A stretch of 64,000 nt of DNA from Heyndrickxia ginsengihumi. Its GTDB lineage: Bacteria > Bacillota > Bacilli > Bacillales > Bacillaceae_C. The notes beneath the pieces are model-generated. The model did no database searches, had not been told where the DNA came from, and saw only the letters and a program-made list of their open reading frames with translations. The DNA is taken from positions 1 through 64,000 of the forward strand of contig NZ_JAAIWK010000009.1 in NCBI RefSeq assembly GCF_011008565.1. The letters are read 5' to 3'. Below are positions 1 to 64,000 of this stretch, one piece after another. Position 1 is the stretch's first letter. The number at the start of each line of letters is the position of its first letter. The position numbers were made by a program, and so were the translations under genes.

Positions 1-151
1 AAAAACGATTAAACGGCCTTAGCCCGATGGAATATAGAGCTAAAGCCGCTTAAATCATTTTTATTATTTCCACTGTCTACTTGACAGGGGGCAGTTCAAT
101 TGCTAGCGGGGTTCCTTTCTGCCCGTAAATCATCGTCGAAATGACCGATGA
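1..151. other. Left-edge non-coding stretch
   Basis: No reading frame could be supported here. A short dyad CTGTC-N5-GACAG lies near 74-88, and another (CATCG/CGATG) lies close to the stop of the next gene; either could belong to a transcription end for that minus-strand gene. There is no convincing T-tract. Confidence 0.3.
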
Positions 152-1036
152 TCAAACGAGTACATTTGTCAATGTGCCGATATGTTCAATGCTAACTTCG
201 ATTTTATCATTTGCCTGCAGCCATTTCTGCCGTTCTGGCGGATATCCTAATATAACCCCATCTGGAGTGCCTGTAAAGATGATATCCCCCGGATTCAACG
301 TCATATGTTTCGAAGCATAGCTAATAATTTGCGCACAATTAAAAATCATATTTTTCGTATTATTATGTTGGCGGGTTTCCCCATTTACCTTACATTCAAT
401 CACTAGATTATTACAATCAATTTCATCTTCTGTCACAATGTAAGGACCAATAGGAGCAAAACGATCTAATGATTTTCCAAGTAGCCATTGGCCTGTTTTA
501 AATTGAAGATCTCTAGCTGATAGATCATTCCCAATCGTATAACCGAACACATACGACAATGCTTCTTCTTCACTTACATTTTTTGCTGTTTGTCCAATGA
601 CCAAAACTAGTTCAGCTTCATAATCACATTTCTCCGTAACTTCCGGAATAGGGATTGGTTCTTTATGGGCTGCTAATGCATTATTAAATTTGCTAAATAA
701 AATAGGTGAAGTAGGAAGATCCATCTTTGATTCATTTGCATGGTCAACATAATTGAGGCCAACACAAATAATTTTTCCAGGTTGCTCAATCGCTGGACGA
801 TATTGAATGTCATCTTCATCAAGAAAATAAGTGGATTCTCCACTTTCATTTACAATCTTCTCTACGAATCTTTTAAGTGATCGGATTCCATCTTTTCCTT
901 GCAGCACTAAATCATGCATCTTTTCAGGCTGTCGTTCACGAAATCCTTTCGCTGCTTCTGCAACATCTAATATACCACGAGCAGTTTTAACCCCTAACTT
1001 TGTTTGTTGATTTTTGATAAATTGCAGTAATTTCAC
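152..1036 (-). CDS. Fumarylacetoacetate hydrolase (FAA) family protein
   Basis: FAA-fold enzyme, a family that cleaves or isomerises 2-oxo acids with a bound divalent metal. The C-terminal two thirds carry the family core: an entry motif IICVGLNYVDHA, the metal-binding Glu pair in CDYEAELVLVIG, the NDLSARDLQ segment and the late TGTPDGV loop. The first 90 residues are the variable cap of longer members. The start chosen is GTG at 1036 (VKLLQF), preceded by AGGGGAG at 5-nt spacing; the upstream ATG at 1063 contains that ribosome site inside its own codons, so it is less likely. The gene stands alone on the minus strand and its neighbours give no pathway clue. The exact substrate cannot be told from sequence; homogentisate or hydroxyphenylacetate degradation and oxaloacetate decarboxylation are all known in the family. 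Confidence 0.85.
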   Translation of the reverse strand: MKLLQFIKNQQTKLGVKTARGILDVAEAAKGFRERQPEKMHDLVLQGKDGIRSLKRFVEKIVNESGESTYFLDEDDIQYRPAIEQPGKIICVGLNYVDHANESKMDLPTSPILFSKFNNALAAHKEPIPIPEVTEKCDYEAELVLVIGQTAKNVSEEEALSYVFGYTIGNDLSARDLQFKTGQWLLGKSLDRFAPIGPYIVTEDEIDCNNLVIECKVNGETRQHNNTKNMIFNCAQIISYASKHMTLNPGDIIFTGTPDGVILGYPPERQKWLQANDKIEVSIEHIGTLTNVLV

Positions 1037-1298
1037 TCTGTTCTCCCCTTTATTAGATAGCATTTATTAAAACAAATGACATTGTTTTCAAATTAGAAGA
1101 TTCATAATATGAATATGTATGAAATTTAGATGGCACTTATTCTGATTCTTCTTATTATTTTACATCGAAAGGCATTCTTTTCCAATGATTTCATCCTATT
1201 GATGTTTCTAACTCTTCATCAATAAGAATCATTAATTTGACATTTTTCTACATTATTCATCTTTATTCAGGTAATTTTTACATAAATCACCATAATAT

Positions 1299-1329
1299 TA
1301 TAGTAATAAATTACTATATAGTATATAAT
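1299..1329 (+). promoter_or_regulatory. Putative promoter with 20-bp palindrome before the chemoreceptor gene
   Basis: A perfect palindrome, TATAGTAAT-AA-ATTACTATA, occupies 1299-1318 and is followed by TATAAT at 1324-1329, about 55 bp before the chemoreceptor start. The palindrome sits where the -35 box would be, so it could be an operator. No good -35 hexamer is visible. AT-rich composition makes chance dyads common, so confidence is moderate. Confidence 0.4.
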
Positions 1330-1383
1330 ATTGTTATTTCGAGTACACCTTAATATTAGAAATAAGCGAAGAGGGGATAATGA

Positions 1384-2244
1384 ATGAACGTCGAACAAAA
1401 AATTGATGAAAAAGCAATGTTTACAGCAATTGAAGATTCTTTTGCGATGATACTATTTGACCCGTATGGAAAGATTTTATGGGCAAATGATAAATTTACA
1501 AATGTCCTAGGATATGATGTTACTGAACTAGTGCAAATGCACCATAGACAACTATGCTTGCCAGAATTTGTAAACAGCAATGGATATAAAGAATTTTGGG
1601 ACCATCTTCGAGCAGGAAAACCATTTCATGATAAAGTTCAGCGTATGAGAAAAGACAAACATATTCTTTGGCTTGAAGCTTTCTACACACCAGTATTCGA
1701 TGAAAACAAGCAAGTACAGTCTGTTGTGAAAATTGCCATGGACATTACCGATCGCCAAAATCTTTTGGAAAATAGTACGAATGAGTTTATTGCCGTTGTA
1801 GAGGAAATGACAGCTGCTACTAATGAAGTGCATCAAGCTTCTGAATCGATCGTTGAGAGTATCAGTGTATTAAACAAACAGTCAGAAATTGTAAAAATGG
1901 ATGTTGAAAATATTCAATCTGTTATTTCTTATGTAAAGGAAATCTCCACTCAATCCAATTTACTTGGACTAAACGCTTCAATCGAAGCTGCTAGAGCTGG
2001 GAGTTCTGGAAGAGGATTTGCCATCGTTGCTAATGAAATAAGAAAGATGGCTGATAAAAGCAAAGATTCTGCCAATGATATTTCGAAGCAGTTAGAAGAA
2101 ATCATCACTTCTGTAAATGTCATGATGGAAATGATCAAAAAGGTAACAGAAAAAATTGATAATAATTCAGAATCGATTGAAGAACTAAAAAAAGCTTATG
2201 AACATATCGCCAATACTGCTGAAAATCTTGCCACTATTATTTAA
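1384..2244 (+). CDS. Soluble PAS-domain methyl-accepting chemotaxis protein
   Basis: Cytosolic chemoreceptor of 286 residues with no membrane segment. Residues about 12-125 form a PAS sensor domain ([14 protein letters not shown]; a PAC-like end at [13 protein letters not shown]). Residues about 130-286 form a short MCP signalling coiled coil with the conserved hairpin tip [14 protein letters not shown] and [16 protein letters not shown], the site that docks CheA and CheW. It resembles B. subtilis YfmS in size and soluble layout. The signalling helices are shorter than in transmembrane MCPs, so it is probably in a short-helix class. The start is ATG 1384 after AGAGGGG. The ligand or cofactor of the PAS domain cannot be read. 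It faces a cluster of cyclic-di-GMP genes on the opposite strand, suggesting a motility or sensory neighbourhood. Confidence 0.88.
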
Positions 2245-2502
2245 CTTGGATTCATTCATAAATACATTCACTAGTACCATCAAATAATGTAAAAACGGGC
2301 TCGCTTCAACTGCACTCACAATCTACACTGCTGGAAGTGAGTCTGACTATGGTATTCCCCCTATATATTTTTTTGTTATGAAATTCAGCAAAATGAACCT
2401 AAAAAAGCTTGCCACAAAGTGTTGGATACTTTGAACAAGCTAAAGAATTCAATATTAATCGAATCAAGTTTATAAAATATCCTCTAGAGTATTGTTCTCG
2501 AT

Positions 2503-4542
2503 TCATGTTGATCGTTTCATTGAGCGATACGTTTTTACATTGTTTCGGCCTGCTCGCTTTGCTTCATATAGGGCAAAATCTGCATGTTGCAACAATTTAT
2601 GGCCGGTTACTCCGTCATCTGGAAAACATGAAATCCCAATGCTAGACGTGGTTTGAAAAGTATATTCACGTACTTTCCAAGGCTCTTGAAAAGTAGTAAG
2701 GATACTTTTCGCTATATTGACAGCCTCTTGCTCTTCTTTGATTTTAGTTAGAAGAATAATAAATTCATCCCCACCTTGCCGCGCAAATACGTCATCTTTA
2801 CTTAAACAGTTTTGAACTTTATTCGTAAATTGTTTTAGAAGTTCATCCCCAACATCATGCCCTAAAGAATCATTAATTTTTTTAAAATGATCTAAATCTA
2901 AATACAGGACGGCAATTTTGTGACCTTGAGATTTGGCATTACTTAATGCCCGCTCTAATTGATGATTTATTACTCTTCTATTTGCTATACCTGTTAATGT
3001 ATCATGATAAGCCATATGTGCTAATTGTTCTTCATACATTTTTCTTTCTGAAATTTCTCTAGAAACAAGTAAAAAGTGTTTAAAACGCCCATCCTTTTCA
3101 AAAATTGGTGTAACTTTCGCCTCCAGCCATAGCCAATTTTTTGTTACATCGCGAAAGCGGTATTCGAACACGCCAGCTTCCTTTGTTTTTATCATCTCAT
3201 CTAATATCTTTCGAACTTTCAAGAAGTCATCTGTATGCATCCATTCTCTTCCCTTTTTCCCTACATAAGCTTCAGAAGGAAAGCCTAAGACCGTTTCATG
3301 AGATGGAGATGCGTATTTGAAATATCCTTCTTGGTCTAAAATACAGACAAGATCAGTCATGTTTTCTGCAATTAACCGATATTTCTCTTCACTTTGAAGC
3401 AAGGCTTGTTCTGTTTGTTTCCTCTTAGTTAAGTCGTGATACATCATAAGGAACGCTGGTTTCCCATAATGGCGAATACTAATGCCAGTAGCTTCAACAT
3501 CAACTGACGTCCCGTTTTTTCTTATTAGTTTCTTTTCCGTCGTTTCCTGGACAATTCCGACTTCTTTAATTTGCTGGAATCTTTCTTCCGTTATTTGAGC
3601 AAAATCAGGGTGGACATAATTCATAATTGATTTATTTATTAGCTCTTCTAAAGACGAAACACCTAATAGTTTAATACAAGCAAGATTTGCATATAAAATT
3701 TTTCCTTTTTGATAAACAATAATCGGTTCTGGAGAGCTTTCCACCAATAATCGATAGCGCTCTTCACTTTCTTTCAGCGAAAGCTCTAGCTGCTTTTTTT
3801 CAGTAATATCGCGTGTAATGCCAGATGTTCCTATTATACTCCCATGCATGTCTCGTATCGGTGAAAAAGTCAAGCTGACATCAATATAAGAACCGTCCTT
3901 TTTTACACAAGTAACTTCCATGTCCTTATAATATTTACCTAATTGTTTCGTCCGGTCTACTTTCGATTGGAATCGTAGTCTATTATTTGAAGGGATTACC
4001 GGCAAAGGCTTTCCGATAATCTCTTCACGTTTCCATCCATATAATTCCTCAAAAGCAGGGTTAACATCAATAATATTTCCATCTAAATCTGTTATATCTA
4101 TAGCATCACCAGCTGAATTAAAAAGGGATTTAAATTTGCCCTCCATCTGCTGTAAAGAATATTTCATTTTATAAAGTTCCGTCATATCTTTCGCTACAGT
4201 AAACACCCCAGCAATTTCGTCATTAACAAGCAAAGGTACATTCTTTACTTGTAAAAAAATAACGTCACCATTTTTCTGTATAGCCTTCGTTTCATATTCA
4301 CAAGTTTCCCCTTGCAATACTTTTGAGAAATAACGCTTTGTTTCTTCTAAATTTTCCGGCATAACCATTTCTTCATATAACTTACCGATTAATTCCTTTT
4401 CCGTGTATCCAGACAGCTTTGAAACAGCTTGATTCACTTCCATCATTATTCCGTCTACAGAAAGAATAAAAATCGCATCTGGATTATATTGAATAATTGA
4501 TTTATAAATTTCAATTGAAGATTCGCTAAAGAGCAGATTCAT
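2503..4542 (-). CDS. Four-PAS diguanylate cyclase (GGDEF)
   Basis: Cytosolic sensor-enzyme predicted to make cyclic di-GMP. Four tandem PAS/PAC modules lie at roughly residues 10-125, 135-255, 262-378 and 385-505, each ending with a DIT or REIS-type PAC motif. The GGDEF domain follows (about 515-675) with an intact GGDEF active site at 590-594 and the DLDHFKKINDSLGH metal and substrate segment. The position for an inhibitory RxxD site reads SKDD, so allosteric product inhibition through the classical I-site is not expected. There is no membrane segment. The start is ATG 4542, preceded by AAGGAGGT about 10 nt upstream. It lies 224 bp downstream of the EAL protein on the same strand, so synthesis and breakdown enzymes may be co-expressed. 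Confidence 0.9.
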   Translation of the reverse strand: MNLLFSESSIEIYKSIIQYNPDAIFILSVDGIMMEVNQAVSKLSGYTEKELIGKLYEEMVMPENLEETKRYFSKVLQGETCEYETKAIQKNGDVIFLQVKNVPLLVNDEIAGVFTVAKDMTELYKMKYSLQQMEGKFKSLFNSAGDAIDITDLDGNIIDVNPAFEELYGWKREEIIGKPLPVIPSNNRLRFQSKVDRTKQLGKYYKDMEVTCVKKDGSYIDVSLTFSPIRDMHGSIIGTSGITRDITEKKQLELSLKESEERYRLLVESSPEPIIVYQKGKILYANLACIKLLGVSSLEELINKSIMNYVHPDFAQITEERFQQIKEVGIVQETTEKKLIRKNGTSVDVEATGISIRHYGKPAFLMMYHDLTKRKQTEQALLQSEEKYRLIAENMTDLVCILDQEGYFKYASPSHETVLGFPSEAYVGKKGREWMHTDDFLKVRKILDEMIKTKEAGVFEYRFRDVTKNWLWLEAKVTPIFEKDGRFKHFLLVSREISERKMYEEQLAHMAYHDTLTGIANRRVINHQLERALSNAKSQGHKIAVLYLDLDHFKKINDSLGHDVGDELLKQFTNKVQNCLSKDDVFARQGGDEFIILLTKIKEEQEAVNIAKSILTTFQEPWKVREYTFQTTSSIGISCFPDDGVTGHKLLQHADFALYEAKRAGRNNVKTYRSMKRST

Positions 4543-4766
4543 TATGTACTCTACCTCCTTCGGAAACAGGCCTACTGATGCTAAGACCTAAAGTGAACCC
4601 AAATATCCCCAACATTTGTAAAGATTCCATCGTATAGGTAGACATACTCCTAAACGCTGCTATATGATCATATTGCATCTTAAATGAAAATAACGTATAT
4701 AGAAATAAATTTCTTGTTTATAAGTATGGTATCGAATCTCTGAATTTGACAATTATTTTGCTAATT

Positions 4767-6539
4767 TTATTTAGTTGGAGATTTAGCCCTCATCAATAGT
4801 TCTTGTATTTTTTTCTCTAATTCTTTAATTTCAAACCACGTATTTTCCATGTGATACGAACTAGATCGCTCAAGTTCTGTTTGTTCCATATATTTCTTCG
4901 CACATTCCAATTCTTGTTTAATCATATTGACGGACTGTTCAAATCTCATACGATTATCTAAAGGCGCTAAGTTAATTTCTTTTTGTTTTTCTTTAGTAAT
5001 ATCCCGAGCAACTACTACTAAATATTTGATTTCATTTTTTTCCATGACAGGGGTTATTTGTGCATCCACATACAACCAACTTCCATTTGCATGCCGATAA
5101 CGAAATTCAGCTTCACATGGTTGTTTAAACTGAATGATTTTCATATATTTATCTTCAACAGCAGCAAGATCATGTGGGTGAATGAAGTCAAAAGCAAGAC
5201 TTCCTATATGTTCACTAGATAAATAACCTAATAATGCCTCACATGAAGGTGATACATATTCCACCCTGCCAGTTACATCCAAAATCCCTGTAATATCGGG
5301 CATATTTTCAGCAATAAGACGAAACTTATATGCACTAATTTGTAAATGCTCTTCTAACTTTTTTCTTTTTGTAATGTCAATACATGAGCCAATCACTTCG
5401 ACAACTTGTCCGCCTTTTCGCACTGGACGTAAAGTAGCAAGATAGTGGATACTATTTATTTCCCCTTCATATATGATGTGCTCCTCGCCTTCCCATGCTT
5501 TTTGATAAAATTGAAGTTTTTGTTTCGCGGCTTCTTCAGGTAAAAAATCTTTTAACTCACTACCAATAATTTGTTCAGGGGTATAGTCCATTTGATATAA
5601 TAGATCCCCATCACATAAAGTATGAATAAATTTATCTTCCTGCTTAACAAACTTAAAGATAAACCCTTGATGCATTCTTACGGCATCATGCAATTCTTGA
5701 CGTTTGCTTTGTAAGGCCTCTTCTCTCCATTTCTTTTTATTTTCTTCTTGAGAAATTCCTTTTCGTTTTACAATGCTTTCAACTTCATTTATTGTTCTAA
5801 TAAATTCCTCTGAAGGTACTGGTTTACTAAATAAGTAGCCTTGACCTTTATTACAAAGATTTTGTTGGAGAAAAATTAATTGTCCCTTTGATTCGATCCC
5901 TTCAGCAATTACATCAATATCTAGTTCATGGGCCATCGCGATAATTGTTTTTACAATAGTTGCATCTTTTATATCCTCTGTACAATTACGCACAAAACAT
6001 TTATCGATTTTCATACTATCAAAAGGAAACTCTTTTAAATAATAGAGCGAACTATATCCAGTACCAAAATCATCCAAGCTAATTTGCACACCGATTTGTT
6101 TCAGCTTCTTTACGATTTCGAGAACATATTCAACTTCCATCATCATGCTCTCAGTAATCTCCAATTCAAGATATTGGGGAGAAAGTCCCGTTTCCTTTAA
6201 AATGCGGGCAACCATCTCAATTAAATTTGCCTGATAAAGCTGGCGGGCAGACAAATTCACCGCCATTACCATTGGGGGGAAACCTGCTTCCTGCCAATCC
6301 TTATTTTGTTTACATGCGGTCCGTAGCACCCACTCTCCAATCGGTAAAATCAATCCTGTTTTTTCCGCAATCGGAATAAAATCCAAAGGGGAAATAAGCC
6401 CTTTTTCTTCATGCTGCCACCGTATTAAAGCCTCAACCCCAATTATTTTCCCTAACGTTAAATCGAGCTTAGGCTGATAAAAAAGACGAAATTCTCCTAA
6501 TTTTAGTGCCTTCTTTAGATTTTTTTCTAAATTCGACAT
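4767..6539 (-). CDS. EAL-domain cyclic-di-GMP phosphodiesterase with C-terminal PAS domains
   Basis: Predicted phosphodiesterase that opens cyclic di-GMP. The EAL domain is N-terminal (about residues 5-250), with EAL at 36-38, NLSARQL, ELEITES, the DDFGTGYSS loop and a late QGYLFSKP, so the catalytic set looks complete. It is followed by two PAS/PAC modules (about 290-400 and 405-525) and a charged C-terminal coiled coil. EAL-first order is unusual; most sensor phosphodiesterases carry EAL at the C terminus. ATG 6539 is preceded by GGGGG at 8 nt. It is probably paired with the downstream PAS-GGDEF gene. Confidence 0.9.
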   Translation of the reverse strand: MSNLEKNLKKALKLGEFRLFYQPKLDLTLGKIIGVEALIRWQHEEKGLISPLDFIPIAEKTGLILPIGEWVLRTACKQNKDWQEAGFPPMVMAVNLSARQLYQANLIEMVARILKETGLSPQYLELEITESMMMEVEYVLEIVKKLKQIGVQISLDDFGTGYSSLYYLKEFPFDSMKIDKCFVRNCTEDIKDATIVKTIIAMAHELDIDVIAEGIESKGQLIFLQQNLCNKGQGYLFSKPVPSEEFIRTINEVESIVKRKGISQEENKKKWREEALQSKRQELHDAVRMHQGFIFKFVKQEDKFIHTLCDGDLLYQMDYTPEQIIGSELKDFLPEEAAKQKLQFYQKAWEGEEHIIYEGEINSIHYLATLRPVRKGGQVVEVIGSCIDITKRKKLEEHLQISAYKFRLIAENMPDITGILDVTGRVEYVSPSCEALLGYLSSEHIGSLAFDFIHPHDLAAVEDKYMKIIQFKQPCEAEFRYRHANGSWLYVDAQITPVMEKNEIKYLVVVARDITKEKQKEINLAPLDNRMRFEQSVNMIKQELECAKKYMEQTELERSSSYHMENTWFEIKELEKKIQELLMRAKSPTK

Positions 6540-6971
6540 TTAATTAACCCCCAAATACCACAACTGTTTCGTTTACTCATTCAAAACATAAATCTATTTT
6601 ATCTAGAAAATTATTTTCATTTGTTCAAAAGTTTCTATGAGAAAATCGCAATTTGTATTATTTAGCAAATATTAATATTCAGAGCATTATATATTTATTT
6701 AGCAATAGCTGAAAACGTATGTAACAGCTGATTGATCTCTATTAACAACAAAAAATTAGAACCTACAAACAATGTCAGCCCGAATTTCTATAGGAATCAC
6801 GTGCTACTTTTCAATGAAAAATCTTTTATTAGCCTTGATGCTAATGTAAAAAGTGATATATCTTCTCTATTTTAATCATGAATGAGTGTAAATGTATATA
6901 ACGAAATATTTCCTTTATTTTTAACTTCATCATCTGCTCTCTTTCATCCTAAAAATTTAGTATTCAAAATA

Positions 6972-7162
6972 AAAAAGACGAGGACAAAAGTATATTAACG
7001 AAAGAAAACCCGAATATTACGTTCCGTCCCCCGCTCCGAAAATATACTTCGCTTTCCGCAGGGCTAATGAGCCTCCCACAGGAGGCTACTTATATTTTCG
7101 GAGCTGATTTGGGCAATGTTCTTCTTTAGCTAACCACTTTTAAATTTTGTCCTAGCCTTTTT
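6972..7162. repeat. 191-bp nested inverted-repeat element (MITE-like)
   Basis: The outer ends are 18-bp near-perfect inverted repeats (AAAAAGACGAGGACAAAA at 6972-6989 against 7145-7162; 16 of 18 match). Inside lies a perfect 14-bp pair (GCTCCGAAAATATA, 7033-7046, against 7091-7104), and at the core GCCTCC-CACA-GGAGGC at 7071-7086. The remaining arms are weakly complementary, so the transcript could fold into one long hairpin. It contains no coding frame. It sits directly behind the stop of the membrane GGDEF gene and may also act as its terminator. The rest of 6540-6971 is AT-rich and shows nothing recognisable. Confidence 0.6.
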
Positions 7163-7180
7163 ATTTCTTCATTCCTTTTT

Positions 7181-8767
7181 TCACTCTCTCACATTATGAG
7201 AAACTTCTTTAGGAACTATGTTATTTATGCCTTTCTGTGTTTTATCATATTGAGTCGTCTCCAGATTATTTCTTGCCTTATCTTTGTACATTTCATGATC
7301 AGCATAATGAATGATTTCCTGCAAAGACATATTTTGATTTGAATGATAATGGAACAAACCGTGACTTACAGAAATGCGATAAGGTTTCTGATTCTTATCA
7401 TTAACTTCATCTAACGTGCGTTGAATGTTCGACCAAATATTTTCTACATACTCGATTGAATATTTAAATACGAGGATGAACTCGTCTCCACCAAAACGAA
7501 AAATGAGATCCCCTTCATTAAGCTGACTTTTCATTACTTCTGAAACTGTTTTAACAAGGAAATCCCCTTCTGGATGTCCATATCCATCATTAACTTTTTT
7601 TAAATTATTTACATCAACAAAAAGTAAAACAAATTCCAAGTTCTCTTCTTTGGCAGCAACCAATATTCTTTCTAGTAGTTCCATGCCTTTTCTTCTATTT
7701 AAAACACCTGTTAAAATATCAGTTGTCGCATGTTTCTCTAATTCCTGTTCGATTTTTTTCAGTTCTGTAATATCTGTAGACCCCGCAAGTATGCACTTTT
7801 CATTCATATAATCCATTAATTTATAATTAACAATAACCCATTTTATCGAGCCATCTTTAAATTTTTGCTCAACCATATAGTTTTCAACACTGCCAGTTTT
7901 TAAGAGCTGATCAATAATCTTTGCTCTTTCACCTTCATGTTTATAAAAAAAGTGCGGATCAATTGTCGCAAGCTCCTGTTCTGTCACATGATAAAATGCC
8001 AGTGCTTCATTATTTGCCAGCAATATTCTCCCACTGTTTAAGTTTGTAAGTGTAAGCGGGTATGGGTTTACATGAAATAATTCCAATAGATTTTGCTGGC
8101 TATGCTTGATATTTAATTGATTGTGAAAATCTTTCTTTCGCAATGAATAGAAAGATACGTCGATAATAAAAGCAACTACTACCGTCCCAGTTGAGTTAAT
8201 TTGCTTTGAAAATAAATCATTAAGGTCATTATGCGCCATATTAGAAACGCCTATTAAAAATAGTATATGGGAGATCAATAGAACAAAGAAGAAATGCTTT
8301 GGATTAATAGGAAAAAGTGCAGATATGGCAATTAAAATAATTAGATAAGCATCAATATTGCCGTTGGATAGCTGACTATTAATAGAAAGGCACGCTCCGC
8401 TAAGTGCATAAAAGGAAATATAGATGTTAATAATTATGTACGGCCATTTAGACTGATACCGTTTTATCTCATTCATAATTCTTTTATATGAGAGTAAAAA
8501 TGCAATAGACATAACTAAACCAAATACATGAATAGTCGTCAAATTGATACGATAGCTTTCCTTTTGGATGCCATGCAATTGAATAAAATCAACATAAAAC
8601 AAATATACATATAGGACTAACAAAGTCATTGAAGCGATTTTTATTCTATTTATTAACAGTAATTTATTTGCTTTTATAAACTCTTCATCATGATTATTTA
8701 TTTGACTATTCAGTAAATTATTCAGGTATTTACTGAATAGCACAATATTGTACGAAATTTTCTGCAT
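7181..8767 (-). CDS. Membrane-bound PAS-GGDEF diguanylate cyclase
   Basis: Predicted integral-membrane diguanylate cyclase of 528 residues. Hydrophobic stretches between about residues 40 and 210 suggest six transmembrane segments, an unassigned sensor region. A PAS domain follows (about 222-345; FHVNPYPLTLTNLNSG), ending in STDITELKKIEQELEKH. The C-terminal GGDEF domain (about 350-505) has DVNNLKKVNDGYGHPEGD and an intact GGDEF at 426-430. The I-site position reads NEGD, not RxxD, so product inhibition is not expected. ATG 8767 follows AAGGA. It is the third cyclic-di-GMP protein in a row on this strand, but gaps of several hundred bases argue for a separate transcript. Confidence 0.88.
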   Translation of the reverse strand: MQKISYNIVLFSKYLNNLLNSQINNHDEEFIKANKLLLINRIKIASMTLLVLYVYLFYVDFIQLHGIQKESYRINLTTIHVFGLVMSIAFLLSYKRIMNEIKRYQSKWPYIIINIYISFYALSGACLSINSQLSNGNIDAYLIILIAISALFPINPKHFFFVLLISHILFLIGVSNMAHNDLNDLFSKQINSTGTVVVAFIIDVSFYSLRKKDFHNQLNIKHSQQNLLELFHVNPYPLTLTNLNSGRILLANNEALAFYHVTEQELATIDPHFFYKHEGERAKIIDQLLKTGSVENYMVEQKFKDGSIKWVIVNYKLMDYMNEKCILAGSTDITELKKIEQELEKHATTDILTGVLNRRKGMELLERILVAAKEENLEFVLLFVDVNNLKKVNDGYGHPEGDFLVKTVSEVMKSQLNEGDLIFRFGGDEFILVFKYSIEYVENIWSNIQRTLDEVNDKNQKPYRISVSHGLFHYHSNQNMSLQEIIHYADHEMYKDKARNNLETTQYDKTQKGINNIVPKEVSHNVRE

Positions 8768-8985
8768 AAAAACTTCAATCCTTTTTACGAAAATTGGACC
8801 AGAATTTCCCTCTAATATTAAGTATATTTATCTATTTTCAGAAAAGCAATCAAATATATTAGATTAAATACATGCAGATTCCGCACATTCCTACATCATT
8901 CAATTTGTATATGTCGAAGGCTAGATTTTTCACAAGCAACAATTTATCTAAAGAAACATATTTTGATCAAATTTCATACGAAGTT

Positions 8986-9261
8986 TTATGACTTAAATCG
9001 GAACGAGTTGCGAATTTTCATTAGATTATAAAATAGAGCTGCATCTCTACCTTTTTTTGAATAGCGATTGATTTTAGGACGAAGGCACTTCATAAATAAC
9101 TCATCACAATATGCACATTGCCCGTATCTACGATAACATTGATCATGTAATTTACAGCATGCATCTACATCATTTGTCGGCGCACCTGGTCCGCTGCATC
9201 CTGGACCGCACCATCTGTAGCCCCGAACACAAAATCCTAGCCCTCTCTTTTTTCTTTCCAT
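8986..9261 (-). CDS. Mini phospholipase A2-like protein (parvovirus VP1-type fold)
   Basis: A 91-residue protein with the hallmarks of the compact phospholipase A2 fold seen in parvovirus VP1 proteins: a glycine-rich calcium loop (WCGPGCSGPG) followed by the catalytic His-Asp helix DACCKLHDQCY, and a second helix with CDELFMKCL that could supply the supporting Asp. Nine Cys suggest disulfides. No signal peptide is seen; the N terminus is short and basic and the C terminus is also basic, which could favour binding to acidic membranes. ATG 9261 is preceded by GAAGGA. The predicted reaction is release of the sn-2 fatty acid of phospholipids, by fold only. Related small proteins occur in other Bacillaceae genomes; whether it works in spores, in lysis or as an effector is unknown. 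Confidence 0.7.
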   Translation of the reverse strand: MERKKRGLGFCVRGYRWCGPGCSGPGAPTNDVDACCKLHDQCYRRYGQCAYCDELFMKCLRPKINRYSKKGRDAALFYNLMKIRNSFRFKS

Positions 9262-9401
9262 TGTCCTTCATCAGCCTTCCTTCAACTGTCATACGATAAA
9301 ATATGTTGATGAATAAATACTTGCCAAGGCTGAAGAACTATAGATTATTTTTTACGTTAATACCTATTATTTTTCATTTAATAATAAAATAACAATAATG
9401 T

Positions 9402-9429
9402 TTGCATTTTCCTTCTTCTCATGTTATTC
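9402..9429 (+). promoter_or_regulatory. Putative promoter of the cold-shock gene, long leader
   Basis: TTGCAT at 9402-9407 and TATTCT at 9424-9429, 16 bp apart, give a weak sigma-A promoter. Transcription from here would leave a leader of about 115 nt before the start codon, in keeping with the long 5' UTRs of Bacillus csp mRNAs. The rest of 9262-9401 shows nothing further. Confidence 0.4.
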
Positions 9430-9555
9430 TAATAAAGAATTATTTTTGTTCGGTATTTCAGGAATAAAAGTGTATAAAAACCTTAACACTTGGATATATT
9501 AAGAGCAAGAATAGTTATACTTTTGTCTATTTAGACGTAATTAGGAGGCAATACA

Positions 9556-9756
9556 TTGGAACAAGGTACAGTTAAATGGTTTAATAGCGAAAAAGGTTTT
9601 GGATTCATCGAACGCGAAGGTGGAGACGATGTATTCGTACATTTCTCAGCTATCCAAGGTGAAGGTTATAAAACACTTGAAGAAGGTCAAAAAGTAAGCT
9701 TTGACGTTGAACAAGGCGCACGCGGTCCTCAAGCTGCTAACGTTCAAAAACAATAA
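9556..9756 (+). CDS. csp: Cold-shock protein, CspA/CspB family
   Basis: A 66-residue single cold-shock domain that binds single-stranded RNA and DNA and acts as an RNA chaperone. Both RNA-binding motifs are present: KGFGFIE (RNP1) and VFVHFSAI (RNP2), and the C terminus [10 protein letters not shown] is typical. The start is TTG at 9556, placed 6 nt after AGGAGG; an ATG is not available. The gene has its own terminator 17 bp downstream, so it is monocistronic. It closely resembles B. subtilis CspB and CspD, but which one it corresponds to cannot be decided. Confidence 0.96.
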
Positions 9757-9773
9757 TTTCTTTTAAAGAATCC

Positions 9774-9804
9774 AAAGATGATCCTTTAGGGATCATCTTT
9801 TCTT
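9774..9804 (+). terminator. Terminator of the csp gene
   Basis: Perfect 11-bp stem AAAGATGATCC / GGATCATCTTT with a short loop, followed by TCTT. It lies directly behind the cold-shock gene. Confidence 0.85.
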
Positions 9805-10327
9805 ATTTCATTCTTCATGTTCACTCTCCATAAGCTATTCTATTCCTTCTACCACATTTATTCATCTATTTGTTTAAAAATTTCCTGATTCGTATTGGCG
9901 CGGCCAAGGAGCCGTTTAGGACGAAAGAGAGGTAGGGCTTTCGTTGTTTTAGGTTTAATGATGTTTTAATAAATGTAAAATGAATTGTCGCCTACTATTA
10001 TTATTTCTTTGAAAAATGGTTTCTTACAAAGAAATGCAACAGTTGTACTCAGTCATCTAAGTAGCAACTAAACGAAGTACAACGGTTCAAGTATAATATG
10101 AATGGACATAAGACAAATAAACGCCCTACTGGAGAAGTAGGGCGTTTTTAAAAGGTAATAGCAAATGGTCTCCCTATTATAACACAATCTTTTCTCTTTA
10201 CCAATGGAAAATCGAAAATTGATGTTTATTGTTTTTAGTTTACATAATAATATTATTGCGTTTGTATTAATAAGGAAATTCCTTGCTGATTAAATTTACT
10301 TTTATATAGATCATAATCCCTCGTTTT
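9805..10327. other. Gene-free stretch with an orphan terminator-like hairpin
   Basis: No coding frame is supported in these 520 bases. Near 9896-9945 there is a GC-richer patch with a dyad (ACGAAAG / CTTTCGT). At 10119-10149 a strong hairpin AACGCCCTAC-N7-GTAGGGCGTT is followed by a T-run on the plus strand, although no plus-strand gene precedes it except csp, which has its own terminator. A TATAAT lies at 10092-10097 without a clear -35 box. Confidence 0.45.
10119..10149 (+). terminator. Orphan rho-independent terminator
   Basis: Ten-base-pair perfect stem with a 7-nt loop and a TTTTT tail on the plus strand. No upstream gene explains it; it may end an unrecognised small transcript, or be left from a lost gene. 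Confidence 0.65.
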
Positions 10328-10540
10328 TTAATAACCCCTATGGGATCCTTGTTCCACAATTCTGCCTTTATTTAAAATAATAATGATATCAGCATCATCA
10401 ATGGTATTTAAACGATGGGCAATTACAACACTTCTACGCTTTTCCATTAACCGATTCAACGCCTTCTGAATTTTTAATTCTGTCACAGCATCGATGTTAC
10501 TAGTCGCATCATCTAAAATCAGTAAAAAAACTTCATGCAC
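10328..10540 (-). pseudogene. Relic of an ABC exporter ATPase (C-terminal end only)
   Basis: The 70 residues match only the last part of an exporter-type nucleotide-binding domain: Walker B with D-loop (LILDDATSNID), the helical stretch ALNRLMEKRRSVV, the switch-His motif IAHRLNTI and the closing GRIVEQGSH. Walker A, the Q-loop, the LSGGQ signature and all membrane segments are missing, and the upstream DNA holds no trace of them in any frame I could follow. The end is also shortened, stopping after QGSHRGY. It cannot be a functional transporter. It faces away from msrA, whose promoter must lie in the 75 bp between them. Confidence 0.85.
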
Positions 10541-10615
10541 ATTAAAATTGCTTAAATCTAAAGCAAATGGTAGTATTTTGATAGATTAATTTTTTTAACA
10601 ACTTGGAGGATGATC

Positions 10616-11140
10616 ATGGCAGAATTCGAAAAGGCAACATTTGCTGGCGGTTGTTTTTGGTGTATGGTAAAACCATTTGACCAGTTCGATGGTATCGAAA
10701 AAGTAATATCAGGTTATTCAGGCGGACATACAGAAAATCCTACTTATGAACAAGTAAAAACAGGTGAGACCGGTCATAAAGAAGTTGTTCAAATCACTTT
10801 CGATCCGGAGATCTTTCCTTATGAGAAACTGTTGGAGATTTTTTGGCAACAAATTGATCCAACAGATGATGAAGGACAATTTCAAGACCGAGGCGATAAT
10901 TACCGTGCTGTTATTTTCTATCATAACGAAAAGCAAAAACAGCTTGCTGAGCAATCAAAACAAGCACTTGCGGCAAGCGGTAAGTTTAAAAAACCTATTG
11001 TAACACCAATTCTTCCTGCTGCCCCATTTTATCCAGCAGAAGATTATCATCAAGATTTTTATAAGAAAAGTCCAAAAGAATACAAAGAAGACCGACAAAA
11101 ATCCGGTCGTGACGAATTTATCAACAGTCATTGGCAATGA
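10616..11140 (+). CDS. msrA: Peptide-methionine (S)-S-oxide reductase MsrA
   Basis: Cytosolic repair enzyme reducing the S-epimer of methionine sulfoxide in proteins and free methionine. The catalytic motif GGCFWC places the nucleophile at Cys13 and a second Cys at 16. The [17 protein letters not shown] and [13 protein letters not shown] segments and the late YHQDFY complete the MsrA signature. The start is ATG 10616: GGAGG at 10605-10609 is 6 nt upstream, while the ATG at 10610 overlaps that site. There is no fused or adjacent MsrB domain. Length is standard for a single-domain enzyme. Confidence 0.96.
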
Positions 11141-11334
11141 ATTACATCTAATGATCTGACACCTTATGTATGATAATAGATTTGTAACATTCAATATCTA
11201 TATATCGCAATAAGATGTCAGATTATTTTTTTAGACTCTTTTCAAAACGATTGTTGCTTTTGATTTGAGCAGAAATCATTCTCTTCTATATAAAAATGAT
11301 TGATATTCTAATAATGAATTCAATGCGTTTCGAT

Positions 11335-11452
11335 TGGAGTGCAAGTCACGAAACGCTGTGAGGTTTGCGGAATGGCTGAGACCCCACAGGCGTAGAGCGC
11401 CGAGAAGGCTCAACTTTCGCCCGCGGAAAGTGAGTGTCTGGAGCGAAAATTA
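11335..11452 (+). repeat. Dispersed GC-rich repeat, copy A
   Basis: About 118 bp beginning near TTGGAGTG and ending GGAGCGAAAATTAAC. It shares with the copies at 21624 and 40399 a core of GGCTGAGACCCCACAGGCG, an AGCGCCGAG stretch and CGCCCGCGGAAAG. Internal dyads allow hairpins. It lies in the 411-bp gap between msrA and the phasin-like gene; the rest of that gap shows nothing else. No coding frame crosses it. Confidence 0.7.
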
Positions 11453-11551
11453 ACTACATCATCTAAAAAAAAAATCATCTATGGTCATCATAATTAGCAA
11501 ACATTGTGCAACAATAAACAGAGCATAAAAGCGATATAGGAGGAAATTATA

Positions 11552-11845
11552 ATGAAAAATCGTGTCAATCAACTATTAACTCTAGGTTTAGGATTTGCAG
11601 TCTTAAGTAAAGAACAAATTGAAAAATCAGTTTCAAAATTAGTTGAAAAGGGAAACTTAACAAAACTAGAATCAAAACAACTGATTGATGACCTTCTTGA
11701 AAAAGGTGAACAATCAAGACAAGAAGTCAATAATATAATTAAGGATCGTGTCAATCAAATGCTATCGGAAATGAATATTGCCACTAAAAACGATATTCAT
11801 GTGTTAACCGAACGTATCCAACAACTAGAAGAAAAATTGAAATGA
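11552..11845 (+). CDS. Phasin-like helical protein
   Basis: A 97-residue protein that is almost wholly helical, charged and heptad-like, ending in a coiled coil (LTERIQQLEEKLK). It fits the family annotated as polyhydroxyalkanoate synthesis regulator phasins, proteins that coat storage granules or regulate other proteins. A short hydrophobic patch (LLTLGLGFAVL) lies at the N terminus. ATG 11552 follows AGGAGG at 8 nt. Its stop lies 22 bp before the ABC1-kinase start, so the two are surely co-transcribed. No PHA synthase is in the window, so a role in partnership with the kinase is as likely as granule binding. Confidence 0.75.
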   Translation: MKNRVNQLLTLGLGFAVLSKEQIEKSVSKLVEKGNLTKLESKQLIDDLLEKGEQSRQEVNNIIKDRVNQMLSEMNIATKNDIHVLTERIQQLEEKLK

Positions 11846-11867
11846 AAAGGAATTGGAGGTCACTCCA

Positions 11868-13544
11868 TTGTTCAAAAAGAAAGTTAAGCACGCCCGCCGT
11901 TATCAAGAAATTATTAGCGCAATCATTCGCAATGGATTTGGCTATCTGATAAATGATTTCGGATTAGCAGAAGTACTCTCAATTTCTCCTAAAAAAGTAG
12001 ATGCATCAGCTAATTCAAACCGACGTCCGGTTGGCGAAAGAATTCGGCGTCTACTCCAAGATTTAGGACCAACATTTATTAAATTAGGGCAAATGGCAAG
12101 CTTACGGCGAGACTTAATACCGGTAACGATTATTACAGAGTTAGAAAAACTGCAAGATCAAGCCCCCCCCTTCTCATTTAATCAAGTTCAACAATTAATT
12201 GAAGAAGAATTTGGTACAAAATTAAAAGAGCTTTTTGCAGAATTTGATCAAGAACCATTGGCCACAGCCTCTATTGGGCAAGTCCATAAGGCAAAATTGC
12301 ACACACAAGAATGGGTTGCTGTAAAAGTTCAAAAACCGAATATTAGAACGAATATCGAAACAGATTTAGAAATATTAGAAGATATCGCTGTACTTCTTGA
12401 AAGTCACTTTGATTGGGCAAAGCAATATCAATTAAGAGAAATCATTAATGAATTTGCACAGGCACTTTTAGCTGAACTAGATTACTACAACGAAGGACGA
12501 AATGCTGAACGAATATCGAAACAGTTCTCAAATGATGACTCGGTACATATTCCAAAAATATATTGGGACTACTCTACGAAAAAAATTTTAACAATGGAAT
12601 TTATTGTTGGAAAAAAAATAAATCAGTTTTTAGACGAGGAGATTGTTGGTTACGATAAAAAACTCATTAGTGAACGCTTAATTTATTCTTTGTTTCGCCA
12701 AATTTTTATAGAAGGATTTTTTCATGGAGACCCGCATCCAGGCAATTTAGTTGTACTGCCAGGAAATATAATCGCCTATATGGATTTTGGTATGGTTGGA
12801 CGTTTAACGGAGGACGCGAAACATCATTGTGCCTCACTTGTAATTGGTTTGATGCGCGGCGATACAGGCAATATTATAAAATCAGTCGATCATTTAGCGA
12901 CGATCCCCGATGACATCGATATGAAAATGCTTCACGCTGATATTGATCAATTACGAGAAAAATATTATGATGTCCCATTTAGTCAATTAAGCTTGAAAGA
13001 TGCCATAAATGATCTATTCCAAATTGCCTTTAAATACCATATTCATTTCCCTCCTGATCTTACTATTTTGGCAAAATCATTAATGACGATTGAAGGCGTT
13101 ATTGAGGCACTAGCTCCGGATTTCAGTATAATTGAATGCGCCAAGCCGATAGGGGAACAATTATTAAAAGATCGTTATCACCCTAAGAAAATCGTTAAAC
13201 AAGGCTGGAAAAAATTCCTGGATCAATTAGATATCGCTTTCCAAATACCTAAAAACTTACGTGATATTAGCGCTATTATGAGAAAAGGAAAATTTCGCTT
13301 GGAAATATCCATTCCGGATATCCATCTCTTCCTAATTAAACTTGATCGTATTAGCAATCGCTTATCTTTTTCCATCGTATTACTTGCATTTAGTATGATG
13401 ATGACCGGATTAATTATTGGTACGTCCATTACTGGGCAATCCTCAATTTTGTGGAAAAATCCAATAATAGAAATAGGTTTTGGTGTAGCTACACTAATGC
13501 TGCTTTGGTTACTCTTTTCTATATTCAAATCTGGAAAATTTTAA
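11868..13544 (+). CDS. ABC1/UbiB/AarF-family atypical kinase
   Basis: A 558-residue protein of the UbiB family, atypical protein-kinase-like ATPases linked in other bacteria to isoprenoid-quinone metabolism. Seen here: the KxGQ motif (PTFIKLGQMASLRRDLIP), the A-rich loop replacing the kinase glycine loop (PLATASIGQVHKAKL), the VKVQKP lysine, the EFDYYNEGRNA-like segment (ELDYYNEGRNA), the catalytic FFHGDPHPGNL and the metal-binding YMDFGMVG. Two C-terminal hydrophobic segments (about 505-555) anchor it in the membrane. The start chosen is TTG 11868, with GGAGGT 7 nt upstream; the TTG at 11853 overlaps that site. Menaquinone-using Bacillaceae do not need ubiquinone, so its substrate is open. 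Confidence 0.9.
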   Translation: MFKKKVKHARRYQEIISAIIRNGFGYLINDFGLAEVLSISPKKVDASANSNRRPVGERIRRLLQDLGPTFIKLGQMASLRRDLIPVTIITELEKLQDQAPPFSFNQVQQLIEEEFGTKLKELFAEFDQEPLATASIGQVHKAKLHTQEWVAVKVQKPNIRTNIETDLEILEDIAVLLESHFDWAKQYQLREIINEFAQALLAELDYYNEGRNAERISKQFSNDDSVHIPKIYWDYSTKKILTMEFIVGKKINQFLDEEIVGYDKKLISERLIYSLFRQIFIEGFFHGDPHPGNLVVLPGNIIAYMDFGMVGRLTEDAKHHCASLVIGLMRGDTGNIIKSVDHLATIPDDIDMKMLHADIDQLREKYYDVPFSQLSLKDAINDLFQIAFKYHIHFPPDLTILAKSLMTIEGVIEALAPDFSIIECAKPIGEQLLKDRYHPKKIVKQGWKKFLDQLDIAFQIPKNLRDISAIMRKGKFRLEISIPDIHLFLIKLDRISNRLSFSIVLLAFSMMMTGLIIGTSITGQSSILWKNPIIEIGFGVATLMLLWLLFSIFKSGKF

Positions 13545-13546
13545 AA

Positions 13547-13590
13547 AGGATTGGACATCGTTCTTTTCAATAGACATGTCTAATTCTTTT
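13547..13590 (+). terminator. Probable terminator after the ABC1-kinase gene
   Basis: An imperfect stem (ATTGGACAT paired with ATGTCTAAT, one G-U) followed by a T-rich run. It lies directly behind the stop codon. Confidence 0.45.
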
Positions 13591-13755
13591 CTTTTTTTAT
13601 TTCGCCCATGCGTAAATCAGATTATGATAAGAGAGTGCCTTGCGAATTAGCCACTATAATGTGCAACATTCCATTTATTCACTTATAATGGAAATTGGTT
13701 CCTTTTTCCTATGTGAGCGACTGAGTCTATCATCAAAATAAGGAGGGATACATAC

Positions 13756-14964
13756 GTGAATACAGATGAATTACAACTTCATCAAGCAAAACCTGCGTTA
13801 AAAACTTTGCTTATACTAGGCATTATTTTAATAGCGGCTAATATGCGGCCGGCAATTACGTCTGTTGGTCCAGTCGTTCGTTCTATTCGAGAGGACTTAC
13901 ATTTATCCAACGGAGTTGCTGGATTTATTACAACGTTACCGTTAATTTCTTTTGCACTTATTTCACCGCTTGCTCCGAAAATAGCACAAAAATTAAGTAA
14001 TGAACTTACTTTGTTGCTAAGTTTGCTAATTTTAATCTTTGGAATATGTCTACGTTATATTCCAACGCCTGCAACTTTATTCATTGGTACTGCTCTAATC
14101 GGAATCGGCATCGCAATTGCAAATGTGCTGTTGCCAAGCTTAATAAAACATAAGTTCCCCGCAAAAGTTGGTATTATGACAAGTCTATATTCAACATTTA
14201 TGGGATGTTTTGCTGCACTTGCCTCTGGGATAACTGTTCCTCTTGCACAAGGTCTTCATTTAGGGTGGCGTAAAGCCTTATTTGTATGGGGAATTTTGGT
14301 CATCATTGCAATCGTCATATGGCTTCCGCAGTTACAGTCTCGTGAAACGTTTAGGAGAAAAGTAACGACAGGAGGTAATAATCGTTCAGTTTGGAGCTCT
14401 GGAATTGCTTGGCAAGTAACATTTTTTATGGGTCTGCAATCATTCTTATTCTATTCCACAATTGCTTGGCTACCTGAAATTCTCAATAGTCACGGTTTAA
14501 GTATGGCATCTGCAGGTTGGATGCTTTCGATTATGCAATTTATCAGCCTGCCAGCAGCATTCATCACGCCAATTGTAGCTGACAAAATGAATAACCAAAT
14601 TACGATCGTTGTTGGAATTGACATTTTTTATATGGCTGGTCTACTTGGACTTCAATGGGGAGGAAACACCATTTTATTAACGATTTGGATCTTCTTGATC
14701 GGACTAGCACAAGGGGCAAGTATTAGCTTGGCACTTGCTATGATAGGACTCCGCTCGGAAAATGCCAAACAAGCTGGAGATCTATCAGGTATGGCACAAT
14801 CTGCAGGCTATTTGCTTGCTGCAATTGGACCTATTTTTATCGGATTTCTTTTCGATCAAACAAACACTTGGAGTCTCCCAATTTACATGCTTATTTTTGT
14901 TAGTATCATCATGCTAATAGCAGGCATTGGCGCTGGAAGAAACCAATATTTATTTAAAAAATAA
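13756..14964 (+). CDS. MFS transporter, CynX/NimT family
   Basis: Twelve-segment major facilitator of 402 residues. The early NMRPAITSVGPVV motif in the first membrane helix and the helix-2 LPLISFALISPLAPKIA identify the CynX (cyanate/nitroimidazole) branch. The start is GTG 13756 behind AGGAGG. It is monocistronic, with a hairpin terminator behind it. Members of this family export or import small anions and drug-like compounds; the cargo cannot be told here. It converges with the urease operon, but nothing ties it to urea metabolism. Confidence 0.85.
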   Translation: MNTDELQLHQAKPALKTLLILGIILIAANMRPAITSVGPVVRSIREDLHLSNGVAGFITTLPLISFALISPLAPKIAQKLSNELTLLLSLLILIFGICLRYIPTPATLFIGTALIGIGIAIANVLLPSLIKHKFPAKVGIMTSLYSTFMGCFAALASGITVPLAQGLHLGWRKALFVWGILVIIAIVIWLPQLQSRETFRRKVTTGGNNRSVWSSGIAWQVTFFMGLQSFLFYSTIAWLPEILNSHGLSMASAGWMLSIMQFISLPAAFITPIVADKMNNQITIVVGIDIFYMAGLLGLQWGGNTILLTIWIFLIGLAQGASISLALAMIGLRSENAKQAGDLSGMAQSAGYLLAAIGPIFIGFLFDQTNTWSLPIYMLIFVSIIMLIAGIGAGRNQYLFKK

Positions 14965-14980
14965 AGCTCTTTTTCTTATT

Positions 14981-15017
14981 GATTGTTGTTTTCCGAAAAC
15001 GGTCAACAATCATTTTA
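14981..15017 (+). terminator. Terminator of the MFS gene
   Basis: GATTGTTG at 14981-14988 pairs with CAACAATC at 15004-15011, with an inner TTTTC/GAAAA pair and an ATTTTAC tail. Confidence 0.65.
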
Positions 15018-15046
15018 CAATATTCGTAAAGACATATAAAAACCTT

Positions 15047-15083
15047 GAATCCCTTTAACAATCAGCTATTGACAAAGGGATTC
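15047..15083 (-). terminator. Terminator of the urease operon
   Basis: Perfect 10-bp stem GAATCCCTTT / AAAGGGATTC with an extended loop. A T-run follows on the minus strand, 25 bp beyond the ureD stop. Confidence 0.7.
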
Positions 15084-15107
15084 GATTTATCATCGTCTCA
15101 TGCTTCA

Positions 15108-15923
15108 TTAATATTTCCTTAAGATTGCTCCATTTTTACCAAGCAATGATTGACGTGCAAATAAATGTATATGTGCAATAATTTGTTCAATAATGGGAGT
15201 TCTATTTGCTAATACACGGAAAATAAAGCCATTAACTGGTAATAGGGATACCCCAAACCGAACATCCTCATGAAACATTTCTATTTCTTCGTAAACTCGA
15301 TCAAGAAAGAGTTGATCTACACTATTATGTATTACTAAAAAGGTTCCGATATGGGTATAGCCATCTAGTTGCAAAATACCATCCATTTCTCCATCAGGTT
15401 GCAGCCATAAATGATCATATACAACGAGGCGGTCATATTTAAATATCTTCAATTTAGAGCGAATCCAATCATAGTAAAATAAACTGCCATCTTCCGCCCA
15501 TCCTGGTGTAATGATATCACTAAGCATAAAACAAGCATCTTCATCTAAATGAACAATTGTTTCCTGTGAAAAACGTGATCCTTCGAAGCAAATTAAAGGA
15601 TCTGGCAAATATTCAAGGACACTTCCCTTTTTCAGTTCAATATGAGTTCGCTGTAAAACAGGATGAACCGGTGTCTTATACACCTTCGTTGAAGATTGTG
15701 TAGTAACTATAAGCTCTGCCTCTTCTTCTAATCGGAGTGTCGTTACATACATATCTCCATCTACATATCCTCCACCGATATAAATAAGATATAGATTCGG
15801 TGTATGTTCCTCAAGATAAATCGGTCTACTTACTTTTAATGCCCCTTCATAATAACAATTAGAAATGATTGTCTTATTCTCCCTTGTTACAGCACATATT
15901 TCTAATTTTCCAGTACAACTCAT
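15108..15923 (-). CDS. ureD: Urease accessory protein UreD
   Basis: Scaffold protein (UreH in Helicobacter) that binds apo-urease and recruits UreF and UreG for nickel insertion. Its 271 residues match the family, with the beta-rich pattern and the conserved [32 protein letters not shown] and SDIITPGW segments. It is last in the operon; its ATG overlaps the ureG stop by 4 bp. In many operons ureD is first; placing it last is the usual Bacillus arrangement. Confidence 0.95.
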
Positions 15924-16534
15924 GATTCTAGACCGAATAGGAGGGCATTTTTCTTAATCCATTCAATAACCTTATCTAAACCAATTTCTTCTTTTAAATT
16001 TGTAAAAATATATGGTTTATCTCCCCTTGCAGCAATTGTATCTTTCTCCATAATTTCCAAACTAGCCCCTACATATGGTGCTAAATCAATTTTATTGATA
16101 ATAAAAAGGTCTGATTTAATCATCCCTTGCCCGCCTTTTCTAGGGATTTTTTCTCCTTGTGCAACATCAATAATATAAATGGAGAAATCAACTAATTCTG
16201 GACTAAACGTAGCAGCTAAATTATCTCCGCCACTTTCAACAAAGATTAAGTCTAGATCAGGGTGTAGCTCTTTTAATTCATCAATGGCGGCAAAATTCAT
16301 GGAGGCATCTTCGCGAATAGCTGTATGTGGACATCCCCCTGTTTCCACACCTATAATTCGATCAGCAGGCAGTACCCCATTTTTCAGAAGAAATTGTGCA
16401 TCTTCTTTTGTATATATATCATTCGTCACAACTGCCATACTTAATTTTTCGTACATAGTTCTCGTTAGTTTCTCCACTAGCATCGTTTTACCTGCACCAA
16501 CAGGTCCGCCAATACCAATCCGAATTGGTTCCAT
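15920..16534 (-). CDS. ureG: Urease accessory GTPase UreG
   Basis: SIMIBI-class GTPase that delivers nickel to urease with GTP hydrolysis. P-loop GGPVGAGKT at residues 9-17; the CPH metal-binding motif ([13 protein letters not shown]); the [15 protein letters not shown] segment; and the guanine-specificity NKIDLA. Its 204 residues are standard. It lies 14 bp behind ureF and overlaps ureD. There is no His-rich N-terminal nickel store, unlike some relatives. Confidence 0.98.
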
Positions 16535-16548
16535 GCCAACATCTCCTT

Positions 16549-17235
16549 TTATGACATAAATAATCGTACATGCAGTTTTTCATGACGCATTTGGGCAATT
16601 TCAAGCCCTGGTATTACCGCGCCAAAATCTTCAATCGTTAATTGAGTAATCGTTTGAATGCTTTCTTCTAAAATTGGCTGTACCTCAACTAGTATTTGTT
16701 GACCGGCTGACTGACCGATAGGAATTCCCCTCACCGCGTTTTGCACGAGAGAAGATAGATTAGCATATAAATAAGTTCCGACCGCCGTTTTCATAGGTAC
16801 TTCTAAATGGTGGGCAACGATTGCAAATACAATAGCAGCATGTCCGTGAACTTGCTTATTTTGTAATTGATTCAAATAAGCAAGCAATTGTTCTGATGGA
16901 TATAATTGGGCACAAAGCTTAAGCATTCGTTCTCCAATTCTTTTATTTGCCAACCTTGTTTCCTTTGCTAGACATGAGGAAAATAGCAATTGATCTAATT
17001 CAATCCAATCAGCATGATCTTGTATTTCAGCCAGTTCAAATGCTAGTTTACATGCAAGCCCCTCCGTATAAACAAGCTGTTTTTTAAGATAGGTGATTAA
17101 TGCCTGTTTGAAACTATTGCTATCATAGATAACATGCTCTTGAATATAGGTTTCAAATCCAAATGAATGTGAGAATGATCCTGAAGGAAAATTCGAATCG
17201 CATAGTTGTAAAAGTGGAAACAAATTAAGCGTCAT
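16549..17235 (-). CDS. ureF: Urease accessory protein UreF
   Basis: All-helical accessory protein that couples UreG GTP hydrolysis to nickel transfer. Typical start [19 protein letters not shown], the internal GHAAIVFA and [14 protein letters not shown] motifs, and length 228. Its start overlaps the ureE end by 11 bp, so translation is probably coupled. Confidence 0.96.
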
Positions 17236-17674
17236 GATGGTGCCCTATATGGCGAAATGCCTGTTTTACTTTTCTTTTTTCTCGTTTGTAAGGAACCGAC
17301 AATTGCTGCAGTAATTCTTCAACTAAACGGTCGTATTGCACAATCATCTCATTTCCTTCAAATTGCGCCGGTAAATGGCGGTTGCCGAGCTGGTGAGCAA
17401 TTTCCCCCATTTGCTGAAGTGATGTAGGTAAAATCGACAAAACCTCATCCTCCAAAACAGATACAACAATGGCGTTATGTTCATCCATATATAAAATATC
17501 ACCATCTTGTAATTCACGGTTTTCTTTTAAACGAATGCCAAGCTCATTGCCATGGTCTGTTACGACACGTTTCACTCTCTTCACTAAATCGTCGCTTTGC
17601 ATGTAAACACGTTCAATATGTAAATGATGTTGATCGAATTTCGATATATTTCCAATTATTTTTTCAATAATCAT
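17225..17674 (-). CDS. ureE: Urease nickel metallochaperone UreE
   Basis: Nickel-binding chaperone of 149 residues: N-terminal peptide-binding domain (IIGNI...[16 protein letters not shown]) and C-terminal metal-binding domain ([12 protein letters not shown]). The C terminus is short, ending HIGHHHDA, a modest His tail that can bind nickel, much shorter than the His-rich tail of Klebsiella UreE. It is 11 bp downstream of ureC. Confidence 0.95.
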
Positions 17675-17685
17675 CTATCCTCACC

Positions 17686-19395
17686 TCAAAATAGAAAATA
17701 GCGCTGTGCCATCGGAACAATTTGCGCAGGCTCACACGTAATCAGTTCACCGTCAACTTTTACCTCATATGTTTGCGGATCAACATCAATCGCTGGAGTT
17801 TGGTCATTCAATATTAAATCTTTTTTAGACAATTGACGGACTCCATGAATAGGCTTGATAACTTTCTTTAATCCCAATTGCTGGTGAATTCCGTTATCAT
17901 ATGCTGCTTGTGATACAAACGTAATCGCTGTTTTATACTTTGCATTTCCTTTTGCTGCAAACATTTCCCGATATAAGACGGGCTGTGGAGTAGGAATGCT
18001 GGCATTTGGATCTCCCATCGTACTGTATGCAATCATTCCTCCTTTTAACACAAGTTCAGGCTTAACTCCGAAAAAAGCAGGATGCCAGATGACGAGGTCA
18101 GCAAACTTGCCAACTTCTATAGAACCGACTTCATCCGATATACCATGTACAATTGCCGGATTGATTGTATATTTGGCAATATATCGTTTCACCCGAAAAT
18201 TATCACCAATCCCCTTATCTATTTCTAGCTTTCCTCTTTGCTTTCGCATTTTATCGGCAGTTTGCCATGTACGAATAATGACTTCTCCGACACGTCCCAT
18301 CGCTTGTGAATCAGAAGAAATCATACTAAAAACTCCTAAATCATGTAATATATCTTCAGCTGCAATCGTTTCTTTTCGTATGCGAGAATCAGCAAATGCA
18401 ATATCTTCTGGAATATTCGCATCTAAATGATGACAAACCATTAACATGTCCAAATGTTCTTCCAAAGTATTTACAGTATATGGTCTAGTCGGGTTAGTTG
18501 ATGACGGTAAAATATTTGGATAACTTGCTGCCTTAATAATATCTGGTGCATGGCCTCCCCCCGCCCCTTCAGTATGATACGTATGAATAACCCTACCGTT
18601 TATTGCAGCCAATGTATCTTCGACAAAGCCGCCTTCATTTAACGTATCAGTATGAATGGCTACTTGCACATCATATAAATCGGCCACTTGTAAACAAGTA
18701 TCGATTGCCGCTGCTGTCGATCCCCAGTCTTCATGGAGCTTTAAGCCAATAGCACCTGCTTCAATTTGTTCCTGGAGCGGCTCCTTCGCTGAACAGTTTC
18801 CTTTGCCAAGAAACCCTAAGTTCATCGGGTATTCCTCTGCAGATTCAAGCATTCTATGAATATTCCACGGCCCCGGTGTACAAGTTGTTGCATTCGTGCC
18901 TGTAGCAGGTCCAGTTCCACCGCCAATCATCGTCGTAATCCCAGAAGATAATGCTGTTTCAATTTGTTGAGGGCATATAAAATGAATATGTGCGTCAATT
19001 CCCCCTGCTGTAACAATCATTCCCTCGGCAGCAATCACCTCTGTAGAAGCACCAATATTAATATTTACACCATCCATCAATAGCGGATTTCCTGCTTTCC
19101 CAATTGCTGAGATTAAACCGTCCTTTATGCCTATATCCGCTTTATAAATCCCTGTATAGTCTACAATGACAGCGTTTGTTAAGACGAGATCCGCACATTC
19201 TTTACTTGTTGCTAAAGGATGCTGCCCCATTCCGTCACGAATGACTTTCCCACCGCCAAATTTCACCTCATCTCCATAGACAGTAAAATCCTTTTCAATC
19301 TCAATAAATAAATCTGTATCCGCCAATCGAATAGCATCCCCGACAGTTGGTCCAAATATATCAGCATATTGCTTGCGAGACATCGAAAAACTCAT
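17686..19395 (-). CDS. ureC: Urease alpha subunit UreC
   Basis: Catalytic subunit hydrolysing urea to ammonia and carbamate in the cytosol. All expected dinickel ligands are present by comparison with the Klebsiella enzyme: His136, His138, carbamylated Lys219 ([12 protein letters not shown]), His248, His274 and Asp362. The mobile flap carries Cys321 and catalytic His322 (MVCHHLD). Its 569 residues are full length. It starts 6 bp after ureB. No sign of decay. Confidence 0.99.
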
Positions 19396-19401
19396 ATTCG
19401 T

Positions 19402-19716
19402 TCACTCCCTTATGACAGATCCGTTCGTTAATTGATTCAAGCCGAACACTTTTCGTTCCCCAGAAAAAGCAATGAGTTCAATCTCTTTTTCATCACCAGG
19501 CTCAAATCGAACAGCTGTACCGGCAGGAATGTTCAAATGCAAGCCAAACGTTTTCTCACGTTCAAATTGCAGCGCGCGATTGACCTCATAAAAGTGAAAA
19601 TGTGAACCAACTTGAATTGGACGATCACCACGATTGATGACTGAAAGTTTCACACTTTTTTTACCTTGATTACATATAATCGGTTCTGTTTGCAATATAT
19701 ACTCTCCTGGTATCAT
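19402..19716 (-). CDS. ureB: Urease beta subunit UreB
   Basis: Small structural subunit of the (alpha-beta-gamma)3 enzyme. The start chosen is ATG 19716 (MIPGEYIL), the family's usual N terminus, with GGGAGAG 5 nt upstream; an ATG at 19734 overlapping the ureA stop as TAATG would add six residues that contain the ribosome site. The segment [13 protein letters not shown] is the family signature. Length is 104 residues. Confidence 0.96.
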
Positions 19717-19733
19717 GAACTCTCTCCCTTTCA

Positions 19734-20036
19734 TTACCGAATCGGATTATGCACTGTTACAAGCTTTGTGCCATCTGGAAATGTCGCCTCAACTTGAATA
19801 TCTGGAATCATATCTGCGATACCTTCCATTACATCCTCCTTTGTCAAAATTGTAGCACCGTATTGCATTAACTCAGAAACTGTTTTTCCATCTCTTGCAC
19901 CTTCAAGCACTTCGTATGTAATAATTGCAATTGCTTCAGGATAGTTTAACTTTAGTCCTCTTTTTTGACGGCGTCTTGCAAGGTCTGCAGCAACAACGAT
20001 CATCAGCTTATCTATTTCTCGGGATGTCAGCTTCAT
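19734..20036 (-). CDS. ureA: Urease gamma subunit UreA
   Basis: First gene of the urease operon and smallest structural subunit. The start chosen is ATG 20036 ([11 protein letters not shown]), which gives the usual 100 residues; AAGG lies 7 nt upstream. A TTG at 20054 or ATG at 20042 would lengthen it slightly. Conserved [21 protein letters not shown] is visible. The promoter region carries two GlnR/TnrA-type boxes. Confidence 0.96.
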
Positions 20037-20123
20037 ATCCATACCTTCTTCCAATTTTCAAATAGTCATTTCATCATTGTCTTGAATATTTTTATGAACT
20101 TGTTAAGTTTTATCACAATATAA

Positions 20124-20140
20124 TGTAAATTCTTATAACA
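20124..20140. promoter_or_regulatory. GlnR/TnrA-type box 1 at the urease promoter
   Basis: TGTAAATTCTTATAACA matches the 17-bp consensus TGTNANAWWWTMTNACA at 15 positions. Read on the minus strand it begins 5 bp after the -10 box and covers the expected start of transcription, a position suited to repression by GlnR. Confidence 0.7.
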
Positions 20141-20145
20141 CATGA

Positions 20146-20175
20146 ATAATATCACACACATTTATTTTTTGTCAA
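20146..20175 (-). promoter_or_regulatory. Sigma-A promoter of the urease operon
   Basis: On the minus strand, TTGACA (20170-20175) and TATTAT (20146-20151) are separated by 18 bp. The expected transcription start is near 20139, giving a leader of about 100 nt before ureA. Confidence 0.7.
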
Positions 20176-20192
20176 TGTGAAATATTCTGAAC
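20176..20192. promoter_or_regulatory. GlnR/TnrA-type box 2 upstream of the urease -35
   Basis: TGTGAAATATTCTGAAC matches the consensus at 15 of 17 positions and abuts the -35 hexamer; its centre falls near -45 relative to the expected start. TnrA-activated promoters carry their site near -50, so this is a plausible activator site. Its centre is 52 bp, about five helical turns, from box 1. Confidence 0.6.
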
Positions 20193-20392
20193 TATCAATA
20201 TAATATTTTGCTTGATAAATAGGTTAATAATCATGTTTCATCATGGGCTGACAGAGTAGGATCATTCATCAAAAGGAATAGTAAATAATCTAACACTAGC
20301 AATATGGACTTCGATATGTTGTTATGAAGTATTATATAACTAATAAAATTTTGTTAAACTAATATACATCTAATGGTGAGGTAAAAGAATAT

Positions 20393-21316
20393 ATGAATCC
20401 TTTTTCAAACTATATTGAATTTAATAGAACAAAATGGGCTACTTTTCGTGATAAAACTCCATTGTTGTTATCAGAAGACGAACTACAGAGTATAAAAGGA
20501 ACAAATGAAGTGATTTCGCTTCAGGAAGTTGAAGAAATCTATTTGCCCTTGACACGTTTAATTAATTTAAAAGTGCAGGCTTCGCGGCAATTACAAGGAG
20601 TCACAAACTCTTTTTTAGACTATAAGGCTAAAAAAGTCCCTTTTATTATCGGCATTGCAGGGAGTGTAGCTGTGGGGAAGAGCACTACAGCAAGAATTCT
20701 TCAAACCCTTTTATCAAGATGGGATATCCATACAAAAGTGGATTTAGTTACAACAGATGGTTTCTTATATTCTAAAGATACTTTAGAAAAGAAGGGATTA
20801 ATGGGGAAAAAGGGATTTCCTGAGAGCTATGATACTCAAAAATTAATTGACTTTATGGTCAGAGTGAAATCAGGAGAAGACAAAGTCGAGTCTCCAGTAT
20901 ATTCCCACTTAGCTTATGACATACTCCCTAATAATATGGAATTAATATGTAATCCAGATATTCTAATAGTGGAGGGTGTTAACGTTCTCCAAGTCAACAA
21001 ATCACATCATGTTTTTGTCAGTGATTTTTTTGATTTTTCAATCTATATCGATGCTGATGAGGAAAATATAAAGAAATGGTATATTGAAAGATTCCTTTTA
21101 CTGCAAAAAACAGCCTTTCAAAATCGAAAATCCTATTTCCATCGTTATAATAATTTGTCTAAAGATGAAGCGATTAAAAAAGCAACGGAAATATGGGTAG
21201 ACATTAACGCGAAAAACTTAAAAGAAAACATATTACCAACGAAGCGAAGGGCAAATATTATTCTTAGAAAAGACCTCGATCATAATATTAAAAAGATATA
21301 TTTAAAAAAATTCTAG
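20393..21316 (+). CDS. coaA: Type I pantothenate kinase
   Basis: Catalyses the ATP-dependent phosphorylation of pantothenate, the first step of coenzyme A synthesis. P-loop GSVAVGKST at residues 90-98 and the family segments [35 protein letters not shown] and [12 protein letters not shown] are all present. The length of 307 matches bacterial CoaA. The gene stands alone between the divergent urease operon and a terminator some 195 bp downstream. Confidence 0.96.
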
Positions 21317-21510
21317 CCGCAAATAAAAATAAAGAAGAATGATAGCTAAGTTAGTACATAAAATTCCCCAATTAAAGTTGATGAAAAGCTATATTTAACT
21401 TACACGCGTCTTAATTGAAGTCCTATTGGTGTTGCATAACTTTATTGTGGCGAGAAAGGCTGAGACAAGGCTCTCGGCCCACGGCAGCGATCCCCTCCGT
21501 CTTAAAAAGT

Positions 21511-21541
21511 AAAAAAACTCCATTTCAAGGAGTTTTTTTTA
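21511..21541 (+). terminator. Terminator downstream of coaA
   Basis: AAAAAAACTCC pairs with GGAGTTTTTTTT across a 6-nt loop. The stretch 21317-21510 before it holds no gene; a patch at 21446-21500 (GGCTGAGAC, CTCGGCCCACGG) weakly resembles a decayed dispersed repeat. Confidence 0.75.
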
Positions 21542-21623
21542 CTGTCTTTAAAAGGCTCTCTTCAAAAAAATGGTTGTTTGTAAATAAATGTTATGCACTT
21601 AACTAGTTGATAAGGGAGTTAAG

Positions 21624-21740
21624 TGGAGCGGAAGGTGCGAGACTCTTTCGGGATTAGCGGATTTGCTGAGATCCCGCAGGCATGTAGCACCAAGGATGCT
21701 TATCCTTCGCCCGCGGAAACGAGCATCCTGGAGCAGAATC
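21624..21740 (+). repeat. Dispersed GC-rich repeat, copy B
   Basis: About 117 bp from GGAGCGGAAGGTGCGAG to GGAGCAGAAT, in the same orientation as copy A. AGGATGCT and AGCATCCT form an 8-bp stem around the shared CGCCCGCGGAAA core, and GGGAT/ATCCC form a second. It sits behind the 3' end of the SpoIID-like gene. Confidence 0.75.
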
Positions 21741-21787
21741 CCTTTTCAAGACACAACTATCTCAACACACTCGCTTTTATGCCATTG

Positions 21788-23923
21788 CTATTTGATTGTG
21801 ACATACTTGCTAGAAACATAGCCTTTACTTTTTCCATAAATAATTTCATACCAAGAACCCGTTTTTCCAATTGTTGTAGCTGTTTTATTTTTCTTTAAAG
21901 TTCCAATCACTTTTGAAGTTGTTGAAGGCTTTAAACGAACATGTAAAGAGTTTACAACTACTTTTGCAGCACGTTTTTTTAATGTGTATTTAGTAGAAAT
22001 CGTCCGTTTATTATTACTTTGATCAACAGCAGAAATAGAAAATGAATAAGTTCCGTTACTTAACCTTGAAATATCCCATTTTTGCGATTGTTTTCCTGAT
22101 TTTTTATATCTATTTTTTTCCACCGTTGCAATTGTATGCCCCTTCGAATCTTTTATTGTAATTGTAATATAAGCATTCTCATTTGTTGAATAAGTCATAT
22201 TCACTTTATTTGTATCATCAGGAGATGGAACTTTTAACCCTTTAATGGTAGGGGCAGTTGTATCCTTTGCCAAATTATAATGAACAGATGATGTACCAAC
22301 ATTGCCGCTGCCATCTTTTGCTGCCATTACAAAAGTATACGTTCCATTTGAATATTTTCCGGCATTCCATTGAACAGTCCGTACACCTGCTTGTTGTGAT
22401 GAATTATTTAACAACGTAGAAATGGTTTTTCCTTTGTTATCTTTCACGTATACAGTCATATTAGCTTTCTCATTTAATGTATACTCAAGCTTCACATATT
22501 TCATTTTGCTGTCGTACGTTATTTTGGAAACTTTAACGATTGGTGCATCTTGATCAACTGCTGGCTTTTCAACTGGTGATGTAGCGACGGGGTTCGTTAT
22601 CACTGGTGCGGCATCCGAGTTTGTATTTGTGCTCGGAGATGTTTCATTTGAATACATTGCAGTTACACCCGTTCCATTAAAATAAAATGCAAGAATGTCC
22701 TTATAATTTTTTCCTTGGTCTGCTGCGCTTTTTGCTCCGTACTGGCTCAGTCCTACCCCATGTCCATTCCCTTTACCGGAAATTGAAATCATATCTTGAT
22801 TAGTTTGAATACCCGTTACTAAATAACTTTTCATTAGGCTTATTCCTAACATGGCGCGAATACTTGTAGCAGATAAATCGTTTAAGTCTAGTTTATTTAA
22901 GATTGCCGTTCCCTTTGAATCTTTTACAGCATACTGGATAGAGATACTGCCTTTACTCACTCTGCCTCCGGAAGTTTTCCCGTATAGATCAAGACTAGGA
23001 ATCGAAATGATTTTTATATCTTGATTAAGATACCCTTTCGTCTTTAACCAATTTTTTATGTTTGTGCTAATCGTTTGGTCCGTTTCCTTCTCAGTACTCC
23101 ACCACGAATTTGCTTGCGTTAAATCCAAGTTAGTAAGATCAATTTGGGTTTTATGCACATTAACATTCCAAGGTGTTGCAGGGTCGTATGGATCTTGCTT
23201 AACAATTAAATACGGTAATGAAATTCCGCCCCAAACATTTGCATTGCTTTCAGTCATCCCGCCATTACTTGACGAAAAAAACGCCGCACTGCCGATAGAT
23301 TTTCCATTATAAGTAATCATTTGTCCTTTTGTATCATCAACTGCTTCAGTAGAACGCGAATTCCACTCATATCCTCCATATACTTGATAGTTAATGGTAT
23401 CATCTATAATTTGACCACTATGACCAGAAGCATATGTTCTCGCAGTGACCGCTTGTGCTTTTAAAGCCTCCATTGCCCATGAAGCAGGCATTTCAAATGG
23501 TACAACACCTTTTAAATAATTTTCCATTGTTACTGTATTAATTGGTCTAATGACCGATTGGCTTTCAATTGTAAATTCAAAACTTCCTAAATACGAGCGG
23601 CCATTAATTGCCATAGACGTATTGGCCGTTTCTGGTGTCGCTGAGACGGTGCTGGCATGTCCTAATTCTTTCGTGCCTTCCTTGATGCTTATAACTTGAT
23701 TATTTAATGTTAATGTATATGTGTGCGTCGAAACCAATTGAACATTAGGAATATTCGTACTATAATTCCCGTTTGGAACTAGTGTAATTGTATTTTTATC
23801 CCCTAAATAATTTTTCAATTTAACTTTCACAACTGGTTCAGCCTCTGCACCATATGCAGGGAAAACAGGAAATAATGACAAAATCAGTATAATAGAAAGT
23901 AGTAATCTAGTGATGTTTCTCAT
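21788..23923 (-). CDS. Secreted SpoIID/LytB-domain protein with Ig-like and SH3b domains
   Basis: A 711-residue exported protein. Signal peptide at about 1-25 (hydrophobic core, then AYGAEAEP). The SpoIID/LytB region spans about 60-425: NYLKGVVPFEMPASW, ALKAQAVTARTYA, and GHGVGLSQYGAK. SpoIID proteins cut denuded glycan as lytic transglycosylases; LytB relatives modify amidases. Two Ig/FlgD-like repeats follow (about 460-560 and 562-650; each ends NGTYTF or NGTYSF then AxDxSxN), then a bacterial SH3b wall-binding domain (about 652-711; LHVRLKPSTTSKVIGTL). It stands alone, far from sporulation genes, so a role in vegetative wall turnover is likelier than in engulfment. Confidence 0.88.
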   Translation of the reverse strand: MRNITRLLLSIILILSLFPVFPAYGAEAEPVVKVKLKNYLGDKNTITLVPNGNYSTNIPNVQLVSTHTYTLTLNNQVISIKEGTKELGHASTVSATPETANTSMAINGRSYLGSFEFTIESQSVIRPINTVTMENYLKGVVPFEMPASWAMEALKAQAVTARTYASGHSGQIIDDTINYQVYGGYEWNSRSTEAVDDTKGQMITYNGKSIGSAAFFSSSNGGMTESNANVWGGISLPYLIVKQDPYDPATPWNVNVHKTQIDLTNLDLTQANSWWSTEKETDQTISTNIKNWLKTKGYLNQDIKIISIPSLDLYGKTSGGRVSKGSISIQYAVKDSKGTAILNKLDLNDLSATSIRAMLGISLMKSYLVTGIQTNQDMISISGKGNGHGVGLSQYGAKSAADQGKNYKDILAFYFNGTGVTAMYSNETSPSTNTNSDAAPVITNPVATSPVEKPAVDQDAPIVKVSKITYDSKMKYVKLEYTLNEKANMTVYVKDNKGKTISTLLNNSSQQAGVRTVQWNAGKYSNGTYTFVMAAKDGSGNVGTSSVHYNLAKDTTAPTIKGLKVPSPDDTNKVNMTYSTNENAYITITIKDSKGHTIATVEKNRYKKSGKQSQKWDISRLSNGTYSFSISAVDQSNNKRTISTKYTLKKRAAKVVVNSLHVRLKPSTTSKVIGTLKKNKTATTIGKTGSWYEIIYGKSKGYVSSKYVTIK

Positions 23924-24047
23924 TCCCTTTCATCAATCCCCCTATATTTTTATATAAGTATAGCAGGAAAAAATAGATAAAGAGAGAATTTTTTGAATGG
24001 TAATAATAGGTAGTTTGATAGTTTCGTCAAGTTGATAATACATAAAA

Positions 24048-24083
24048 AATCTCTTCTTCTAATAGATTAGAAGAAGAGATTTT
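24048..24083 (-). terminator. Terminator of the yxcD pair
   Basis: Perfect inverted repeat of 17 bp (AAATCTCTTCTTCTAAT / ATTAGAAGAAGAGATTT) with a 2-nt loop and a T-run on the minus strand, only 8 bp past the stop. Confidence 0.85.
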
Positions 24084-24091
24084 TCTCTTGT

Positions 24092-24388
24092 TTATTCATT
24101 TACATATGCGACGATACCTTCAGCATCTTCAATATCAAGTCTTAAGCTTACAGCAAATGGATCAAGCTGATATTCTTCCTCAAGCCATTTACGTATTGCT
24201 TCAACTACTTTTGGTTCAGTTAAAGGCGATTGCATTTTTCCATTCACCTCAATTTCCGCACCATAGCCTTCATCATCTTCATACGTTAACTCAACCATTA
24301 CATTTTCAGGATATACATAATGCTGATCTGCTACGTAAGTGCATATAGCATTTATAATTTCTTGCTCGTATAATTTCAATTCTTCCAT
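24092..24388 (-). CDS. yxcD: YxcD-family protein (DUF2653)
   Basis: A 98-residue acidic protein matching the DUF2653/YxcD family: EQEIINAICTYVADQHYVYPENVMVEL at the N terminus (partly shown here as EQEIINAICTYVA), a YGAEIEVNGK hairpin, and AIRKWLEEEY. Cytosolic, of unknown function. It starts 3 bp after its upstream neighbour's stop, so the two form one operon. Confidence 0.8.
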   Translation of the reverse strand: MEELKLYEQEIINAICTYVADQHYVYPENVMVELTYEDDEGYGAEIEVNGKMQSPLTEPKVVEAIRKWLEEEYQLDPFAVSLRLDIEDAEGIVAYVNE

Positions 24389-24391
24389 CGA

Positions 24392-24832
24392 TTACCAACC
24401 TCTTGGTTCTTTTTTTCTTGGGCGGAAAACAGATTGAATTAACTTCACGACTAGTAACACTAATACAATTAAAATTAGAATGTTAACAACTCCTGTTAAC
24501 AATGTTCCTAATCCGCCTAATCCAAGACTGCTGAACATGTGACCAAACAATAATCCGCCTAGACCACCTAATAACATACCTTTTGCAAAGCTACCAAATG
24601 TTGAAGGTTTTTTATTTCCAAAAATAGAAGTTTTATTCGTATTCGTGCTTGTGTTTGTTTTTGATTGATATTGATTGTTCTGCTTTGTTGATGGTGTTGT
24701 CGTTTTCGGAACTGATTGGTACGACCTTTTAACTGAACGATACCCTCTTGCATCGACTGAGTGGGCAAAGTTAACGCCAACAACAGAAAAAACAAATGTT
24801 AGTGATAAAAGCAACATCATAATTTTTTTCAC
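24392..24832 (-). CDS. Small exported membrane protein, Ser/Thr/Asn-rich linker
   Basis: A 146-residue protein of unknown function. An N-terminal signal-like helix (about 1-23) is followed by a polar low-complexity linker (about 30-75, rich in Ser, Thr, Asn, Gln and Lys), a glycine-rich hydrophobic hairpin (GMLLGGLGGLLFG, about 85-97) and a strong transmembrane helix near 112-135, ending with a basic tail (RPRKKEPRGW). This layout resembles the N-terminal region of Tim44-like membrane proteins. It is the first gene of the pair with yxcD. Confidence 0.75.
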   Translation of the reverse strand: MKKIMMLLLSLTFVFSVVGVNFAHSVDARGYRSVKRSYQSVPKTTTPSTKQNNQYQSKTNTSTNTNKTSIFGNKKPSTFGSFAKGMLLGGLGGLLFGHMFSSLGLGGLGTLLTGVVNILILIVLVLLVVKLIQSVFRPRKKEPRGW

Positions 24833-25092
24833 TGCTCGTTTCTCCTTTTTAACAAAAATATTTTTAAGTTCTTATGAACTTATTATATGATCTTATCTAG
24901 TAAAAATCAAGCATAAAATTTTTATCCTCTATCTATTTACAAAGCCAAAAGTGTACATTCCTAAAGGATACGCAGCAACTATTACAAAAAAATACATATT
25001 GTTTAACAAGCCTTACTTAAAAGAATTGACATTTCTGACCTTGAATCATACGATTATTCTTAGGAACTTTAAAGCGATGTGAGGTGCACTTA

Positions 25093-25866
25093 GTGGATTC
25101 ATTTTTATTGACAAGAAAAGAAATGGCTGATCTTCTTCTATCCTTAAAAGGATGGGGAGTACAATCTCCCATATCCTATTTGCAGGAGCTTTGGATGAAG
25201 AAAAACGAAAAGTATGCGAAAGATGAGAATGCCATTCAAGCATTCGTTACGATGAGTATGCCCCCCATCTTTCAAAAAATACTGAAAAAATCTTCTTCTC
25301 CAATGGGTTTTTCTTTAAATGATATTGTTGCTTTAGGAAATCAAATTGAAAATACGAATTTCACACTTTCTGCTATTCAAAATTGGGTAAAGCGCGATAT
25401 TAAAGAAATGATTGTAGCCCCTAAAAAGGGAAAGAAATATTCCATTGAACAGATGGCTTTATTATTTTTAGTGGAGGATTTAAAAACAGCTCTCGACTTT
25501 GATTCAATACGAAAATTATTAAAATTGATCGTTAATGATCCTGAAGATCAGGAAGATGATCTTATTAATCCTGTTAAATTATATGTTACGTACTCACAAT
25601 TATTTGAGGAACTAAATGAGTTAAATATTTCAGAAAAAACATCATTAGAAAATGGGCTCAATATGATTACAGCAACAGAAAAAATGATTACGGAAAAAGC
25701 AGAAGATATTATTTCCGTCTATATATCAAATGATGATCCCAAAAAAGAAGCAATCAGAAATACGATTGTCATTGCCACATTATCAGTTTATACTGCTTAT
25801 TTCCAAATGCTGGCACGGCGTTATTTAACTGCTACTCTATTCTTGCAGGAATTTCCAAATCACTAA
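25093..25866 (+). CDS. DUF1836-domain protein
   Basis: A 257-residue cytosolic protein. The N-terminal half contains a helix-turn-helix-like region (FSLNDIVALGNQIENTNFT, then AIQNWVKRDIKEM and YSIEQMALLFLVEDLK), as in DUF1836 proteins, which look like MerR-type regulators. The C-terminal half is helical. The start chosen is GTG 25093 with GAGGTG 6 nt upstream; the GTG at 25084 overlaps that site. It converges on the his operon and shares a terminator with it. Probably a regulator, targets unknown. Confidence 0.75.
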   Translation: MDSFLLTRKEMADLLLSLKGWGVQSPISYLQELWMKKNEKYAKDENAIQAFVTMSMPPIFQKILKKSSSPMGFSLNDIVALGNQIENTNFTLSAIQNWVKRDIKEMIVAPKKGKKYSIEQMALLFLVEDLKTALDFDSIRKLLKLIVNDPEDQEDDLINPVKLYVTYSQLFEELNELNISEKTSLENGLNMITATEKMITEKAEDIISVYISNDDPKKEAIRNTIVIATLSVYTAYFQMLARRYLTATLFLQEFPNH

Positions 25867-25867
25867 T

Positions 25868-25899
25868 AAACCCTCAATGCATTTATCTATTGAGGGTTT
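25868..25899. terminator. Bidirectional terminator between the DUF1836 gene and the his operon
   Basis: AAACCCTCAAT / ATTGAGGGTTT, 11 bp perfect with a 10-nt loop, between two convergent genes (the stops lie at 25866 and 25915). Confidence 0.75.
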
Positions 25900-25914
25900 A
25901 ACAGCCTTACTTAT

Positions 25915-26589
25915 TCACCATTTTTCAATCTTTGCACGGTCACCTTTACTATTTCCCTTTTTATTTGTTCGATTCCATAGCTCCTGTTCAACTTCTTGCA
26001 AACTTACATGTTGATTGGCCAGTAAAACAAAGCAATGGTAAATAAGATCACTGCATTCATAAATCAATTCTTCTTTACTGTTGTTTTTAGCTGCAATGAT
26101 CACTTCTCCGGCTTCCTCAATAAATTTTTTACTAATTTTATCGACTCCTTTATCAAACAAATAATTCGTATAAGAGCCTTCCATTCTCTCTTCTTTTCGG
26201 CTTTCAATCTCTTCCATTAATACATCATAAATTCTTTGGTTGTTTGTAATCTGTTCTTTTTCTTGCCCTTTCTCTTCTCCATCTAATGGAATTTCACGGT
26301 AAAAGCAAGTTTTTTCTCCTGTATGGCATGCAGGGCCTTTAGGATCTACACGAACTAATAATGTATCCGCATCGCAATCAACACGTATTGATTTTACAGT
26401 CTGTGTATTGCCAGAAGTTTCCCCTTTATGCCATAAACTTTCCCGCGATCGAGAGTAAAACCATGTTTCTTTTGTTTCAAGTGTTTTTTCATATGCTTCT
26501 TCATTCATATAAGCCAGCATTAACACTTCATTTGTTTGATCATCTATCACAACGGCAGGAACTAATCCTTTAGTAAAGTCCAATTTCAC
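25915..26589 (-). CDS. hisI: Bifunctional phosphoribosyl-AMP cyclohydrolase / phosphoribosyl-ATP pyrophosphatase
   Basis: Catalyses steps 2 and 3 of histidine synthesis. Residues 1-115 are the HisI cyclohydrolase ([34 protein letters not shown] with metal-binding Cys and His, DCDADTLL). Residues about 120-224 are the HisE pyrophosphatase ([24 protein letters not shown]). Last gene of the operon; its start overlaps hisF by 20 bp. Confidence 0.97.
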
Positions 26590-27340
26590 GAATACTCACT
26601 CCTTGATTCATACAACATTCTTTTACCTCTTGAATGGTAAAAATACCATCATGAAAAATTGAGGCAGCAAGAGCGGCAGAAACGTTTGTTTTTTGAAAAA
26701 CTTCAGGAAAGTGCTCAAGCTTTCCACAGCCGCCAGAGGCAATAACAGGAATGCGAACAGCTTCAACAATTGCTTTTGTTAAAGAAAGATCGAATCCATC
26801 TTTTGTCCCATCTGCATCTACACTTGTTAGCAGTATTTCACCAGCGCCGCGACGCTCCACTTCTTTTGCCCACTCAACAGCATCTAGCCCAGTGTCAATA
26901 CGCCCCCCATTAACGATTACATGCCATGTTCCATCTTCAACTTTTTTAGCATCGATTGCAACTACTGTACATTGAGCACCAAAACGAGCAGAGGATTGTG
27001 TTACTAAGTTAGGATCTTTTACAGCTGCAGAATTCATTGCAACTTTATCAGCTCCCGCCTGCAATAATCTCGTAACGTCATCTATACTTTTTACCCCGCC
27101 GCCAACTGTAAAAGGAACAAAGACATTTTCGGCAGTTTTCTTAACCATATCAACGACCGTATCTCTTCCCTCATGTGTTGCTGAAATGTCCAAAAAGATG
27201 AGCTCGTCCGCACCATTTTTTGAATACATCGTAGCAAGTTCCACAGGATCGCCAACTGTACGTAAACCTACAAAGTTTGTTCCTTTGACAACTTTTCCAT
27301 CTTTCACATCAAGGCACGGTATAATCCTTTTTGCAATCAT
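26570..27340 (-). CDS. hisF: Imidazole glycerol phosphate synthase, cyclase subunit HisF
   Basis: Barrel subunit that uses ammonia from HisH to close the imidazole ring. The catalytic aspartates are in [15 protein letters not shown] and [12 protein letters not shown]; phosphate-binding GGGVKS and ASGGCGK loops are present. Its 256 residues are standard. The start overlaps hisA by 4 bp (ATGA). Confidence 0.98.
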
Positions 27341-28041
27341 TGTAAAACTCCCTTCAGACTAATTTTCCCTTCATAAATGGCCTTGCCAACGATTGCTTCT
27401 TTTATATTAATGTCACTTAATTTTTTAATATCGGCTTCACTTGTAATACCGCCTGATGCAATAATCTCAATACTTGTCGCATCCATAAGTTTCTGCAAGG
27501 CATCTATATTTGGTCCTGTCATTGTGCCATCTCTTGAAATATCTGTATAAATAATGCGTTTAACACCGAGTTGCTCGATTTCCTTTGCAAAGTCGACGTC
27601 ATTCATTTCTGTTGTAGACAACCAGCCGTTGGTAGCTACTTTGCCATTTCGCGCATCAATCCCTACAACAATTTGATCTGGAAATTTTTCAACTGCCTCT
27701 TTTAAAAATTCAGGATTTTCAATGGCTGCAGTACCTAGTACAATTCGTGAAACACCCATTTCAACATATTTTTCAACAGATTCTATGTTACGAATACCGC
27801 CACCAACTTCAATTGGAACGATTGCTTGCTTACATAATGTTTGAATAAGATCGAACTGCTTTGGACTACCATATCTTGCGCCATCGAGATCAACAACATG
27901 GACGATTTTGGCACCGTCCTGACTAAAACGATGAAGCTGTTCTACTGGATCGTTTGCTACTTTCGTTGTTTTTTCAAAATCGCCTTGATATAAGCGAACA
28001 CATTTCCCATCTATTAAATCAATTGCCGGAATAATAATCAT
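27337..28041 (-). CDS. hisA: ProFAR isomerase HisA
   Basis: Catalyses the Amadori rearrangement of ProFAR. Half-barrel repeats with catalytic Asp in [14 protein letters not shown] and in [12 protein letters not shown]; phosphate loops VGGGIRN and ASGGITS. Overlaps hisH and hisF by 4 bp each. Confidence 0.98.
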
Positions 28042-28649
28042 GATCGAACCTCCAAACTACTTTCTTCAAGAAACCATTTAATTAGATTCATTCCTACTTC
28101 CCCGCTTTTTTCAGGGTGAAATTGCATACCAACAACATTTTGATTACGTACAATTGCTGGAATTTCCGCACCATATTCCGTTGTAGCCACGATAAAACGA
28201 TTTTCTGTCCTAGCTTGAAATGAATGAACAAAATATACGTGCTTATGTTGGAAAGCCTGAAATTCAGAGGCATTTTCACGGACATCTAATGTATTCCAGC
28301 CAATATGCGGCAAAATCTCTTCCGTTTCAATTTTCTCAATGATTCCAGGGATAAAGCCTAATCCATTTGTTACCGTTCCCTCTGTTCCGGTTTCAAACAA
28401 TAGTTGCATCCCCAAGCAAATACCAAGAAATGGCTTTTCTTTCGCCAATTCTTGAAGAATTTCCCGTAATCCCCTTGCCTCTATTTCCTCAACAGCTGCT
28501 TGAAATGAACCGACACCGGGAAGAATAATATGAGTTGCTTTCTTTAACAGTTTTGGATCATCTGTAATCATTATTTCCTGCCCGAGTTTTCTAAAAGCAT
28601 TTGCTGCACTTGCGACATTTCCCATTCCGTAATCAACAATTGCGATCAT
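28038..28649 (-). CDS. hisH: Imidazole glycerol phosphate synthase, glutaminase subunit HisH
   Basis: Class I glutamine amidotransferase that feeds ammonia to HisF. The nucleophile Cys is in [13 protein letters not shown] and the His/Glu dyad in [10 protein letters not shown]. Length 203. Overlaps its neighbours by 4 bp. Confidence 0.98.
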
Positions 28650-29233
28650 TCAATCAACCCCTTTGTCGAATTCACACCTTTTATTTCAGGATCTATTGAT
28701 ATAGCTTGATGTAGTGCTCTTCCTAGAGCTTTAAATAATGACTCTATCTTATGGTGAGTATTAGTGCCGTATAATACCCGTGCGTGAACAGTCATTGCTG
28801 CTTGAAATGAAAATGCCTGGAAAAACTCTTGGACAAGCTCCGTATCGAATGTTCCAAGCTTTGGATTATCAAATTGGGCATCAAAGTGAAGAAATGGACG
28901 GCCGCTTATATCTAATGCAACAAATCCTAGTGACTCATCCATTGGCACGTACGCTGAACCGTAGCGCGTGATCCCCTTTTTATCACCTAGCGCCTCTCTA
29001 ATGAGTTGACCGAGGACAATCCCAATATCTTCTACAGTATGATGACTATCAATATGTAAATCTCCTTTTGCCTTTACTACTAGACCGATGCGACCATGTT
29101 TAGCAAACAAATCGAGCATGTGGTCAAAAAATCCGACACCTGTATCAATAACTACTTCTGTATGATCATCTAAATGAACTGAAACCTCAATAAATGTCTC
29201 CTTCGTTTTTCTTTCTTTGCTCGCTGTTCTCAT
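28646..29233 (-). CDS. hisB: Imidazoleglycerol-phosphate dehydratase HisB
   Basis: Manganese-dependent dehydratase of 195 residues; metal-binding clusters [21 protein letters not shown] and [17 protein letters not shown]. Monofunctional, lacking the phosphatase domain of enterobacterial HisB, as usual in Firmicutes. Overlaps hisD and hisH by 4 bp. Confidence 0.98.
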
Positions 29234-30522
29234 TCTTTTCCCTCCTGCAAACGTTTTTCAACCGCTCTTAAATGTCCGACAAGCTGTTCTTCATTTGCAA
29301 TCGCAATAACAGAAGGTGCTGCTTGCTTCAACGCTTCCTCTGAATAATATAAATACGTAATTTTTTTCACAAAATCATCCACAGATAACCCTGAAGAAAA
29401 GCGGGCAGTACCAGATGTTGGTAATACATGGTTTGGCCCTCCAAAATAATCACCGATTGCTTCTGGGGTATGCTCCCCTAGAAAAACCGAACCTGCATTT
29501 TGTACTTTACTTAAATGGAGCAACGGATTTTCTACTTGAATTTCTAAATGCTCAGGCGCAAGCTGATTGACAATTTCAAATGCAGTATGTATATCGTTTA
29601 CAAGAAGTGCTGCACTTTGACTTTTAATCGCTGCAGTTGCAATTTCTTTTCTAGGTAAAACAGCACATTGCTTTTCCAGCTCTTTTTGCGTTTCTTCAAT
29701 TAATTTCCGCGAAGTCGTCACGAGAAACGTTCTTGCATTCTTATCATGTTCTGCTTGGGCAATTAAATCTGCTGCAATATATACTGGATTAGCATGATCA
29801 TCTGCAATAACGGCTACCTCTGACGGTCCTGCGATCATATCAATACCAACTGTTCCATATACTAATGATTTGGCAGCCGCTACATATGCATTTCCTGGGC
29901 CGACAATTTTATCTACATTCGGAATTGATTCCGTCCCGTAAGCAAGTGCTGCAATTGCTTGGATTCCACCGATTTTATAAATGGTATTGACCCCTGCAAT
30001 ATCAGCTGCAACTGATAAAATCGGGGCGATCTCTTTCCCGTTCCGAACAGGGGTTACCATGATGACTTCCTTTACACCTGCTAATACAGCAGGAATTGCA
30101 TTCATCAATACTGTAGACGGGTAACATGCGGTACCACCTGGCACATAAATTCCGACGCGTTCTAAAGGCCGAAATAATTGTCCTGAAATGATATCTTCGC
30201 TCATGTCCATCATACGTGAATTTTGCAACTGTTTTCTATGAAAGTTCCGAATATTTTCGGCAGCTTTTTGTAATGCGGTAATCACATCTTCAGAAACTTC
30301 ATTCCAAGCGTGCTTTCGTTCTTCCTCTGAAACTTCCCATTGTTCTGGAACTTTACCGTCAAATTTTAACACATATTTTCTTAATGCCTCATCGCCATTT
30401 AATTGGATTTCATCAAGCACTTTTTTTGCAGTTGTTAAAATTTCTGGATTTAACGCATTACTTTTATTGTTTGAAGAAAGGAATGTTTTCGTAAATTCCT
30501 CTCGTGTTAACTCCCTTATCAT
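29230..30522 (-). CDS. hisD: Histidinol dehydrogenase HisD
   Basis: NAD-dependent zinc enzyme performing the last two oxidations to histidine. Conserved [47 protein letters not shown] and the late [10 protein letters not shown] with zinc-binding His are visible. Its 430 residues are full length. Confidence 0.98.
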
Positions 30523-31139
30523 TTAAAAATCACCTCTTGCTGCAGCTTTTTAATAAATGGATCCAATGATGATTTTTTGATCTTCAATGCCGATCGATTG
30601 GCAATTAATCTTGCTGTAATCGGTTGAACTTCATCAAGAATCTCCAGCCCGTTTTCCTTAAGCGTCGTTCCTGTTTCAACAATATCAACAATTGCATCAG
30701 CCAACCCTAAAATAGGGGCCAATTCTACTGAGCCTTCTAATTTTACAATGTCAACGGATTCTTGCTTTTGGCGAAAATAACGGTGGGTAATATTCGGATA
30801 TTTTGTTGCAATTCTTCTTTTCCGTTGGACATTTTCAAGTGACTTTTTACCAGCTAACGCAAACCGACATTTTCCAAAAGGAAGTGGTAATAAATCAAAA
30901 ACATCTGGTTGATATTCTACTAAAATATCTTCACCTATAATCCCGAGATCACAAATACCATATTCAACATATGTAGCAACATCGACCCCTTTTGCAAAAA
31001 TAAAGGTCATCTCCTCTGCCTCTACAAATAGTTTTCTTCCTTTATTTTCAAGAGGTTCAATATTAAAGCCCAATGACTTTAAATATTGCAAAAATTGTTT
31101 TTCTAGTCTTCCTTTAGTGAGCGCAATATTAATCTTCAT
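30519..31139 (-). CDS. hisG: ATP phosphoribosyltransferase, short form, HisG
   Basis: First and rate-setting step of histidine synthesis. At 206 residues this is the short form that lacks the C-terminal histidine-sensing domain and needs HisZ, encoded just upstream. The PRPP loop DIVETGTTLKENGLE is clear. Overlaps hisZ by 11 bp and hisD by 4 bp. Confidence 0.98.
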   Translation of the reverse strand: MKINIALTKGRLEKQFLQYLKSLGFNIEPLENKGRKLFVEAEEMTFIFAKGVDVATYVEYGICDLGIIGEDILVEYQPDVFDLLPLPFGKCRFALAGKKSLENVQRKRRIATKYPNITHRYFRQKQESVDIVKLEGSVELAPILGLADAIVDIVETGTTLKENGLEILDEVQPITARLIANRSALKIKKSSLDPFIKKLQQEVIFK

Positions 31140-32262
31140 ATGAAGTCACCTCCCATTTGTTATCATCTTTCTTCATAATGATTAACATTTCATCATATTG
31201 GTTTGTTTTAGGAATATCATACCTAATATCAACAATTTTATTAGTTAAAGACTGTCTATGTTTTTCTGCATATGCTAATGTTTCATCATTAGCAATAATA
31301 CAAATTTTTTCCATCTTCATTTCCGGTCTAATTTGTTCTGCAAGAATATCTACATCAAATGCGATCCCGACTGCAGATGTTACAAGCTGATATCGATCGT
31401 ATAATTTATCATATCTGCCCCCAGAAAAACATGTTGCCCCATTTTGTTTTAAAAATCCTCTAAATAAAGTTCCTGTATAATAAGGTAAGTTTTTGACTCT
31501 CCCTAGGTCGATAATTAAATCTTCTATGCCAATGTTTCTTAAGGTCATCCCTAGTTGTTTTATATGTTTTAAAATAGAGATTAGTTTTGGCTGATCTTCC
31601 CATCTATCAAAATATTCATCTATCATTTCAAATGGACCATAGGCATCCACCAACGTTGCTAACACTTCTGCTTCTTTTTCATGGCCATTTTGTTTCGCAA
31701 TTTCATAAACTTCATCTTTCCGTTTATCATGCATGGCATTTCTTAAACGGTCAACTTGCTCCTCTGAAAGATTAAGCTTTGTCACCCATTCCTCGAAAAT
31801 ACCTGTGTGTCCTAGTTCTACAATTACATCATTTATTTGTAACTGATTTAAAAATTCATAAGCTAGAAACAGGCATTCACTTTCCCCTAATAATGCAGGT
31901 AATTGTACAATTTCGATTCCAACTTGACGACTTTCAACCCCCGGTATTTCTTGACGGAATATTGATCCGTGATATGCCCATTTATGTTGATCCATATGAT
32001 GATTTGTAAGTGCTCTAGAAATAGATGTAGTCCAATCCGGTCTTAATACTTCAATTGCCCCATCGCGGTTAAACCATTTCAACATATTTTGTAACGACAT
32101 GCCAACATGATCATTTGTAAAAGTATCAGCATACTCAACAAGCGGTGTTGAAATTTCTGTATAATTACGGGATAGTGCAACTTGTCGAAAAGTTTCAAAA
32201 ACTTTAAAACGATTTGCTACTACTTGCCCGATATCATCTTTACTGCCCTCAGGTAAAAACAT
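31129..32262 (-). CDS. hisZ: ATP phosphoribosyltransferase regulatory subunit HisZ
   Basis: Paralogue of the catalytic core of histidyl-tRNA synthetase that forms an octamer with HisG and provides feedback inhibition by histidine. Class II synthetase-like segments (STPLVEYADTF, VLRPDWTTSISRAL, GIEIVQLPALLGESE, and FSGGRYDKLYDRY) are present, but there is no anticodon-binding domain. First gene of the operon; 377 residues. Its presence fits the short HisG. Confidence 0.96.
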   Translation of the reverse strand: MFLPEGSKDDIGQVVANRFKVFETFRQVALSRNYTEISTPLVEYADTFTNDHVGMSLQNMLKWFNRDGAIEVLRPDWTTSISRALTNHHMDQHKWAYHGSIFRQEIPGVESRQVGIEIVQLPALLGESECLFLAYEFLNQLQINDVIVELGHTGIFEEWVTKLNLSEEQVDRLRNAMHDKRKDEVYEIAKQNGHEKEAEVLATLVDAYGPFEMIDEYFDRWEDQPKLISILKHIKQLGMTLRNIGIEDLIIDLGRVKNLPYYTGTLFRGFLKQNGATCFSGGRYDKLYDRYQLVTSAVGIAFDVDILAEQIRPEMKMEKICIIANDETLAYAEKHRQSLTNKIVDIRYDIPKTNQYDEMLIIMKKDDNKWEVTSYED

Positions 32263-32335
32263 CTCTCTTCACTTCCCACGTATGATTCTTTAGTTTGTTA
32301 TCACTCTAATACACTAAAGGATTTTGATTGACCTA

Positions 32336-32365
32336 AATATACCATATTTTGTTCATTTACGTCAA
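32336..32365 (-). promoter_or_regulatory. Promoter of the his operon
   Basis: On the minus strand TTGACG (32360-32365) and TATATT (32336-32341) are 18 bp apart. The leader of about 65 nt before hisZ is too short for a T-box riboswitch, and none is seen. Confidence 0.6.
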
Positions 32366-32443
32366 CTTAAATATTTACATTGGCTCATTCTTTAAAAAAT
32401 TATGATAAAATAAAATCATTCTTCAGTAAAAGGAGCGAGAATC

Positions 32444-33616
32444 TTGACCGAAAGACTATATTATAGCTCGCCACGCACTTTTAAATGGGAAACAGAGATC
32501 ACAAGTTCTTTTTTAAAGGAAAACGGGGGTTGGGCTATTACATTGAAAGCAACCGCCTTCTATCCTGAAGGAGGCGGACAGCCTTGTGATACCGGAACAA
32601 TTGACGGCATCACGGTGCTCGATGTATACGAAGAAAATGATGAAGTCTATCATGTTGTAGCAAAAAGACCTGAGAAGTCGTATGTCGTTTGTGAAGTTGA
32701 TCAAGAACGCCGTCTTGATCATACACAGCATCATAGTGCCCAGCATTTACTTTCAGCCGTTTGTATTGAATTATTTGAGGCCGTCACAGAAAGCTTCCAT
32801 CTTGGACGTGATGCTGTCTCCATTGATCTCAGTATTTCCTCACTTAGTGACCAACAAATGAAAGAAATTGAAAAGAAGGCAAACCAATACATACAAGAAA
32901 ACCATGAAATTAAAACCTATATTGTAACAGAAAAGCAATTCAGACAATTGCCTCTGCGAAAAAGACCTGAAATAACAGGAGACATTCGAATTGTTGAAAT
33001 AGCTGGTATTGATGTTTCTGCCTGCTGTGGAACACATGTACAGCTCACTGGTGAAATTGGTTTATTAAAGTGTTTAAAAACGGAAAAGCATCGTGGGAAG
33101 ACAAGACTTTATTTCATATGTGGTATGAGGGCACTTACAGACTACCAACAACAGCATCATATTCTTAATACAGTTGCTAACCATTTTTCAACTTCAAAAG
33201 AAGATCTGCCAAATCGGATCATCAAATTAGTAGAAGACACTAAAGCATTGCAACGAGATTTGGAAAATGTTACTGGTGAACTCGCGAAGCTGCAAGCGGC
33301 ACAAATCATCCAGCAACAAACAGGACTCACCATTGCCAAAACTTTTATTGATAAGCCTATTAAAACATGTGAAATCATTGCGAAAGAAATACTAAAAGAA
33401 CATCATCAGCTGATTGTTTTTTCATCTCTTAAAGACAAAAAAATCTTATTGATGCATAATGGCAAGCTGGAAGTCCATTGCGGAAACGTAATTAAAGAAT
33501 ATGCCCGTAAATGGAACGGAAAAGGCGGAGGCAACCAGCAAAAAGCACAAGCTATATTTCAACATGAAGCGGATCTTCAAGAAATGTTTCAGTTTTTATC
33601 AAAACATTTAGTATAG
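32444..33616 (+). CDS. Alanyl-tRNA editing protein, AlaX-L type
   Basis: Free-standing editing enzyme that hydrolyses mischarged Ser- or Gly-tRNA(Ala). The N-terminal part resembles the editing domain of AlaRS (FYPEGGGQPCDTG); metal ligands are HTQHHSAQHLL and CCGTHV. The C-terminal part (about 260-390) is a DHHA1-like domain with GKGGGNQQKAQAIF. At 390 residues this is the long form. The start is TTG 32444 with AGGAG 8 nt upstream. It is divergent from the his operon and monocistronic. Confidence 0.92.
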   Translation: MTERLYYSSPRTFKWETEITSSFLKENGGWAITLKATAFYPEGGGQPCDTGTIDGITVLDVYEENDEVYHVVAKRPEKSYVVCEVDQERRLDHTQHHSAQHLLSAVCIELFEAVTESFHLGRDAVSIDLSISSLSDQQMKEIEKKANQYIQENHEIKTYIVTEKQFRQLPLRKRPEITGDIRIVEIAGIDVSACCGTHVQLTGEIGLLKCLKTEKHRGKTRLYFICGMRALTDYQQQHHILNTVANHFSTSKEDLPNRIIKLVEDTKALQRDLENVTGELAKLQAAQIIQQQTGLTIAKTFIDKPIKTCEIIAKEILKEHHQLIVFSSLKDKKILLMHNGKLEVHCGNVIKEYARKWNGKGGGNQQKAQAIFQHEADLQEMFQFLSKHLV

Positions 33617-33624
33617 GAACAACA

Positions 33625-33666
33625 AAAAGAGCGTCCATAAAAACTGTTTTTTTTGGACGCTCTTCT
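33625..33666 (+). terminator. Terminator of the AlaX gene
   Basis: AGAGCGTCC pairs with GGACGCTCT, followed by TCTTTG; it lies 10 bp behind the stop. Confidence 0.75.
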
Positions 33667-33697
33667 TTGTTGCCTTTTTGTCAAAATATTTATCAAA

Positions 33698-33773
33698 TTG
33701 GAGTGAAAGCTACCTGCTGGATGATCATTACGTGCGGAAAGTGTGTACCTTGGACCGAAATCAACTACTTTAT
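33698..33773 (+). repeat. Dispersed GC-rich repeat, internally deleted remnant
   Basis: Begins TTGGAGTGAAAG and ends GTGCGGAAAGTGTG...GGACCGAAATCAAC, matching both ends of copies A to C while lacking the central GGCTGAGACCCC part. About 76 bp. Confidence 0.5.
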
Positions 33774-33786
33774 AAAGAAAACATAA

Positions 33787-34725
33787 CTATTTGAAAAACG
33801 TATGCTTTTTGTTTACTTTTAATATATCACCCGTCCACCCTTTTTTATATAAATAAATATAGAGCAATATCGTATTTAAACTGATGATTACAATGGAAAA
33901 AAGATATCCGTATTTCCAGCCTAGCTCAGGCATATGTTTAAAATTCATCCCCCATAATGCTCCCCATGCTGAAACAGGGGTAAAAAGAGTCGTCAACACT
34001 GTCAATGTTTTCATGATGGAGTTCCCTCTAAAGTTAGAAACAACGTCTTCTAAATTTACAAGCGCATCAATTTCTTGCTGATATTCGTCTAATAACATTG
34101 CACACCTTTTAATTTTTTTGTTGAAACGATTTATTTGCGGGAGATGAAATACATCCTCATCACATATTTCTTCAAGACCAATAAGAATCTCTTTCAAAGG
34201 AATAATCATATTTTTCCATATTAGTAATTCATGCCGTCTTTGATGAATATTTTCCAAAATATTGATATTATTATGCTTGCGAATGTCCCATAATAATTGA
34301 TTTAATTTTAATTCGAAATCATCAATGTTATATAAATAATTTTTTACTAATTCACTTAAAATCACAAAAAAGGCCTCAATCGCATGATGAGATAGTTTCA
34401 TTTCTGCCAAAACATGCTCTATCGTGCTATGTTCGAGCATTTCAAACTTGAGTCCGACAGTAACTAGCATCTTTTCTGTTATGTAAAAATGAAATAGCTC
34501 ACTTTCTTCACGATTATGAACATGCTGATAGTAGACACATGAACCTTTCATAATGGGGGAATATGAAAGAAACGGTTCAACAGATAAAAAATTGCTCTCC
34601 TGGCTCTCCAATGTTTCATACCAAGCCATACAATCTTTATTTGATTGCAGCATCGACAATATATTTTGATCATGATCATCCTCAAAATGAAACCATGTCC
34701 AGTCGTTCGGAGATAAATGAATCAT
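33787..34725 (-). CDS. CorA-family divalent cation transporter (divergent)
   Basis: Predicted inner-membrane magnesium or metal channel of 312 residues. A long acidic/helical cytosolic domain is followed by two C-terminal membrane helices joined by the signature GMN (ALWGMNFKHMPEL), the pore-entrance motif of CorA. The start chosen is ATG 34725 with AGGAGG 5 nt upstream; the ATG at 34740 overlaps that site. The N-terminal domain is diverged from housekeeping CorA, so the ion preference is open (zinc-type ZntB is also possible). Confidence 0.85.
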   Translation of the reverse strand: MIHLSPNDWTWFHFEDDHDQNILSMLQSNKDCMAWYETLESQESNFLSVEPFLSYSPIMKGSCVYYQHVHNREESELFHFYITEKMLVTVGLKFEMLEHSTIEHVLAEMKLSHHAIEAFFVILSELVKNYLYNIDDFELKLNQLLWDIRKHNNINILENIHQRRHELLIWKNMIIPLKEILIGLEEICDEDVFHLPQINRFNKKIKRCAMLLDEYQQEIDALVNLEDVVSNFRGNSIMKTLTVLTTLFTPVSAWGALWGMNFKHMPELGWKYGYLFSIVIISLNTILLYIYLYKKGWTGDILKVNKKHTFFK

Positions 34726-34796
34726 GAAAAACCTCCTCATCCATATTATGAATCAATATTCTTCAATCAAAACTGTCATCGTCTCAAATAACGTAA

Positions 34797-36980
34797 TTAA
34801 TCTTGATTAGGCAAAGATTTTGTTTCCATCCGACGTTCAAATAAAAATTGAAGTTTTTGATCGATTAATTTTAATTTTGCATTGAATGTACGGCCATTCT
34901 TCTTAAATCCTTTGATAAGATTCGTTTCTTCCCCTAATAGAAGTTTTTTTACATTCGTTTGACTAATCTTCTTGCCTAGGATCATTTTAGGTAAAGTAAA
35001 TGAACATTTCGTTTGTTTATATTGGCTACAACCGTAAAATTTCCCTTTATCTATAATATCCCCATTACAAACGGCGCATTTACCAACTTTTTTCCCTAAA
35101 GTAAATTTAGAGTTTGTACGAATGATTTCCTCTGTTTTTAAACCTGAAAACTCCCAATTAGGGGATGATTGGATAGCGTCTTCCACGATCTTACGGGACA
35201 GTTTCTTTACTTGTTCCATAAATGTAGCAGCTTGTGCTGTTCCAACACCAATTTCAGATAAACGCTGCTCCCACTTCGCTGTCATTTCCGGGGACGCTAA
35301 AATTTTATTTCCAATTGCTCTAATAAGCACTTTTGCTTTATCTGTTGCGTAAACTTGATTTTTTTTAATTTCTATATATTTACGGTCCTTTAACAGTGTA
35401 ATAATTCCTGCCCGTGTTGCTTCAGTACCAAGCCCCTCAACCTTTTTCAATACTTTTTCTAACTCTTCATTTTCCAAGTATTTCCCCGCTGTTTTCATTA
35501 AAATAATAAGCTGCCCCTCTGTATATCTTTTCGGAGGTTGCGTCTTCCCTTCTTTAACTTCTACTTTTTTGACCGTTCCATGTTGATTTTTTTCAACATT
35601 TGGCAAGAGCTCATCTTTTCCATCTTTTCCTTGATGCAAGACCTTTCTCCAGCCTTCTTGAATAAGTTGCTTCCCTTTTGAAACAAAAATGGCACGAGAA
35701 TCGACTAATGTAGTAATGGTCGTATAGTCAAAAATTGCTTGTTGATAATGGGCAGCAATTAATCTTCTAATAACCAAATCATATATTTTTCTTTCATCAG
35801 AAGGAAGAGAATTTGGATTTACAACTTGTTCTGTGGGAATAATCGCATAGTGATCTGTCACCTTTTTTTCATTGACAAATCGTTTATTTTGAACAATATT
35901 CGTTTTTGGTAAGGGGAAATATGCTTCATATTCTGAAAAATGATGGATCTTACTTAAAATAGCAGGAAATGTCTCAGCCTCACCTTTCGTAACATAGTTA
36001 GAATCAGATCGAGGATATGAAACAATTCCTTTTTGATATAACGATTGTAAAATGTCTAATGTTTTTTTCGGCGGAAATTTAAATAACTGATTGGCTGTTG
36101 CTTGTAATGCCGAAAGATTAAATAGTAAGGGCGGCTGAAATTCTTTCCGCTCTGTTTTGACATCATTGACTACAGCTGTTTTTTGCTCACAAAATGCAGC
36201 AATTTTTTTGGCAAGCTCAGGATCTTGCAAACGGGATTCCCCATCTTTCTCCCATTTCCCAATATAACTCTTGCCATCAACGTGAAAAGTGGCAAACACT
36301 TCCCAAAAAGGTTGCGATTGAAATTGTTCAATTTCAATTTCCCTTTTGACAATGAGAGCAAGTGTTGGCGTTTGAACACGTCCTACTGAAAATACATCAT
36401 TGATTCCTTTTTGTTTAAGAAGAATACTATACACCCGCGACGCATTCATGCCAACTAGCCAATCTGCACAAGTACGAGCATATGCTTCATAGTATAAAGC
36501 ACGAGTATCTTGATCAGTTAATAATTGTTGAAATCCTTGTTTAATTGCTTCTTTCGTTAACGAAGAAATCCATAATCTTTTTAGCGGCTTATTCACACCA
36601 GTTAACATAATAATATTACGAACGATTAATTCTCCTTCTCTTCCAGCATCACCTGCATGAATAATTTCGGTTACATGCTCATCTTTTAGCAACTGTTTCA
36701 CGATTTGAAATTGTTTATACTTTGATTTTGCAACCTCATATTTAAATTGATTTGGAATCATCGGCAACATGTCAAGCTTCCACTGTTTCCATTCTGCGTG
36801 ATAAGTTTCCGGTTGCACTAGTTGTGTTAGATGCCCGATTGCCCAAGTACAATAAGCCCCATTGGGAAAAATTGAATTAGGTTGTATTTGGATATAGCCA
36901 TTACGTTTTGTATGTGGAAATGGAGAGCAAAGTGTACTGCCTTGGTCCGGTTTTTCTGCAATAATTAACGGAAATGACAT
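34797..36980 (-). CDS. topB: DNA topoisomerase III
   Basis: Type IA topoisomerase that decatenates DNA during replication and recombination. Numbered from an ATG at 36992: toprim motif AGDAGREGE at about 113-121, the SVGRVQTPTLAL motif near 202-213, and active-site Tyr at about 326 in SYPRSDS. A single four-Cys zinc-finger-like element (CAVCNG...YGCSQYKQTKC) lies near the C terminus. Start ambiguous: ATG 36992 abuts GAGGAG, while ATG 36980 is 12 nt away. The toprim entry IIAEKPDQG is slightly unlike the usual LAEKPSVG, and the catalytic segment has S for T (PRSDS), so this may be a diverged paralogue rather than the housekeeping TopB. Confidence 0.88.
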   Translation of the reverse strand: MSFPLIIAEKPDQGSTLCSPFPHTKRNGYIQIQPNSIFPNGAYCTWAIGHLTQLVQPETYHAEWKQWKLDMLPMIPNQFKYEVAKSKYKQFQIVKQLLKDEHVTEIIHAGDAGREGELIVRNIIMLTGVNKPLKRLWISSLTKEAIKQGFQQLLTDQDTRALYYEAYARTCADWLVGMNASRVYSILLKQKGINDVFSVGRVQTPTLALIVKREIEIEQFQSQPFWEVFATFHVDGKSYIGKWEKDGESRLQDPELAKKIAAFCEQKTAVVNDVKTERKEFQPPLLFNLSALQATANQLFKFPPKKTLDILQSLYQKGIVSYPRSDSNYVTKGEAETFPAILSKIHHFSEYEAYFPLPKTNIVQNKRFVNEKKVTDHYAIIPTEQVVNPNSLPSDERKIYDLVIRRLIAAHYQQAIFDYTTITTLVDSRAIFVSKGKQLIQEGWRKVLHQGKDGKDELLPNVEKNQHGTVKKVEVKEGKTQPPKRYTEGQLIILMKTAGKYLENEELEKVLKKVEGLGTEATRAGIITLLKDRKYIEIKKNQVYATDKAKVLIRAIGNKILASPEMTAKWEQRLSEIGVGTAQAATFMEQVKKLSRKIVEDAIQSSPNWEFSGLKTEEIIRTNSKFTLGKKVGKCAVCNGDIIDKGKFYGCSQYKQTKCSFTLPKMILGKKISQTNVKKLLLGEETNLIKGFKKNGRTFNAKLKLIDQKLQFLFERRMETKSLPNQD

Positions 36981-37070
36981 TAAACCGTTCATCTCCTCTC
37001 TTTTCTTATATAAATATACTTTACTATGATTTTAACAGTTTTCCAATGACTGCAGATCGCCGTGCAAAAA

Positions 37071-37103
37071 TAAAAGCCTAATCCAGCAAACGGATTAGAC
37101 TTA
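37071..37103 (-). terminator. Terminator of the YocH-like gene
   Basis: CTAATCC / GGATTAG stem with a T-rich run on the minus strand (CTTTTATTTTT), 30 bp past the stop. Confidence 0.7.
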
Positions 37104-37131
37104 TAGAAAATATTTATTCTATATTAATATA

Positions 37132-37950
37132 TTAATCAAGAACTTTTACAGTTACTGTTTTTCTACCCCAGTTTTGAGCATCACTATTGTTCGGTACTAA
37201 AACATCAATACGATTTCCTTTAATAGCCCCGCCAGTGTCTGCGGCAATGGCAGTTCCGTAACCTTCTACATATACTTTACTTCCTAATGGAATTACATTC
37301 GGATCGACAGCAATGACTTTGGCATTTGGACTGTTTTTAAGATTCATACCTGTCGCTGACACGCCTGAACATCCAGCACAATCAGCAGTATAAGCCGTTG
37401 CGGTCACTGTAATTTGCTTACCACCTTGATCTGATGATGTATTACTACTAGATTGTGTAGGTGTCTCGCTGCTAGCTTGTGTAGATGCTGACTTTACTTC
37501 TACTGTTGGCTTATTTACGGTTACTTTTGTTTGCGTCGGTTGAACTTGTTGTGCCTTATGTACGGCCCCAGCTTCTCCGCTACTAGTATTTACCGTAATT
37601 TTATTTTTTGGGAAAATAACATCGGATTGTAAATTATTCCAGTCCTTAAGCTGATCCACTGTTACCCCGTATTGATCGGCAATATCTGATAAAGTGTCTC
37701 CAGCTTTAACAATGTAAACTGAATCTGAAGAATTTGTATTTGGAGAAACAACTATTTTTTGTGATGGGTAAATCATATTTGAAGATAATTGATTCATTTC
37801 TTTAATATCATTTATGCTCGTTTCATATTTTTGTGAAATCCCCCAAAGTGTATCTCCTTGTTTCACATCATATGTGTCAGCTGAAGCATTGGCAGCCATT
37901 ACACCTGATAGAGTTAATACTGTGGCAAACGCTGTTACTGCTTTTTTCAT
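37132..37950 (-). CDS. yocH: YocH-like cell-wall hydrolase (LysM x2, 3D domain)
   Basis: Exported wall enzyme of 272 residues. Signal peptide about 1-25 (MKKAVTAFATVLTLSG), two LysM peptidoglycan-binding modules (about 26-70, VKQGDTLWGISQKY; and about 76-120, VKAGDTLSDIADQY), a Thr/Gln/Ser linker, and a C-terminal 3D domain (about 180-272) whose three aspartates appear in AYTADCAGCSG, VIAVDPNVIPLGS and AADTGGAIKGNRID. This is the order in B. subtilis YocH, an autolysin in the WalRK regulon. The start chosen is ATG 37950 behind AAGGAGG; the longer frame to 38007 is unlikely. Confidence 0.9.
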   Translation of the reverse strand: MKKAVTAFATVLTLSGVMAANASADTYDVKQGDTLWGISQKYETSINDIKEMNQLSSNMIYPSQKIVVSPNTNSSDSVYIVKAGDTLSDIADQYGVTVDQLKDWNNLQSDVIFPKNKITVNTSSGEAGAVHKAQQVQPTQTKVTVNKPTVEVKSASTQASSETPTQSSSNTSSDQGGKQITVTATAYTADCAGCSGVSATGMNLKNSPNAKVIAVDPNVIPLGSKVYVEGYGTAIAADTGGAIKGNRIDVLVPNNSDAQNWGRKTVTVKVLD

Positions 37951-38002
37951 AAATATTTTCCTCCTTTTTGTTAGCTGTTTATTTGCTAACAGTGAACATC
38001 CT

Positions 38003-38019
38003 ATCACATGAACATAACA
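38003..38019 (-). promoter_or_regulatory. Candidate WalR box upstream of the YocH-like gene
   Basis: On the minus strand TGTTAT-N5-TGTGAT fits the WalR direct repeat TGTWAH-N5-TGTWAH at 11 of 12 positions, 53 nt before the start codon. WalR control is established for yocH in B. subtilis; the site here is inferred from sequence only, and no firm -10/-35 pair is visible. Confidence 0.35.
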
Positions 38020-38119
38020 GGAAAATAACTAGGAGATGTATATTGTATTACATTAAAATGTTTCAGCTGTAACATTAAGCGTAAACTGTAATATTTGTAA
38101 TGGTTTTTTTAGGCATATC

Positions 38120-38147
38120 AAAACACCGTCATTTTCTGACAGTGTTT
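38120..38147 (-). terminator. Probable terminator behind the FAD-Rieske gene
   Basis: AACACCGTCA / TGACAGTGTT (one mismatch) with a short loop, 2 bp past the stop, and TTTT on the minus strand. Confidence 0.5.
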
Positions 38148-38148
38148 G

Positions 38149-39671
38149 CTACTCTTCTATATTCAAAATGGTTAATGGCTGTTTAGCAGGACCTTCGATC
38201 ACTTCACCTGTTATATTAAATCTAGAACCGTGACATGGGCAGTCCCACGTTCTATCTCCTGAATTCCACTGTAGTTCACAGCCTAGATGTGTGCATGTTG
38301 TATCCACAATAAAAAGCTTCCCATTTTTGTCTTTATAAGCCCCTGCCCGTTTTCCTTTTATACGAAAAATTGCCGCTTCATCTTTTTGGAGCTCACAAAT
38401 GTTTTGGTTTTGTAAATCGAATTTGTCTTTAACAAAATGCTTTGCTACATCCAGATTTGTTGATAAAAATGTCCTTACCATCGGGGCAGCTTCAAATCTG
38501 ATAGGTGAAAATAGTTCATTGTACGAGTTCCTTTTTCCTAAAATATAATCTCGTAATAGCATTGCCGCTAAATGGCTAGTTGTCATACCCCATTTTTTAA
38601 AGCCTGTTGCAATAAGGATGTTAGGATGTTTTTTCGTCATTGGCCCAATATAAGGAACGTTATCTAAAGTTGATAAATCTTGAGTTGACCAGCGATATAA
38701 ATATTGTTCAATCCCAAACGTATTTTTTGCAAAATGACGTAATGCTTCATAATGCTGCATCTCTAAACTTCCTTGTCCTGCTTTATGGTTTTCACCACCA
38801 ACTAATAAAAGCTTTTCATTATGATGAATGATTTCCGAAACGTACGTGTCGGATTTTCTACATTTACATACATTCCTCCAGGAAAAGCTTTTATTGGTTT
38901 TATTGCTAAAAGATAGGAACGTTCTGCGTATAAACGAGAAAAGTATAGACCAGCACGATCATAAAACGGAAAATGTGTGCATGAGCATACGTATGTACAT
39001 GAAATCGTTTTGTCGTTTTTTGTAATCACTTTAATATTCTTTTCTTCTTTAATATCAATTGCTTCTGTATGCTCAAAAATCATAACACCTTGTTGATCTA
39101 GTTGCTTCACTAGCGCATGCATATATGTTAACGGATGGAATTGTGCCTGATGTTCCATTGTAATCGCTGCTTTTACAGGAATATTTATAGGAATATCATC
39201 CTTCAGTTCACCTTTTATATGTAGCTTATTGTATGCAGCATACTCTTGTTCTATTTTTTTTACATACTCTTGTGCGTTCGTATAAATATACGCAGTATGT
39301 TGATCATAGCTGCAAGCGATATTCAGCTTTTCTATTGTCGTTTGAATGAGTTCTGCCCCTTCTTGATTTGCTTTGAAATACATTTCTGCTTTTTCTTTGC
39401 CAAAATGCTTAATTAATTCGTGATAAACGAGGCCATGCTGTGCAGTAATTTTTGCCGTTGTATGCCCAGTGGTGCCTTTTAGCAGCTCGTCAGCATCAAT
39501 TAAAACTACTTTCAAGCCTTCTTGCATGAGCACATAGGCGGTCGTAATACCAGCTATCCCACCGCCAATAACAGCTACATCTACTGAAATGTCCTCTTTG
39601 AGTGTTGGAAAGTGTGGAATGGTTTCGGTCTCAATCCATAATGACTGCGGAGTTTGCGGAAAGTATTGCAT
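38149..39671 (-). pseudogene. FAD-dependent oxidoreductase with C-terminal Rieske domain, frameshifted
   Basis: One gene in two frames. The first part (39671 to about 38838) is a DAO-type FAD enzyme with the dinucleotide motif VAVIGGGIAGITTAYVL; the second part (to 38149) ends in a Rieske [2Fe-2S] domain (CTHLGCELQW and CPCHGSRFN). The frames join near 38832-38840, where one missing base after ACG TTT CG would restore a 507-residue protein reading on through EIIHHNEKLLLVGGENH. This fusion is common in Bacillus. The residual halves also have possible starts, but neither could be a complete enzyme. Real mutation and sequencing error cannot be separated here. Start: AGGAGG is 13 nt upstream, inside a hairpin. 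Confidence 0.88.
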
Positions 39672-39684
39672 ATCGATCGATTAA

Positions 39685-39725
39685 CCTCCTAAGTAAATAT
39701 TTTTTTATACTATTTGCTTAGGAGG
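39685..39725 (-). promoter_or_regulatory. Hairpin that encloses the ribosome site of the FAD-Rieske gene
   Basis: CCTCCTAAG (minus strand, 39725-39717) pairs perfectly with CTTAGGAGG (39693-39685), which holds the only AGGAGG before the FAD gene. A 9-bp stem with a 23-nt loop. It could hide the ribosome site, or act as an inefficient terminator behind the CBS gene, though no T-run follows. Confidence 0.45.
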
Positions 39726-39737
39726 CTAAAAATATAA

Positions 39738-40202
39738 TCATTTGCGATTTATAATTCTATTGGAAATTTGTCGAACGATATCGCCTCTGCTTATTACTCC
39801 AACGACACGTCCAGCACCATTCACAACTGGAAGCTTTTTAAAATGATGCTTAGCTAAAATACTTAGTGCCAATTCAAAATCATCATCAGGTGAAACCTTG
39901 TAAATGTCTCTTTTTTTCATGACCTTACTTATCGGTAAATTAAGACTATAAGACAATTTCTCTTTAAAATCTTCGCGTTCATTCACCACAAATGTCATAT
40001 ATAAATCATAAACGGTCGTAGCTTTTGGCTGCAAATACCGAATAACGTCACCATCACTGATCATTCCAACTAATTTTTGCTCATCGTCTAATACCGGCAC
40101 CCCGCCAATATTATGTTCACCTAAAAGTTTTAATAATTCCCGGATTGTTGTATCTTTCTTCACTGCAATTACATCGCGAATCATAAAATCTTTAACTTTC
40201 AT
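39738..40202 (-). CDS. Stand-alone CBS-pair protein
   Basis: Two CBS domains fill 154 residues (VKDFMIRDVIAVKKDTTIRELL; GVPVLDDEQKLVGMISDGDVIRYL; KVMKKRDIYKVSPDD; KKLPVVNGAGRVVGVISRGDI, each shown in part). Such pairs bind adenosine nucleotides and act as energy sensors; no enzymatic domain is attached. The start chosen is ATG 40202, 6 nt after GGGGGG; TTG 40208 and ATG 40205 are less well spaced. It lies 66 bp upstream of the FAD-Rieske gene on the same strand and may share its transcript. Confidence 0.85.
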   Translation of the reverse strand: MKVKDFMIRDVIAVKKDTTIRELLKLLGEHNIGGVPVLDDEQKLVGMISDGDVIRYLQPKATTVYDLYMTFVVNEREDFKEKLSYSLNLPISKVMKKRDIYKVSPDDDFELALSILAKHHFKKLPVVNGAGRVVGVISRGDIVRQISNRIINRK

Positions 40203-40398
40203 CATCAACCCCCCAAATCAAAAAAAGATAACGTTTTCTTTATTGTATTCTTTTTTTTAATAAATGACAATTTCTTCAATAAATATCTTCATTTTCTTAA
40301 CTATTGTAGGTTATTTTAAAAAAAACGCTTCTATTCTAATTAAAAATAATCATCTTTTCTTTTTAAAAACAGTTTTCGAAACATTATCGCTACTTTGG

Positions 40399-40513
40399 TT
40401 CGCTCCAGGATTATCGCTTTCCGCGAGCGGATGCTTAGCCTACTCGGCGCTTCACGCCTGCGGGGTCTCAGCAACCCCGCTTTTCCCGCAGGAGTCTCGC
40501 ATCCTTCCGCTTT
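40399..40513 (-). repeat. Dispersed GC-rich repeat, copy C (reverse orientation)
   Basis: About 115 bp. Read on the minus strand it runs from GCGGAAGGATGCGAGACTC to CCTGGAGCGAACC and contains GCTGAGACCCCGCAGGCG and CTCGCGGAAAGCG. CTGCGGG and CCCGCAG can form a stem. It is the best preserved of the copies and lies between the CBS gene and thiT. Confidence 0.75.
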
Positions 40514-40610
40514 AAGCTTTATAACGGTTTCGTGGAAAAGCAATAAGTTTACGAAAGCAGCCTTTATTATTAAATGTTTATTTTCTTCATTTTAATGTCA
40601 AGAGAGTATT

Positions 40611-40639
40611 AAAAAAACGATCGATTTCTCGATCGTTTT
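40611..40639 (-). terminator. Terminator of thiT
   Basis: AACGATCGA / TCGATCGTT with a 4-nt loop and TTTTTTT on the minus strand, directly behind the thiT stop. Confidence 0.85.
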
Positions 40640-40646
40640 CAATACT

Positions 40647-41240
40647 TTATGCAACTTTTTGATGATTATGTCGATGTTGTTTTAATAAATGTGGTGCAAT
40701 CGAAGCCAATATTGTTGAAATAACAGAACATATAATAAAATTGCCAATCATCGTTCCACCATTAACGATTAATGAATAAATGACCGGGGATTGCCCTTTA
40801 GGAGCATAGGATCCCCAATAAATAACTCCTGCAATAAAGTGCCAAATATACCGAGAAATACATCCTACCAAAACCGCCAGCACGATCCAGCAATTTGCCC
40901 TTACTTTATGATGATTGGAAACATTTTTTTGAATGACAGTCTTAAACATCCCTGCAAAACCTATACAAGCAAATGCAATAAAATACTCAATGATTCCTTG
41001 AATAGGATTTAGAATATCATTGGCTGCATCACCTACAACAATTTGTAGCAACCCCCATACAAGCCCTGATGCAAAACTAGCTAAAAATCCCCATCGAAAT
41101 GCAACAATGAAAATTGGAACCATTGCAAAAGAAACTTCAATTCCGCCAGGCAAATGCAAAGACGGAACTAAATCCAGCATCATTGCAAAAGCTGCAAATA
41201 TTGCCGATTCAATCATCTCTTGTAAACTTAATTTCTTCAT
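40647..41240 (-). CDS. thiT: Thiamine transporter ThiT (ECF S component)
   Basis: Membrane S component that captures thiamine and works with the shared ECF energy module, which is not in the window. Six hydrophobic segments fill 197 residues. Family motifs: LHLPGGIEVSFAMVPI near the N terminus, GFLASFASGLVWGLLQ, and the thiamine-pocket segment SRYIWHFIAGVIYWG. The start follows AAGGTGG. The upstream TPP riboswitch confirms the substrate. Confidence 0.95.
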   Translation of the reverse strand: MKKLSLQEMIESAIFAAFAMMLDLVPSLHLPGGIEVSFAMVPIFIVAFRWGFLASFASGLVWGLLQIVVGDAANDILNPIQGIIEYFIAFACIGFAGMFKTVIQKNVSNHHKVRANCWIVLAVLVGCISRYIWHFIAGVIYWGSYAPKGQSPVIYSLIVNGGTMIGNFIICSVISTILASIAPHLLKQHRHNHQKVA

Positions 41241-41297
41241 AAAACCCCACCTTTTTTAACTAAGAACATAACGAAACAAAGGGGAGATCTTATGAAT

Positions 41298-41381
41298 ACC
41301 ACATCCCTACACTAGTGCTAACTAACAGGTTCTAAGGGTCAGAACAATCGTTCACTCTCAGCTTAAAGCTCCCCTTGTGGT
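41298..41381 (-). promoter_or_regulatory. TPP riboswitch (THI element) upstream of thiT
   Basis: On the minus strand the P1 stem is ACCACA / TGTGGT (41376-41381 with 41298-41303). Inside are the conserved CTGAGA (within AGCTGAGAGTGAAC), GACCCTTAGAACCTG and the closing GTAGGGA. These are the invariant sensor-helix and pyrophosphate-helix signals of the class. A TATAAT for its promoter lies at 41405-41410. The aptamer's AAGGGGAG strand is also complementary to CTCCCCTT at 41278-41285, which gives an alternative fold. Confidence 0.92.
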
Positions 41382-41525
41382 TACGTTCTTTTATTTTTAT
41401 TTATATTATACAGTCTTAATTATTTCATTTCTACAAATTTTTACTTTATTTCGATTTACTCAGCTTTTCAATTTTTGAATAATACAATGTATAATTTCTT
41501 TCGATTTCGCTTTCAATAAAAGCTT

Positions 41526-42905
41526 TTAACAACTTTTATTTGCATAGAACATTTGATTTACAGCTGGTTTCAGGCAATTCCCTTTTGTATGATAGGAAAT
41601 TTCCCCATTTTGATATATGATATTTCCTTTTTGCATCGTTGTATCAATTGTGCATGGGAATGTATGATTTTCATATAAACTATATGGATGCTTTGCAAAT
41701 AAATTTTCTTTTGAAACAAAAAATGGTGTATTCATAGCAACGATTGCTAAATCGGCATCGCTGCCAATTTGTATCGCTCCTTTTTTAGGGTACAGACCAA
41801 ATCTTTTTGCTGGATGAGATGCTGTCCATTTAACAACAGATTCTAATGGAAGTTGATAATTCTTTGCTAGTTCAATTGCACTTAAAAGTGAAAATTGTCC
41901 GCCGCTAATTCCACCCCAAACTTTAAACATATTGTCCTGCTCTTTATATTCCCATGGACATGGCGAGTGGTCGGAAGAAATAAGATCAATCTCATTTTTC
42001 AACAAATGTTTAATAAGCTTTTCTTTATCCCTCTGTTTTCGAAGAGGTGGAGCGCATTTTGCGACAGAACCAAGCCTGCGAAAATCTTCATGACTATATA
42101 TTAAATAATGCGGACATGTTTCTAGCGTAACATCAACACCTTGTTTTTTTGCATTCTGAATGAGATTCACTGCTTCACTGCTAGAAATATGGACAAAATG
42201 AAGCGAACACCCCGTCTGTTTTGCGAAATAAAGTGCGCGGGCAACTGCCTCAGCCTCTGCTTCTATCGGTCTAGATGCAGCATAATCATCAATTGAAGTT
42301 AAGCCATTCCTCATTTTTTTATGCTGCAAAAACGTCGTTAGTGGTCCGCTTTCAGCATGTAAAGCTAACACTTTATGTAATTGTGCAATCGCGTCCATTC
42401 CACGAAGCAATGTATCATCATCACAGGCCTCGAATTCATCATTCCCTGAAGGTGAAAGAAAAGCTTTAAAACCAATCACCCCTTCTTTCGCCATGTCTTC
42501 AAGCTCACACTCATTTCCAGGGACAAGACCTCCCCATAGACCAAAATCAATTAGCGACTTTTGTTTACCTAGTTGTGCTTTCTCGACTACAGCGTTCGCC
42601 GTAATCGTTGAAGGTGATCCATTTAATGGCATATCGAAAAATGTTGTGATTCCGCCAGCTGCCAACATGGCCGATCCTGTTTTAAACCCTTCCCACTCTT
42701 CATTTCCAGGCTCATTAAAATGCACATGGACATCAATCATCCCTGGAAAAATCGTTTTTCCACTGGCATCTATTCTGTTCCGCGCTGAACTATGAATGTC
42801 TCCAATATCACATATGACACCATCTTTAATCCCGAGAGCAACTTTTTTTACGCCATCTTCAAAAACAATATCGCCATTTTCAATAATAAAATCTAAAGTA
42901 TCCAT
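41526..42905 (-). CDS. pucH: Allantoinase
   Basis: Cyclic amidohydrolase opening allantoin to allantoate. Metal-dependent barrel motifs: DVHVHFNEPGNEEWEG, carbamylated-Lys region GFKAFLSPSG, HAES, HFVHISSSEA and SSDHSPCPW. Its 459 residues match AllB/PucH. The HFNEPG variant and the genetic neighbours separate it from dihydroorotase and hydantoinase. It is last of three same-strand genes pucF-pucG-pucH; 37 bp separate it from pucG. Confidence 0.94.
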   Translation of the reverse strand: MDTLDFIIENGDIVFEDGVKKVALGIKDGVICDIGDIHSSARNRIDASGKTIFPGMIDVHVHFNEPGNEEWEGFKTGSAMLAAGGITTFFDMPLNGSPSTITANAVVEKAQLGKQKSLIDFGLWGGLVPGNECELEDMAKEGVIGFKAFLSPSGNDEFEACDDDTLLRGMDAIAQLHKVLALHAESGPLTTFLQHKKMRNGLTSIDDYAASRPIEAEAEAVARALYFAKQTGCSLHFVHISSSEAVNLIQNAKKQGVDVTLETCPHYLIYSHEDFRRLGSVAKCAPPLRKQRDKEKLIKHLLKNEIDLISSDHSPCPWEYKEQDNMFKVWGGISGGQFSLLSAIELAKNYQLPLESVVKWTASHPAKRFGLYPKKGAIQIGSDADLAIVAMNTPFFVSKENLFAKHPYSLYENHTFPCTIDTTMQKGNIIYQNGEISYHTKGNCLKPAVNQMFYANKSC

Positions 42906-42942
42906 ATAATCCCCTAATCCCCTTTCGCTTGCATCAAGTAAA

Positions 42943-44184
42943 TTAAACGGTCATGGCATATTTACTGTATACGTCTAATGCAGCTTGAACAGCTTCCCCC
43001 CTATTGACGTTAACACCTTGACGAATCAAAACCGCCTCAAGTCCCGCTAAAACAAACAACACATTTTCCTTTCTGCAGCTATGTCCCATTGTTCCAATTC
43101 TCCATATTTTTCCTTGTAAAGGTCCAAATGAACCTGCAATTTCAATGCCGAATTCTTGTAAAAGTTGTTGTCGAACGATATCAGCATCTACCCCGTCCGG
43201 TACAGTTACACATGTCACTGTCGGTATTTTTGATTGCCTATTACCAAAAAGCTTTAATCCCATAGCTTCTATTCCGTTAGCAAGTGCTTGCTCATGAAGT
43301 TTATGGCGGGTAAATCGTTCTTCTAACCCTTCTTCAAGGATAAGTCTTAATCCTTCGTGTAAGGCGTAAATCATTGACGTTGCTTCTGTATGGTGGTTTA
43401 ATCTCCGCTCGCTCCAATAATCTTGCAGCTGACTCAAGTCAAAGTAGTTACTTATTATGGATCGATGTGCAAATGTATGAAGATCCTTGTCCGTTGCTAT
43501 ACCTCTTTCAACTTTTTTTCTTGATAAAATCACCTTTTCCACGCGTTCATTATATGTAATTGGCGCCATACCAGAAGGTGCCGATAAACACTTTTGTGTA
43601 CCGCCAATAACCGCATCAAGAAACCAACCATCCACATCTACATTTGTTCCTCCAAGCGAAGCTACTGCATCGACGACAAGAAGGGTGTCTAATTCGCGGC
43701 AAGCCTTCCCAATCTCCTCTAACGGCTGCATACATCCAGTTGAGGTTTCTCCATGAACAATTGCTACGATTTTCGGACGAATTTTTTTGATCTCCTCAAT
43801 GATCATTTTAGGTTCGAAAACTTCTCCCCACGGACATTCAAGTGTATGTATTTCAGCACCATATCTTTCACTTATTTCTGTCAGTAAATGACCAAAGCGG
43901 CCATAGATCGGGATCAATACTTTATCCCCTTTTTCAATAAGACTGGCTAATACAGCTTCAATTCCCGCTCTTGATGTCCCATCAACGGGAAATGCCCAGC
44001 GATTTTTTGTTTTAAATACTTGCTTCAACATCTCCATTACTTCATTCATAATATTTGTAAACGCTGGATCAAATTGACCTAAAATTGGCGTACCCATCGC
44101 ACGCAAAACTCGTGGATCAACTTCAACAGGACCAGGCGTCATAATTGTCCTCATCGGTATATATGGTTGATTAATTTTCATCAT
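42943..44184 (-). CDS. pucG: (S)-ureidoglycine-glyoxylate aminotransferase
   Basis: PLP enzyme that moves the amino group of ureidoglycine to glyoxylate, giving oxalurate and glycine. It is an aspartate aminotransferase-fold (class V) enzyme: MTPGPVEVDPRVL, PVDGTSRAGIEAVL, the PLP lysine in GGTQKCLSAPSG, and GTMGHSCRKENV near the end. 413 residues. Start ATG 44184 is 6 nt after GAGGAGG. It lies between pucF and pucH, as expected for the pathway. Confidence 0.92.
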   Translation of the reverse strand: MMKINQPYIPMRTIMTPGPVEVDPRVLRAMGTPILGQFDPAFTNIMNEVMEMLKQVFKTKNRWAFPVDGTSRAGIEAVLASLIEKGDKVLIPIYGRFGHLLTEISERYGAEIHTLECPWGEVFEPKMIIEEIKKIRPKIVAIVHGETSTGCMQPLEEIGKACRELDTLLVVDAVASLGGTNVDVDGWFLDAVIGGTQKCLSAPSGMAPITYNERVEKVILSRKKVERGIATDKDLHTFAHRSIISNYFDLSQLQDYWSERRLNHHTEATSMIYALHEGLRLILEEGLEERFTRHKLHEQALANGIEAMGLKLFGNRQSKIPTVTCVTVPDGVDADIVRQQLLQEFGIEIAGSFGPLQGKIWRIGTMGHSCRKENVLFVLAGLEAVLIRQGVNVNRGEAVQAALDVYSKYAMTV

Positions 44185-44278
44185 GTATTTCCTCCTCTTC
44201 CTTGACAGTTATATATTTATTTATCGATCTTCAGTTATCAATTCCCGTTTTCACAATAAAACCCTTTTGAAACTCTCA

Positions 44279-45520
44279 TTAATAAGCGGCACGATAAAGC
44301 ATTTCCATTAGCATGATAATGCCATTCTCCAAATCATCTGCCTTTGTATATTCTTTTGGAGAATGGCTAATCCCATCTCTACTAGGAACAAATATGAGTG
44401 ATGTTGGACAATAAGTTCCAAACACTTGAGAATCATGGCCAGCACCACTTACCATCTTTTTATAGCTAATGCTTTTATCAGAGGCAATATTCAGTAATAA
44501 TTCAGTTCCTTGTTCATCCATGTGGACCGGAGATATATCTACTGCTTCCGCTACTAAAATGTCCATCTTTTCACGTTTAGATATTTCGTCAATATACATC
44601 ATGATGCTTTGGCAATAGGCGGCTAACACTTCCTTTTGATGATGACGAATATCTAATGAAAATAGGACATTTCCTGCAATCACATTTCCCACGTTTGGAA
44701 CGGCTTCAATATGTCCTACTGTTGCAACAAGACCTGGAAATTTTTCGACTGCCAACTTAGATACAGCTACAATTAATTCCGAAGCCATTTTCAATGCGTC
44801 TTTCCTTAGATTCATAGGGGTCGTTCCAGCATGATTGCTTTCACCCTTGACTTCAATTTGCCAACGTTTTTGTCCGACTATATCGCTCACGATTCCTACT
44901 GACTTATCACTTTTTTCAAGTACTTCCCCTTGCTCGATATGAACTTCTATAAAAGATTCTATATTTGTTCTTTGTGGCGTTTTGTATCTTCCTTTACCAA
45001 ATCCTAATCGAAACATCGCATCTAAGAAGGCAACTCCGTTTACGTCTTTGTAGGTTTGAACATCTTTAATTGTGTATCTGCCAGTAATATTGCCAGATCC
45101 CCAAAAGGCAAGAGGAAATCTACTTCCCTCTTCTTCACAAAGGGAAACTACTTCAATCGTTTTTTTAGGAGATCCATATTTTGCAAATAACGTCTTGGCA
45201 GCAAGCAAGCTGGCTAAAATCCCGTATGCCCCGTCATATTTTCCGCCATCAATGACGGTGTCAACATGTGAACCCGTTAAGATTACTTTCTCTCTATCCT
45301 CAGTTCCTTCCAATCTACCAAATAAATTCCCTACATCATCAAAGTATGTGGTGATCCCAAAAGTTTCCATTTTTTCTTTCAAGGCCTGCTGGGCGTCATA
45401 CCATTCCTTTGTATAAAGCAGCCGTGTAACACCTCCGTTTTCTGTTTTTCCATAGGAGGCAAGCCATTCAATCATCTCACATATCTCATCCTTTAATGTC
45501 ATATATAATGGACTGTTCAT
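44279..45520 (-). CDS. pucF: Allantoate amidohydrolase
   Basis: M20-family dimetal hydrolase converting allantoate to ureidoglycine, ammonia and CO2. Metal ligands are visible in TGSHVDTVIDGGKYDG, LCEEEGSRFPLAFWGS and, near the end, the GAGHDSQVFG segment. The start chosen is ATG 45520 (MNSPLYMTL) after AAAGGAGG; the frame extends to 45607 but has no ribosome site there, and ATG 45502 is another possibility. 413 residues as taken. The nearest relatives are N-carbamoyl-L-amino-acid hydrolases, but pucG and pucH beside it support allantoate. Confidence 0.92.
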   Translation of the reverse strand: MNSPLYMTLKDEICEMIEWLASYGKTENGGVTRLLYTKEWYDAQQALKEKMETFGITTYFDDVGNLFGRLEGTEDREKVILTGSHVDTVIDGGKYDGAYGILASLLAAKTLFAKYGSPKKTIEVVSLCEEEGSRFPLAFWGSGNITGRYTIKDVQTYKDVNGVAFLDAMFRLGFGKGRYKTPQRTNIESFIEVHIEQGEVLEKSDKSVGIVSDIVGQKRWQIEVKGESNHAGTTPMNLRKDALKMASELIVAVSKLAVEKFPGLVATVGHIEAVPNVGNVIAGNVLFSLDIRHHQKEVLAAYCQSIMMYIDEISKREKMDILVAEAVDISPVHMDEQGTELLLNIASDKSISYKKMVSGAGHDSQVFGTYCPTSLIFVPSRDGISHSPKEYTKADDLENGIIMLMEMLYRAAY

Positions 45521-45698
45521 TAATCTTAATTCCTCCTTTCCCTTCCTTTTATAAATTGAATCCATTCTAACAAAGTTTTTTTTCACATCCATTATTAAAT
45601 AATCCAAAAATGAAATTGTATTTTAGCTAACATAACTAAAAAAATTTTTGAATATTTACAGAACTTTTATAACATTTTTACTCTTTAAATGTTATAAT

Positions 45699-45719
45699 TA
45701 CGTTAGAAAATGTAACGTA
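45699..45719 (+). promoter_or_regulatory. Inverted repeat at the pucR promoter
   Basis: TACGTTA-N7-TAACGTA, seven-base arms, begins one base after a perfect TATAAT (45693-45698) and ends 15 bp before the pucR start. It would cover the transcription start, a position suited to autoregulation. No good -35 is seen. Confidence 0.5.
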
Positions 45720-45734
45720 CAATGGGGTGTTTAT

Positions 45735-47396
45735 ATGACAATGAAGGTAAAAGATTTATTCACTATTCCTTCTTTTCACGATTTAAAATTATTAGCCGGT
45801 CAAAATGGAGTTTCACGAAAAATAGAAAACATCAACATGATGGACGCTCCAGACATTATTGACTTTTTAAAACCGAATGATTTACTTGTCACTACAGGCT
45901 ATCACCTCCAGAATCATCCATCTGCCTTAATTGAGCTTGTTCATAAAATGAATGATCGCGGGTGTTCAGCAATTGGTATTAAAACGAAACGGTTTCTTCA
46001 CGATATTCCTCGTGAGGTGATTACTTTAGCAAACGATTTATCGTTTCCTATTATTGAAATTCCTTTAGATATATCCCTCGTGGAAATTGTTAATGACACA
46101 CTAAGCAGCATTCTCGAAATGAGAACGAACGAACTTCGCTACGCAATCGAAGTCCACCAAACATTCACAAATCATATTTTACATGGAAAAGGATTACAAA
46201 AATTATTAGAAAACCTTTCATCCATGATCGGTTACTCTACATGGCTTGTGAATCCATACTTTAAGCCATTAGCCGCTTCCGCAATAAAACAAACAGATAC
46301 AAGTTTAAATCAAGCATTAGAAAAAGTATTTTTTAACGAACATCAATTTTTGTCACCTAAATCACCGTTTACAGTATTTTCGCTGCTTCAAGCTCAAACT
46401 GCTTATACAGTGTTTCCGATTTTAACCTATCAAGATTTTAGTTGTTTCCTCGTAATAGCAGGCGAAATCTCTCCCAATGACCGGTCGCTTGTATTAACAA
46501 TTGAACAGGCAACAAATGTAATCGCATTTGAGCTAATGAAAGAAAATGCTTTAAAACAGTACTCTATCCGTGCAAAAAATGAATTTTTCAACAATTTCAC
46601 GGAGGATAAATTTACATCGACGAAAGAAATTATGAATAGAGCGAAAGAGTTCCAAATTCAAAATGATCAAAAATTCATATGTGTTACCGGAAAATTAGAT
46701 GTGAAGGAAGAATATGTAAGCTTTACTCAAAAACAATTGGAAGCGAACTATGTATATGACTTTTTAGAAAGCGAACTATCTGACACTCCTTTTCAATCCC
46801 ATTTATTTTTAAAAGGAGAAATCATTGTTCTGCTATTTGAATCTAACGAGCAAATGCATCAAAATGACGTAACACCCTTTTTAATGATTCTTCAAAAGAA
46901 AATCCGGAAATTGTTTAACCGAACGATTTCTTTTGGCATAAGCAATGAATGTCAACAGTTTTTAGAAACCCGCATTGCCTATAAAGAGGCAATAGATGCT
47001 TTAAATACAGGATTTCGCGCAAATATTCATGAATTTATACGCGTTCATCAAACAAAAGATATCGAGGAAATTCTCCGGCTCGTGCCTACCGCAGATTTGC
47101 TGGAATTTTACCAACATACACTGAAGGTACTTTCAGAACCGGGGGGAGGAGAAGATGAACAAGTACTGCTAAATACACTCTTTGTCTATTTAGAGACCCA
47201 TTGTCAAATATCCGAAACGGCAAAACGACTTTACGTACACCGCAATACGGTGATTTATCGTCTTGAAAAATGCGAAAACTTACTACATATCAGTTTAAAA
47301 GATCCAGAAGTAACATTTCGACTTCGATTTGCATTACGCATTAGAGAATTATTAAATTTGGCATCCTACCCAAATATTGCAGCGTCAAATGAATAA
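45735..47396 (+). CDS. pucR: PucR-family transcriptional regulator of purine catabolism
   Basis: DNA-binding regulator of about 553 residues. The N-terminal PucR domain (MTMKVKDLFTIPSFHDLKLL; IDFLKPNDLLVTTGY) is a ligand-sensing domain, followed by a degenerate GGDEF-like domain and a C-terminal helix-turn-helix (ISETAKRLYVHRNTVIYRLE). B. subtilis PucR activates puc genes when allantoin or related ureides are present and also responds to nitrogen. The start chosen is ATG 45735 after GGGGTG; the frame runs open to 45648 but without a ribosome site. It is divergent from pucF, and controls it in all likelihood. Confidence 0.92.
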   Translation: MTMKVKDLFTIPSFHDLKLLAGQNGVSRKIENINMMDAPDIIDFLKPNDLLVTTGYHLQNHPSALIELVHKMNDRGCSAIGIKTKRFLHDIPREVITLANDLSFPIIEIPLDISLVEIVNDTLSSILEMRTNELRYAIEVHQTFTNHILHGKGLQKLLENLSSMIGYSTWLVNPYFKPLAASAIKQTDTSLNQALEKVFFNEHQFLSPKSPFTVFSLLQAQTAYTVFPILTYQDFSCFLVIAGEISPNDRSLVLTIEQATNVIAFELMKENALKQYSIRAKNEFFNNFTEDKFTSTKEIMNRAKEFQIQNDQKFICVTGKLDVKEEYVSFTQKQLEANYVYDFLESELSDTPFQSHLFLKGEIIVLLFESNEQMHQNDVTPFLMILQKKIRKLFNRTISFGISNECQQFLETRIAYKEAIDALNTGFRANIHEFIRVHQTKDIEEILRLVPTADLLEFYQHTLKVLSEPGGGEDEQVLLNTLFVYLETHCQISETAKRLYVHRNTVIYRLEKCENLLHISLKDPEVTFRLRFALRIRELLNLASYPNIAASNE

Positions 47397-47520
47397 ACAT
47401 GTCGTGATGCATTCACTTTTTTCCATATATCGATTCATTTAATAAAATCATTGTTATATTTAAAATTTGTTTAAAGTAACTAATGACTTTTTTACAAATG
47501 TTGTTTACCATATGTGTAAG

Positions 47521-47550
47521 TTGAATATATTTAACACTAAATGTTATATT
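47521..47550 (+). promoter_or_regulatory. Putative promoter of the OHCU decarboxylase gene
   Basis: TTGAAT (47521-47526) and TATATT (47545-47550), 18 bp apart; the transcription start would be near 47557. Confidence 0.5.
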
Positions 47551-47558
47551 TCATTACA
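47542..47558. promoter_or_regulatory. GlnR/TnrA-type box at the OHCU decarboxylase promoter
   Basis: TGTTATATTTCATTACA matches TGTNANAWWWTMTNACA at 16 of 17 positions and covers the -10 and the expected start, so binding there should repress. Confidence 0.7.
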
Positions 47559-47592
47559 CGTTATTTAAAATTATGGTAGGGAGTTGTCGATA

Positions 47593-48102
47593 TTGTTCAC
47601 CATTACAAATCTAAATGAAATGAGTGAAGTGCAGCTTGTTAAAGTATTAGGGAGTGTATTTGAACATTCTCCGTGGGTACCAAGAAAGGCCGCTCGTTTT
47701 CGTCCCTTTCTTTCTCTCGAGGATCTTCATAAAAAAATGGTTGAAGCTGTTAAATCCGCTACCCCAAAAGAACAATTGAATTTAATTCTTTCCCATCCTA
47801 ACTTAGGGGCAAAATCGAACATGAGCAATCTTTCTAAAGGAGAACAAAACTCCGCTGGCATTGATCACTTATCGTTAAAAGACTATAAAAGATTTCTGAT
47901 CGCTAATCATGACTATATGAATAAATTCGGCTTTCCTTTTATCATGGCAGTAAAAGGGCGGACGAAAGACGAAATTTACGAAGCAATGATGGAAAGATTG
48001 CAAAACTCAAAATCCAATGAATTGAAACGGGCATTGGAGGAAATCTATCAAATCGCCCTTTTTCGGCTTCAAGAAATGATTATCATAACAGAAGAAGTAT
48101 AA
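47593..48102 (+). CDS. pucL: OHCU decarboxylase (stand-alone)
   Basis: Converts 2-oxo-4-hydroxy-4-carboxy-5-ureidoimidazoline to S-allantoin. 169 residues, with the catalytic His in LILSHPNLG and the conserved FGFPFIMAVKGR. In B. subtilis the same domain is the N-terminal part of PucL, fused to urate oxidase; here it stops without the uricase. The symbol is used only for that correspondence. The start chosen is TTG 47593, with GGGAG 9 nt upstream; TTG 47584 abuts that site. Followed by pucM after 117 bp, on the same strand. Confidence 0.9.
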   Translation: MFTITNLNEMSEVQLVKVLGSVFEHSPWVPRKAARFRPFLSLEDLHKKMVEAVKSATPKEQLNLILSHPNLGAKSNMSNLSKGEQNSAGIDHLSLKDYKRFLIANHDYMNKFGFPFIMAVKGRTKDEIYEAMMERLQNSKSNELKRALEEIYQIALFRLQEMIIITEEV

Positions 48103-48219
48103 ATGGATGTTTTCTTAATCTGGACGAGAGACATCAGTCTATGAACACCATGAATCTCTCGTTCGTATATTTCGAACATAACGAATATAAAAATAAACAA
48201 TAAGTGAGGATTATGAAGC

Positions 48220-48570
48220 ATGACAGGTATTACGACACATATTTTAGATCTTACAATCGGAAAACCAGTAGCAAATATAGTGATTGAACTATTTTACTTA
48301 CAAGATTCTAAAAAATTTATAAACAAAGGAATCACAAATGAGGACGGACGTATAGACAAACCGTTATTAGAGAAAACCGATTTGAAGGAAGGACAATACG
48401 AGTTACTTTTTCATATCGGTCCTTACTCAAGTTCAAAACACACCACCGTAACAAACCATCCTTTCCTAGATGAAATACCTGTTCGCTTTAATATTGTCGA
48501 TGTCAACCAGCATTACCACATACCTTTATTAATTTCAGCCTGGGGATACCAAATATACAGAGGAAGCTAA
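48220..48570 (+). CDS. pucM: 5-hydroxyisourate hydrolase (transthyretin-related)
   Basis: Hydrolyses 5-hydroxyisourate to OHCU. It is a 116-residue transthyretin-like protein; THILDLTIGKPVANI holds the conserved first His and the terminal YRGS is the family hallmark. It follows the OHCU decarboxylase in the same direction. Start ATG 48220 after GTGAGG. Confidence 0.95.
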   Translation: MTGITTHILDLTIGKPVANIVIELFYLQDSKKFINKGITNEDGRIDKPLLEKTDLKEGQYELLFHIGPYSSSKHTTVTNHPFLDEIPVRFNIVDVNQHYHIPLLISAWGYQIYRGS

Positions 48571-48610
48571 TCCATTCCTTTTTTAAGTGTGCAAATAAAC
48601 GATTATTATT

Positions 48611-48655
48611 AAAAGAGGAAACAACTTGACTCTATTGTCGAGCTGTTTCCTCTTT
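48611..48655. terminator. Bidirectional terminator between pucM and the amidase gene
   Basis: AAAAGAGGAAACA / TGTTTCCTCTTTT, 13 bp perfect, with an inner TTGAC/GTCGA pair, between convergent genes. Confidence 0.8.
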
Positions 48656-48680
48656 TACGTACTATTTATAATTAAGAGAT

Positions 48681-49865
48681 TTAATGATAACTTTGAACAA
48701 ACCTTTGTTTCGCCCATTCTAAAAGCCGTAAATCTTGATTATATCCAGCGATAATCGATAATCCGATTGTTTTTCCCTTTTGATTAATAAAAGGAATCGT
48801 TAATTGCGGCAAACCAGATAATCCAGCGATACAACTAAGCTGCATTGTATGTGTCCTTGTCATTTCAACTTCATTTAATGACCTGCCGATAGCTGGGGCT
48901 GGTCCTGGCGTTGTTGGCATTACGATGCACCCTGTTTCCCCAAGCAGTTCTCTTAAATGTTGCTGTACTTTAACACGCAGCTGGTTGGCCACCTCCCATT
49001 CTTGATCTTCTCTAATGGTTGCTGCCCATTCAAACCTTTCAGCAATATCAGGACCGAATGCTGGTTTAACTTTTTCAATCCAATCGCCATGCGTTTTCCA
49101 AATCTCCCTTGCTTGCAGCAGGCGAAACGCATTACTCCAAGTTTCAAGTGATTCCTCCGCAATGTTCTTCCTTTTTATTTCTGCATGATTTGTTTTTAAA
49201 CATGATAAATGATCTTGAAGAGTAATTTTTGTATCATCTTCAACTATTTTCCACGCATCATTTGCAATATATACTGTTTCAAAATCCGCTTCATACTCAT
49301 TCCCATCCTGTAATAAAACACTTCCGACATTGCATAAATGCTTTATATCTCTAGCCATCCAACCAATTGTGTCGAACTGCGGCGCTAACGGAATGACTCC
49401 TTCCATTGAAATCACACCATGTGAAGGACGAAATCCAAAGACGCCACAATATGAAGAGGGAATTCTTACAGACCCTCCTGTATCAGTTCCTAACGCAACA
49501 TCTACGCACCCCGCTGCTACAGCTACCGCTGAACCACTAGATGAACCCCCAGGAATACAATCTATTGAATGAGGATTTTTCGGCGTTCCGTAATGGATAT
49601 TTTCTCCGTTTAGGCTATACATCAATTCATCTGTATGTGTTGCTCCTTTTAGCTGCGCTCCCGCTTTTAACATTAATTCAACAGAAGCTGCGTGCTGCTG
49701 AGCTTGCATATGAGTGTCGAGCCAATCTGGGTTTCCCGCAGCATTCGTGTGCCCCTTCACTGCAAAGACATCTTTTACAGCAAAAGATAACCCATTCAAT
49801 TTTCCATTTTCTATCGGGCTAACAGTTAGTTCTGGTGCCATAAATGCATTCCATCTATCCTCCAT
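48681..49865 (-). CDS. Amidase-signature hydrolase
   Basis: Amidase-signature enzyme of 394 residues. The Ser-cisSer-Lys set is seen as Lys in AVKDVF, GGSSSGSAVAVAAG, and the nucleophile in DTGGSVRIPSS. This family hydrolyses diverse amides. The start chosen is ATG 49865 behind AGGAG; the longer frame to 49985 lacks a ribosome site. It lies 130 bp downstream of the YwrD-type gene and is probably in the same operon. Neither a GatA nor an allophanate hydrolase assignment is supported (no GatB/GatC or biotin carboxylase nearby), so the substrate is open. Confidence 0.85.
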   Translation of the reverse strand: MEDRWNAFMAPELTVSPIENGKLNGLSFAVKDVFAVKGHTNAAGNPDWLDTHMQAQQHAASVELMLKAGAQLKGATHTDELMYSLNGENIHYGTPKNPHSIDCIPGGSSSGSAVAVAAGCVDVALGTDTGGSVRIPSSYCGVFGFRPSHGVISMEGVIPLAPQFDTIGWMARDIKHLCNVGSVLLQDGNEYEADFETVYIANDAWKIVEDDTKITLQDHLSCLKTNHAEIKRKNIAEESLETWSNAFRLLQAREIWKTHGDWIEKVKPAFGPDIAERFEWAATIREDQEWEVANQLRVKVQQHLRELLGETGCIVMPTTPGPAPAIGRSLNEVEMTRTHTMQLSCIAGLSGLPQLTIPFINQKGKTIGLSIIAGYNQDLRLLEWAKQRFVQSYH

Positions 49866-49995
49866 TAAACATTCTCCTTTTTTTAAACTAGTCATATTGT
49901 TACTATTCATGTCAGTCATGTCAGCAGATTGTTCACATCTATAAAAATACAATTCTCTGACAAGAAAGATGAACTTCAATATCAATTGCCGATCA

Positions 49996-51576
49996 TTACC
50001 ATCCTAGCGCTGCCCCATCACAGCGGGGGTCTGTCCCACCTATTCGAAATCCCTGTTCATCGATTTGTATCGCATGAGCATGCCCCATTACCCCGTCATA
50101 TGCGTGAACTTTACGAACGAGATGACCCGCTTTAACAAGTGCCGTGCACACATGATCATTTACTCTCTCCTCAATTTTTAACTCTTCCGTCTGTTCTCCC
50201 CACGTTCTTCCCCAAACCCATCGCGGTTCAGATACAGCTTCTTGTGGATTCATTCCATAATGAATGATCCGTGTTATTAATGCTGTTTGTGTTTGCGGCT
50301 GCCCCTCTCCTCCTTGAGTACCGTATAAAATACTTGGTTTTCCATCTAAAAACGCCATTGCAGGCATCAACGTGTGGAATGTACGTTTATGTGGCTGCAA
50401 ATAGTTTACTTGCTTAGAATCTAATGAAAAAAACGAACCTCTATTTTGGAGCAAAATGCCAGTTGAACCAGCAACTATAGCCGAACCAAACTCAAAATAT
50501 AGACTTTGGATAAAAGAAACAGCATTCCCTTCTTCATCTACAACCGCTGCATACGCAGTATCACTTCCTAATGGTTCCGATTGGAATTCATGTGCTTTAT
50601 TATATTGAATTTCTTGCGCGAGCTCTGCACCATAATGTTTACTAAGCAATTTATTCAACGGAATATTAGAAAATTCAGGATCCGTCAACACTTCATTTCT
50701 ATCCCGAAAAGCTTTCTTTAAAGCTTCTATTAATAAATGATAATATTCATAGGAGCCATGCTTAATTGTGCTGAAATCATAATTTTCCAAAATATTCAAC
50801 GCCATTAAAGCTGTAAATCCTTGTGAATTAGGCGGAACTTGATAAACTGTGTAGTCATGATAAGTTGTCGAAATCGGTTCAACCCAATTCCCGTAATGAT
50901 CTGCAAAATCGTCGAATAGCAAGTAGCCGTCATTTTCCCTCATGTATGTAACAATTTCCTTCGCAATGGCTCCTTTATAAAAGACGTCTCTACCATTTTC
51001 GGCTATTTTAATCAAAGACTCCCCCAAATCCTTTTGGACAAATTTTTGTCCAGCACTTGGAACTTTACCGTAAGGAAGATAAATATTAGCAGTGCTTTCA
51101 GTTTCTGCTAGTACACTCTGTGCTAGAGTTGTATTTTTATATTGATCCGGAGAAAACGGAAAACCATTCAACGCATAAGTAATTGCCGGTTCAAGCACCT
51201 CTTTGAAAGAAAATCTACCATATTCTTTCAAAATAGCATCCCAGCTATCAACCATACCAGGAACAGTAATCGCACTTCTAATCCCTCTCGTCGGAATCCT
51301 TCCTTCATCAGCATAGTGCTGCGCATCCAATTGATAGCCAGATCGACCGCTACCGTTATAAGCTCGAAGCTTTCCATCACGTTGATGCCAAGTTAGCCAA
51401 AAGGAGTCACCGCCAATCCCAGTCATATGGGGGTACACAACCGCTAAACAGGCACTAACCGCGACAGCTGCATCAAATGCATTCCCTCCCTTCTCAAGTA
51501 TTCTTGCACCTGCAGCTGAAGCCAAATAATGTGGACTTACTACCATTGTCTTTGTACCAATTTTCGCTTTATTCAA
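49996..51576 (-). CDS. ywrD: Gamma-glutamyltransferase family protein, YwrD type
   Basis: N-terminal nucleophile hydrolase/transferase of 526 residues. The two-subunit core is visible: GGNAFDAAVAVSACLAVVYPHMTGIGGDSFW in the large part (partly shown as GGNAFDAAVAVSAC), and the self-processing Thr in SDTAYAAVVDEEGNAVS beginning the small subunit. No signal peptide, so cytosolic, unlike exported Ggt. It is next to the Lrp-type regulator and the two chromate-transport genes, the same neighbourhood as ywrABCD of B. subtilis. Confidence 0.9.
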   Translation of the reverse strand: MNKAKIGTKTMVVSPHYLASAAGARILEKGGNAFDAAVAVSACLAVVYPHMTGIGGDSFWLTWHQRDGKLRAYNGSGRSGYQLDAQHYADEGRIPTRGIRSAITVPGMVDSWDAILKEYGRFSFKEVLEPAITYALNGFPFSPDQYKNTTLAQSVLAETESTANIYLPYGKVPSAGQKFVQKDLGESLIKIAENGRDVFYKGAIAKEIVTYMRENDGYLLFDDFADHYGNWVEPISTTYHDYTVYQVPPNSQGFTALMALNILENYDFSTIKHGSYEYYHLLIEALKKAFRDRNEVLTDPEFSNIPLNKLLSKHYGAELAQEIQYNKAHEFQSEPLGSDTAYAAVVDEEGNAVSFIQSLYFEFGSAIVAGSTGILLQNRGSFFSLDSKQVNYLQPHKRTFHTLMPAMAFLDGKPSILYGTQGGEGQPQTQTALITRIIHYGMNPQEAVSEPRWVWGRTWGEQTEELKIEERVNDHVCTALVKAGHLVRKVHAYDGVMGHAHAIQIDEQGFRIGGTDPRCDGAALGW

Positions 51577-51657
51577 TGCCCTTCCCCCATCCTATTTAGT
51601 ATCATTTATTTAACCATATATTTTTATATAAATCCATCTATTCTGATTATTTAGTTT

Positions 51658-52889
51658 TTATACTTTTTCAATCTCTATTCTCTTCAATTTCAACACAGTT
51701 GTGGCTGGCTTTGAATCTGAAAATAAAAATAGAAAACCACCTACTAGTAGCAATACACCCGAAACGTAAAAACCTATTTCAATTTTTCCTGTCGCTTCCG
51801 CTAAGTAGCCTGTAATATATGGAGCAAAAATGGATGAAGACATGCCAGCAAAATTAAAAATGCTGTATGCTCGTGAATACATGGATGAAGGTGTGTTATC
51901 AGCAATATAAGATATTAATACAGGGTCAAGTGCTAATTTTCCAATTAATCCGTAAACAATGAGCCCGACAATCATATACGAAAAACTATTTGTATACGGA
52001 ATAACAAATTGGCATACTGTTCCTAATATCGAAAGTAGTACAATTAATATTTTCTTATTTTTTATTCTATCTGATAAGAAACCGAATAATAATGCCCCTG
52101 GAATGGATGCCCACGGAACTAACGATGCAATAATCCCTGTTTGCGAACCGGAAACACCTCTTTCTGTTTGTAAATAGTACGGAAGCCACGTCATCATACT
52201 AAAGAAGCCATATAACGAACAAAAAATTAAAATATAAGTAATGAGATGGTTTTTGCTAAACAGCACTTTCATATTTACATGTTCCATCATCTGTTTTTCT
52301 TTAGCACTTTGCTTATGTCTGTAATCATCTTTAACAAATAAGCCAATAAGCAGTGCTACAACTACTGTAAGAACGCCAAACACATAAAACGAAAACTGCC
52401 AATCTTTTTTTAGCGTAAATGTAAAGTAACTTGAAGCAATAAAACCTGCTGAAATCCCCCGATAGCCATCCCACTATTAATCATCGCCGAAGAAACACCG
52501 CGGTATTTCTTCGGGATGAAATTTGAAGAAATGCCGTACTGTGGACCATAATAGGTTCCTTCTCCCAAACCTGTGATCATTCTAATAAATAGAAACATAA
52601 TCAATCCTGGCGCAGCACCACTAAGCAATGTTCCAATCCCAAATAGAATATATCCTGCTACAAGCACTTTTACCCTTCCAATCCGATCAGCTAAAAATCC
52701 TGCAGGTATTTGCATAACCGCGTATGCAATAAAAAATACTGTCGACATTAACCCAAGTTCACTCTTACTTAAATCCCAGTCATTTTGAATAGTCCCCATC
52801 ACCGGTGATAAAATATTGCGATCTGCATACATAAAGGCCCAGCCCAGCGCAAAAAGAATAATTAAGACAACAGGATTTTTTGTTTTCAA
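51658..52889 (-). pseudogene. MFS transporter (anion:cation symporter-like), frameshifted
   Basis: A twelve-segment major facilitator split into two frames. The first part (from 52889) has the AYADRNILSPV start and GEGTYYGPQYG; after GMAIGG the frame is lost at a run of five C at 52455-52459, and the other frame carries on sensibly (ISAGFIASSYFTF) to 51658. Adding one base, or removing two, in the run restores about 410 residues. Homopolymer position suggests sequencing error or slippage. It is the first gene of a possible operon with the YwrD-like and amidase genes, 81 bp away. The substrate is unknown; family members move organic acids, so a glutamyl compound or ureide is only a guess. Confidence 0.85.
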
Positions 52890-52910
52890 TTTTAATTCCC
52901 CCTTTTTGAA

Positions 52911-52927
52911 TGTTATGATATCTCACT
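52911..52927. promoter_or_regulatory. Weaker GlnR/TnrA-like box before the MFS gene
   Basis: TGTTATGATATCTCACT matches the consensus at 15 of 17. It lies between the likely promoter and the start codon, 50 bp from the next candidate. AT-rich DNA gives chance matches at this level. Confidence 0.35.
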
Positions 52928-52960
52928 CATTCAGACAAAAAAATTATTTTTATTCTGTAT

Positions 52961-52977
52961 TGTAAGATATTATAATC
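52961..52977. promoter_or_regulatory. Weaker GlnR/TnrA-like box at the MFS promoter
   Basis: TGTAAGATATTATAATC matches at 15 of 17 positions, just downstream of the expected start of the promoter at 52987-53015. Confidence 0.35.
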
Positions 52978-52986
52978 TTTAATGCT

Positions 52987-53015
52987 ATTAAACATAACAT
53001 AAACAAAATTGTCAA
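52987..53015 (-). promoter_or_regulatory. Promoter of the MFS/YwrD/amidase operon
   Basis: On the minus strand TTGACA (53010-53015) and TTTAAT (52987-52992) with 17-bp spacing. The remaining part of the 452-bp gap to the regulator gene, 53016-53341, is AT-rich and holds nothing else I can support. Confidence 0.6.
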
Positions 53016-53341
53016 TATAGTTAATTGCAAAAAGAAACTAAAAATTGATTCTTTATTGTTATTTAATTAAGAAAAGAGAAATATCCAACTTCAAATTGTT
53101 GGGTTTTATTTATTTTCTATTACAATACGAAACTAAATTAGATTCAGTAAGCGATTACAATCATTATTTCGTAAAAAAAATGATCGTAAACATAATTAAA
53201 AATCATCCTAATCTATATCAATTTGTAAGTTTAATTCGAATTTTTCATTGATATAGATTAATTGTTTCGTTATATTTAAATCATATAGAAATACAAATAA
53301 CTATTTTGTTTACAATTTGAAAAAAGGAGGACCGGATAGAT

Positions 53342-53821
53342 ATGCAATCGAAACAAGATGATAAACATTCAATCCAACTAGATGAAATTGATCGCCACAT
53401 CATCCAATTATTAAATGAAAACGGCAGAATATCTTTTACTGATTTGGCGAAGGAAATTAAACTTTCTCGTGTTGCCGTTCAAGCACGTATTAATGCGATG
53501 GTTGAAAATGGTGTAATTGAACGCTTTACCGCTGTTATTAACCCCGAAAAGATCGGTTTGCTTGTCTCAGCTTTTTTTAATGTTGAAGTAGAACCAAAAC
53601 ATCTGCAACAGGTTGCTGATATTTTAGCTGAAGACCCTGCCGTATCAAGTCTTTATCATATGACAGGTCCAAGCAAGCTCCACATGCATGGACTATTTAA
53701 AGATAACCGTGAGATGGAAAAATTTTTAGAGGAGAGATTATATCCTCTACCCGGCATTATGAGTGTGGATTGCCAAATATTAATCAAACGTTATAAAAGT
53801 CGAATTGGAATGAAATTATAA
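53342..53821 (+). CDS. ywrC: Lrp/AsnC-family regulator, YwrC type
   Basis: A 159-residue regulator with an N-terminal winged helix ([37 protein letters not shown]) and a C-terminal RAM ligand domain ([18 protein letters not shown]). Start ATG 53342 after GGAGGACC. It is 14 bp before the two chromate-transport genes, as in B. subtilis ywrC-ywrB-ywrA, and divergent from the MFS/YwrD/amidase operon, so it may control both sides. Confidence 0.92.
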
Positions 53822-53835
53822 AGGAGGTTGTAGTT

Positions 53836-54438
53836 TTGAAACAATCAAACAATCAATACTTGCAACTATGCGCAGCTATGGTACGTACCGGAATCCTTGG
53901 CTATGGCGGCGGTCCATCTGTAATGCCCCTTTTTCGCTACGAAGCAGTGATAAGATATAAGTGGATTAATGATGATGAATTCGGGGAAATATTAGCAATT
54001 GCCAACGCTCTTCCAGGGCCAATCGCAACAAAGATGGCCGCATACCTAGGTTACAAACTAAAGCATACTACCGGCGCTATCCTCGCAATCATTTGTCATA
54101 TACTTCCAAGTTGTATCGCAATGATTGCACTGCTTTCTGCCGTCAGTTTTTTAAGTACATCTAAAATTGTTTCCGGAATGATCGCTGCTGTTATGCCAGT
54201 TGTTGCTGTTATGCTTGGAATGATGGCTTACAAATTTGGTGAAAAATCGCTTAAAGGGCTCGGTATTATAATGGGAATAGCCGAATTTATTATATCGTTT
54301 CTGTTATTACAAGTCATTAATCTTAATTCCGGTGTTGTCATTCTTCTCTTTTTGGCTTACGGAAGCGTTCATTTTCGTGTTATTTCGAAATGGAAGAAAA
54401 AAGAAGAAAAGGATAAAGAAAGGAGTGCTGCAGGGTGA
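53836..54438 (+). CDS. ywrB: Chromate transporter, first half-size subunit
   Basis: CHR-family membrane protein of 200 residues (short chain). The N-terminal repeat motif GILGYGGGPSVMPLFRYEAV and LAIANALPGPIATKMAAYLGYK is clear. Short-chain proteins work as a pair with the next gene and are linked to chromate efflux in B. subtilis. The start is TTG 53836 with AAGGAGG upstream. Coupled to the next gene by a GTGA overlap. Confidence 0.92.
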   Translation: MKQSNNQYLQLCAAMVRTGILGYGGGPSVMPLFRYEAVIRYKWINDDEFGEILAIANALPGPIATKMAAYLGYKLKHTTGAILAIICHILPSCIAMIALLSAVSFLSTSKIVSGMIAAVMPVVAVMLGMMAYKFGEKSLKGLGIIMGIAEFIISFLLLQVINLNSGVVILLFLAYGSVHFRVISKWKKKEEKDKERSAAG

Positions 54439-54974
54439 CATGGCTCCATTTATTTCTCGGTTTTTTCATCGCTAATATACTAGGCTATGGCGGCGGTCCA
54501 TCATCAATCCCGCTAATGTATGATCAAATCGTTAAGCATTATCATTGGCTGAATAATACAGAATTTTCTAATATGCTCGCACTCGGAAACGCTCTTCCGG
54601 GGCCGATCGCAACAAAAATTGCCGCATTTGTTGGCTATCATACAGGCGGATGGCTCGGTGTGATTATCGCTTTAGCAGCAACAGTCGTGCCTTCTGCGTT
54701 GTTGCTCGTAATCTTGTTAAAAGTTTTACATAAACATCGTGACTCCCTGGTCGTCAAAGGAATGACCCTTTTAGTTCAACCAGTTCTTGCGATCATGATG
54801 ATCATCATCACTTGGCAAATGGCAAAAGACTCTTTTACATCCATCGGCATATGGCAGGCGTTAGGAATTGCAGCAGTTGCATTTTGGGCGATGGAAATAA
54901 GAAAAATACATCCAGCTATCATCATCTTGATCGCCTTTGCATATGGCGGCATTGTGCTTCAACATGTTGTATAA
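54435..54974 (+). CDS. ywrA: Chromate transporter, second half-size subunit
   Basis: Partner of the preceding protein; 179 residues, with ANILGYGGGPSSIPLMYDQIV and LALGNALPGPIATKIAAF. Starts at GTG 54435, overlapping the stop of the previous gene by 4 bp. Last gene before a strong terminator. Confidence 0.92.
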   Translation: MTWLHLFLGFFIANILGYGGGPSSIPLMYDQIVKHYHWLNNTEFSNMLALGNALPGPIATKIAAFVGYHTGGWLGVIIALAATVVPSALLLVILLKVLHKHRDSLVVKGMTLLVQPVLAIMMIIITWQMAKDSFTSIGIWQALGIAAVAFWAMEIRKIHPAIIILIAFAYGGIVLQHVV

Positions 54975-54988
54975 AACATATCGTCAAC

Positions 54989-55024
54989 AAAAGGGTTCAG
55001 AATGAAACCATTCTGAACCCTTTT
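54989..55024 (+). terminator. Terminator of ywrCBA
   Basis: AAAAGGGTTCAGAATG / CATTCTGAACCCTTTT, 16-bp perfect stem with a 4-nt loop. Confidence 0.9.
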
Positions 55025-55677
55025 ATCAAATCAAATTCATTTTGCTATTATTTTAAAAGATTACCTATTCTAAGGGAGTGTAAGATTATGATTTAGTACT
55101 TTATCATATAACAGTGCCAGCTATTGTTAAAGGAAAAAATTAAATAAAAATGGTGTTTAAATAATCTCAGTGGTCTCGAATAAGTTCAACTTTATCCGTC
55201 AAAGAAATCCAAACATAATGGAATATGAATCCTTCTTCACCCCCCTCCGCCTGTTGGTTCATAATCCCACTCATCTGGAACATTCGATTCTCAGCCTCAA
55301 AATTCTTCAATTTTCCTAATAATCGCATTATAAGTATCTTCCTCCGTATTCACCGTGCCTTTAGGTATCTGTATCCCTGCTTCAGTAATTGGCTGCCGAA
55401 ACATTATCATTGCGTTTTCCTATGTTTCATTCTTGTTATGTAACCGTCGGCTTTTCTAATCGAATTCATATAATACCGCCCCGCTTATTTTTCTCTTATC
55501 TTAGTATAAAAACTGCAATTTCCTGTGAATTTAAAGTTAACTATCAATAAAAAAGGTATTCATTTTTTCTACAATTCTTTTTTCTCATACAAAATGCCAC
55601 CTCCATTCTCTAAAATTAAGAAAATGCCGATGACATTCTGACAAATTTGCACCGAAACTATGTGGGATACCACAAAT
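55025..55677. other. Gene-poor stretch between ywrA and the NCS2 permease
   Basis: Apart from the relic listed separately at 55167-55410 I see no gene. The DNA is AT-rich with no strong hairpin or repeat. Confidence 0.4.
55167..55410 (-). pseudogene. Relic of an unidentified small gene, one-base shift
   Basis: On the minus strand an ATG at 55410 opens a plausible frame (MIMFRQPITEAGIQIPKG, then NTEEDTYNAIIRKIEEF) that stops at an AAAA/TTTT run (55299-55302). In the next frame sense continues (EAENRMFQMSGIM to TDKVELIRDH) until a stop at 55167. Removing one base gives 80 residues without stops. I do not recognise the family. An in-frame-looking short fragment (GYITRMKHRKTQ) lies just upstream. 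Confidence 0.4.
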
Positions 55678-56982
55678 TCAGGAAATCGATCTTTCGCCAA
55701 CAACCGCCTCAACTTCCTTACGAGTACGCACATGATAAAACCCATTTAACACAATAGCAACAAGACTTCCTACAACAATACCATCACCAGCAATCACCTT
55801 TAGTGTACTAGGTAATTTTTCAAATACATCTGGTACAACTGTAACCCCAAGACCTAGACCGATTGAGCAAGCAATAATTAACAGATTTTCTGTTGACTGT
55901 AAGTCGACGTTGCTTAACATTTTAATCCCATAAGCGATAACTGTTCCAAATAGCGCAACCATCGCTCCTCCAAGAACAGGCGTAGGGATAATCGTGGCAA
56001 TTGCAGCGATTTTCGGCGCCAATCCGAGGATAACAAGTAACGTGCCTGTTACACCAACAGCCCTTACAGATTTATTACCAGACAATTGCACAAGTCCAAC
56101 ATTTTGCGAGAACGTCGTATATGGGAAAGCATTCATTAAACCGCCAATGATAATCGCAATTCCTTCTGCACGATAACCTCTTTCTAAATCCTTTTGTGTC
56201 ACTTTTTGTTTACAAATGTCTCCAACAGCTAAATAGACCCCTGTCGCCTCTGTAAGACATACTAAACAAACGATACACATTGTGATAATTGGCGTAATAT
56301 GGAATTCGGGACGTCCAAAATAGAAAAGATGCGGTAAATGAGTCCAAGAAGCTTCTTTCACAGGAGTCAAATCTACTTTCCCCATCATAATAGAAACTAC
56401 TGTACCAACGATTAGACCAAGCAAAACAGAAATCGAGCGGATAAAGCCTTTCGAAACGCGATAAAGGATGAGGATCAATAGTAATACACCAAAAGAAAGG
56501 GCGAGATTGCTAATACTAGCATAATCTTCCGCACCTTCTCCGCCCGCCATATTCTTCAGCGCTTCAGGAATTAAAGATAAGCCAATGATACACACGACAG
56601 AGCCTGTCACAACAGGTGGGAAAAAGCGTATTAACTTACTGAAAAATTTTGAAACGAGGATCACAAAAACACCTGCCACTAATATGGCTCCATAAATAGC
56701 GCCTAAACCGAAATTAGAACCGATTGTGATCATCGGAGTAACAGCAGTAAATGTACAACCGAGGACAACAGGTAAACCAATACCGAAGTAGCGATTTTTC
56801 CAAATTTGCAACAAAGTGGCGATACCGCACATGAATAAATCAATACCTACTAAGTAAGTCAATTGTTCCGAACTTAATTTCAATGCTCCGCCAACAATCA
56901 AGGGTACAAGTACCGCTCCCGTATACATCGCTAACGCATGCTGAATCCCTAACGTCAGTGTTTTAAACTTTGCACCTTTCAT
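55678..56982 (-). CDS. NCS2-family purine (urate/xanthine) permease
   Basis: Cytoplasmic-membrane nucleobase:cation symporter of 434 residues with about 14 hydrophobic segments. NCS2 motifs: GIQHALAMYTGAVLVPLIVGG (shown in part), RYFGIGLPVVLGCTFTAV, ATGVYLAVGDIC, YTTFSQNVGLVQLSGNKS. The QNVGLVQL form and the neighbourhood favour urate/xanthine (PucJ/PucK-like) over uracil. No purine riboswitch precedes it; instead it has a perfect GlnR/TnrA box, which also favours use of purine as a nitrogen source. Confidence 0.9.
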   Translation of the reverse strand: MKGAKFKTLTLGIQHALAMYTGAVLVPLIVGGALKLSSEQLTYLVGIDLFMCGIATLLQIWKNRYFGIGLPVVLGCTFTAVTPMITIGSNFGLGAIYGAILVAGVFVILVSKFFSKLIRFFPPVVTGSVVCIIGLSLIPEALKNMAGGEGAEDYASISNLALSFGVLLLILILYRVSKGFIRSISVLLGLIVGTVVSIMMGKVDLTPVKEASWTHLPHLFYFGRPEFHITPIITMCIVCLVCLTEATGVYLAVGDICKQKVTQKDLERGYRAEGIAIIIGGLMNAFPYTTFSQNVGLVQLSGNKSVRAVGVTGTLLVILGLAPKIAAIATIIPTPVLGGAMVALFGTVIAYGIKMLSNVDLQSTENLLIIACSIGLGLGVTVVPDVFEKLPSTLKVIAGDGIVVGSLVAIVLNGFYHVRTRKEVEAVVGERSIS

Positions 56983-57038
56983 TCACATCCGCTCCTTTTT
57001 TATTTTCTTAAGTAAACAAACATTCATGATTGTAATCT

Positions 57039-57055
57039 TGTTATAAAATATAACA
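57039..57055. promoter_or_regulatory. GlnR/TnrA-type box, perfect match, before the NCS2 permease
   Basis: TGTTATAAAATATAACA fits TGTNANAWWWTMTNACA at all 17 positions and is nearly palindromic. It lies about 15-31 bp downstream of the expected transcription start, so binding should block transcription. Confidence 0.8.
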
Positions 57056-57076
57056 TTAATAGTAATATTTAATCAC

Positions 57077-57105
57077 ATTATAAAGAGGGGGGTTATAAAT
57101 GTCAT
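57077..57105 (-). promoter_or_regulatory. Promoter of the NCS2 permease
   Basis: On the minus strand ATGACA (57100-57105) and TATAAT (57077-57082) with 17-bp spacing; start near 57070. Confidence 0.65.
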
Positions 57106-57211
57106 TGACTTTATTTCTAAATATTCAGTCATAAATTAGATGAATTGAACAAAAAGTAAAACAATGACAACAATGTAGACACTCTCGGAATATCAACATT
57201 TCCATATATAG

Positions 57212-57257
57212 AAAAAAGAAATGGAATAGCTCGAACTCGTCTACTCCATTTCTTTTA
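57212..57257 (-). terminator. Terminator overlapping the end of the SRAP gene
   Basis: AAAGAAATGGA...TAG pairs with CTA.TCCATTTCTTT, one mismatch; one arm includes the stop codon and last codons. A T-run follows on the minus strand. Confidence 0.65.
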
Positions 57258-57915
57258 GAAGTTCAGGGAAATTATGCTTTGGTGAATTTACTAAATTCGA
57301 AACTTTATAGGCCTCCATATCAAAGGTAGGATACGGCTGAAGTAAAGATTGGATTGTTTGAACATCAGTTATTCTTGGATTTAACCAAGTTTGTTCATCT
57401 TCTTTATTTAAAATCACAGGCATACGGTGATGAATTGAAGACATAAATGCATTTGCTTCCGTCGTTATAATTGCACAAGAAAAAATAGCTTCCCCTGTAG
57501 GGCTTATCCATTTTTCCCAAATTCCTGCCATCGCAAATAGTTGTTCCGATTGTAAAGAGATCCTCATCGGCGTTTTAGTGTCATGATTTTTCTTCCATTC
57601 GTAAAAAGAGTCTGCAATAATCAAACACCGTCTATGTTTAATTGCTTCCTGAAAGCTTGCCTTTTCGGTAATGGATTCACTTCTCGCATTAATCATTTTA
57701 TAACCAATTGAAGGGTCTTTTGCCCACCTCGGAATAAACCCCCATTTTAAATATCCTAAACGATTTTTCTTTCCGTCATTAATGATGACTAAAACTTGCT
57801 GAGAAGGAGCTATATTATAACAAGCTTTATAAGAGTCATTTGGAAAAGTAATGGTCCCGTTAAACCGCCTCGCAATTGTTTCAATTGATACCGTCAATGT
57901 AAATCGTCCACACAT
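57241..57915 (-). CDS. SRAP-family protein (YedK/HMCES-like)
   Basis: A 224-residue SOS-response-associated protein that protects abasic sites in single-stranded DNA by forming a covalent link through Cys2. MCGRFTL at the N terminus gives the catalytic Cys; NARSESITEKASF and RRCLIIADSFYEWKK and HHRMPVIL are the conserved core residues. Start ATG 57915. Monocistronic; the terminator overlaps its 3' end. The family has several paralogues in Bacillus, so no symbol is given. Confidence 0.94.
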   Translation of the reverse strand: MCGRFTLTVSIETIARRFNGTITFPNDSYKACYNIAPSQQVLVIINDGKKNRLGYLKWGFIPRWAKDPSIGYKMINARSESITEKASFQEAIKHRRCLIIADSFYEWKKNHDTKTPMRISLQSEQLFAMAGIWEKWISPTGEAIFSCAIITTEANAFMSSIHHRMPVILNKEDEQTWLNPRITDVQTIQSLLQPYPTFDMEAYKVSNLVNSPKHNFPELLKEME

Positions 57916-58090
57916 CTTCGCTCTCCCCTTTTTTGCCCGCTTGATTGCACCTAATTAGGAAAAATACATTACTTTCACTGTTTCCAGTTTTCATTGAATA
58001 CTGTCTATGTTTATAATAATAGATGACATATAGTCGCTCAACGTTTAAAATAAGAATAAGTTTGAAGAAGCATAACTTCTGCAAAAGTAA

Positions 58091-59711
<1,621 letters not shown>

Positions 59712-59713
<2 letters not shown>

Positions 59714-59743
59714 ACCTAGGAATCCATTTCCTAGGTTTTTTTC
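59712..59743 (+). terminator. Terminator of the ABC-F gene
   Basis: AACCTAGGAA / TTTCCTAGGTT with a TTTTTTTC tail on the plus strand; it overlaps the 3' end of the convergent DUF421 gene. Confidence 0.85.
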
Positions 59744-60438
59744 TTACTAATAAATGGTTGCAGATTCTCCATTAATTCGTTCAAACTTTCAATATGTTTT
59801 TTAACGCTTGCTTTTATTGTTGTCGAGTCCGTTGTAAGTGCATATAACTCAAGATCTGCTTGACATTTTTTTATGATCGCCTGGAACAAATCTTTTCGTT
59901 GCTTCATTGGACATTGTTTTTCCGGCCTTTTTACATATGATATCGTTGGCTGAGTATCCGGACTGGGATGTTCTTCATGCTGTTGTTGCTTTTGTACTGT
60001 TAACTCCCCGTTTGTCTCAAGAACTGCCATTTCAACATCTGAAAGTTTAAAAACATTTTTCTCTCTTAGTAATTCCATAATGTCTGCTTTATTATATTTT
60101 TGTTGTGATAAATTGTTTGAAATGATTTTACCTCTTTTAATCATGATGGTTGGCTTTCCAATTAAAATATTTCTGATTGTTTGATTTTTTAACGTGATCA
60201 TTCTTAAAATAAATGGGATAACCGTCCACGTTATCAACCCGACCATACCTACCCAAAAATGATCTTTTAGCCCAATTGAAACACTTGCAGCAATATTACC
60301 GACAGTAATGCCGATTACATATTCAAAAAATGTTAATTGTGATATTTGCTTTCTGCCAAGTAGTTTTATCAATCCGAAGAGAACGAGAAATATGAATATC
60401 GAACGAACGATTACATTAAATATTTCCGTAGAAATCAC
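59731..60438 (-). CDS. DUF421 (YetF-family) membrane protein
   Basis: A 235-residue protein with three N-terminal membrane helices (about 8-28, 36-56, 60-82), then a cytosolic domain with the family motifs GRKQISQLTFFEYVIGI and NIAASVSI near the start and KPTIMIKRGKI. The C-terminal 90 residues are polar (VQKQQQHEEHPSPDTQ and on) and helical, longer than the minimal family domain. Function unknown. It lies 26 bp downstream of a DUF1657 gene; the two families recur together next to mobile spoVA operons. Confidence 0.85.
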   Translation of the reverse strand: MISTEIFNVIVRSIFIFLVLFGLIKLLGRKQISQLTFFEYVIGITVGNIAASVSIGLKDHFWVGMVGLITWTVIPFILRMITLKNQTIRNILIGKPTIMIKRGKIISNNLSQQKYNKADIMELLREKNVFKLSDVEMAVLETNGELTVQKQQQHEEHPSPDTQPTISYVKRPEKQCPMKQRKDLFQAIIKKCQADLELYALTTDSTTIKASVKKHIESLNELMENLQPFISKKKT

Positions 60439-60464
60439 AGATTTACTACCCTTCTTTCTAACTT

Positions 60465-60656
60465 TTAGTTACTGTTATCTTTATGCTGAATGTAATGCTG
60501 CTGCAGATCATTTTCAATTTCTAACAATTTGATCATACATTTATAGAATTGTTGCTTTTCATCGAAATTATCACAATCATTCATAATCTTTTGAGCATGT
60601 TTTCGCGCCATATAAAAATTAGTGATGCATGATTTTAAATGAATGACGATTGTCAT
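60465..60656 (-). CDS. DUF1657 small protein
   Basis: A 63-residue cytosolic helical protein (MTIVIHLKSCITNFYMARKHAQ). DUF1657 proteins are found in spore formers with spoVA-like operons; function unknown. The start is ATG 60656 after GTGGGGG; the open frame to 60710 lacks a ribosome site. It leads a two-gene unit with DUF421. Confidence 0.75.
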   Translation of the reverse strand: MTIVIHLKSCITNFYMARKHAQKIMNDCDNFDEKQQFYKCMIKLLEIENDLQQHYIQHKDNSN

Positions 60657-60732
60657 AAATTCCCCCACGATCCTTTTTTTCGTATTTAAAGTTAGTTTGT
60701 GATGAATCAATCAATTTATGTTAGCAATAGAT

Positions 60733-60775
60733 AAAAAAACTGACTTATCAAGAAATGACATTCTTCATAAGTCAG
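60733..60775 (-). terminator. Terminator of the opuF operon
   Basis: AACTGACTTAT / ATAAGTCAGTT with an inner AGAA/TTCT pair and TTTTTTT on the minus strand. Confidence 0.8.
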
Positions 60776-60790
60776 TTATCTATGAGCTGA

Positions 60791-62347
60791 TTATTTTTTT
60801 ATTAATCCTTCGTCAATTAAAAACTTTCGTGCTACATCATCATAATCTTTTTTCTCTAAATCAACTTCTGCATTTAATTGTTGCATTTTTTCATCAGTAA
60901 TTTTACCTGCAAGCAAATTAATGACCTTTTTCAATTCAGGATGTTTCTTTAACATCTCTTCTCTTATAACTGGTGCTGCGTTATATGGCGGGAATTGATG
61001 CTTATCATCTTTTAACACGTATAAGTTAAAGGCTGGAATTCTACCATCTGTCGTGTAGGCATCAATAACATCGACTTTATGATTTTTCTCAGCACTGTAA
61101 ATGATCCCTTCGTCCATCGTAGAAGTCTTTTTAAAATGAATTCCATATTTTTTTTGCAAACCAATATAACCATCTTTTCTTTCTAAAAACTCTGGTTCTG
61201 AACCAAGTGTTAAAGTCGGAGCAATTTTCGTAAGATCAGAAATCGATTTGACGCCCCATTTTTTCGCATCGGCTTTTCGAATTGTTAACGAATAGGTGTT
61301 ATTAAAGCCAATTGGTTTAAGCCATATTAATTGATACTTTTTTGCATACTCATCTTTTACTTTATTATAAACAGTCTTTGGATCTGTTGAATTTACTTTT
61401 TCCTTCAATATATTGATTAACCCTGTTCCGGTATACTCAACACTGAGATCATAATCCCCTTTGCGCATTCCTTCAAATACAGGAGTAGAGCCACTTATAA
61501 AAGATTTATATTCAACATTTAAATTCGTTCGATCTTTGATCAATATTCCGTACATATGCACTAAAATTTCCTGCTCAGTAAAAGCTTTGCCTGTAATAAC
61601 AATCGTATTGCCTCTTTGCTTCATTTGATAAATTCCATAACCAGATGAAACGACAACCGCCAAAATAATAATGGTAAGGAAACCAATTTTGACACCTTTT
61701 GGTATCTTTCTTTTCTGTGTACCCGGTTTTGCTCTGACTTCAATTTTTTTTAATAGCTGATCAAATAAAATAGCAATAACTGCTGATGGAATCGCACCTG
61801 CCAAAATCAAACCAGAGTTATAGGTTTGTAGTCCTCTAAAGATAAGATCTCCTAATCCGCCGGCACCAATTAATCCTGCCATCGTGGCAACCCCGATGAC
61901 TAAAACCGATGCAGTACGGATCCCCCCCATAATGACATTGAATGCGAGCGGTAGTTCAACAATCCATAGCACCTGTCTGCTTGTCATCCCCATTCCAACG
62001 CCTGCCTCAACAGTGCTGCGGTTAACACCTAATATTCCTAAATATGTGTTGCGAAGAATAGGAAGCAGACCGTAAACCGTTAACGCCACGATAGCTGGGG
62101 GTTTTCCCGTTCCAATAAATGGGACAAGAAATACGAGCAACGCTAAGCTCGGTATTGTTTGGACTGCTGAAGCTAGCCCAATGATTGGATCCGCTAATTT
62201 TTTATGCCTAGTTAAAAAAATACCAAGCGGCACCGAGATAATAATGGCAATTGCAATTGCAATGAGAGATAAATATATATGTTCTAATAATAGTTTTCCA
62301 ATTTCACTCCATCTATCAATAAATACATTCGCAGTTTCTTTCCACAA
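60791..62347 (-). CDS. opuFB: Osmoprotectant ABC importer, fused permease and binding protein
   Basis: A 518-residue fusion. Residues about 1-210 are the membrane permease (HIYLSLIAIAIAIIISVPLGI; the EAA-like VEAGVGMGMTSRQVLW), and after a further membrane helix (about 222-245) residues 250-518 form the substrate-binding domain (VITGKAFTEQEILVHMYG; YTGTGLINIL), of the glycine betaine/choline type. The fused form is that of OpuF in Bacillus, an importer of betaine-type compatible solutes. Starts at TTG 62347, 4 bp after opuFA. Confidence 0.9.
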   Translation of the reverse strand: MWKETANVFIDRWSEIGKLLLEHIYLSLIAIAIAIIISVPLGIFLTRHKKLADPIIGLASAVQTIPSLALLVFLVPFIGTGKPPAIVALTVYGLLPILRNTYLGILGVNRSTVEAGVGMGMTSRQVLWIVELPLAFNVIMGGIRTASVLVIGVATMAGLIGAGGLGDLIFRGLQTYNSGLILAGAIPSAVIAILFDQLLKKIEVRAKPGTQKRKIPKGVKIGFLTIIILAVVVSSGYGIYQMKQRGNTIVITGKAFTEQEILVHMYGILIKDRTNLNVEYKSFISGSTPVFEGMRKGDYDLSVEYTGTGLINILKEKVNSTDPKTVYNKVKDEYAKKYQLIWLKPIGFNNTYSLTIRKADAKKWGVKSISDLTKIAPTLTLGSEPEFLERKDGYIGLQKKYGIHFKKTSTMDEGIIYSAEKNHKVDVIDAYTTDGRIPAFNLYVLKDDKHQFPPYNAAPVIREEMLKKHPELKKVINLLAGKITDEKMQQLNAEVDLEKKDYDDVARKFLIDEGLIKK

Positions 62348-62351
62348 ATTA

Positions 62352-63488
62352 TTAATTTAAATCACTTCCTTGCTCATCACTAAATTGGCTAGCGACATAG
62401 TTTACAATACTTGATCGATTGATCATTCCTTTTACAGCATTATGCTCATCAAGAACTGGTACAAACCCAGTTCTTGATTCATTAACCATTTGTAAGGCCT
62501 TTTCAGGAGAGTCATTAATACTTAATGTAGGAAAATCTTTATGCACGATATCAATAAGATGTAGCTGTTCATCTTTATAAGCATTACGAACATCCCAAAT
62601 GTTTACAACACCATAATATTGATTATTTCGATCCACGATGACTAGATGGTCAACTCGTTTTTGACGCATAAATTTGAGTGCTTCTGCAAGTCCTCTCGTA
62701 GGGTAGGCTGTAATAGGAGAAATCATGAGGTCTTCCAATTCGGGAATACTGTTGACACCTTGTAAACGATCTTCACCAATAAATTGTCGAACAAATTCGT
62801 TTGCTGGATGACGCAAAATTGTCTCCGGTTTATCTAGCTGGACAATTTCCCCATCTTTCATCAAACAAATACGATCACCGATCTTAATTGCTTCATCCAT
62901 ATCATGAGTAACAAATACGATCGTCTTTTTTAACTCTTGATGAATTCTCGTTAATTCATCTTGCAGCTGCTCGCGGCTAATTGGATCAAGCGCACTAAAT
63001 GGTTCATCCATCAAAATAACATCAGGTTCTGCTGCCAATGCTCGAATGACACCTATCCGCTGTTGCTGACCTCCTGATAATTCACCCGGATAGCGGTCAC
63101 CTACTACTTCCGGATCTAATCCAACCATTGCAATCAGCTCATCCACTTTATGTATGTATTTTTTTTCATCCCATTTATTTAATTTCGGAACGAGTGCTAC
63201 ATTCTCGCGGATTGTCATATGTGGCATTAAACCGATTTGTTGAATAACATAGCCGATATTTCTTCTCAGTTTAACAGGATTTTTCTTCGCAATACTTTCA
63301 CCATTAATCATTATTTCGCCACTTGTTGGTTCAATTAGGCGGTTAATCATTTTCATTGTCGTTGACTTACCGCAGCCACTAGGACCAATTAACACAAGCA
63401 ATTCATGATCTTCAATTGTTAGATTTAGATCTTTAATGGCGACAAATCCATCATCATATTTTTTTGTAACATGTTTAAATTCTATCAA
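62352..63488 (-). CDS. opuFA: Osmoprotectant ABC importer, ATPase with CBS domains
   Basis: ATP-binding subunit of 378 residues. Walker A GPSGCGKST, Q-loop IGYVIQQIGL, signature LSGGQQQRIGVIRAL, Walker B VILMDEPFSALD, then two C-terminal CBS domains (about 255-370), the expected sensor for osmolarity or nucleotides. The start is TTG 63488 with GGAGGT 9 nt upstream. Operon with opuFB. Confidence 0.93.
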   Translation of the reverse strand: MIEFKHVTKKYDDGFVAIKDLNLTIEDHELLVLIGPSGCGKSTTMKMINRLIEPTSGEIMINGESIAKKNPVKLRRNIGYVIQQIGLMPHMTIRENVALVPKLNKWDEKKYIHKVDELIAMVGLDPEVVGDRYPGELSGGQQQRIGVIRALAAEPDVILMDEPFSALDPISREQLQDELTRIHQELKKTIVFVTHDMDEAIKIGDRICLMKDGEIVQLDKPETILRHPANEFVRQFIGEDRLQGVNSIPELEDLMISPITAYPTRGLAEALKFMRQKRVDHLVIVDRNNQYYGVVNIWDVRNAYKDEQLHLIDIVHKDFPTLSINDSPEKALQMVNESRTGFVPVLDEHNAVKGMINRSSIVNYVASQFSDEQGSDLN

Positions 63489-63842
63489 TGATACAACACC
63501 TCCGTTTTTTATATACCCGTCAACATGAAATTATAAACATTTTTTTCAGAAAAATTTTTCACAGTGATTATTTTATTAATCTGACCCCAATAAAATATCA
63601 TTTATTTTTTCAAAATGATTTATTCATAAGTCGTTGTTCATATAAAAAAAAGTGGTTGATTTCCGCTCCAATTGACTATTATGAACTGTTGAAGCAAGCA
63701 AAATGTATTTCATACTTCAATTTTTCATTAGGGTAATTTTATAAACTTAGAGGACCTTTACCAAAGGGGGCCAGTTGATTTCCATTCCATTCCCTCTTTA
63801 ATGGACGGAATGAGTATTCAACATTTTTTGTAAATAACCAAT
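63489..63842. other. Upstream region of opuFA with repeat fragments
   Basis: No coding frame is supported. Two short stretches, GGTTGATTTCCGCTCCA at about 63654-63671 and a GTTGATTTCCATTCCATTCC-like one at about 63775-63795, match the outer end of the dispersed repeat in reverse orientation. Otherwise AT-rich. Confidence 0.4.
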
Positions 63843-63876
63843 AAAAAAAAGATCGTATGATTAACGATCTTTTTTT
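63843..63876 (-). terminator. Terminator of the right-edge gene
   Basis: AAAAAAAGATCGT / ACGATCTTTTTTT, a perfect stem with a T-run on the minus strand. Confidence 0.85.
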
Positions 63877-63883
63877 CTGTTCA

Positions 63884-64000
63884 TTATTTTGCAACCGCAT
63901 TTTCTTCTTCAATTTTGCGTAAACGTTCTGCGATTTCTTCTTCTGTTAAATTATGCTCTTTTACATATAAATTTCTTGGTGAAACGCGGCATTCATGAGA
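63884..64000 (-). CDS. Unidentified protein, C-terminal fragment (cut by window edge)
   Basis: The last 38 codons of a minus-strand gene: [19 protein letters not shown], then [19 protein letters not shown] and stop. The helical acidic end looks like a genuine protein terminus, and a terminator follows. I do not recognise the family. Confidence 0.7.

Follow-up and report, generated by a model that had tools for sequence, protein, structure and literature searches.

A candidate oxalurate- and oxamate-degrading enzyme pair beside the purine-ureide genes of Heyndrickxia ginsengihumi

Two adjacent genes of Heyndrickxia ginsengihumi, encoding an amidase-signature enzyme of family PRK08310 and a YwrD-type enzyme of the gamma-glutamyltransferase (GGT) fold, may together degrade oxalurate to oxamate and then to oxalate as the closing steps of the PucG-type purine-ureide pathway, a reading that we regard as evenly poised between right and wrong. 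Both lie in the window, the whole stretch of 64,000 nucleotides that was analysed (contig NZ_JAAIWK010000009.1, positions 1 to 64,000, forward strand; Table 1). Oxalurate is the product of PucG. The amidase is proposed to be the oxalurate-cleaving enzyme, hydrolysing the ureido end to give oxamate, CO2 and NH3 by analogy with AtzE. The GGT-fold enzyme, predicted to cleave itself at Thr340, is proposed to be an oxamate, perhaps also an oxalurate, amidohydrolase, which would convert oxamate to oxalate and NH3 like HpxW, the oxamate amidohydrolase of Klebsiella (5hft). Oxalurate and oxamate would be the final products of purine breakdown that still carry nitrogen. We infer the substrates of both enzymes, the order of the steps and the role of transport from homology, pocket residues, gene linkage and co-occurrence. 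The first-pass annotation had suggested that a ureide might undergo two amide cleavages alongside purine catabolism; the evidence supports this and allows it to be narrowed to oxalurate and oxamate downstream of PucG.

The amidase, GGT and MFS transporter sequences are all co-oriented on the minus strand of the window, as had been described, but the MFS sequence is split into two open reading frames (ORFs) in different frames. For the amidase, the ATG at 49865 is a likelier start than the end of the ORF at 49985. The PucG ORF reached no NCBIfam cut-off in the profile search. The urease genes of the window bear on the fate of ureide nitrogen. The complete MFS-GGT-amidase order was found in the window only; co-occurrence of the genes is conserved at the level of pairs, with MFS-GGT and GGT-amidase recurring elsewhere beyond chance. 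A single scan of genome contigs gave two loci, one of them (L040) in an alphaproteobacterial MAG.

Table 1. Features of the window discussed in the text
Feature	Position	Strand	Basis
Urease genes (UreG, UreE, alpha and gamma subunits identified)	15920..20054	-	NCBIfam above cut-off
Allantoinase	41526..42905	-	NF004839 646.4 bits vs cut-off 631
PucG, ureidoglycine-glyoxylate aminotransferase (oxalurate-forming)	42943..44184	-	closest solved chain 3isl (PucG) 659.3 bits, then 3nnk 470.2
PucF-type allantoate deiminase	44279..45607	-	NF006768 542.3 bits vs cut-off 532
PucR-type regulator	45648..47396	+	PF07905, PF13556 above cut-off
UraD (OHCU decarboxylase)	47584..48102	+	TIGR03164 above cut-off
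Hydroxyisourate hydrolase	48220..48570	+	TIGR02962 above cut-off
Amidase-signature enzyme, family PRK08310	48681..49985	-	NF006169 480.4 bits vs cut-off 391; Pfam Amidase
YwrD-type GGT-fold Ntn hydrolase	49996..51576	-	Pfam G_glu_transpept and TIGR00066 above cut-off; small-chain match to HpxW 5hft; tree
Thr340 codon, predicted nucleophile, residue 1 of small chain	50557..50559	-	alignment to 5hft chain B residue 1
Broken MFS transporter, C-terminal part	51658..52383	-	MFS_1; frame differs from N-terminal part
Broken MFS transporter, N-terminal part	52410..52889	-	MFS_1; halves share one frame in 11/12 other loci
Divergent intergenic region	52890..53341	.	no above-chance promoter or nitrogen-regulator box
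Lrp/AsnC-type regulator, ChrS family	53342..53821	+	NF053758 287 bits vs cut-off 250
ChrB-family short-chain CHR transporter	53836..54438	+	NF053759 302.6 bits vs cut-off 250
ChrA-family short-chain CHR transporter	54435..54974	+	NF053760 292.8 bits vs cut-off 250

In the tree of GGT-fold proteins the window enzyme falls in clade A and HpxW nests inside clade B, its sister group (100/93 for the group of HpxW and 10 clade B rows); HpxW is a long branch, flagged by the tree program as unsure in its position. A clade A GGT and the amidase are both present in the window genome. Co-occurrence was counted in 397 genomes. PucG is present in 56 of the 62 genomes with the amidase (13.7 expected; Fisher 4e-38, kinship ignored), less than 300 bp from it in nine genomes. 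It is likewise present in 29 of the 36 genomes with a clade A or B GGT (8.0 expected; Fisher 4e-15, kinship ignored), and the two lie within 25 kb of each other at 9 places. The amidase and a clade A or B GGT occur together in 17 of the 397 genomes (5.6 expected) and within 2 kb of each other in 6 of these 17. A clade A or B GGT is absent from 42 of the 56 genomes with PucG and amidase, which, with the unsure placement of HpxW and the large-chain scores given below, was counted against the oxalurate-oxamate-oxalate reading. Inside PucG genomes, clade A is scarcer with the amidase (5 of 20, versus 12.7 expected), unlike the prediction of a strict series.

This scarcity favours an unlikely alternative in which the two enzymes would work in parallel: the clade A YwrD-type enzyme would cut oxalurate at the oxalyl-nitrogen bond, chemically the same scissile bond as in oxamate, to give oxalate and urea for consumption by urease, whilst the amidase would serve a separate, urease-independent route. 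Urease is present in all 15 PucG genomes that have a clade A GGT and lack the amidase, versus 32 of the remaining 73 genomes with PucG (p 2.6e-5, kinship ignored), and a B. subtilis urease promoter is reported to be PucR-regulated. However, those 15 genomes span only 7 genera, and the clade A GGT gene is next to the amidase gene in genome G031 as well as in the window. Urease is also found in 23 of the 56 PucG genomes with the amidase and in 9 of the 17 with neither enzyme (8 among the first nine, 1 among the remaining eight), and was for this reason dropped as an unambiguous sign of a route that forms urea. A wider conjecture, quite unlikely in our view, is that Bacillales could possess two interchangeable oxalurate routes, one through the YwrD-type enzyme to oxalate and urea and dependent on urease, the other through the PRK08310 amidase to oxamate and urease-free, and that the short-chain CHR transporters linked to GGT might export oxalate or a similar dianion, for which chromate would be a look-alike.

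Turning to the amidase itself, K71, S148 and S172 are near-invariant among 42 relatives and presumably form the expected Lys-Ser-Ser triad. The enzyme shares the amidase signature with AtzE, which acts on 1-carboxybiuret; 6c62, listed as 'biuret hydrolase' and taken by us to be AtzE, ranks third by score among its solved relatives (122.9 bits). It differs in falling below the cut-offs of the AtzE/HpxY type (NF006631, 203.7 vs 461 bits; TIGR02715, 194 vs 425.75), and between the GGT and amidase genes there is no space for an AtzG-like gene. HpxY is AtzE-like, and the partner amidase in the window is of another family. The missed NF006631 cut-off would suit an amidase that acts on some other ureide or ring-opening product and is only loosely associated with its GGT neighbourhood, as would the 6 of 62 amidase genomes that lack PucG and three loci (L098, L101, L131) at which the amidase has a cytosine-deaminase-like gene and an AtzD-like ring-opening enzyme as neighbours, joined at two of the loci by a RutB/BiuH-like hydrolase. 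The frequency and closeness of PucG in amidase genomes argue the other way, and we consider this explanation very unlikely.

The oxamate assignment of the GGT-fold enzyme draws on its likeness to HpxW. The protein passes the broad TIGR00066 model (558.1 bits, cut-off 357.85), and its N-terminus has no hydrophobic stretch, in agreement with the earlier description of a YwrD-type enzyme without signal peptide. Among solved chains, the small (catalytic) chain is nearest to that of HpxW at 174.6 bits, with 2nlz next at 126.2 and E. coli GGT at 65.5, and the HpxW small chain is 47-53% identical to clade A. The match of the large chain to HpxW is weaker (5hft_A, 153.1 bits) than to H. pylori-type chains (166.4) or E. 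coli GGT (167.0); over the whole protein, 2nlz scores 328.7 bits, equal to the two HpxW chains summed. All five small-chain positions checked in the E. coli GGT pocket, N411, Q430, D433, S462 and S463, are replaced, by Y, R, F, H and T. Four of these are the HpxW residue (Tyr 411, Arg 430, His 462, Thr 463), whereas at 433 HpxW has Ala in place of Phe. Four motifs taken from the alignment with HpxW are present in 19-22 of the 22 clade A rows, 9-15 of the 15 clade B rows and none of the 29 clade C rows. Most of the pocket replacements are also common to clade C, and His/Thr at 462/463 is found in thermophile proteins still called GGTs, according to a 2021 review (PMC8062742). HpxW and the window enzyme also share a purine pathway context. 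Gamma-glutamyl substrates are unlikely for this enzyme, and the gamma-glutamyl amide offered by the first-pass annotation is unsupported as the main reading because of the pocket replacements; catabolism of such amides, to which the Pfam and TIGR00066 labels, the large-chain scores and a gamma-glutamyl-GABA-hydrolase-like ORF after the amidase in H. akibai (116 bits, under the family cut-off of 266) could point, is most improbable given those replacements, the purine gene context and the statement of Minami 2004 that B. subtilis needs GGT but not YwrD to use glutathione. The YwrD-type enzyme is probably usually mislabelled as a gamma-glutamyl enzyme.

YwrD of B. subtilis is very probably orthologous to the window GGT, since four genomes with a clade A enzyme, all from a single genus, have GGT divergent from ChrS-CHR-CHR, the arrangement of ywrD-ywrCBA in B. 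subtilis. The PRK08310 family matched none of 14 control genomes, B. subtilis among them, which fits the earlier view that B. subtilis has the ywrD part only, the MFS and amidase genes being additions in the window. The likeness of YwrD to HpxW has been published (Danchin 2016), and its role is given as unassigned in the 2021 review (PMC8062742).

Transporters of several kinds adjoin these genes. An MFS gene lies within 1.5 kb of GGT at 12 of 22 clade A loci (the window and the remnant at L106 counted), none of 15 in clade B and 1 of 29 in clade C. Both MFS halves are in a single frame at 11 of the 12 other loci compared, L106 having a short N-terminal match only, so the break in the window reflects either a frameshifted pseudogene or an error in the sequence, and the uptake step once envisaged for this genome is doubtful. 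Where intact in relatives, the transporter may move a small carboxylate (oxamate, oxalurate or oxalate); the intact relative at L142 scores 168.3 bits with TIGR00893 (anion:cation symporter MFS), below the cut-off of 395 although this is its best family. At 5 loci a clade B GGT has an LctP-type permease as its neighbour, and at L152 one is preceded by TctCBA and an Lrp gene; such carboxylate transporters beside HpxW-like genes were counted in favour of the oxalurate/oxamate reading. At L099 the order on one strand is PucF-PucG-amidase-FAH-GGT-CHR-CHR. A CHR pair occurs near GGT at 12 of 22 clade A, 6 of 15 clade B and 16 of 29 clade C loci, and its linkage was dropped as specific evidence on account of clade C.

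The divergent Lrp-type regulator noted earlier is indeed an Lrp/AsnC ORF, but one that passes the ChrS cut-off and heads a set of chromate-type (CHR) transporters, being followed by ChrB and ChrA, both over cut-off. With its family and its own transporter set, it was rejected as a regulator dedicated to the amidase-GGT module. At 17 of 22 clade A loci a match of Lrp/ChrS type is found no more than 1.5 kb from GGT, so joint control by a gene of this type is possible. One-mismatch nitrogen-regulator boxes in front of the MFS gene were no more frequent than chance (35 found, 41.5 expected), and promoter-like sites (19 versus 20.1) and terminator-like sites (5 versus 3.4) were near chance.

The oxamic transcarbamylase AllFGH of E. 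coli, which converts oxalurate, yielding oxamate (PMC11326118), shares the substrate proposed here but is an unrelated system; AllG was found in none of the 80 PucG genomes searched, the window genome included, whilst the E. coli control matched. The literature extracts assign no enzyme to oxalurate downstream of PucG in Bacillus, and in the literature searched no paper was found that ties in the PRK08310 amidase. If the oxalurate-oxamate-oxalate reading is true, a 'gamma-glutamyltransferase' and an unassigned amidase would supply the final steps by which Bacillales recover nitrogen from purines.

Across 397 genomes of the order, the PRK08310 amidase was found in 62 (65 places), the GGT-fold enzyme in 36 (E <= 1e-125) and PucG, which forms oxalurate, in 88 (E <= 2.3e-170, a count that leaves out, as probable paralogues, 25 genomes with matches of 44-48% at most). 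PucG was present in 56 of the 62 amidase genomes (13.7 expected; Fisher 4e-38) and in 29 of the 36 genomes with the GGT-fold enzyme (8.0 expected; Fisher 4e-15), and amidase and GGT-fold enzyme occurred together in 17 (5.6 expected; 2e-6), kinship being ignored in all three figures; these 17 are 12 of the 15 clade B genomes and 5 of the 21 in clade A. Within 25 kb, amidase and PucG are paired in 30 genomes (9 at <300 bp), amidase and GGT-fold enzyme in 10, and GGT-fold enzyme and PucG in 9. AllG, a marker of the known oxalurate route, was detected in none of the 80 PucG genomes searched of the 88, the E. coli control being positive.

The small chain of the GGT-fold enzyme scored best against 5hft_B (174.6 bits), which we take to be HpxW, the oxamate amidohydrolase of Klebsiella, ahead of 2nlz (126.2), 2i3o (91.6) and E. 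coli GGT (65.5); the large chain favoured E. coli GGT (167.0) over 5hft_A (153.1), and at full length 2nlz was top (328.7). Sorted by identity to the window protein, 66 sequences including it fall into clades A (63-100%, n = 22), B (43-49%, n = 15) and C (36-39%, n = 29), each a single group in a small-chain tree, with HpxW on a long branch within B. At E. coli GGT positions 411, 430, 433, 462 and 463 the window protein has Y, R, F, H and T, differing from HpxW at 433 (A) and from E. coli GGT (N, Q, D, S, S) at all five. Since these pocket residues are largely common to clade C (R430 and T463 in 29 of 29 rows, Y411 and H462 in most), they separate the whole group from classical GGT rather than A and B from C. 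The latter separation is made by four motifs picked after inspection of the HpxW alignment, FHTLxPA, GGxGQPQTQ, GRTWG and MGHA, present in 22, 22, 21 and 19 of 22 clade A rows, in 9, 14, 14 and 15 of 15 clade B rows and in none of 29 clade C rows. The second GGT-fold protein of the window genome, on another contig, belongs to clade C. One clade B protein (L036 8885-10615, genome G002) begins with a hydrophobic stretch resembling a signal peptide, and may be a secreted form.

In the literature, YwrD is described as very similar to HpxW and as co-evolving with xanthine-degradation enzymes (Danchin 2016, PMC5270733, whose references include the HpxW paper), ywrD is placed among TnrA-regulated genes (PMC4475385; PMC3412718), and hpxY and hpxW appear in an amidohydrolase tree (PMC12625717). 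No assignment of oxalurate to a PRK08310 amidase was recognised among the papers listed by a literature search covering a minority of subscription journals.

The first-pass annotation had placed three co-oriented genes, for an MFS transporter, a YwrD-type N-terminal-nucleophile enzyme and an amidase of the signature family, beside purine catabolism and divergent from an Lrp-type regulator. The run, in which the middle gene matches G_glu_transpept, and its purine neighbourhood are there (see table), as is the Lrp-type gene, but over the ChrS cut-off and followed by ChrB and ChrA. The transporter sequence is present but not as an intact gene: its N- and C-terminal parts lie in different frames, as against one frame at 11 of 12 other loci. 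At the twelfth (L106 8668-8913, genome G402) a short N-terminal match stands alone upstream of the GGT-fold gene; decay of the transporter may therefore have happened on more than one occasion. The C-terminal part ends 81 bp before the GGT-fold frame, and the amidase frame opens 10 bp past the latter. In six relatives (L139, L140, L142, L148, L149, L150) the MFS and GGT-fold frames overlap by 1-4 bases, which suggests a single transcript there.

Features of the window and its purine-catabolism neighbourhood
Feature	Position	Remark
Minus-strand run	52889-48681	MFS sequence, GGT-fold enzyme, amidase
GGT-fold enzyme	49996-51576 (-)	small chain predicted from Thr340
Amidase	48681-49985 (-)	likelier start ATG at 49865
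CHR pair	53836-54974	
PucG	upstream of module	closest solved chain 3isl (PucG), 659.3 bits
Allantoinase, allantoate deiminase, PucR-type regulator, UraD, hydroxyisourate hydrolase	upstream of module	
Xanthine-permease-family gene	55678-56982	
Urease genes	~15.9-20.05 kb	
TGTNAN7TNACA, two boxes	20101-20140	before urease gamma-subunit gene
TGTNAN7TNACA	47542-47558	before uraD
TGTNAN7TNACA	57039-57055	before xanthine permease

Exact TGTNAN7TNACA boxes, of the TnrA/GlnR type, number five in the window against 1.6 expected; besides the four in the table, there is one within the broken MFS sequence.

The type of transporter beside HpxW-like genes varies: in clade A it is MFS at 12 of 22 loci, and in clade B an LctP-type permease at five (L153-L157) and TctCBA at another (L152). 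Oxamate is an analogue of pyruvate and lactate, so an LctP-type permease fits. A short-chain CHR ('chromate') pair lies within 1.5 kb of the GGT-fold gene at 34 of 66 loci in all three clades (that of the window, L014, L016 and L129 among others), which suggests a common natural substrate other than chromate.

Of sixty stretches taken to compare neighbourhoods, one (L132) lacked both genes. Forty-two amidase loci were used, one from Halalkalibacter akibai and the others from 41 of the 65 places; they have as neighbours PucG (19), allantoate deiminase (17), PucR (17), a GGT-fold gene of any clade (11) and an MFS gene of the window kind (2). At L099 deiminase, PucG, amidase, a fumarylacetoacetate-hydrolase-family (FAH) gene, GGT-fold gene and two CHR genes share one strand, and in H. 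akibai the amidase directly follows PucG; an ORF resembling gamma-glutamyl-GABA hydrolase, under the family cut-off, comes after it (L039 11246-11965). The amidase adjoins a clade C gene at two further loci, L129 and L134, the latter also with an MFS gene, in a different order. An FAH gene occurs at 17 of the 42 loci, in 16 as immediate neighbour. The first product of the amidase would be N-carboxyoxamate, a compound similar to oxaloacetate. Since some oxaloacetate decarboxylases have the FAH fold, the FAH protein may by analogy speed the decarboxylation of N-carboxyoxamate. Three loci (L098, L101, L131) combine amidase and FAH genes with an AtzD-like ring-opening amidohydrolase, a cytosine-deaminase-like gene, an SsuA-type ABC transporter and a PucR-type regulator, the first two adding a RutB/BiuH-like hydrolase, a GGT-fold gene and the CHR pair; such sets may encode an undescribed pathway acting on an oxidised ring of the pyrimidine or triazine kind.

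There is about an even chance that the two enzymes work in series, the amidase acting first, from oxalurate to oxamate, and the GGT-fold enzyme second, to oxalate. A series fits genomes with both genes, such as G031, where they lie 97 bp apart and the search for urease alpha subunit gave a weak match and nothing beyond. That they are instead parallel routes seems unlikely. Parallel action fits the rarity of clade A with the amidase among PucG genomes (5 of 20, against 12.7 expected) and the presence of urease in all 15 PucG genomes having clade A but no amidase, but urease also occurs in 9 of the 17 PucG genomes that lack both enzymes and in 23 of the 56 with the amidase (counted at best E <1e-50, with the remaining matches all above 1e-6). 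Whether by the series or otherwise, the module probably serves an oxalurate/oxamate branch in some form.
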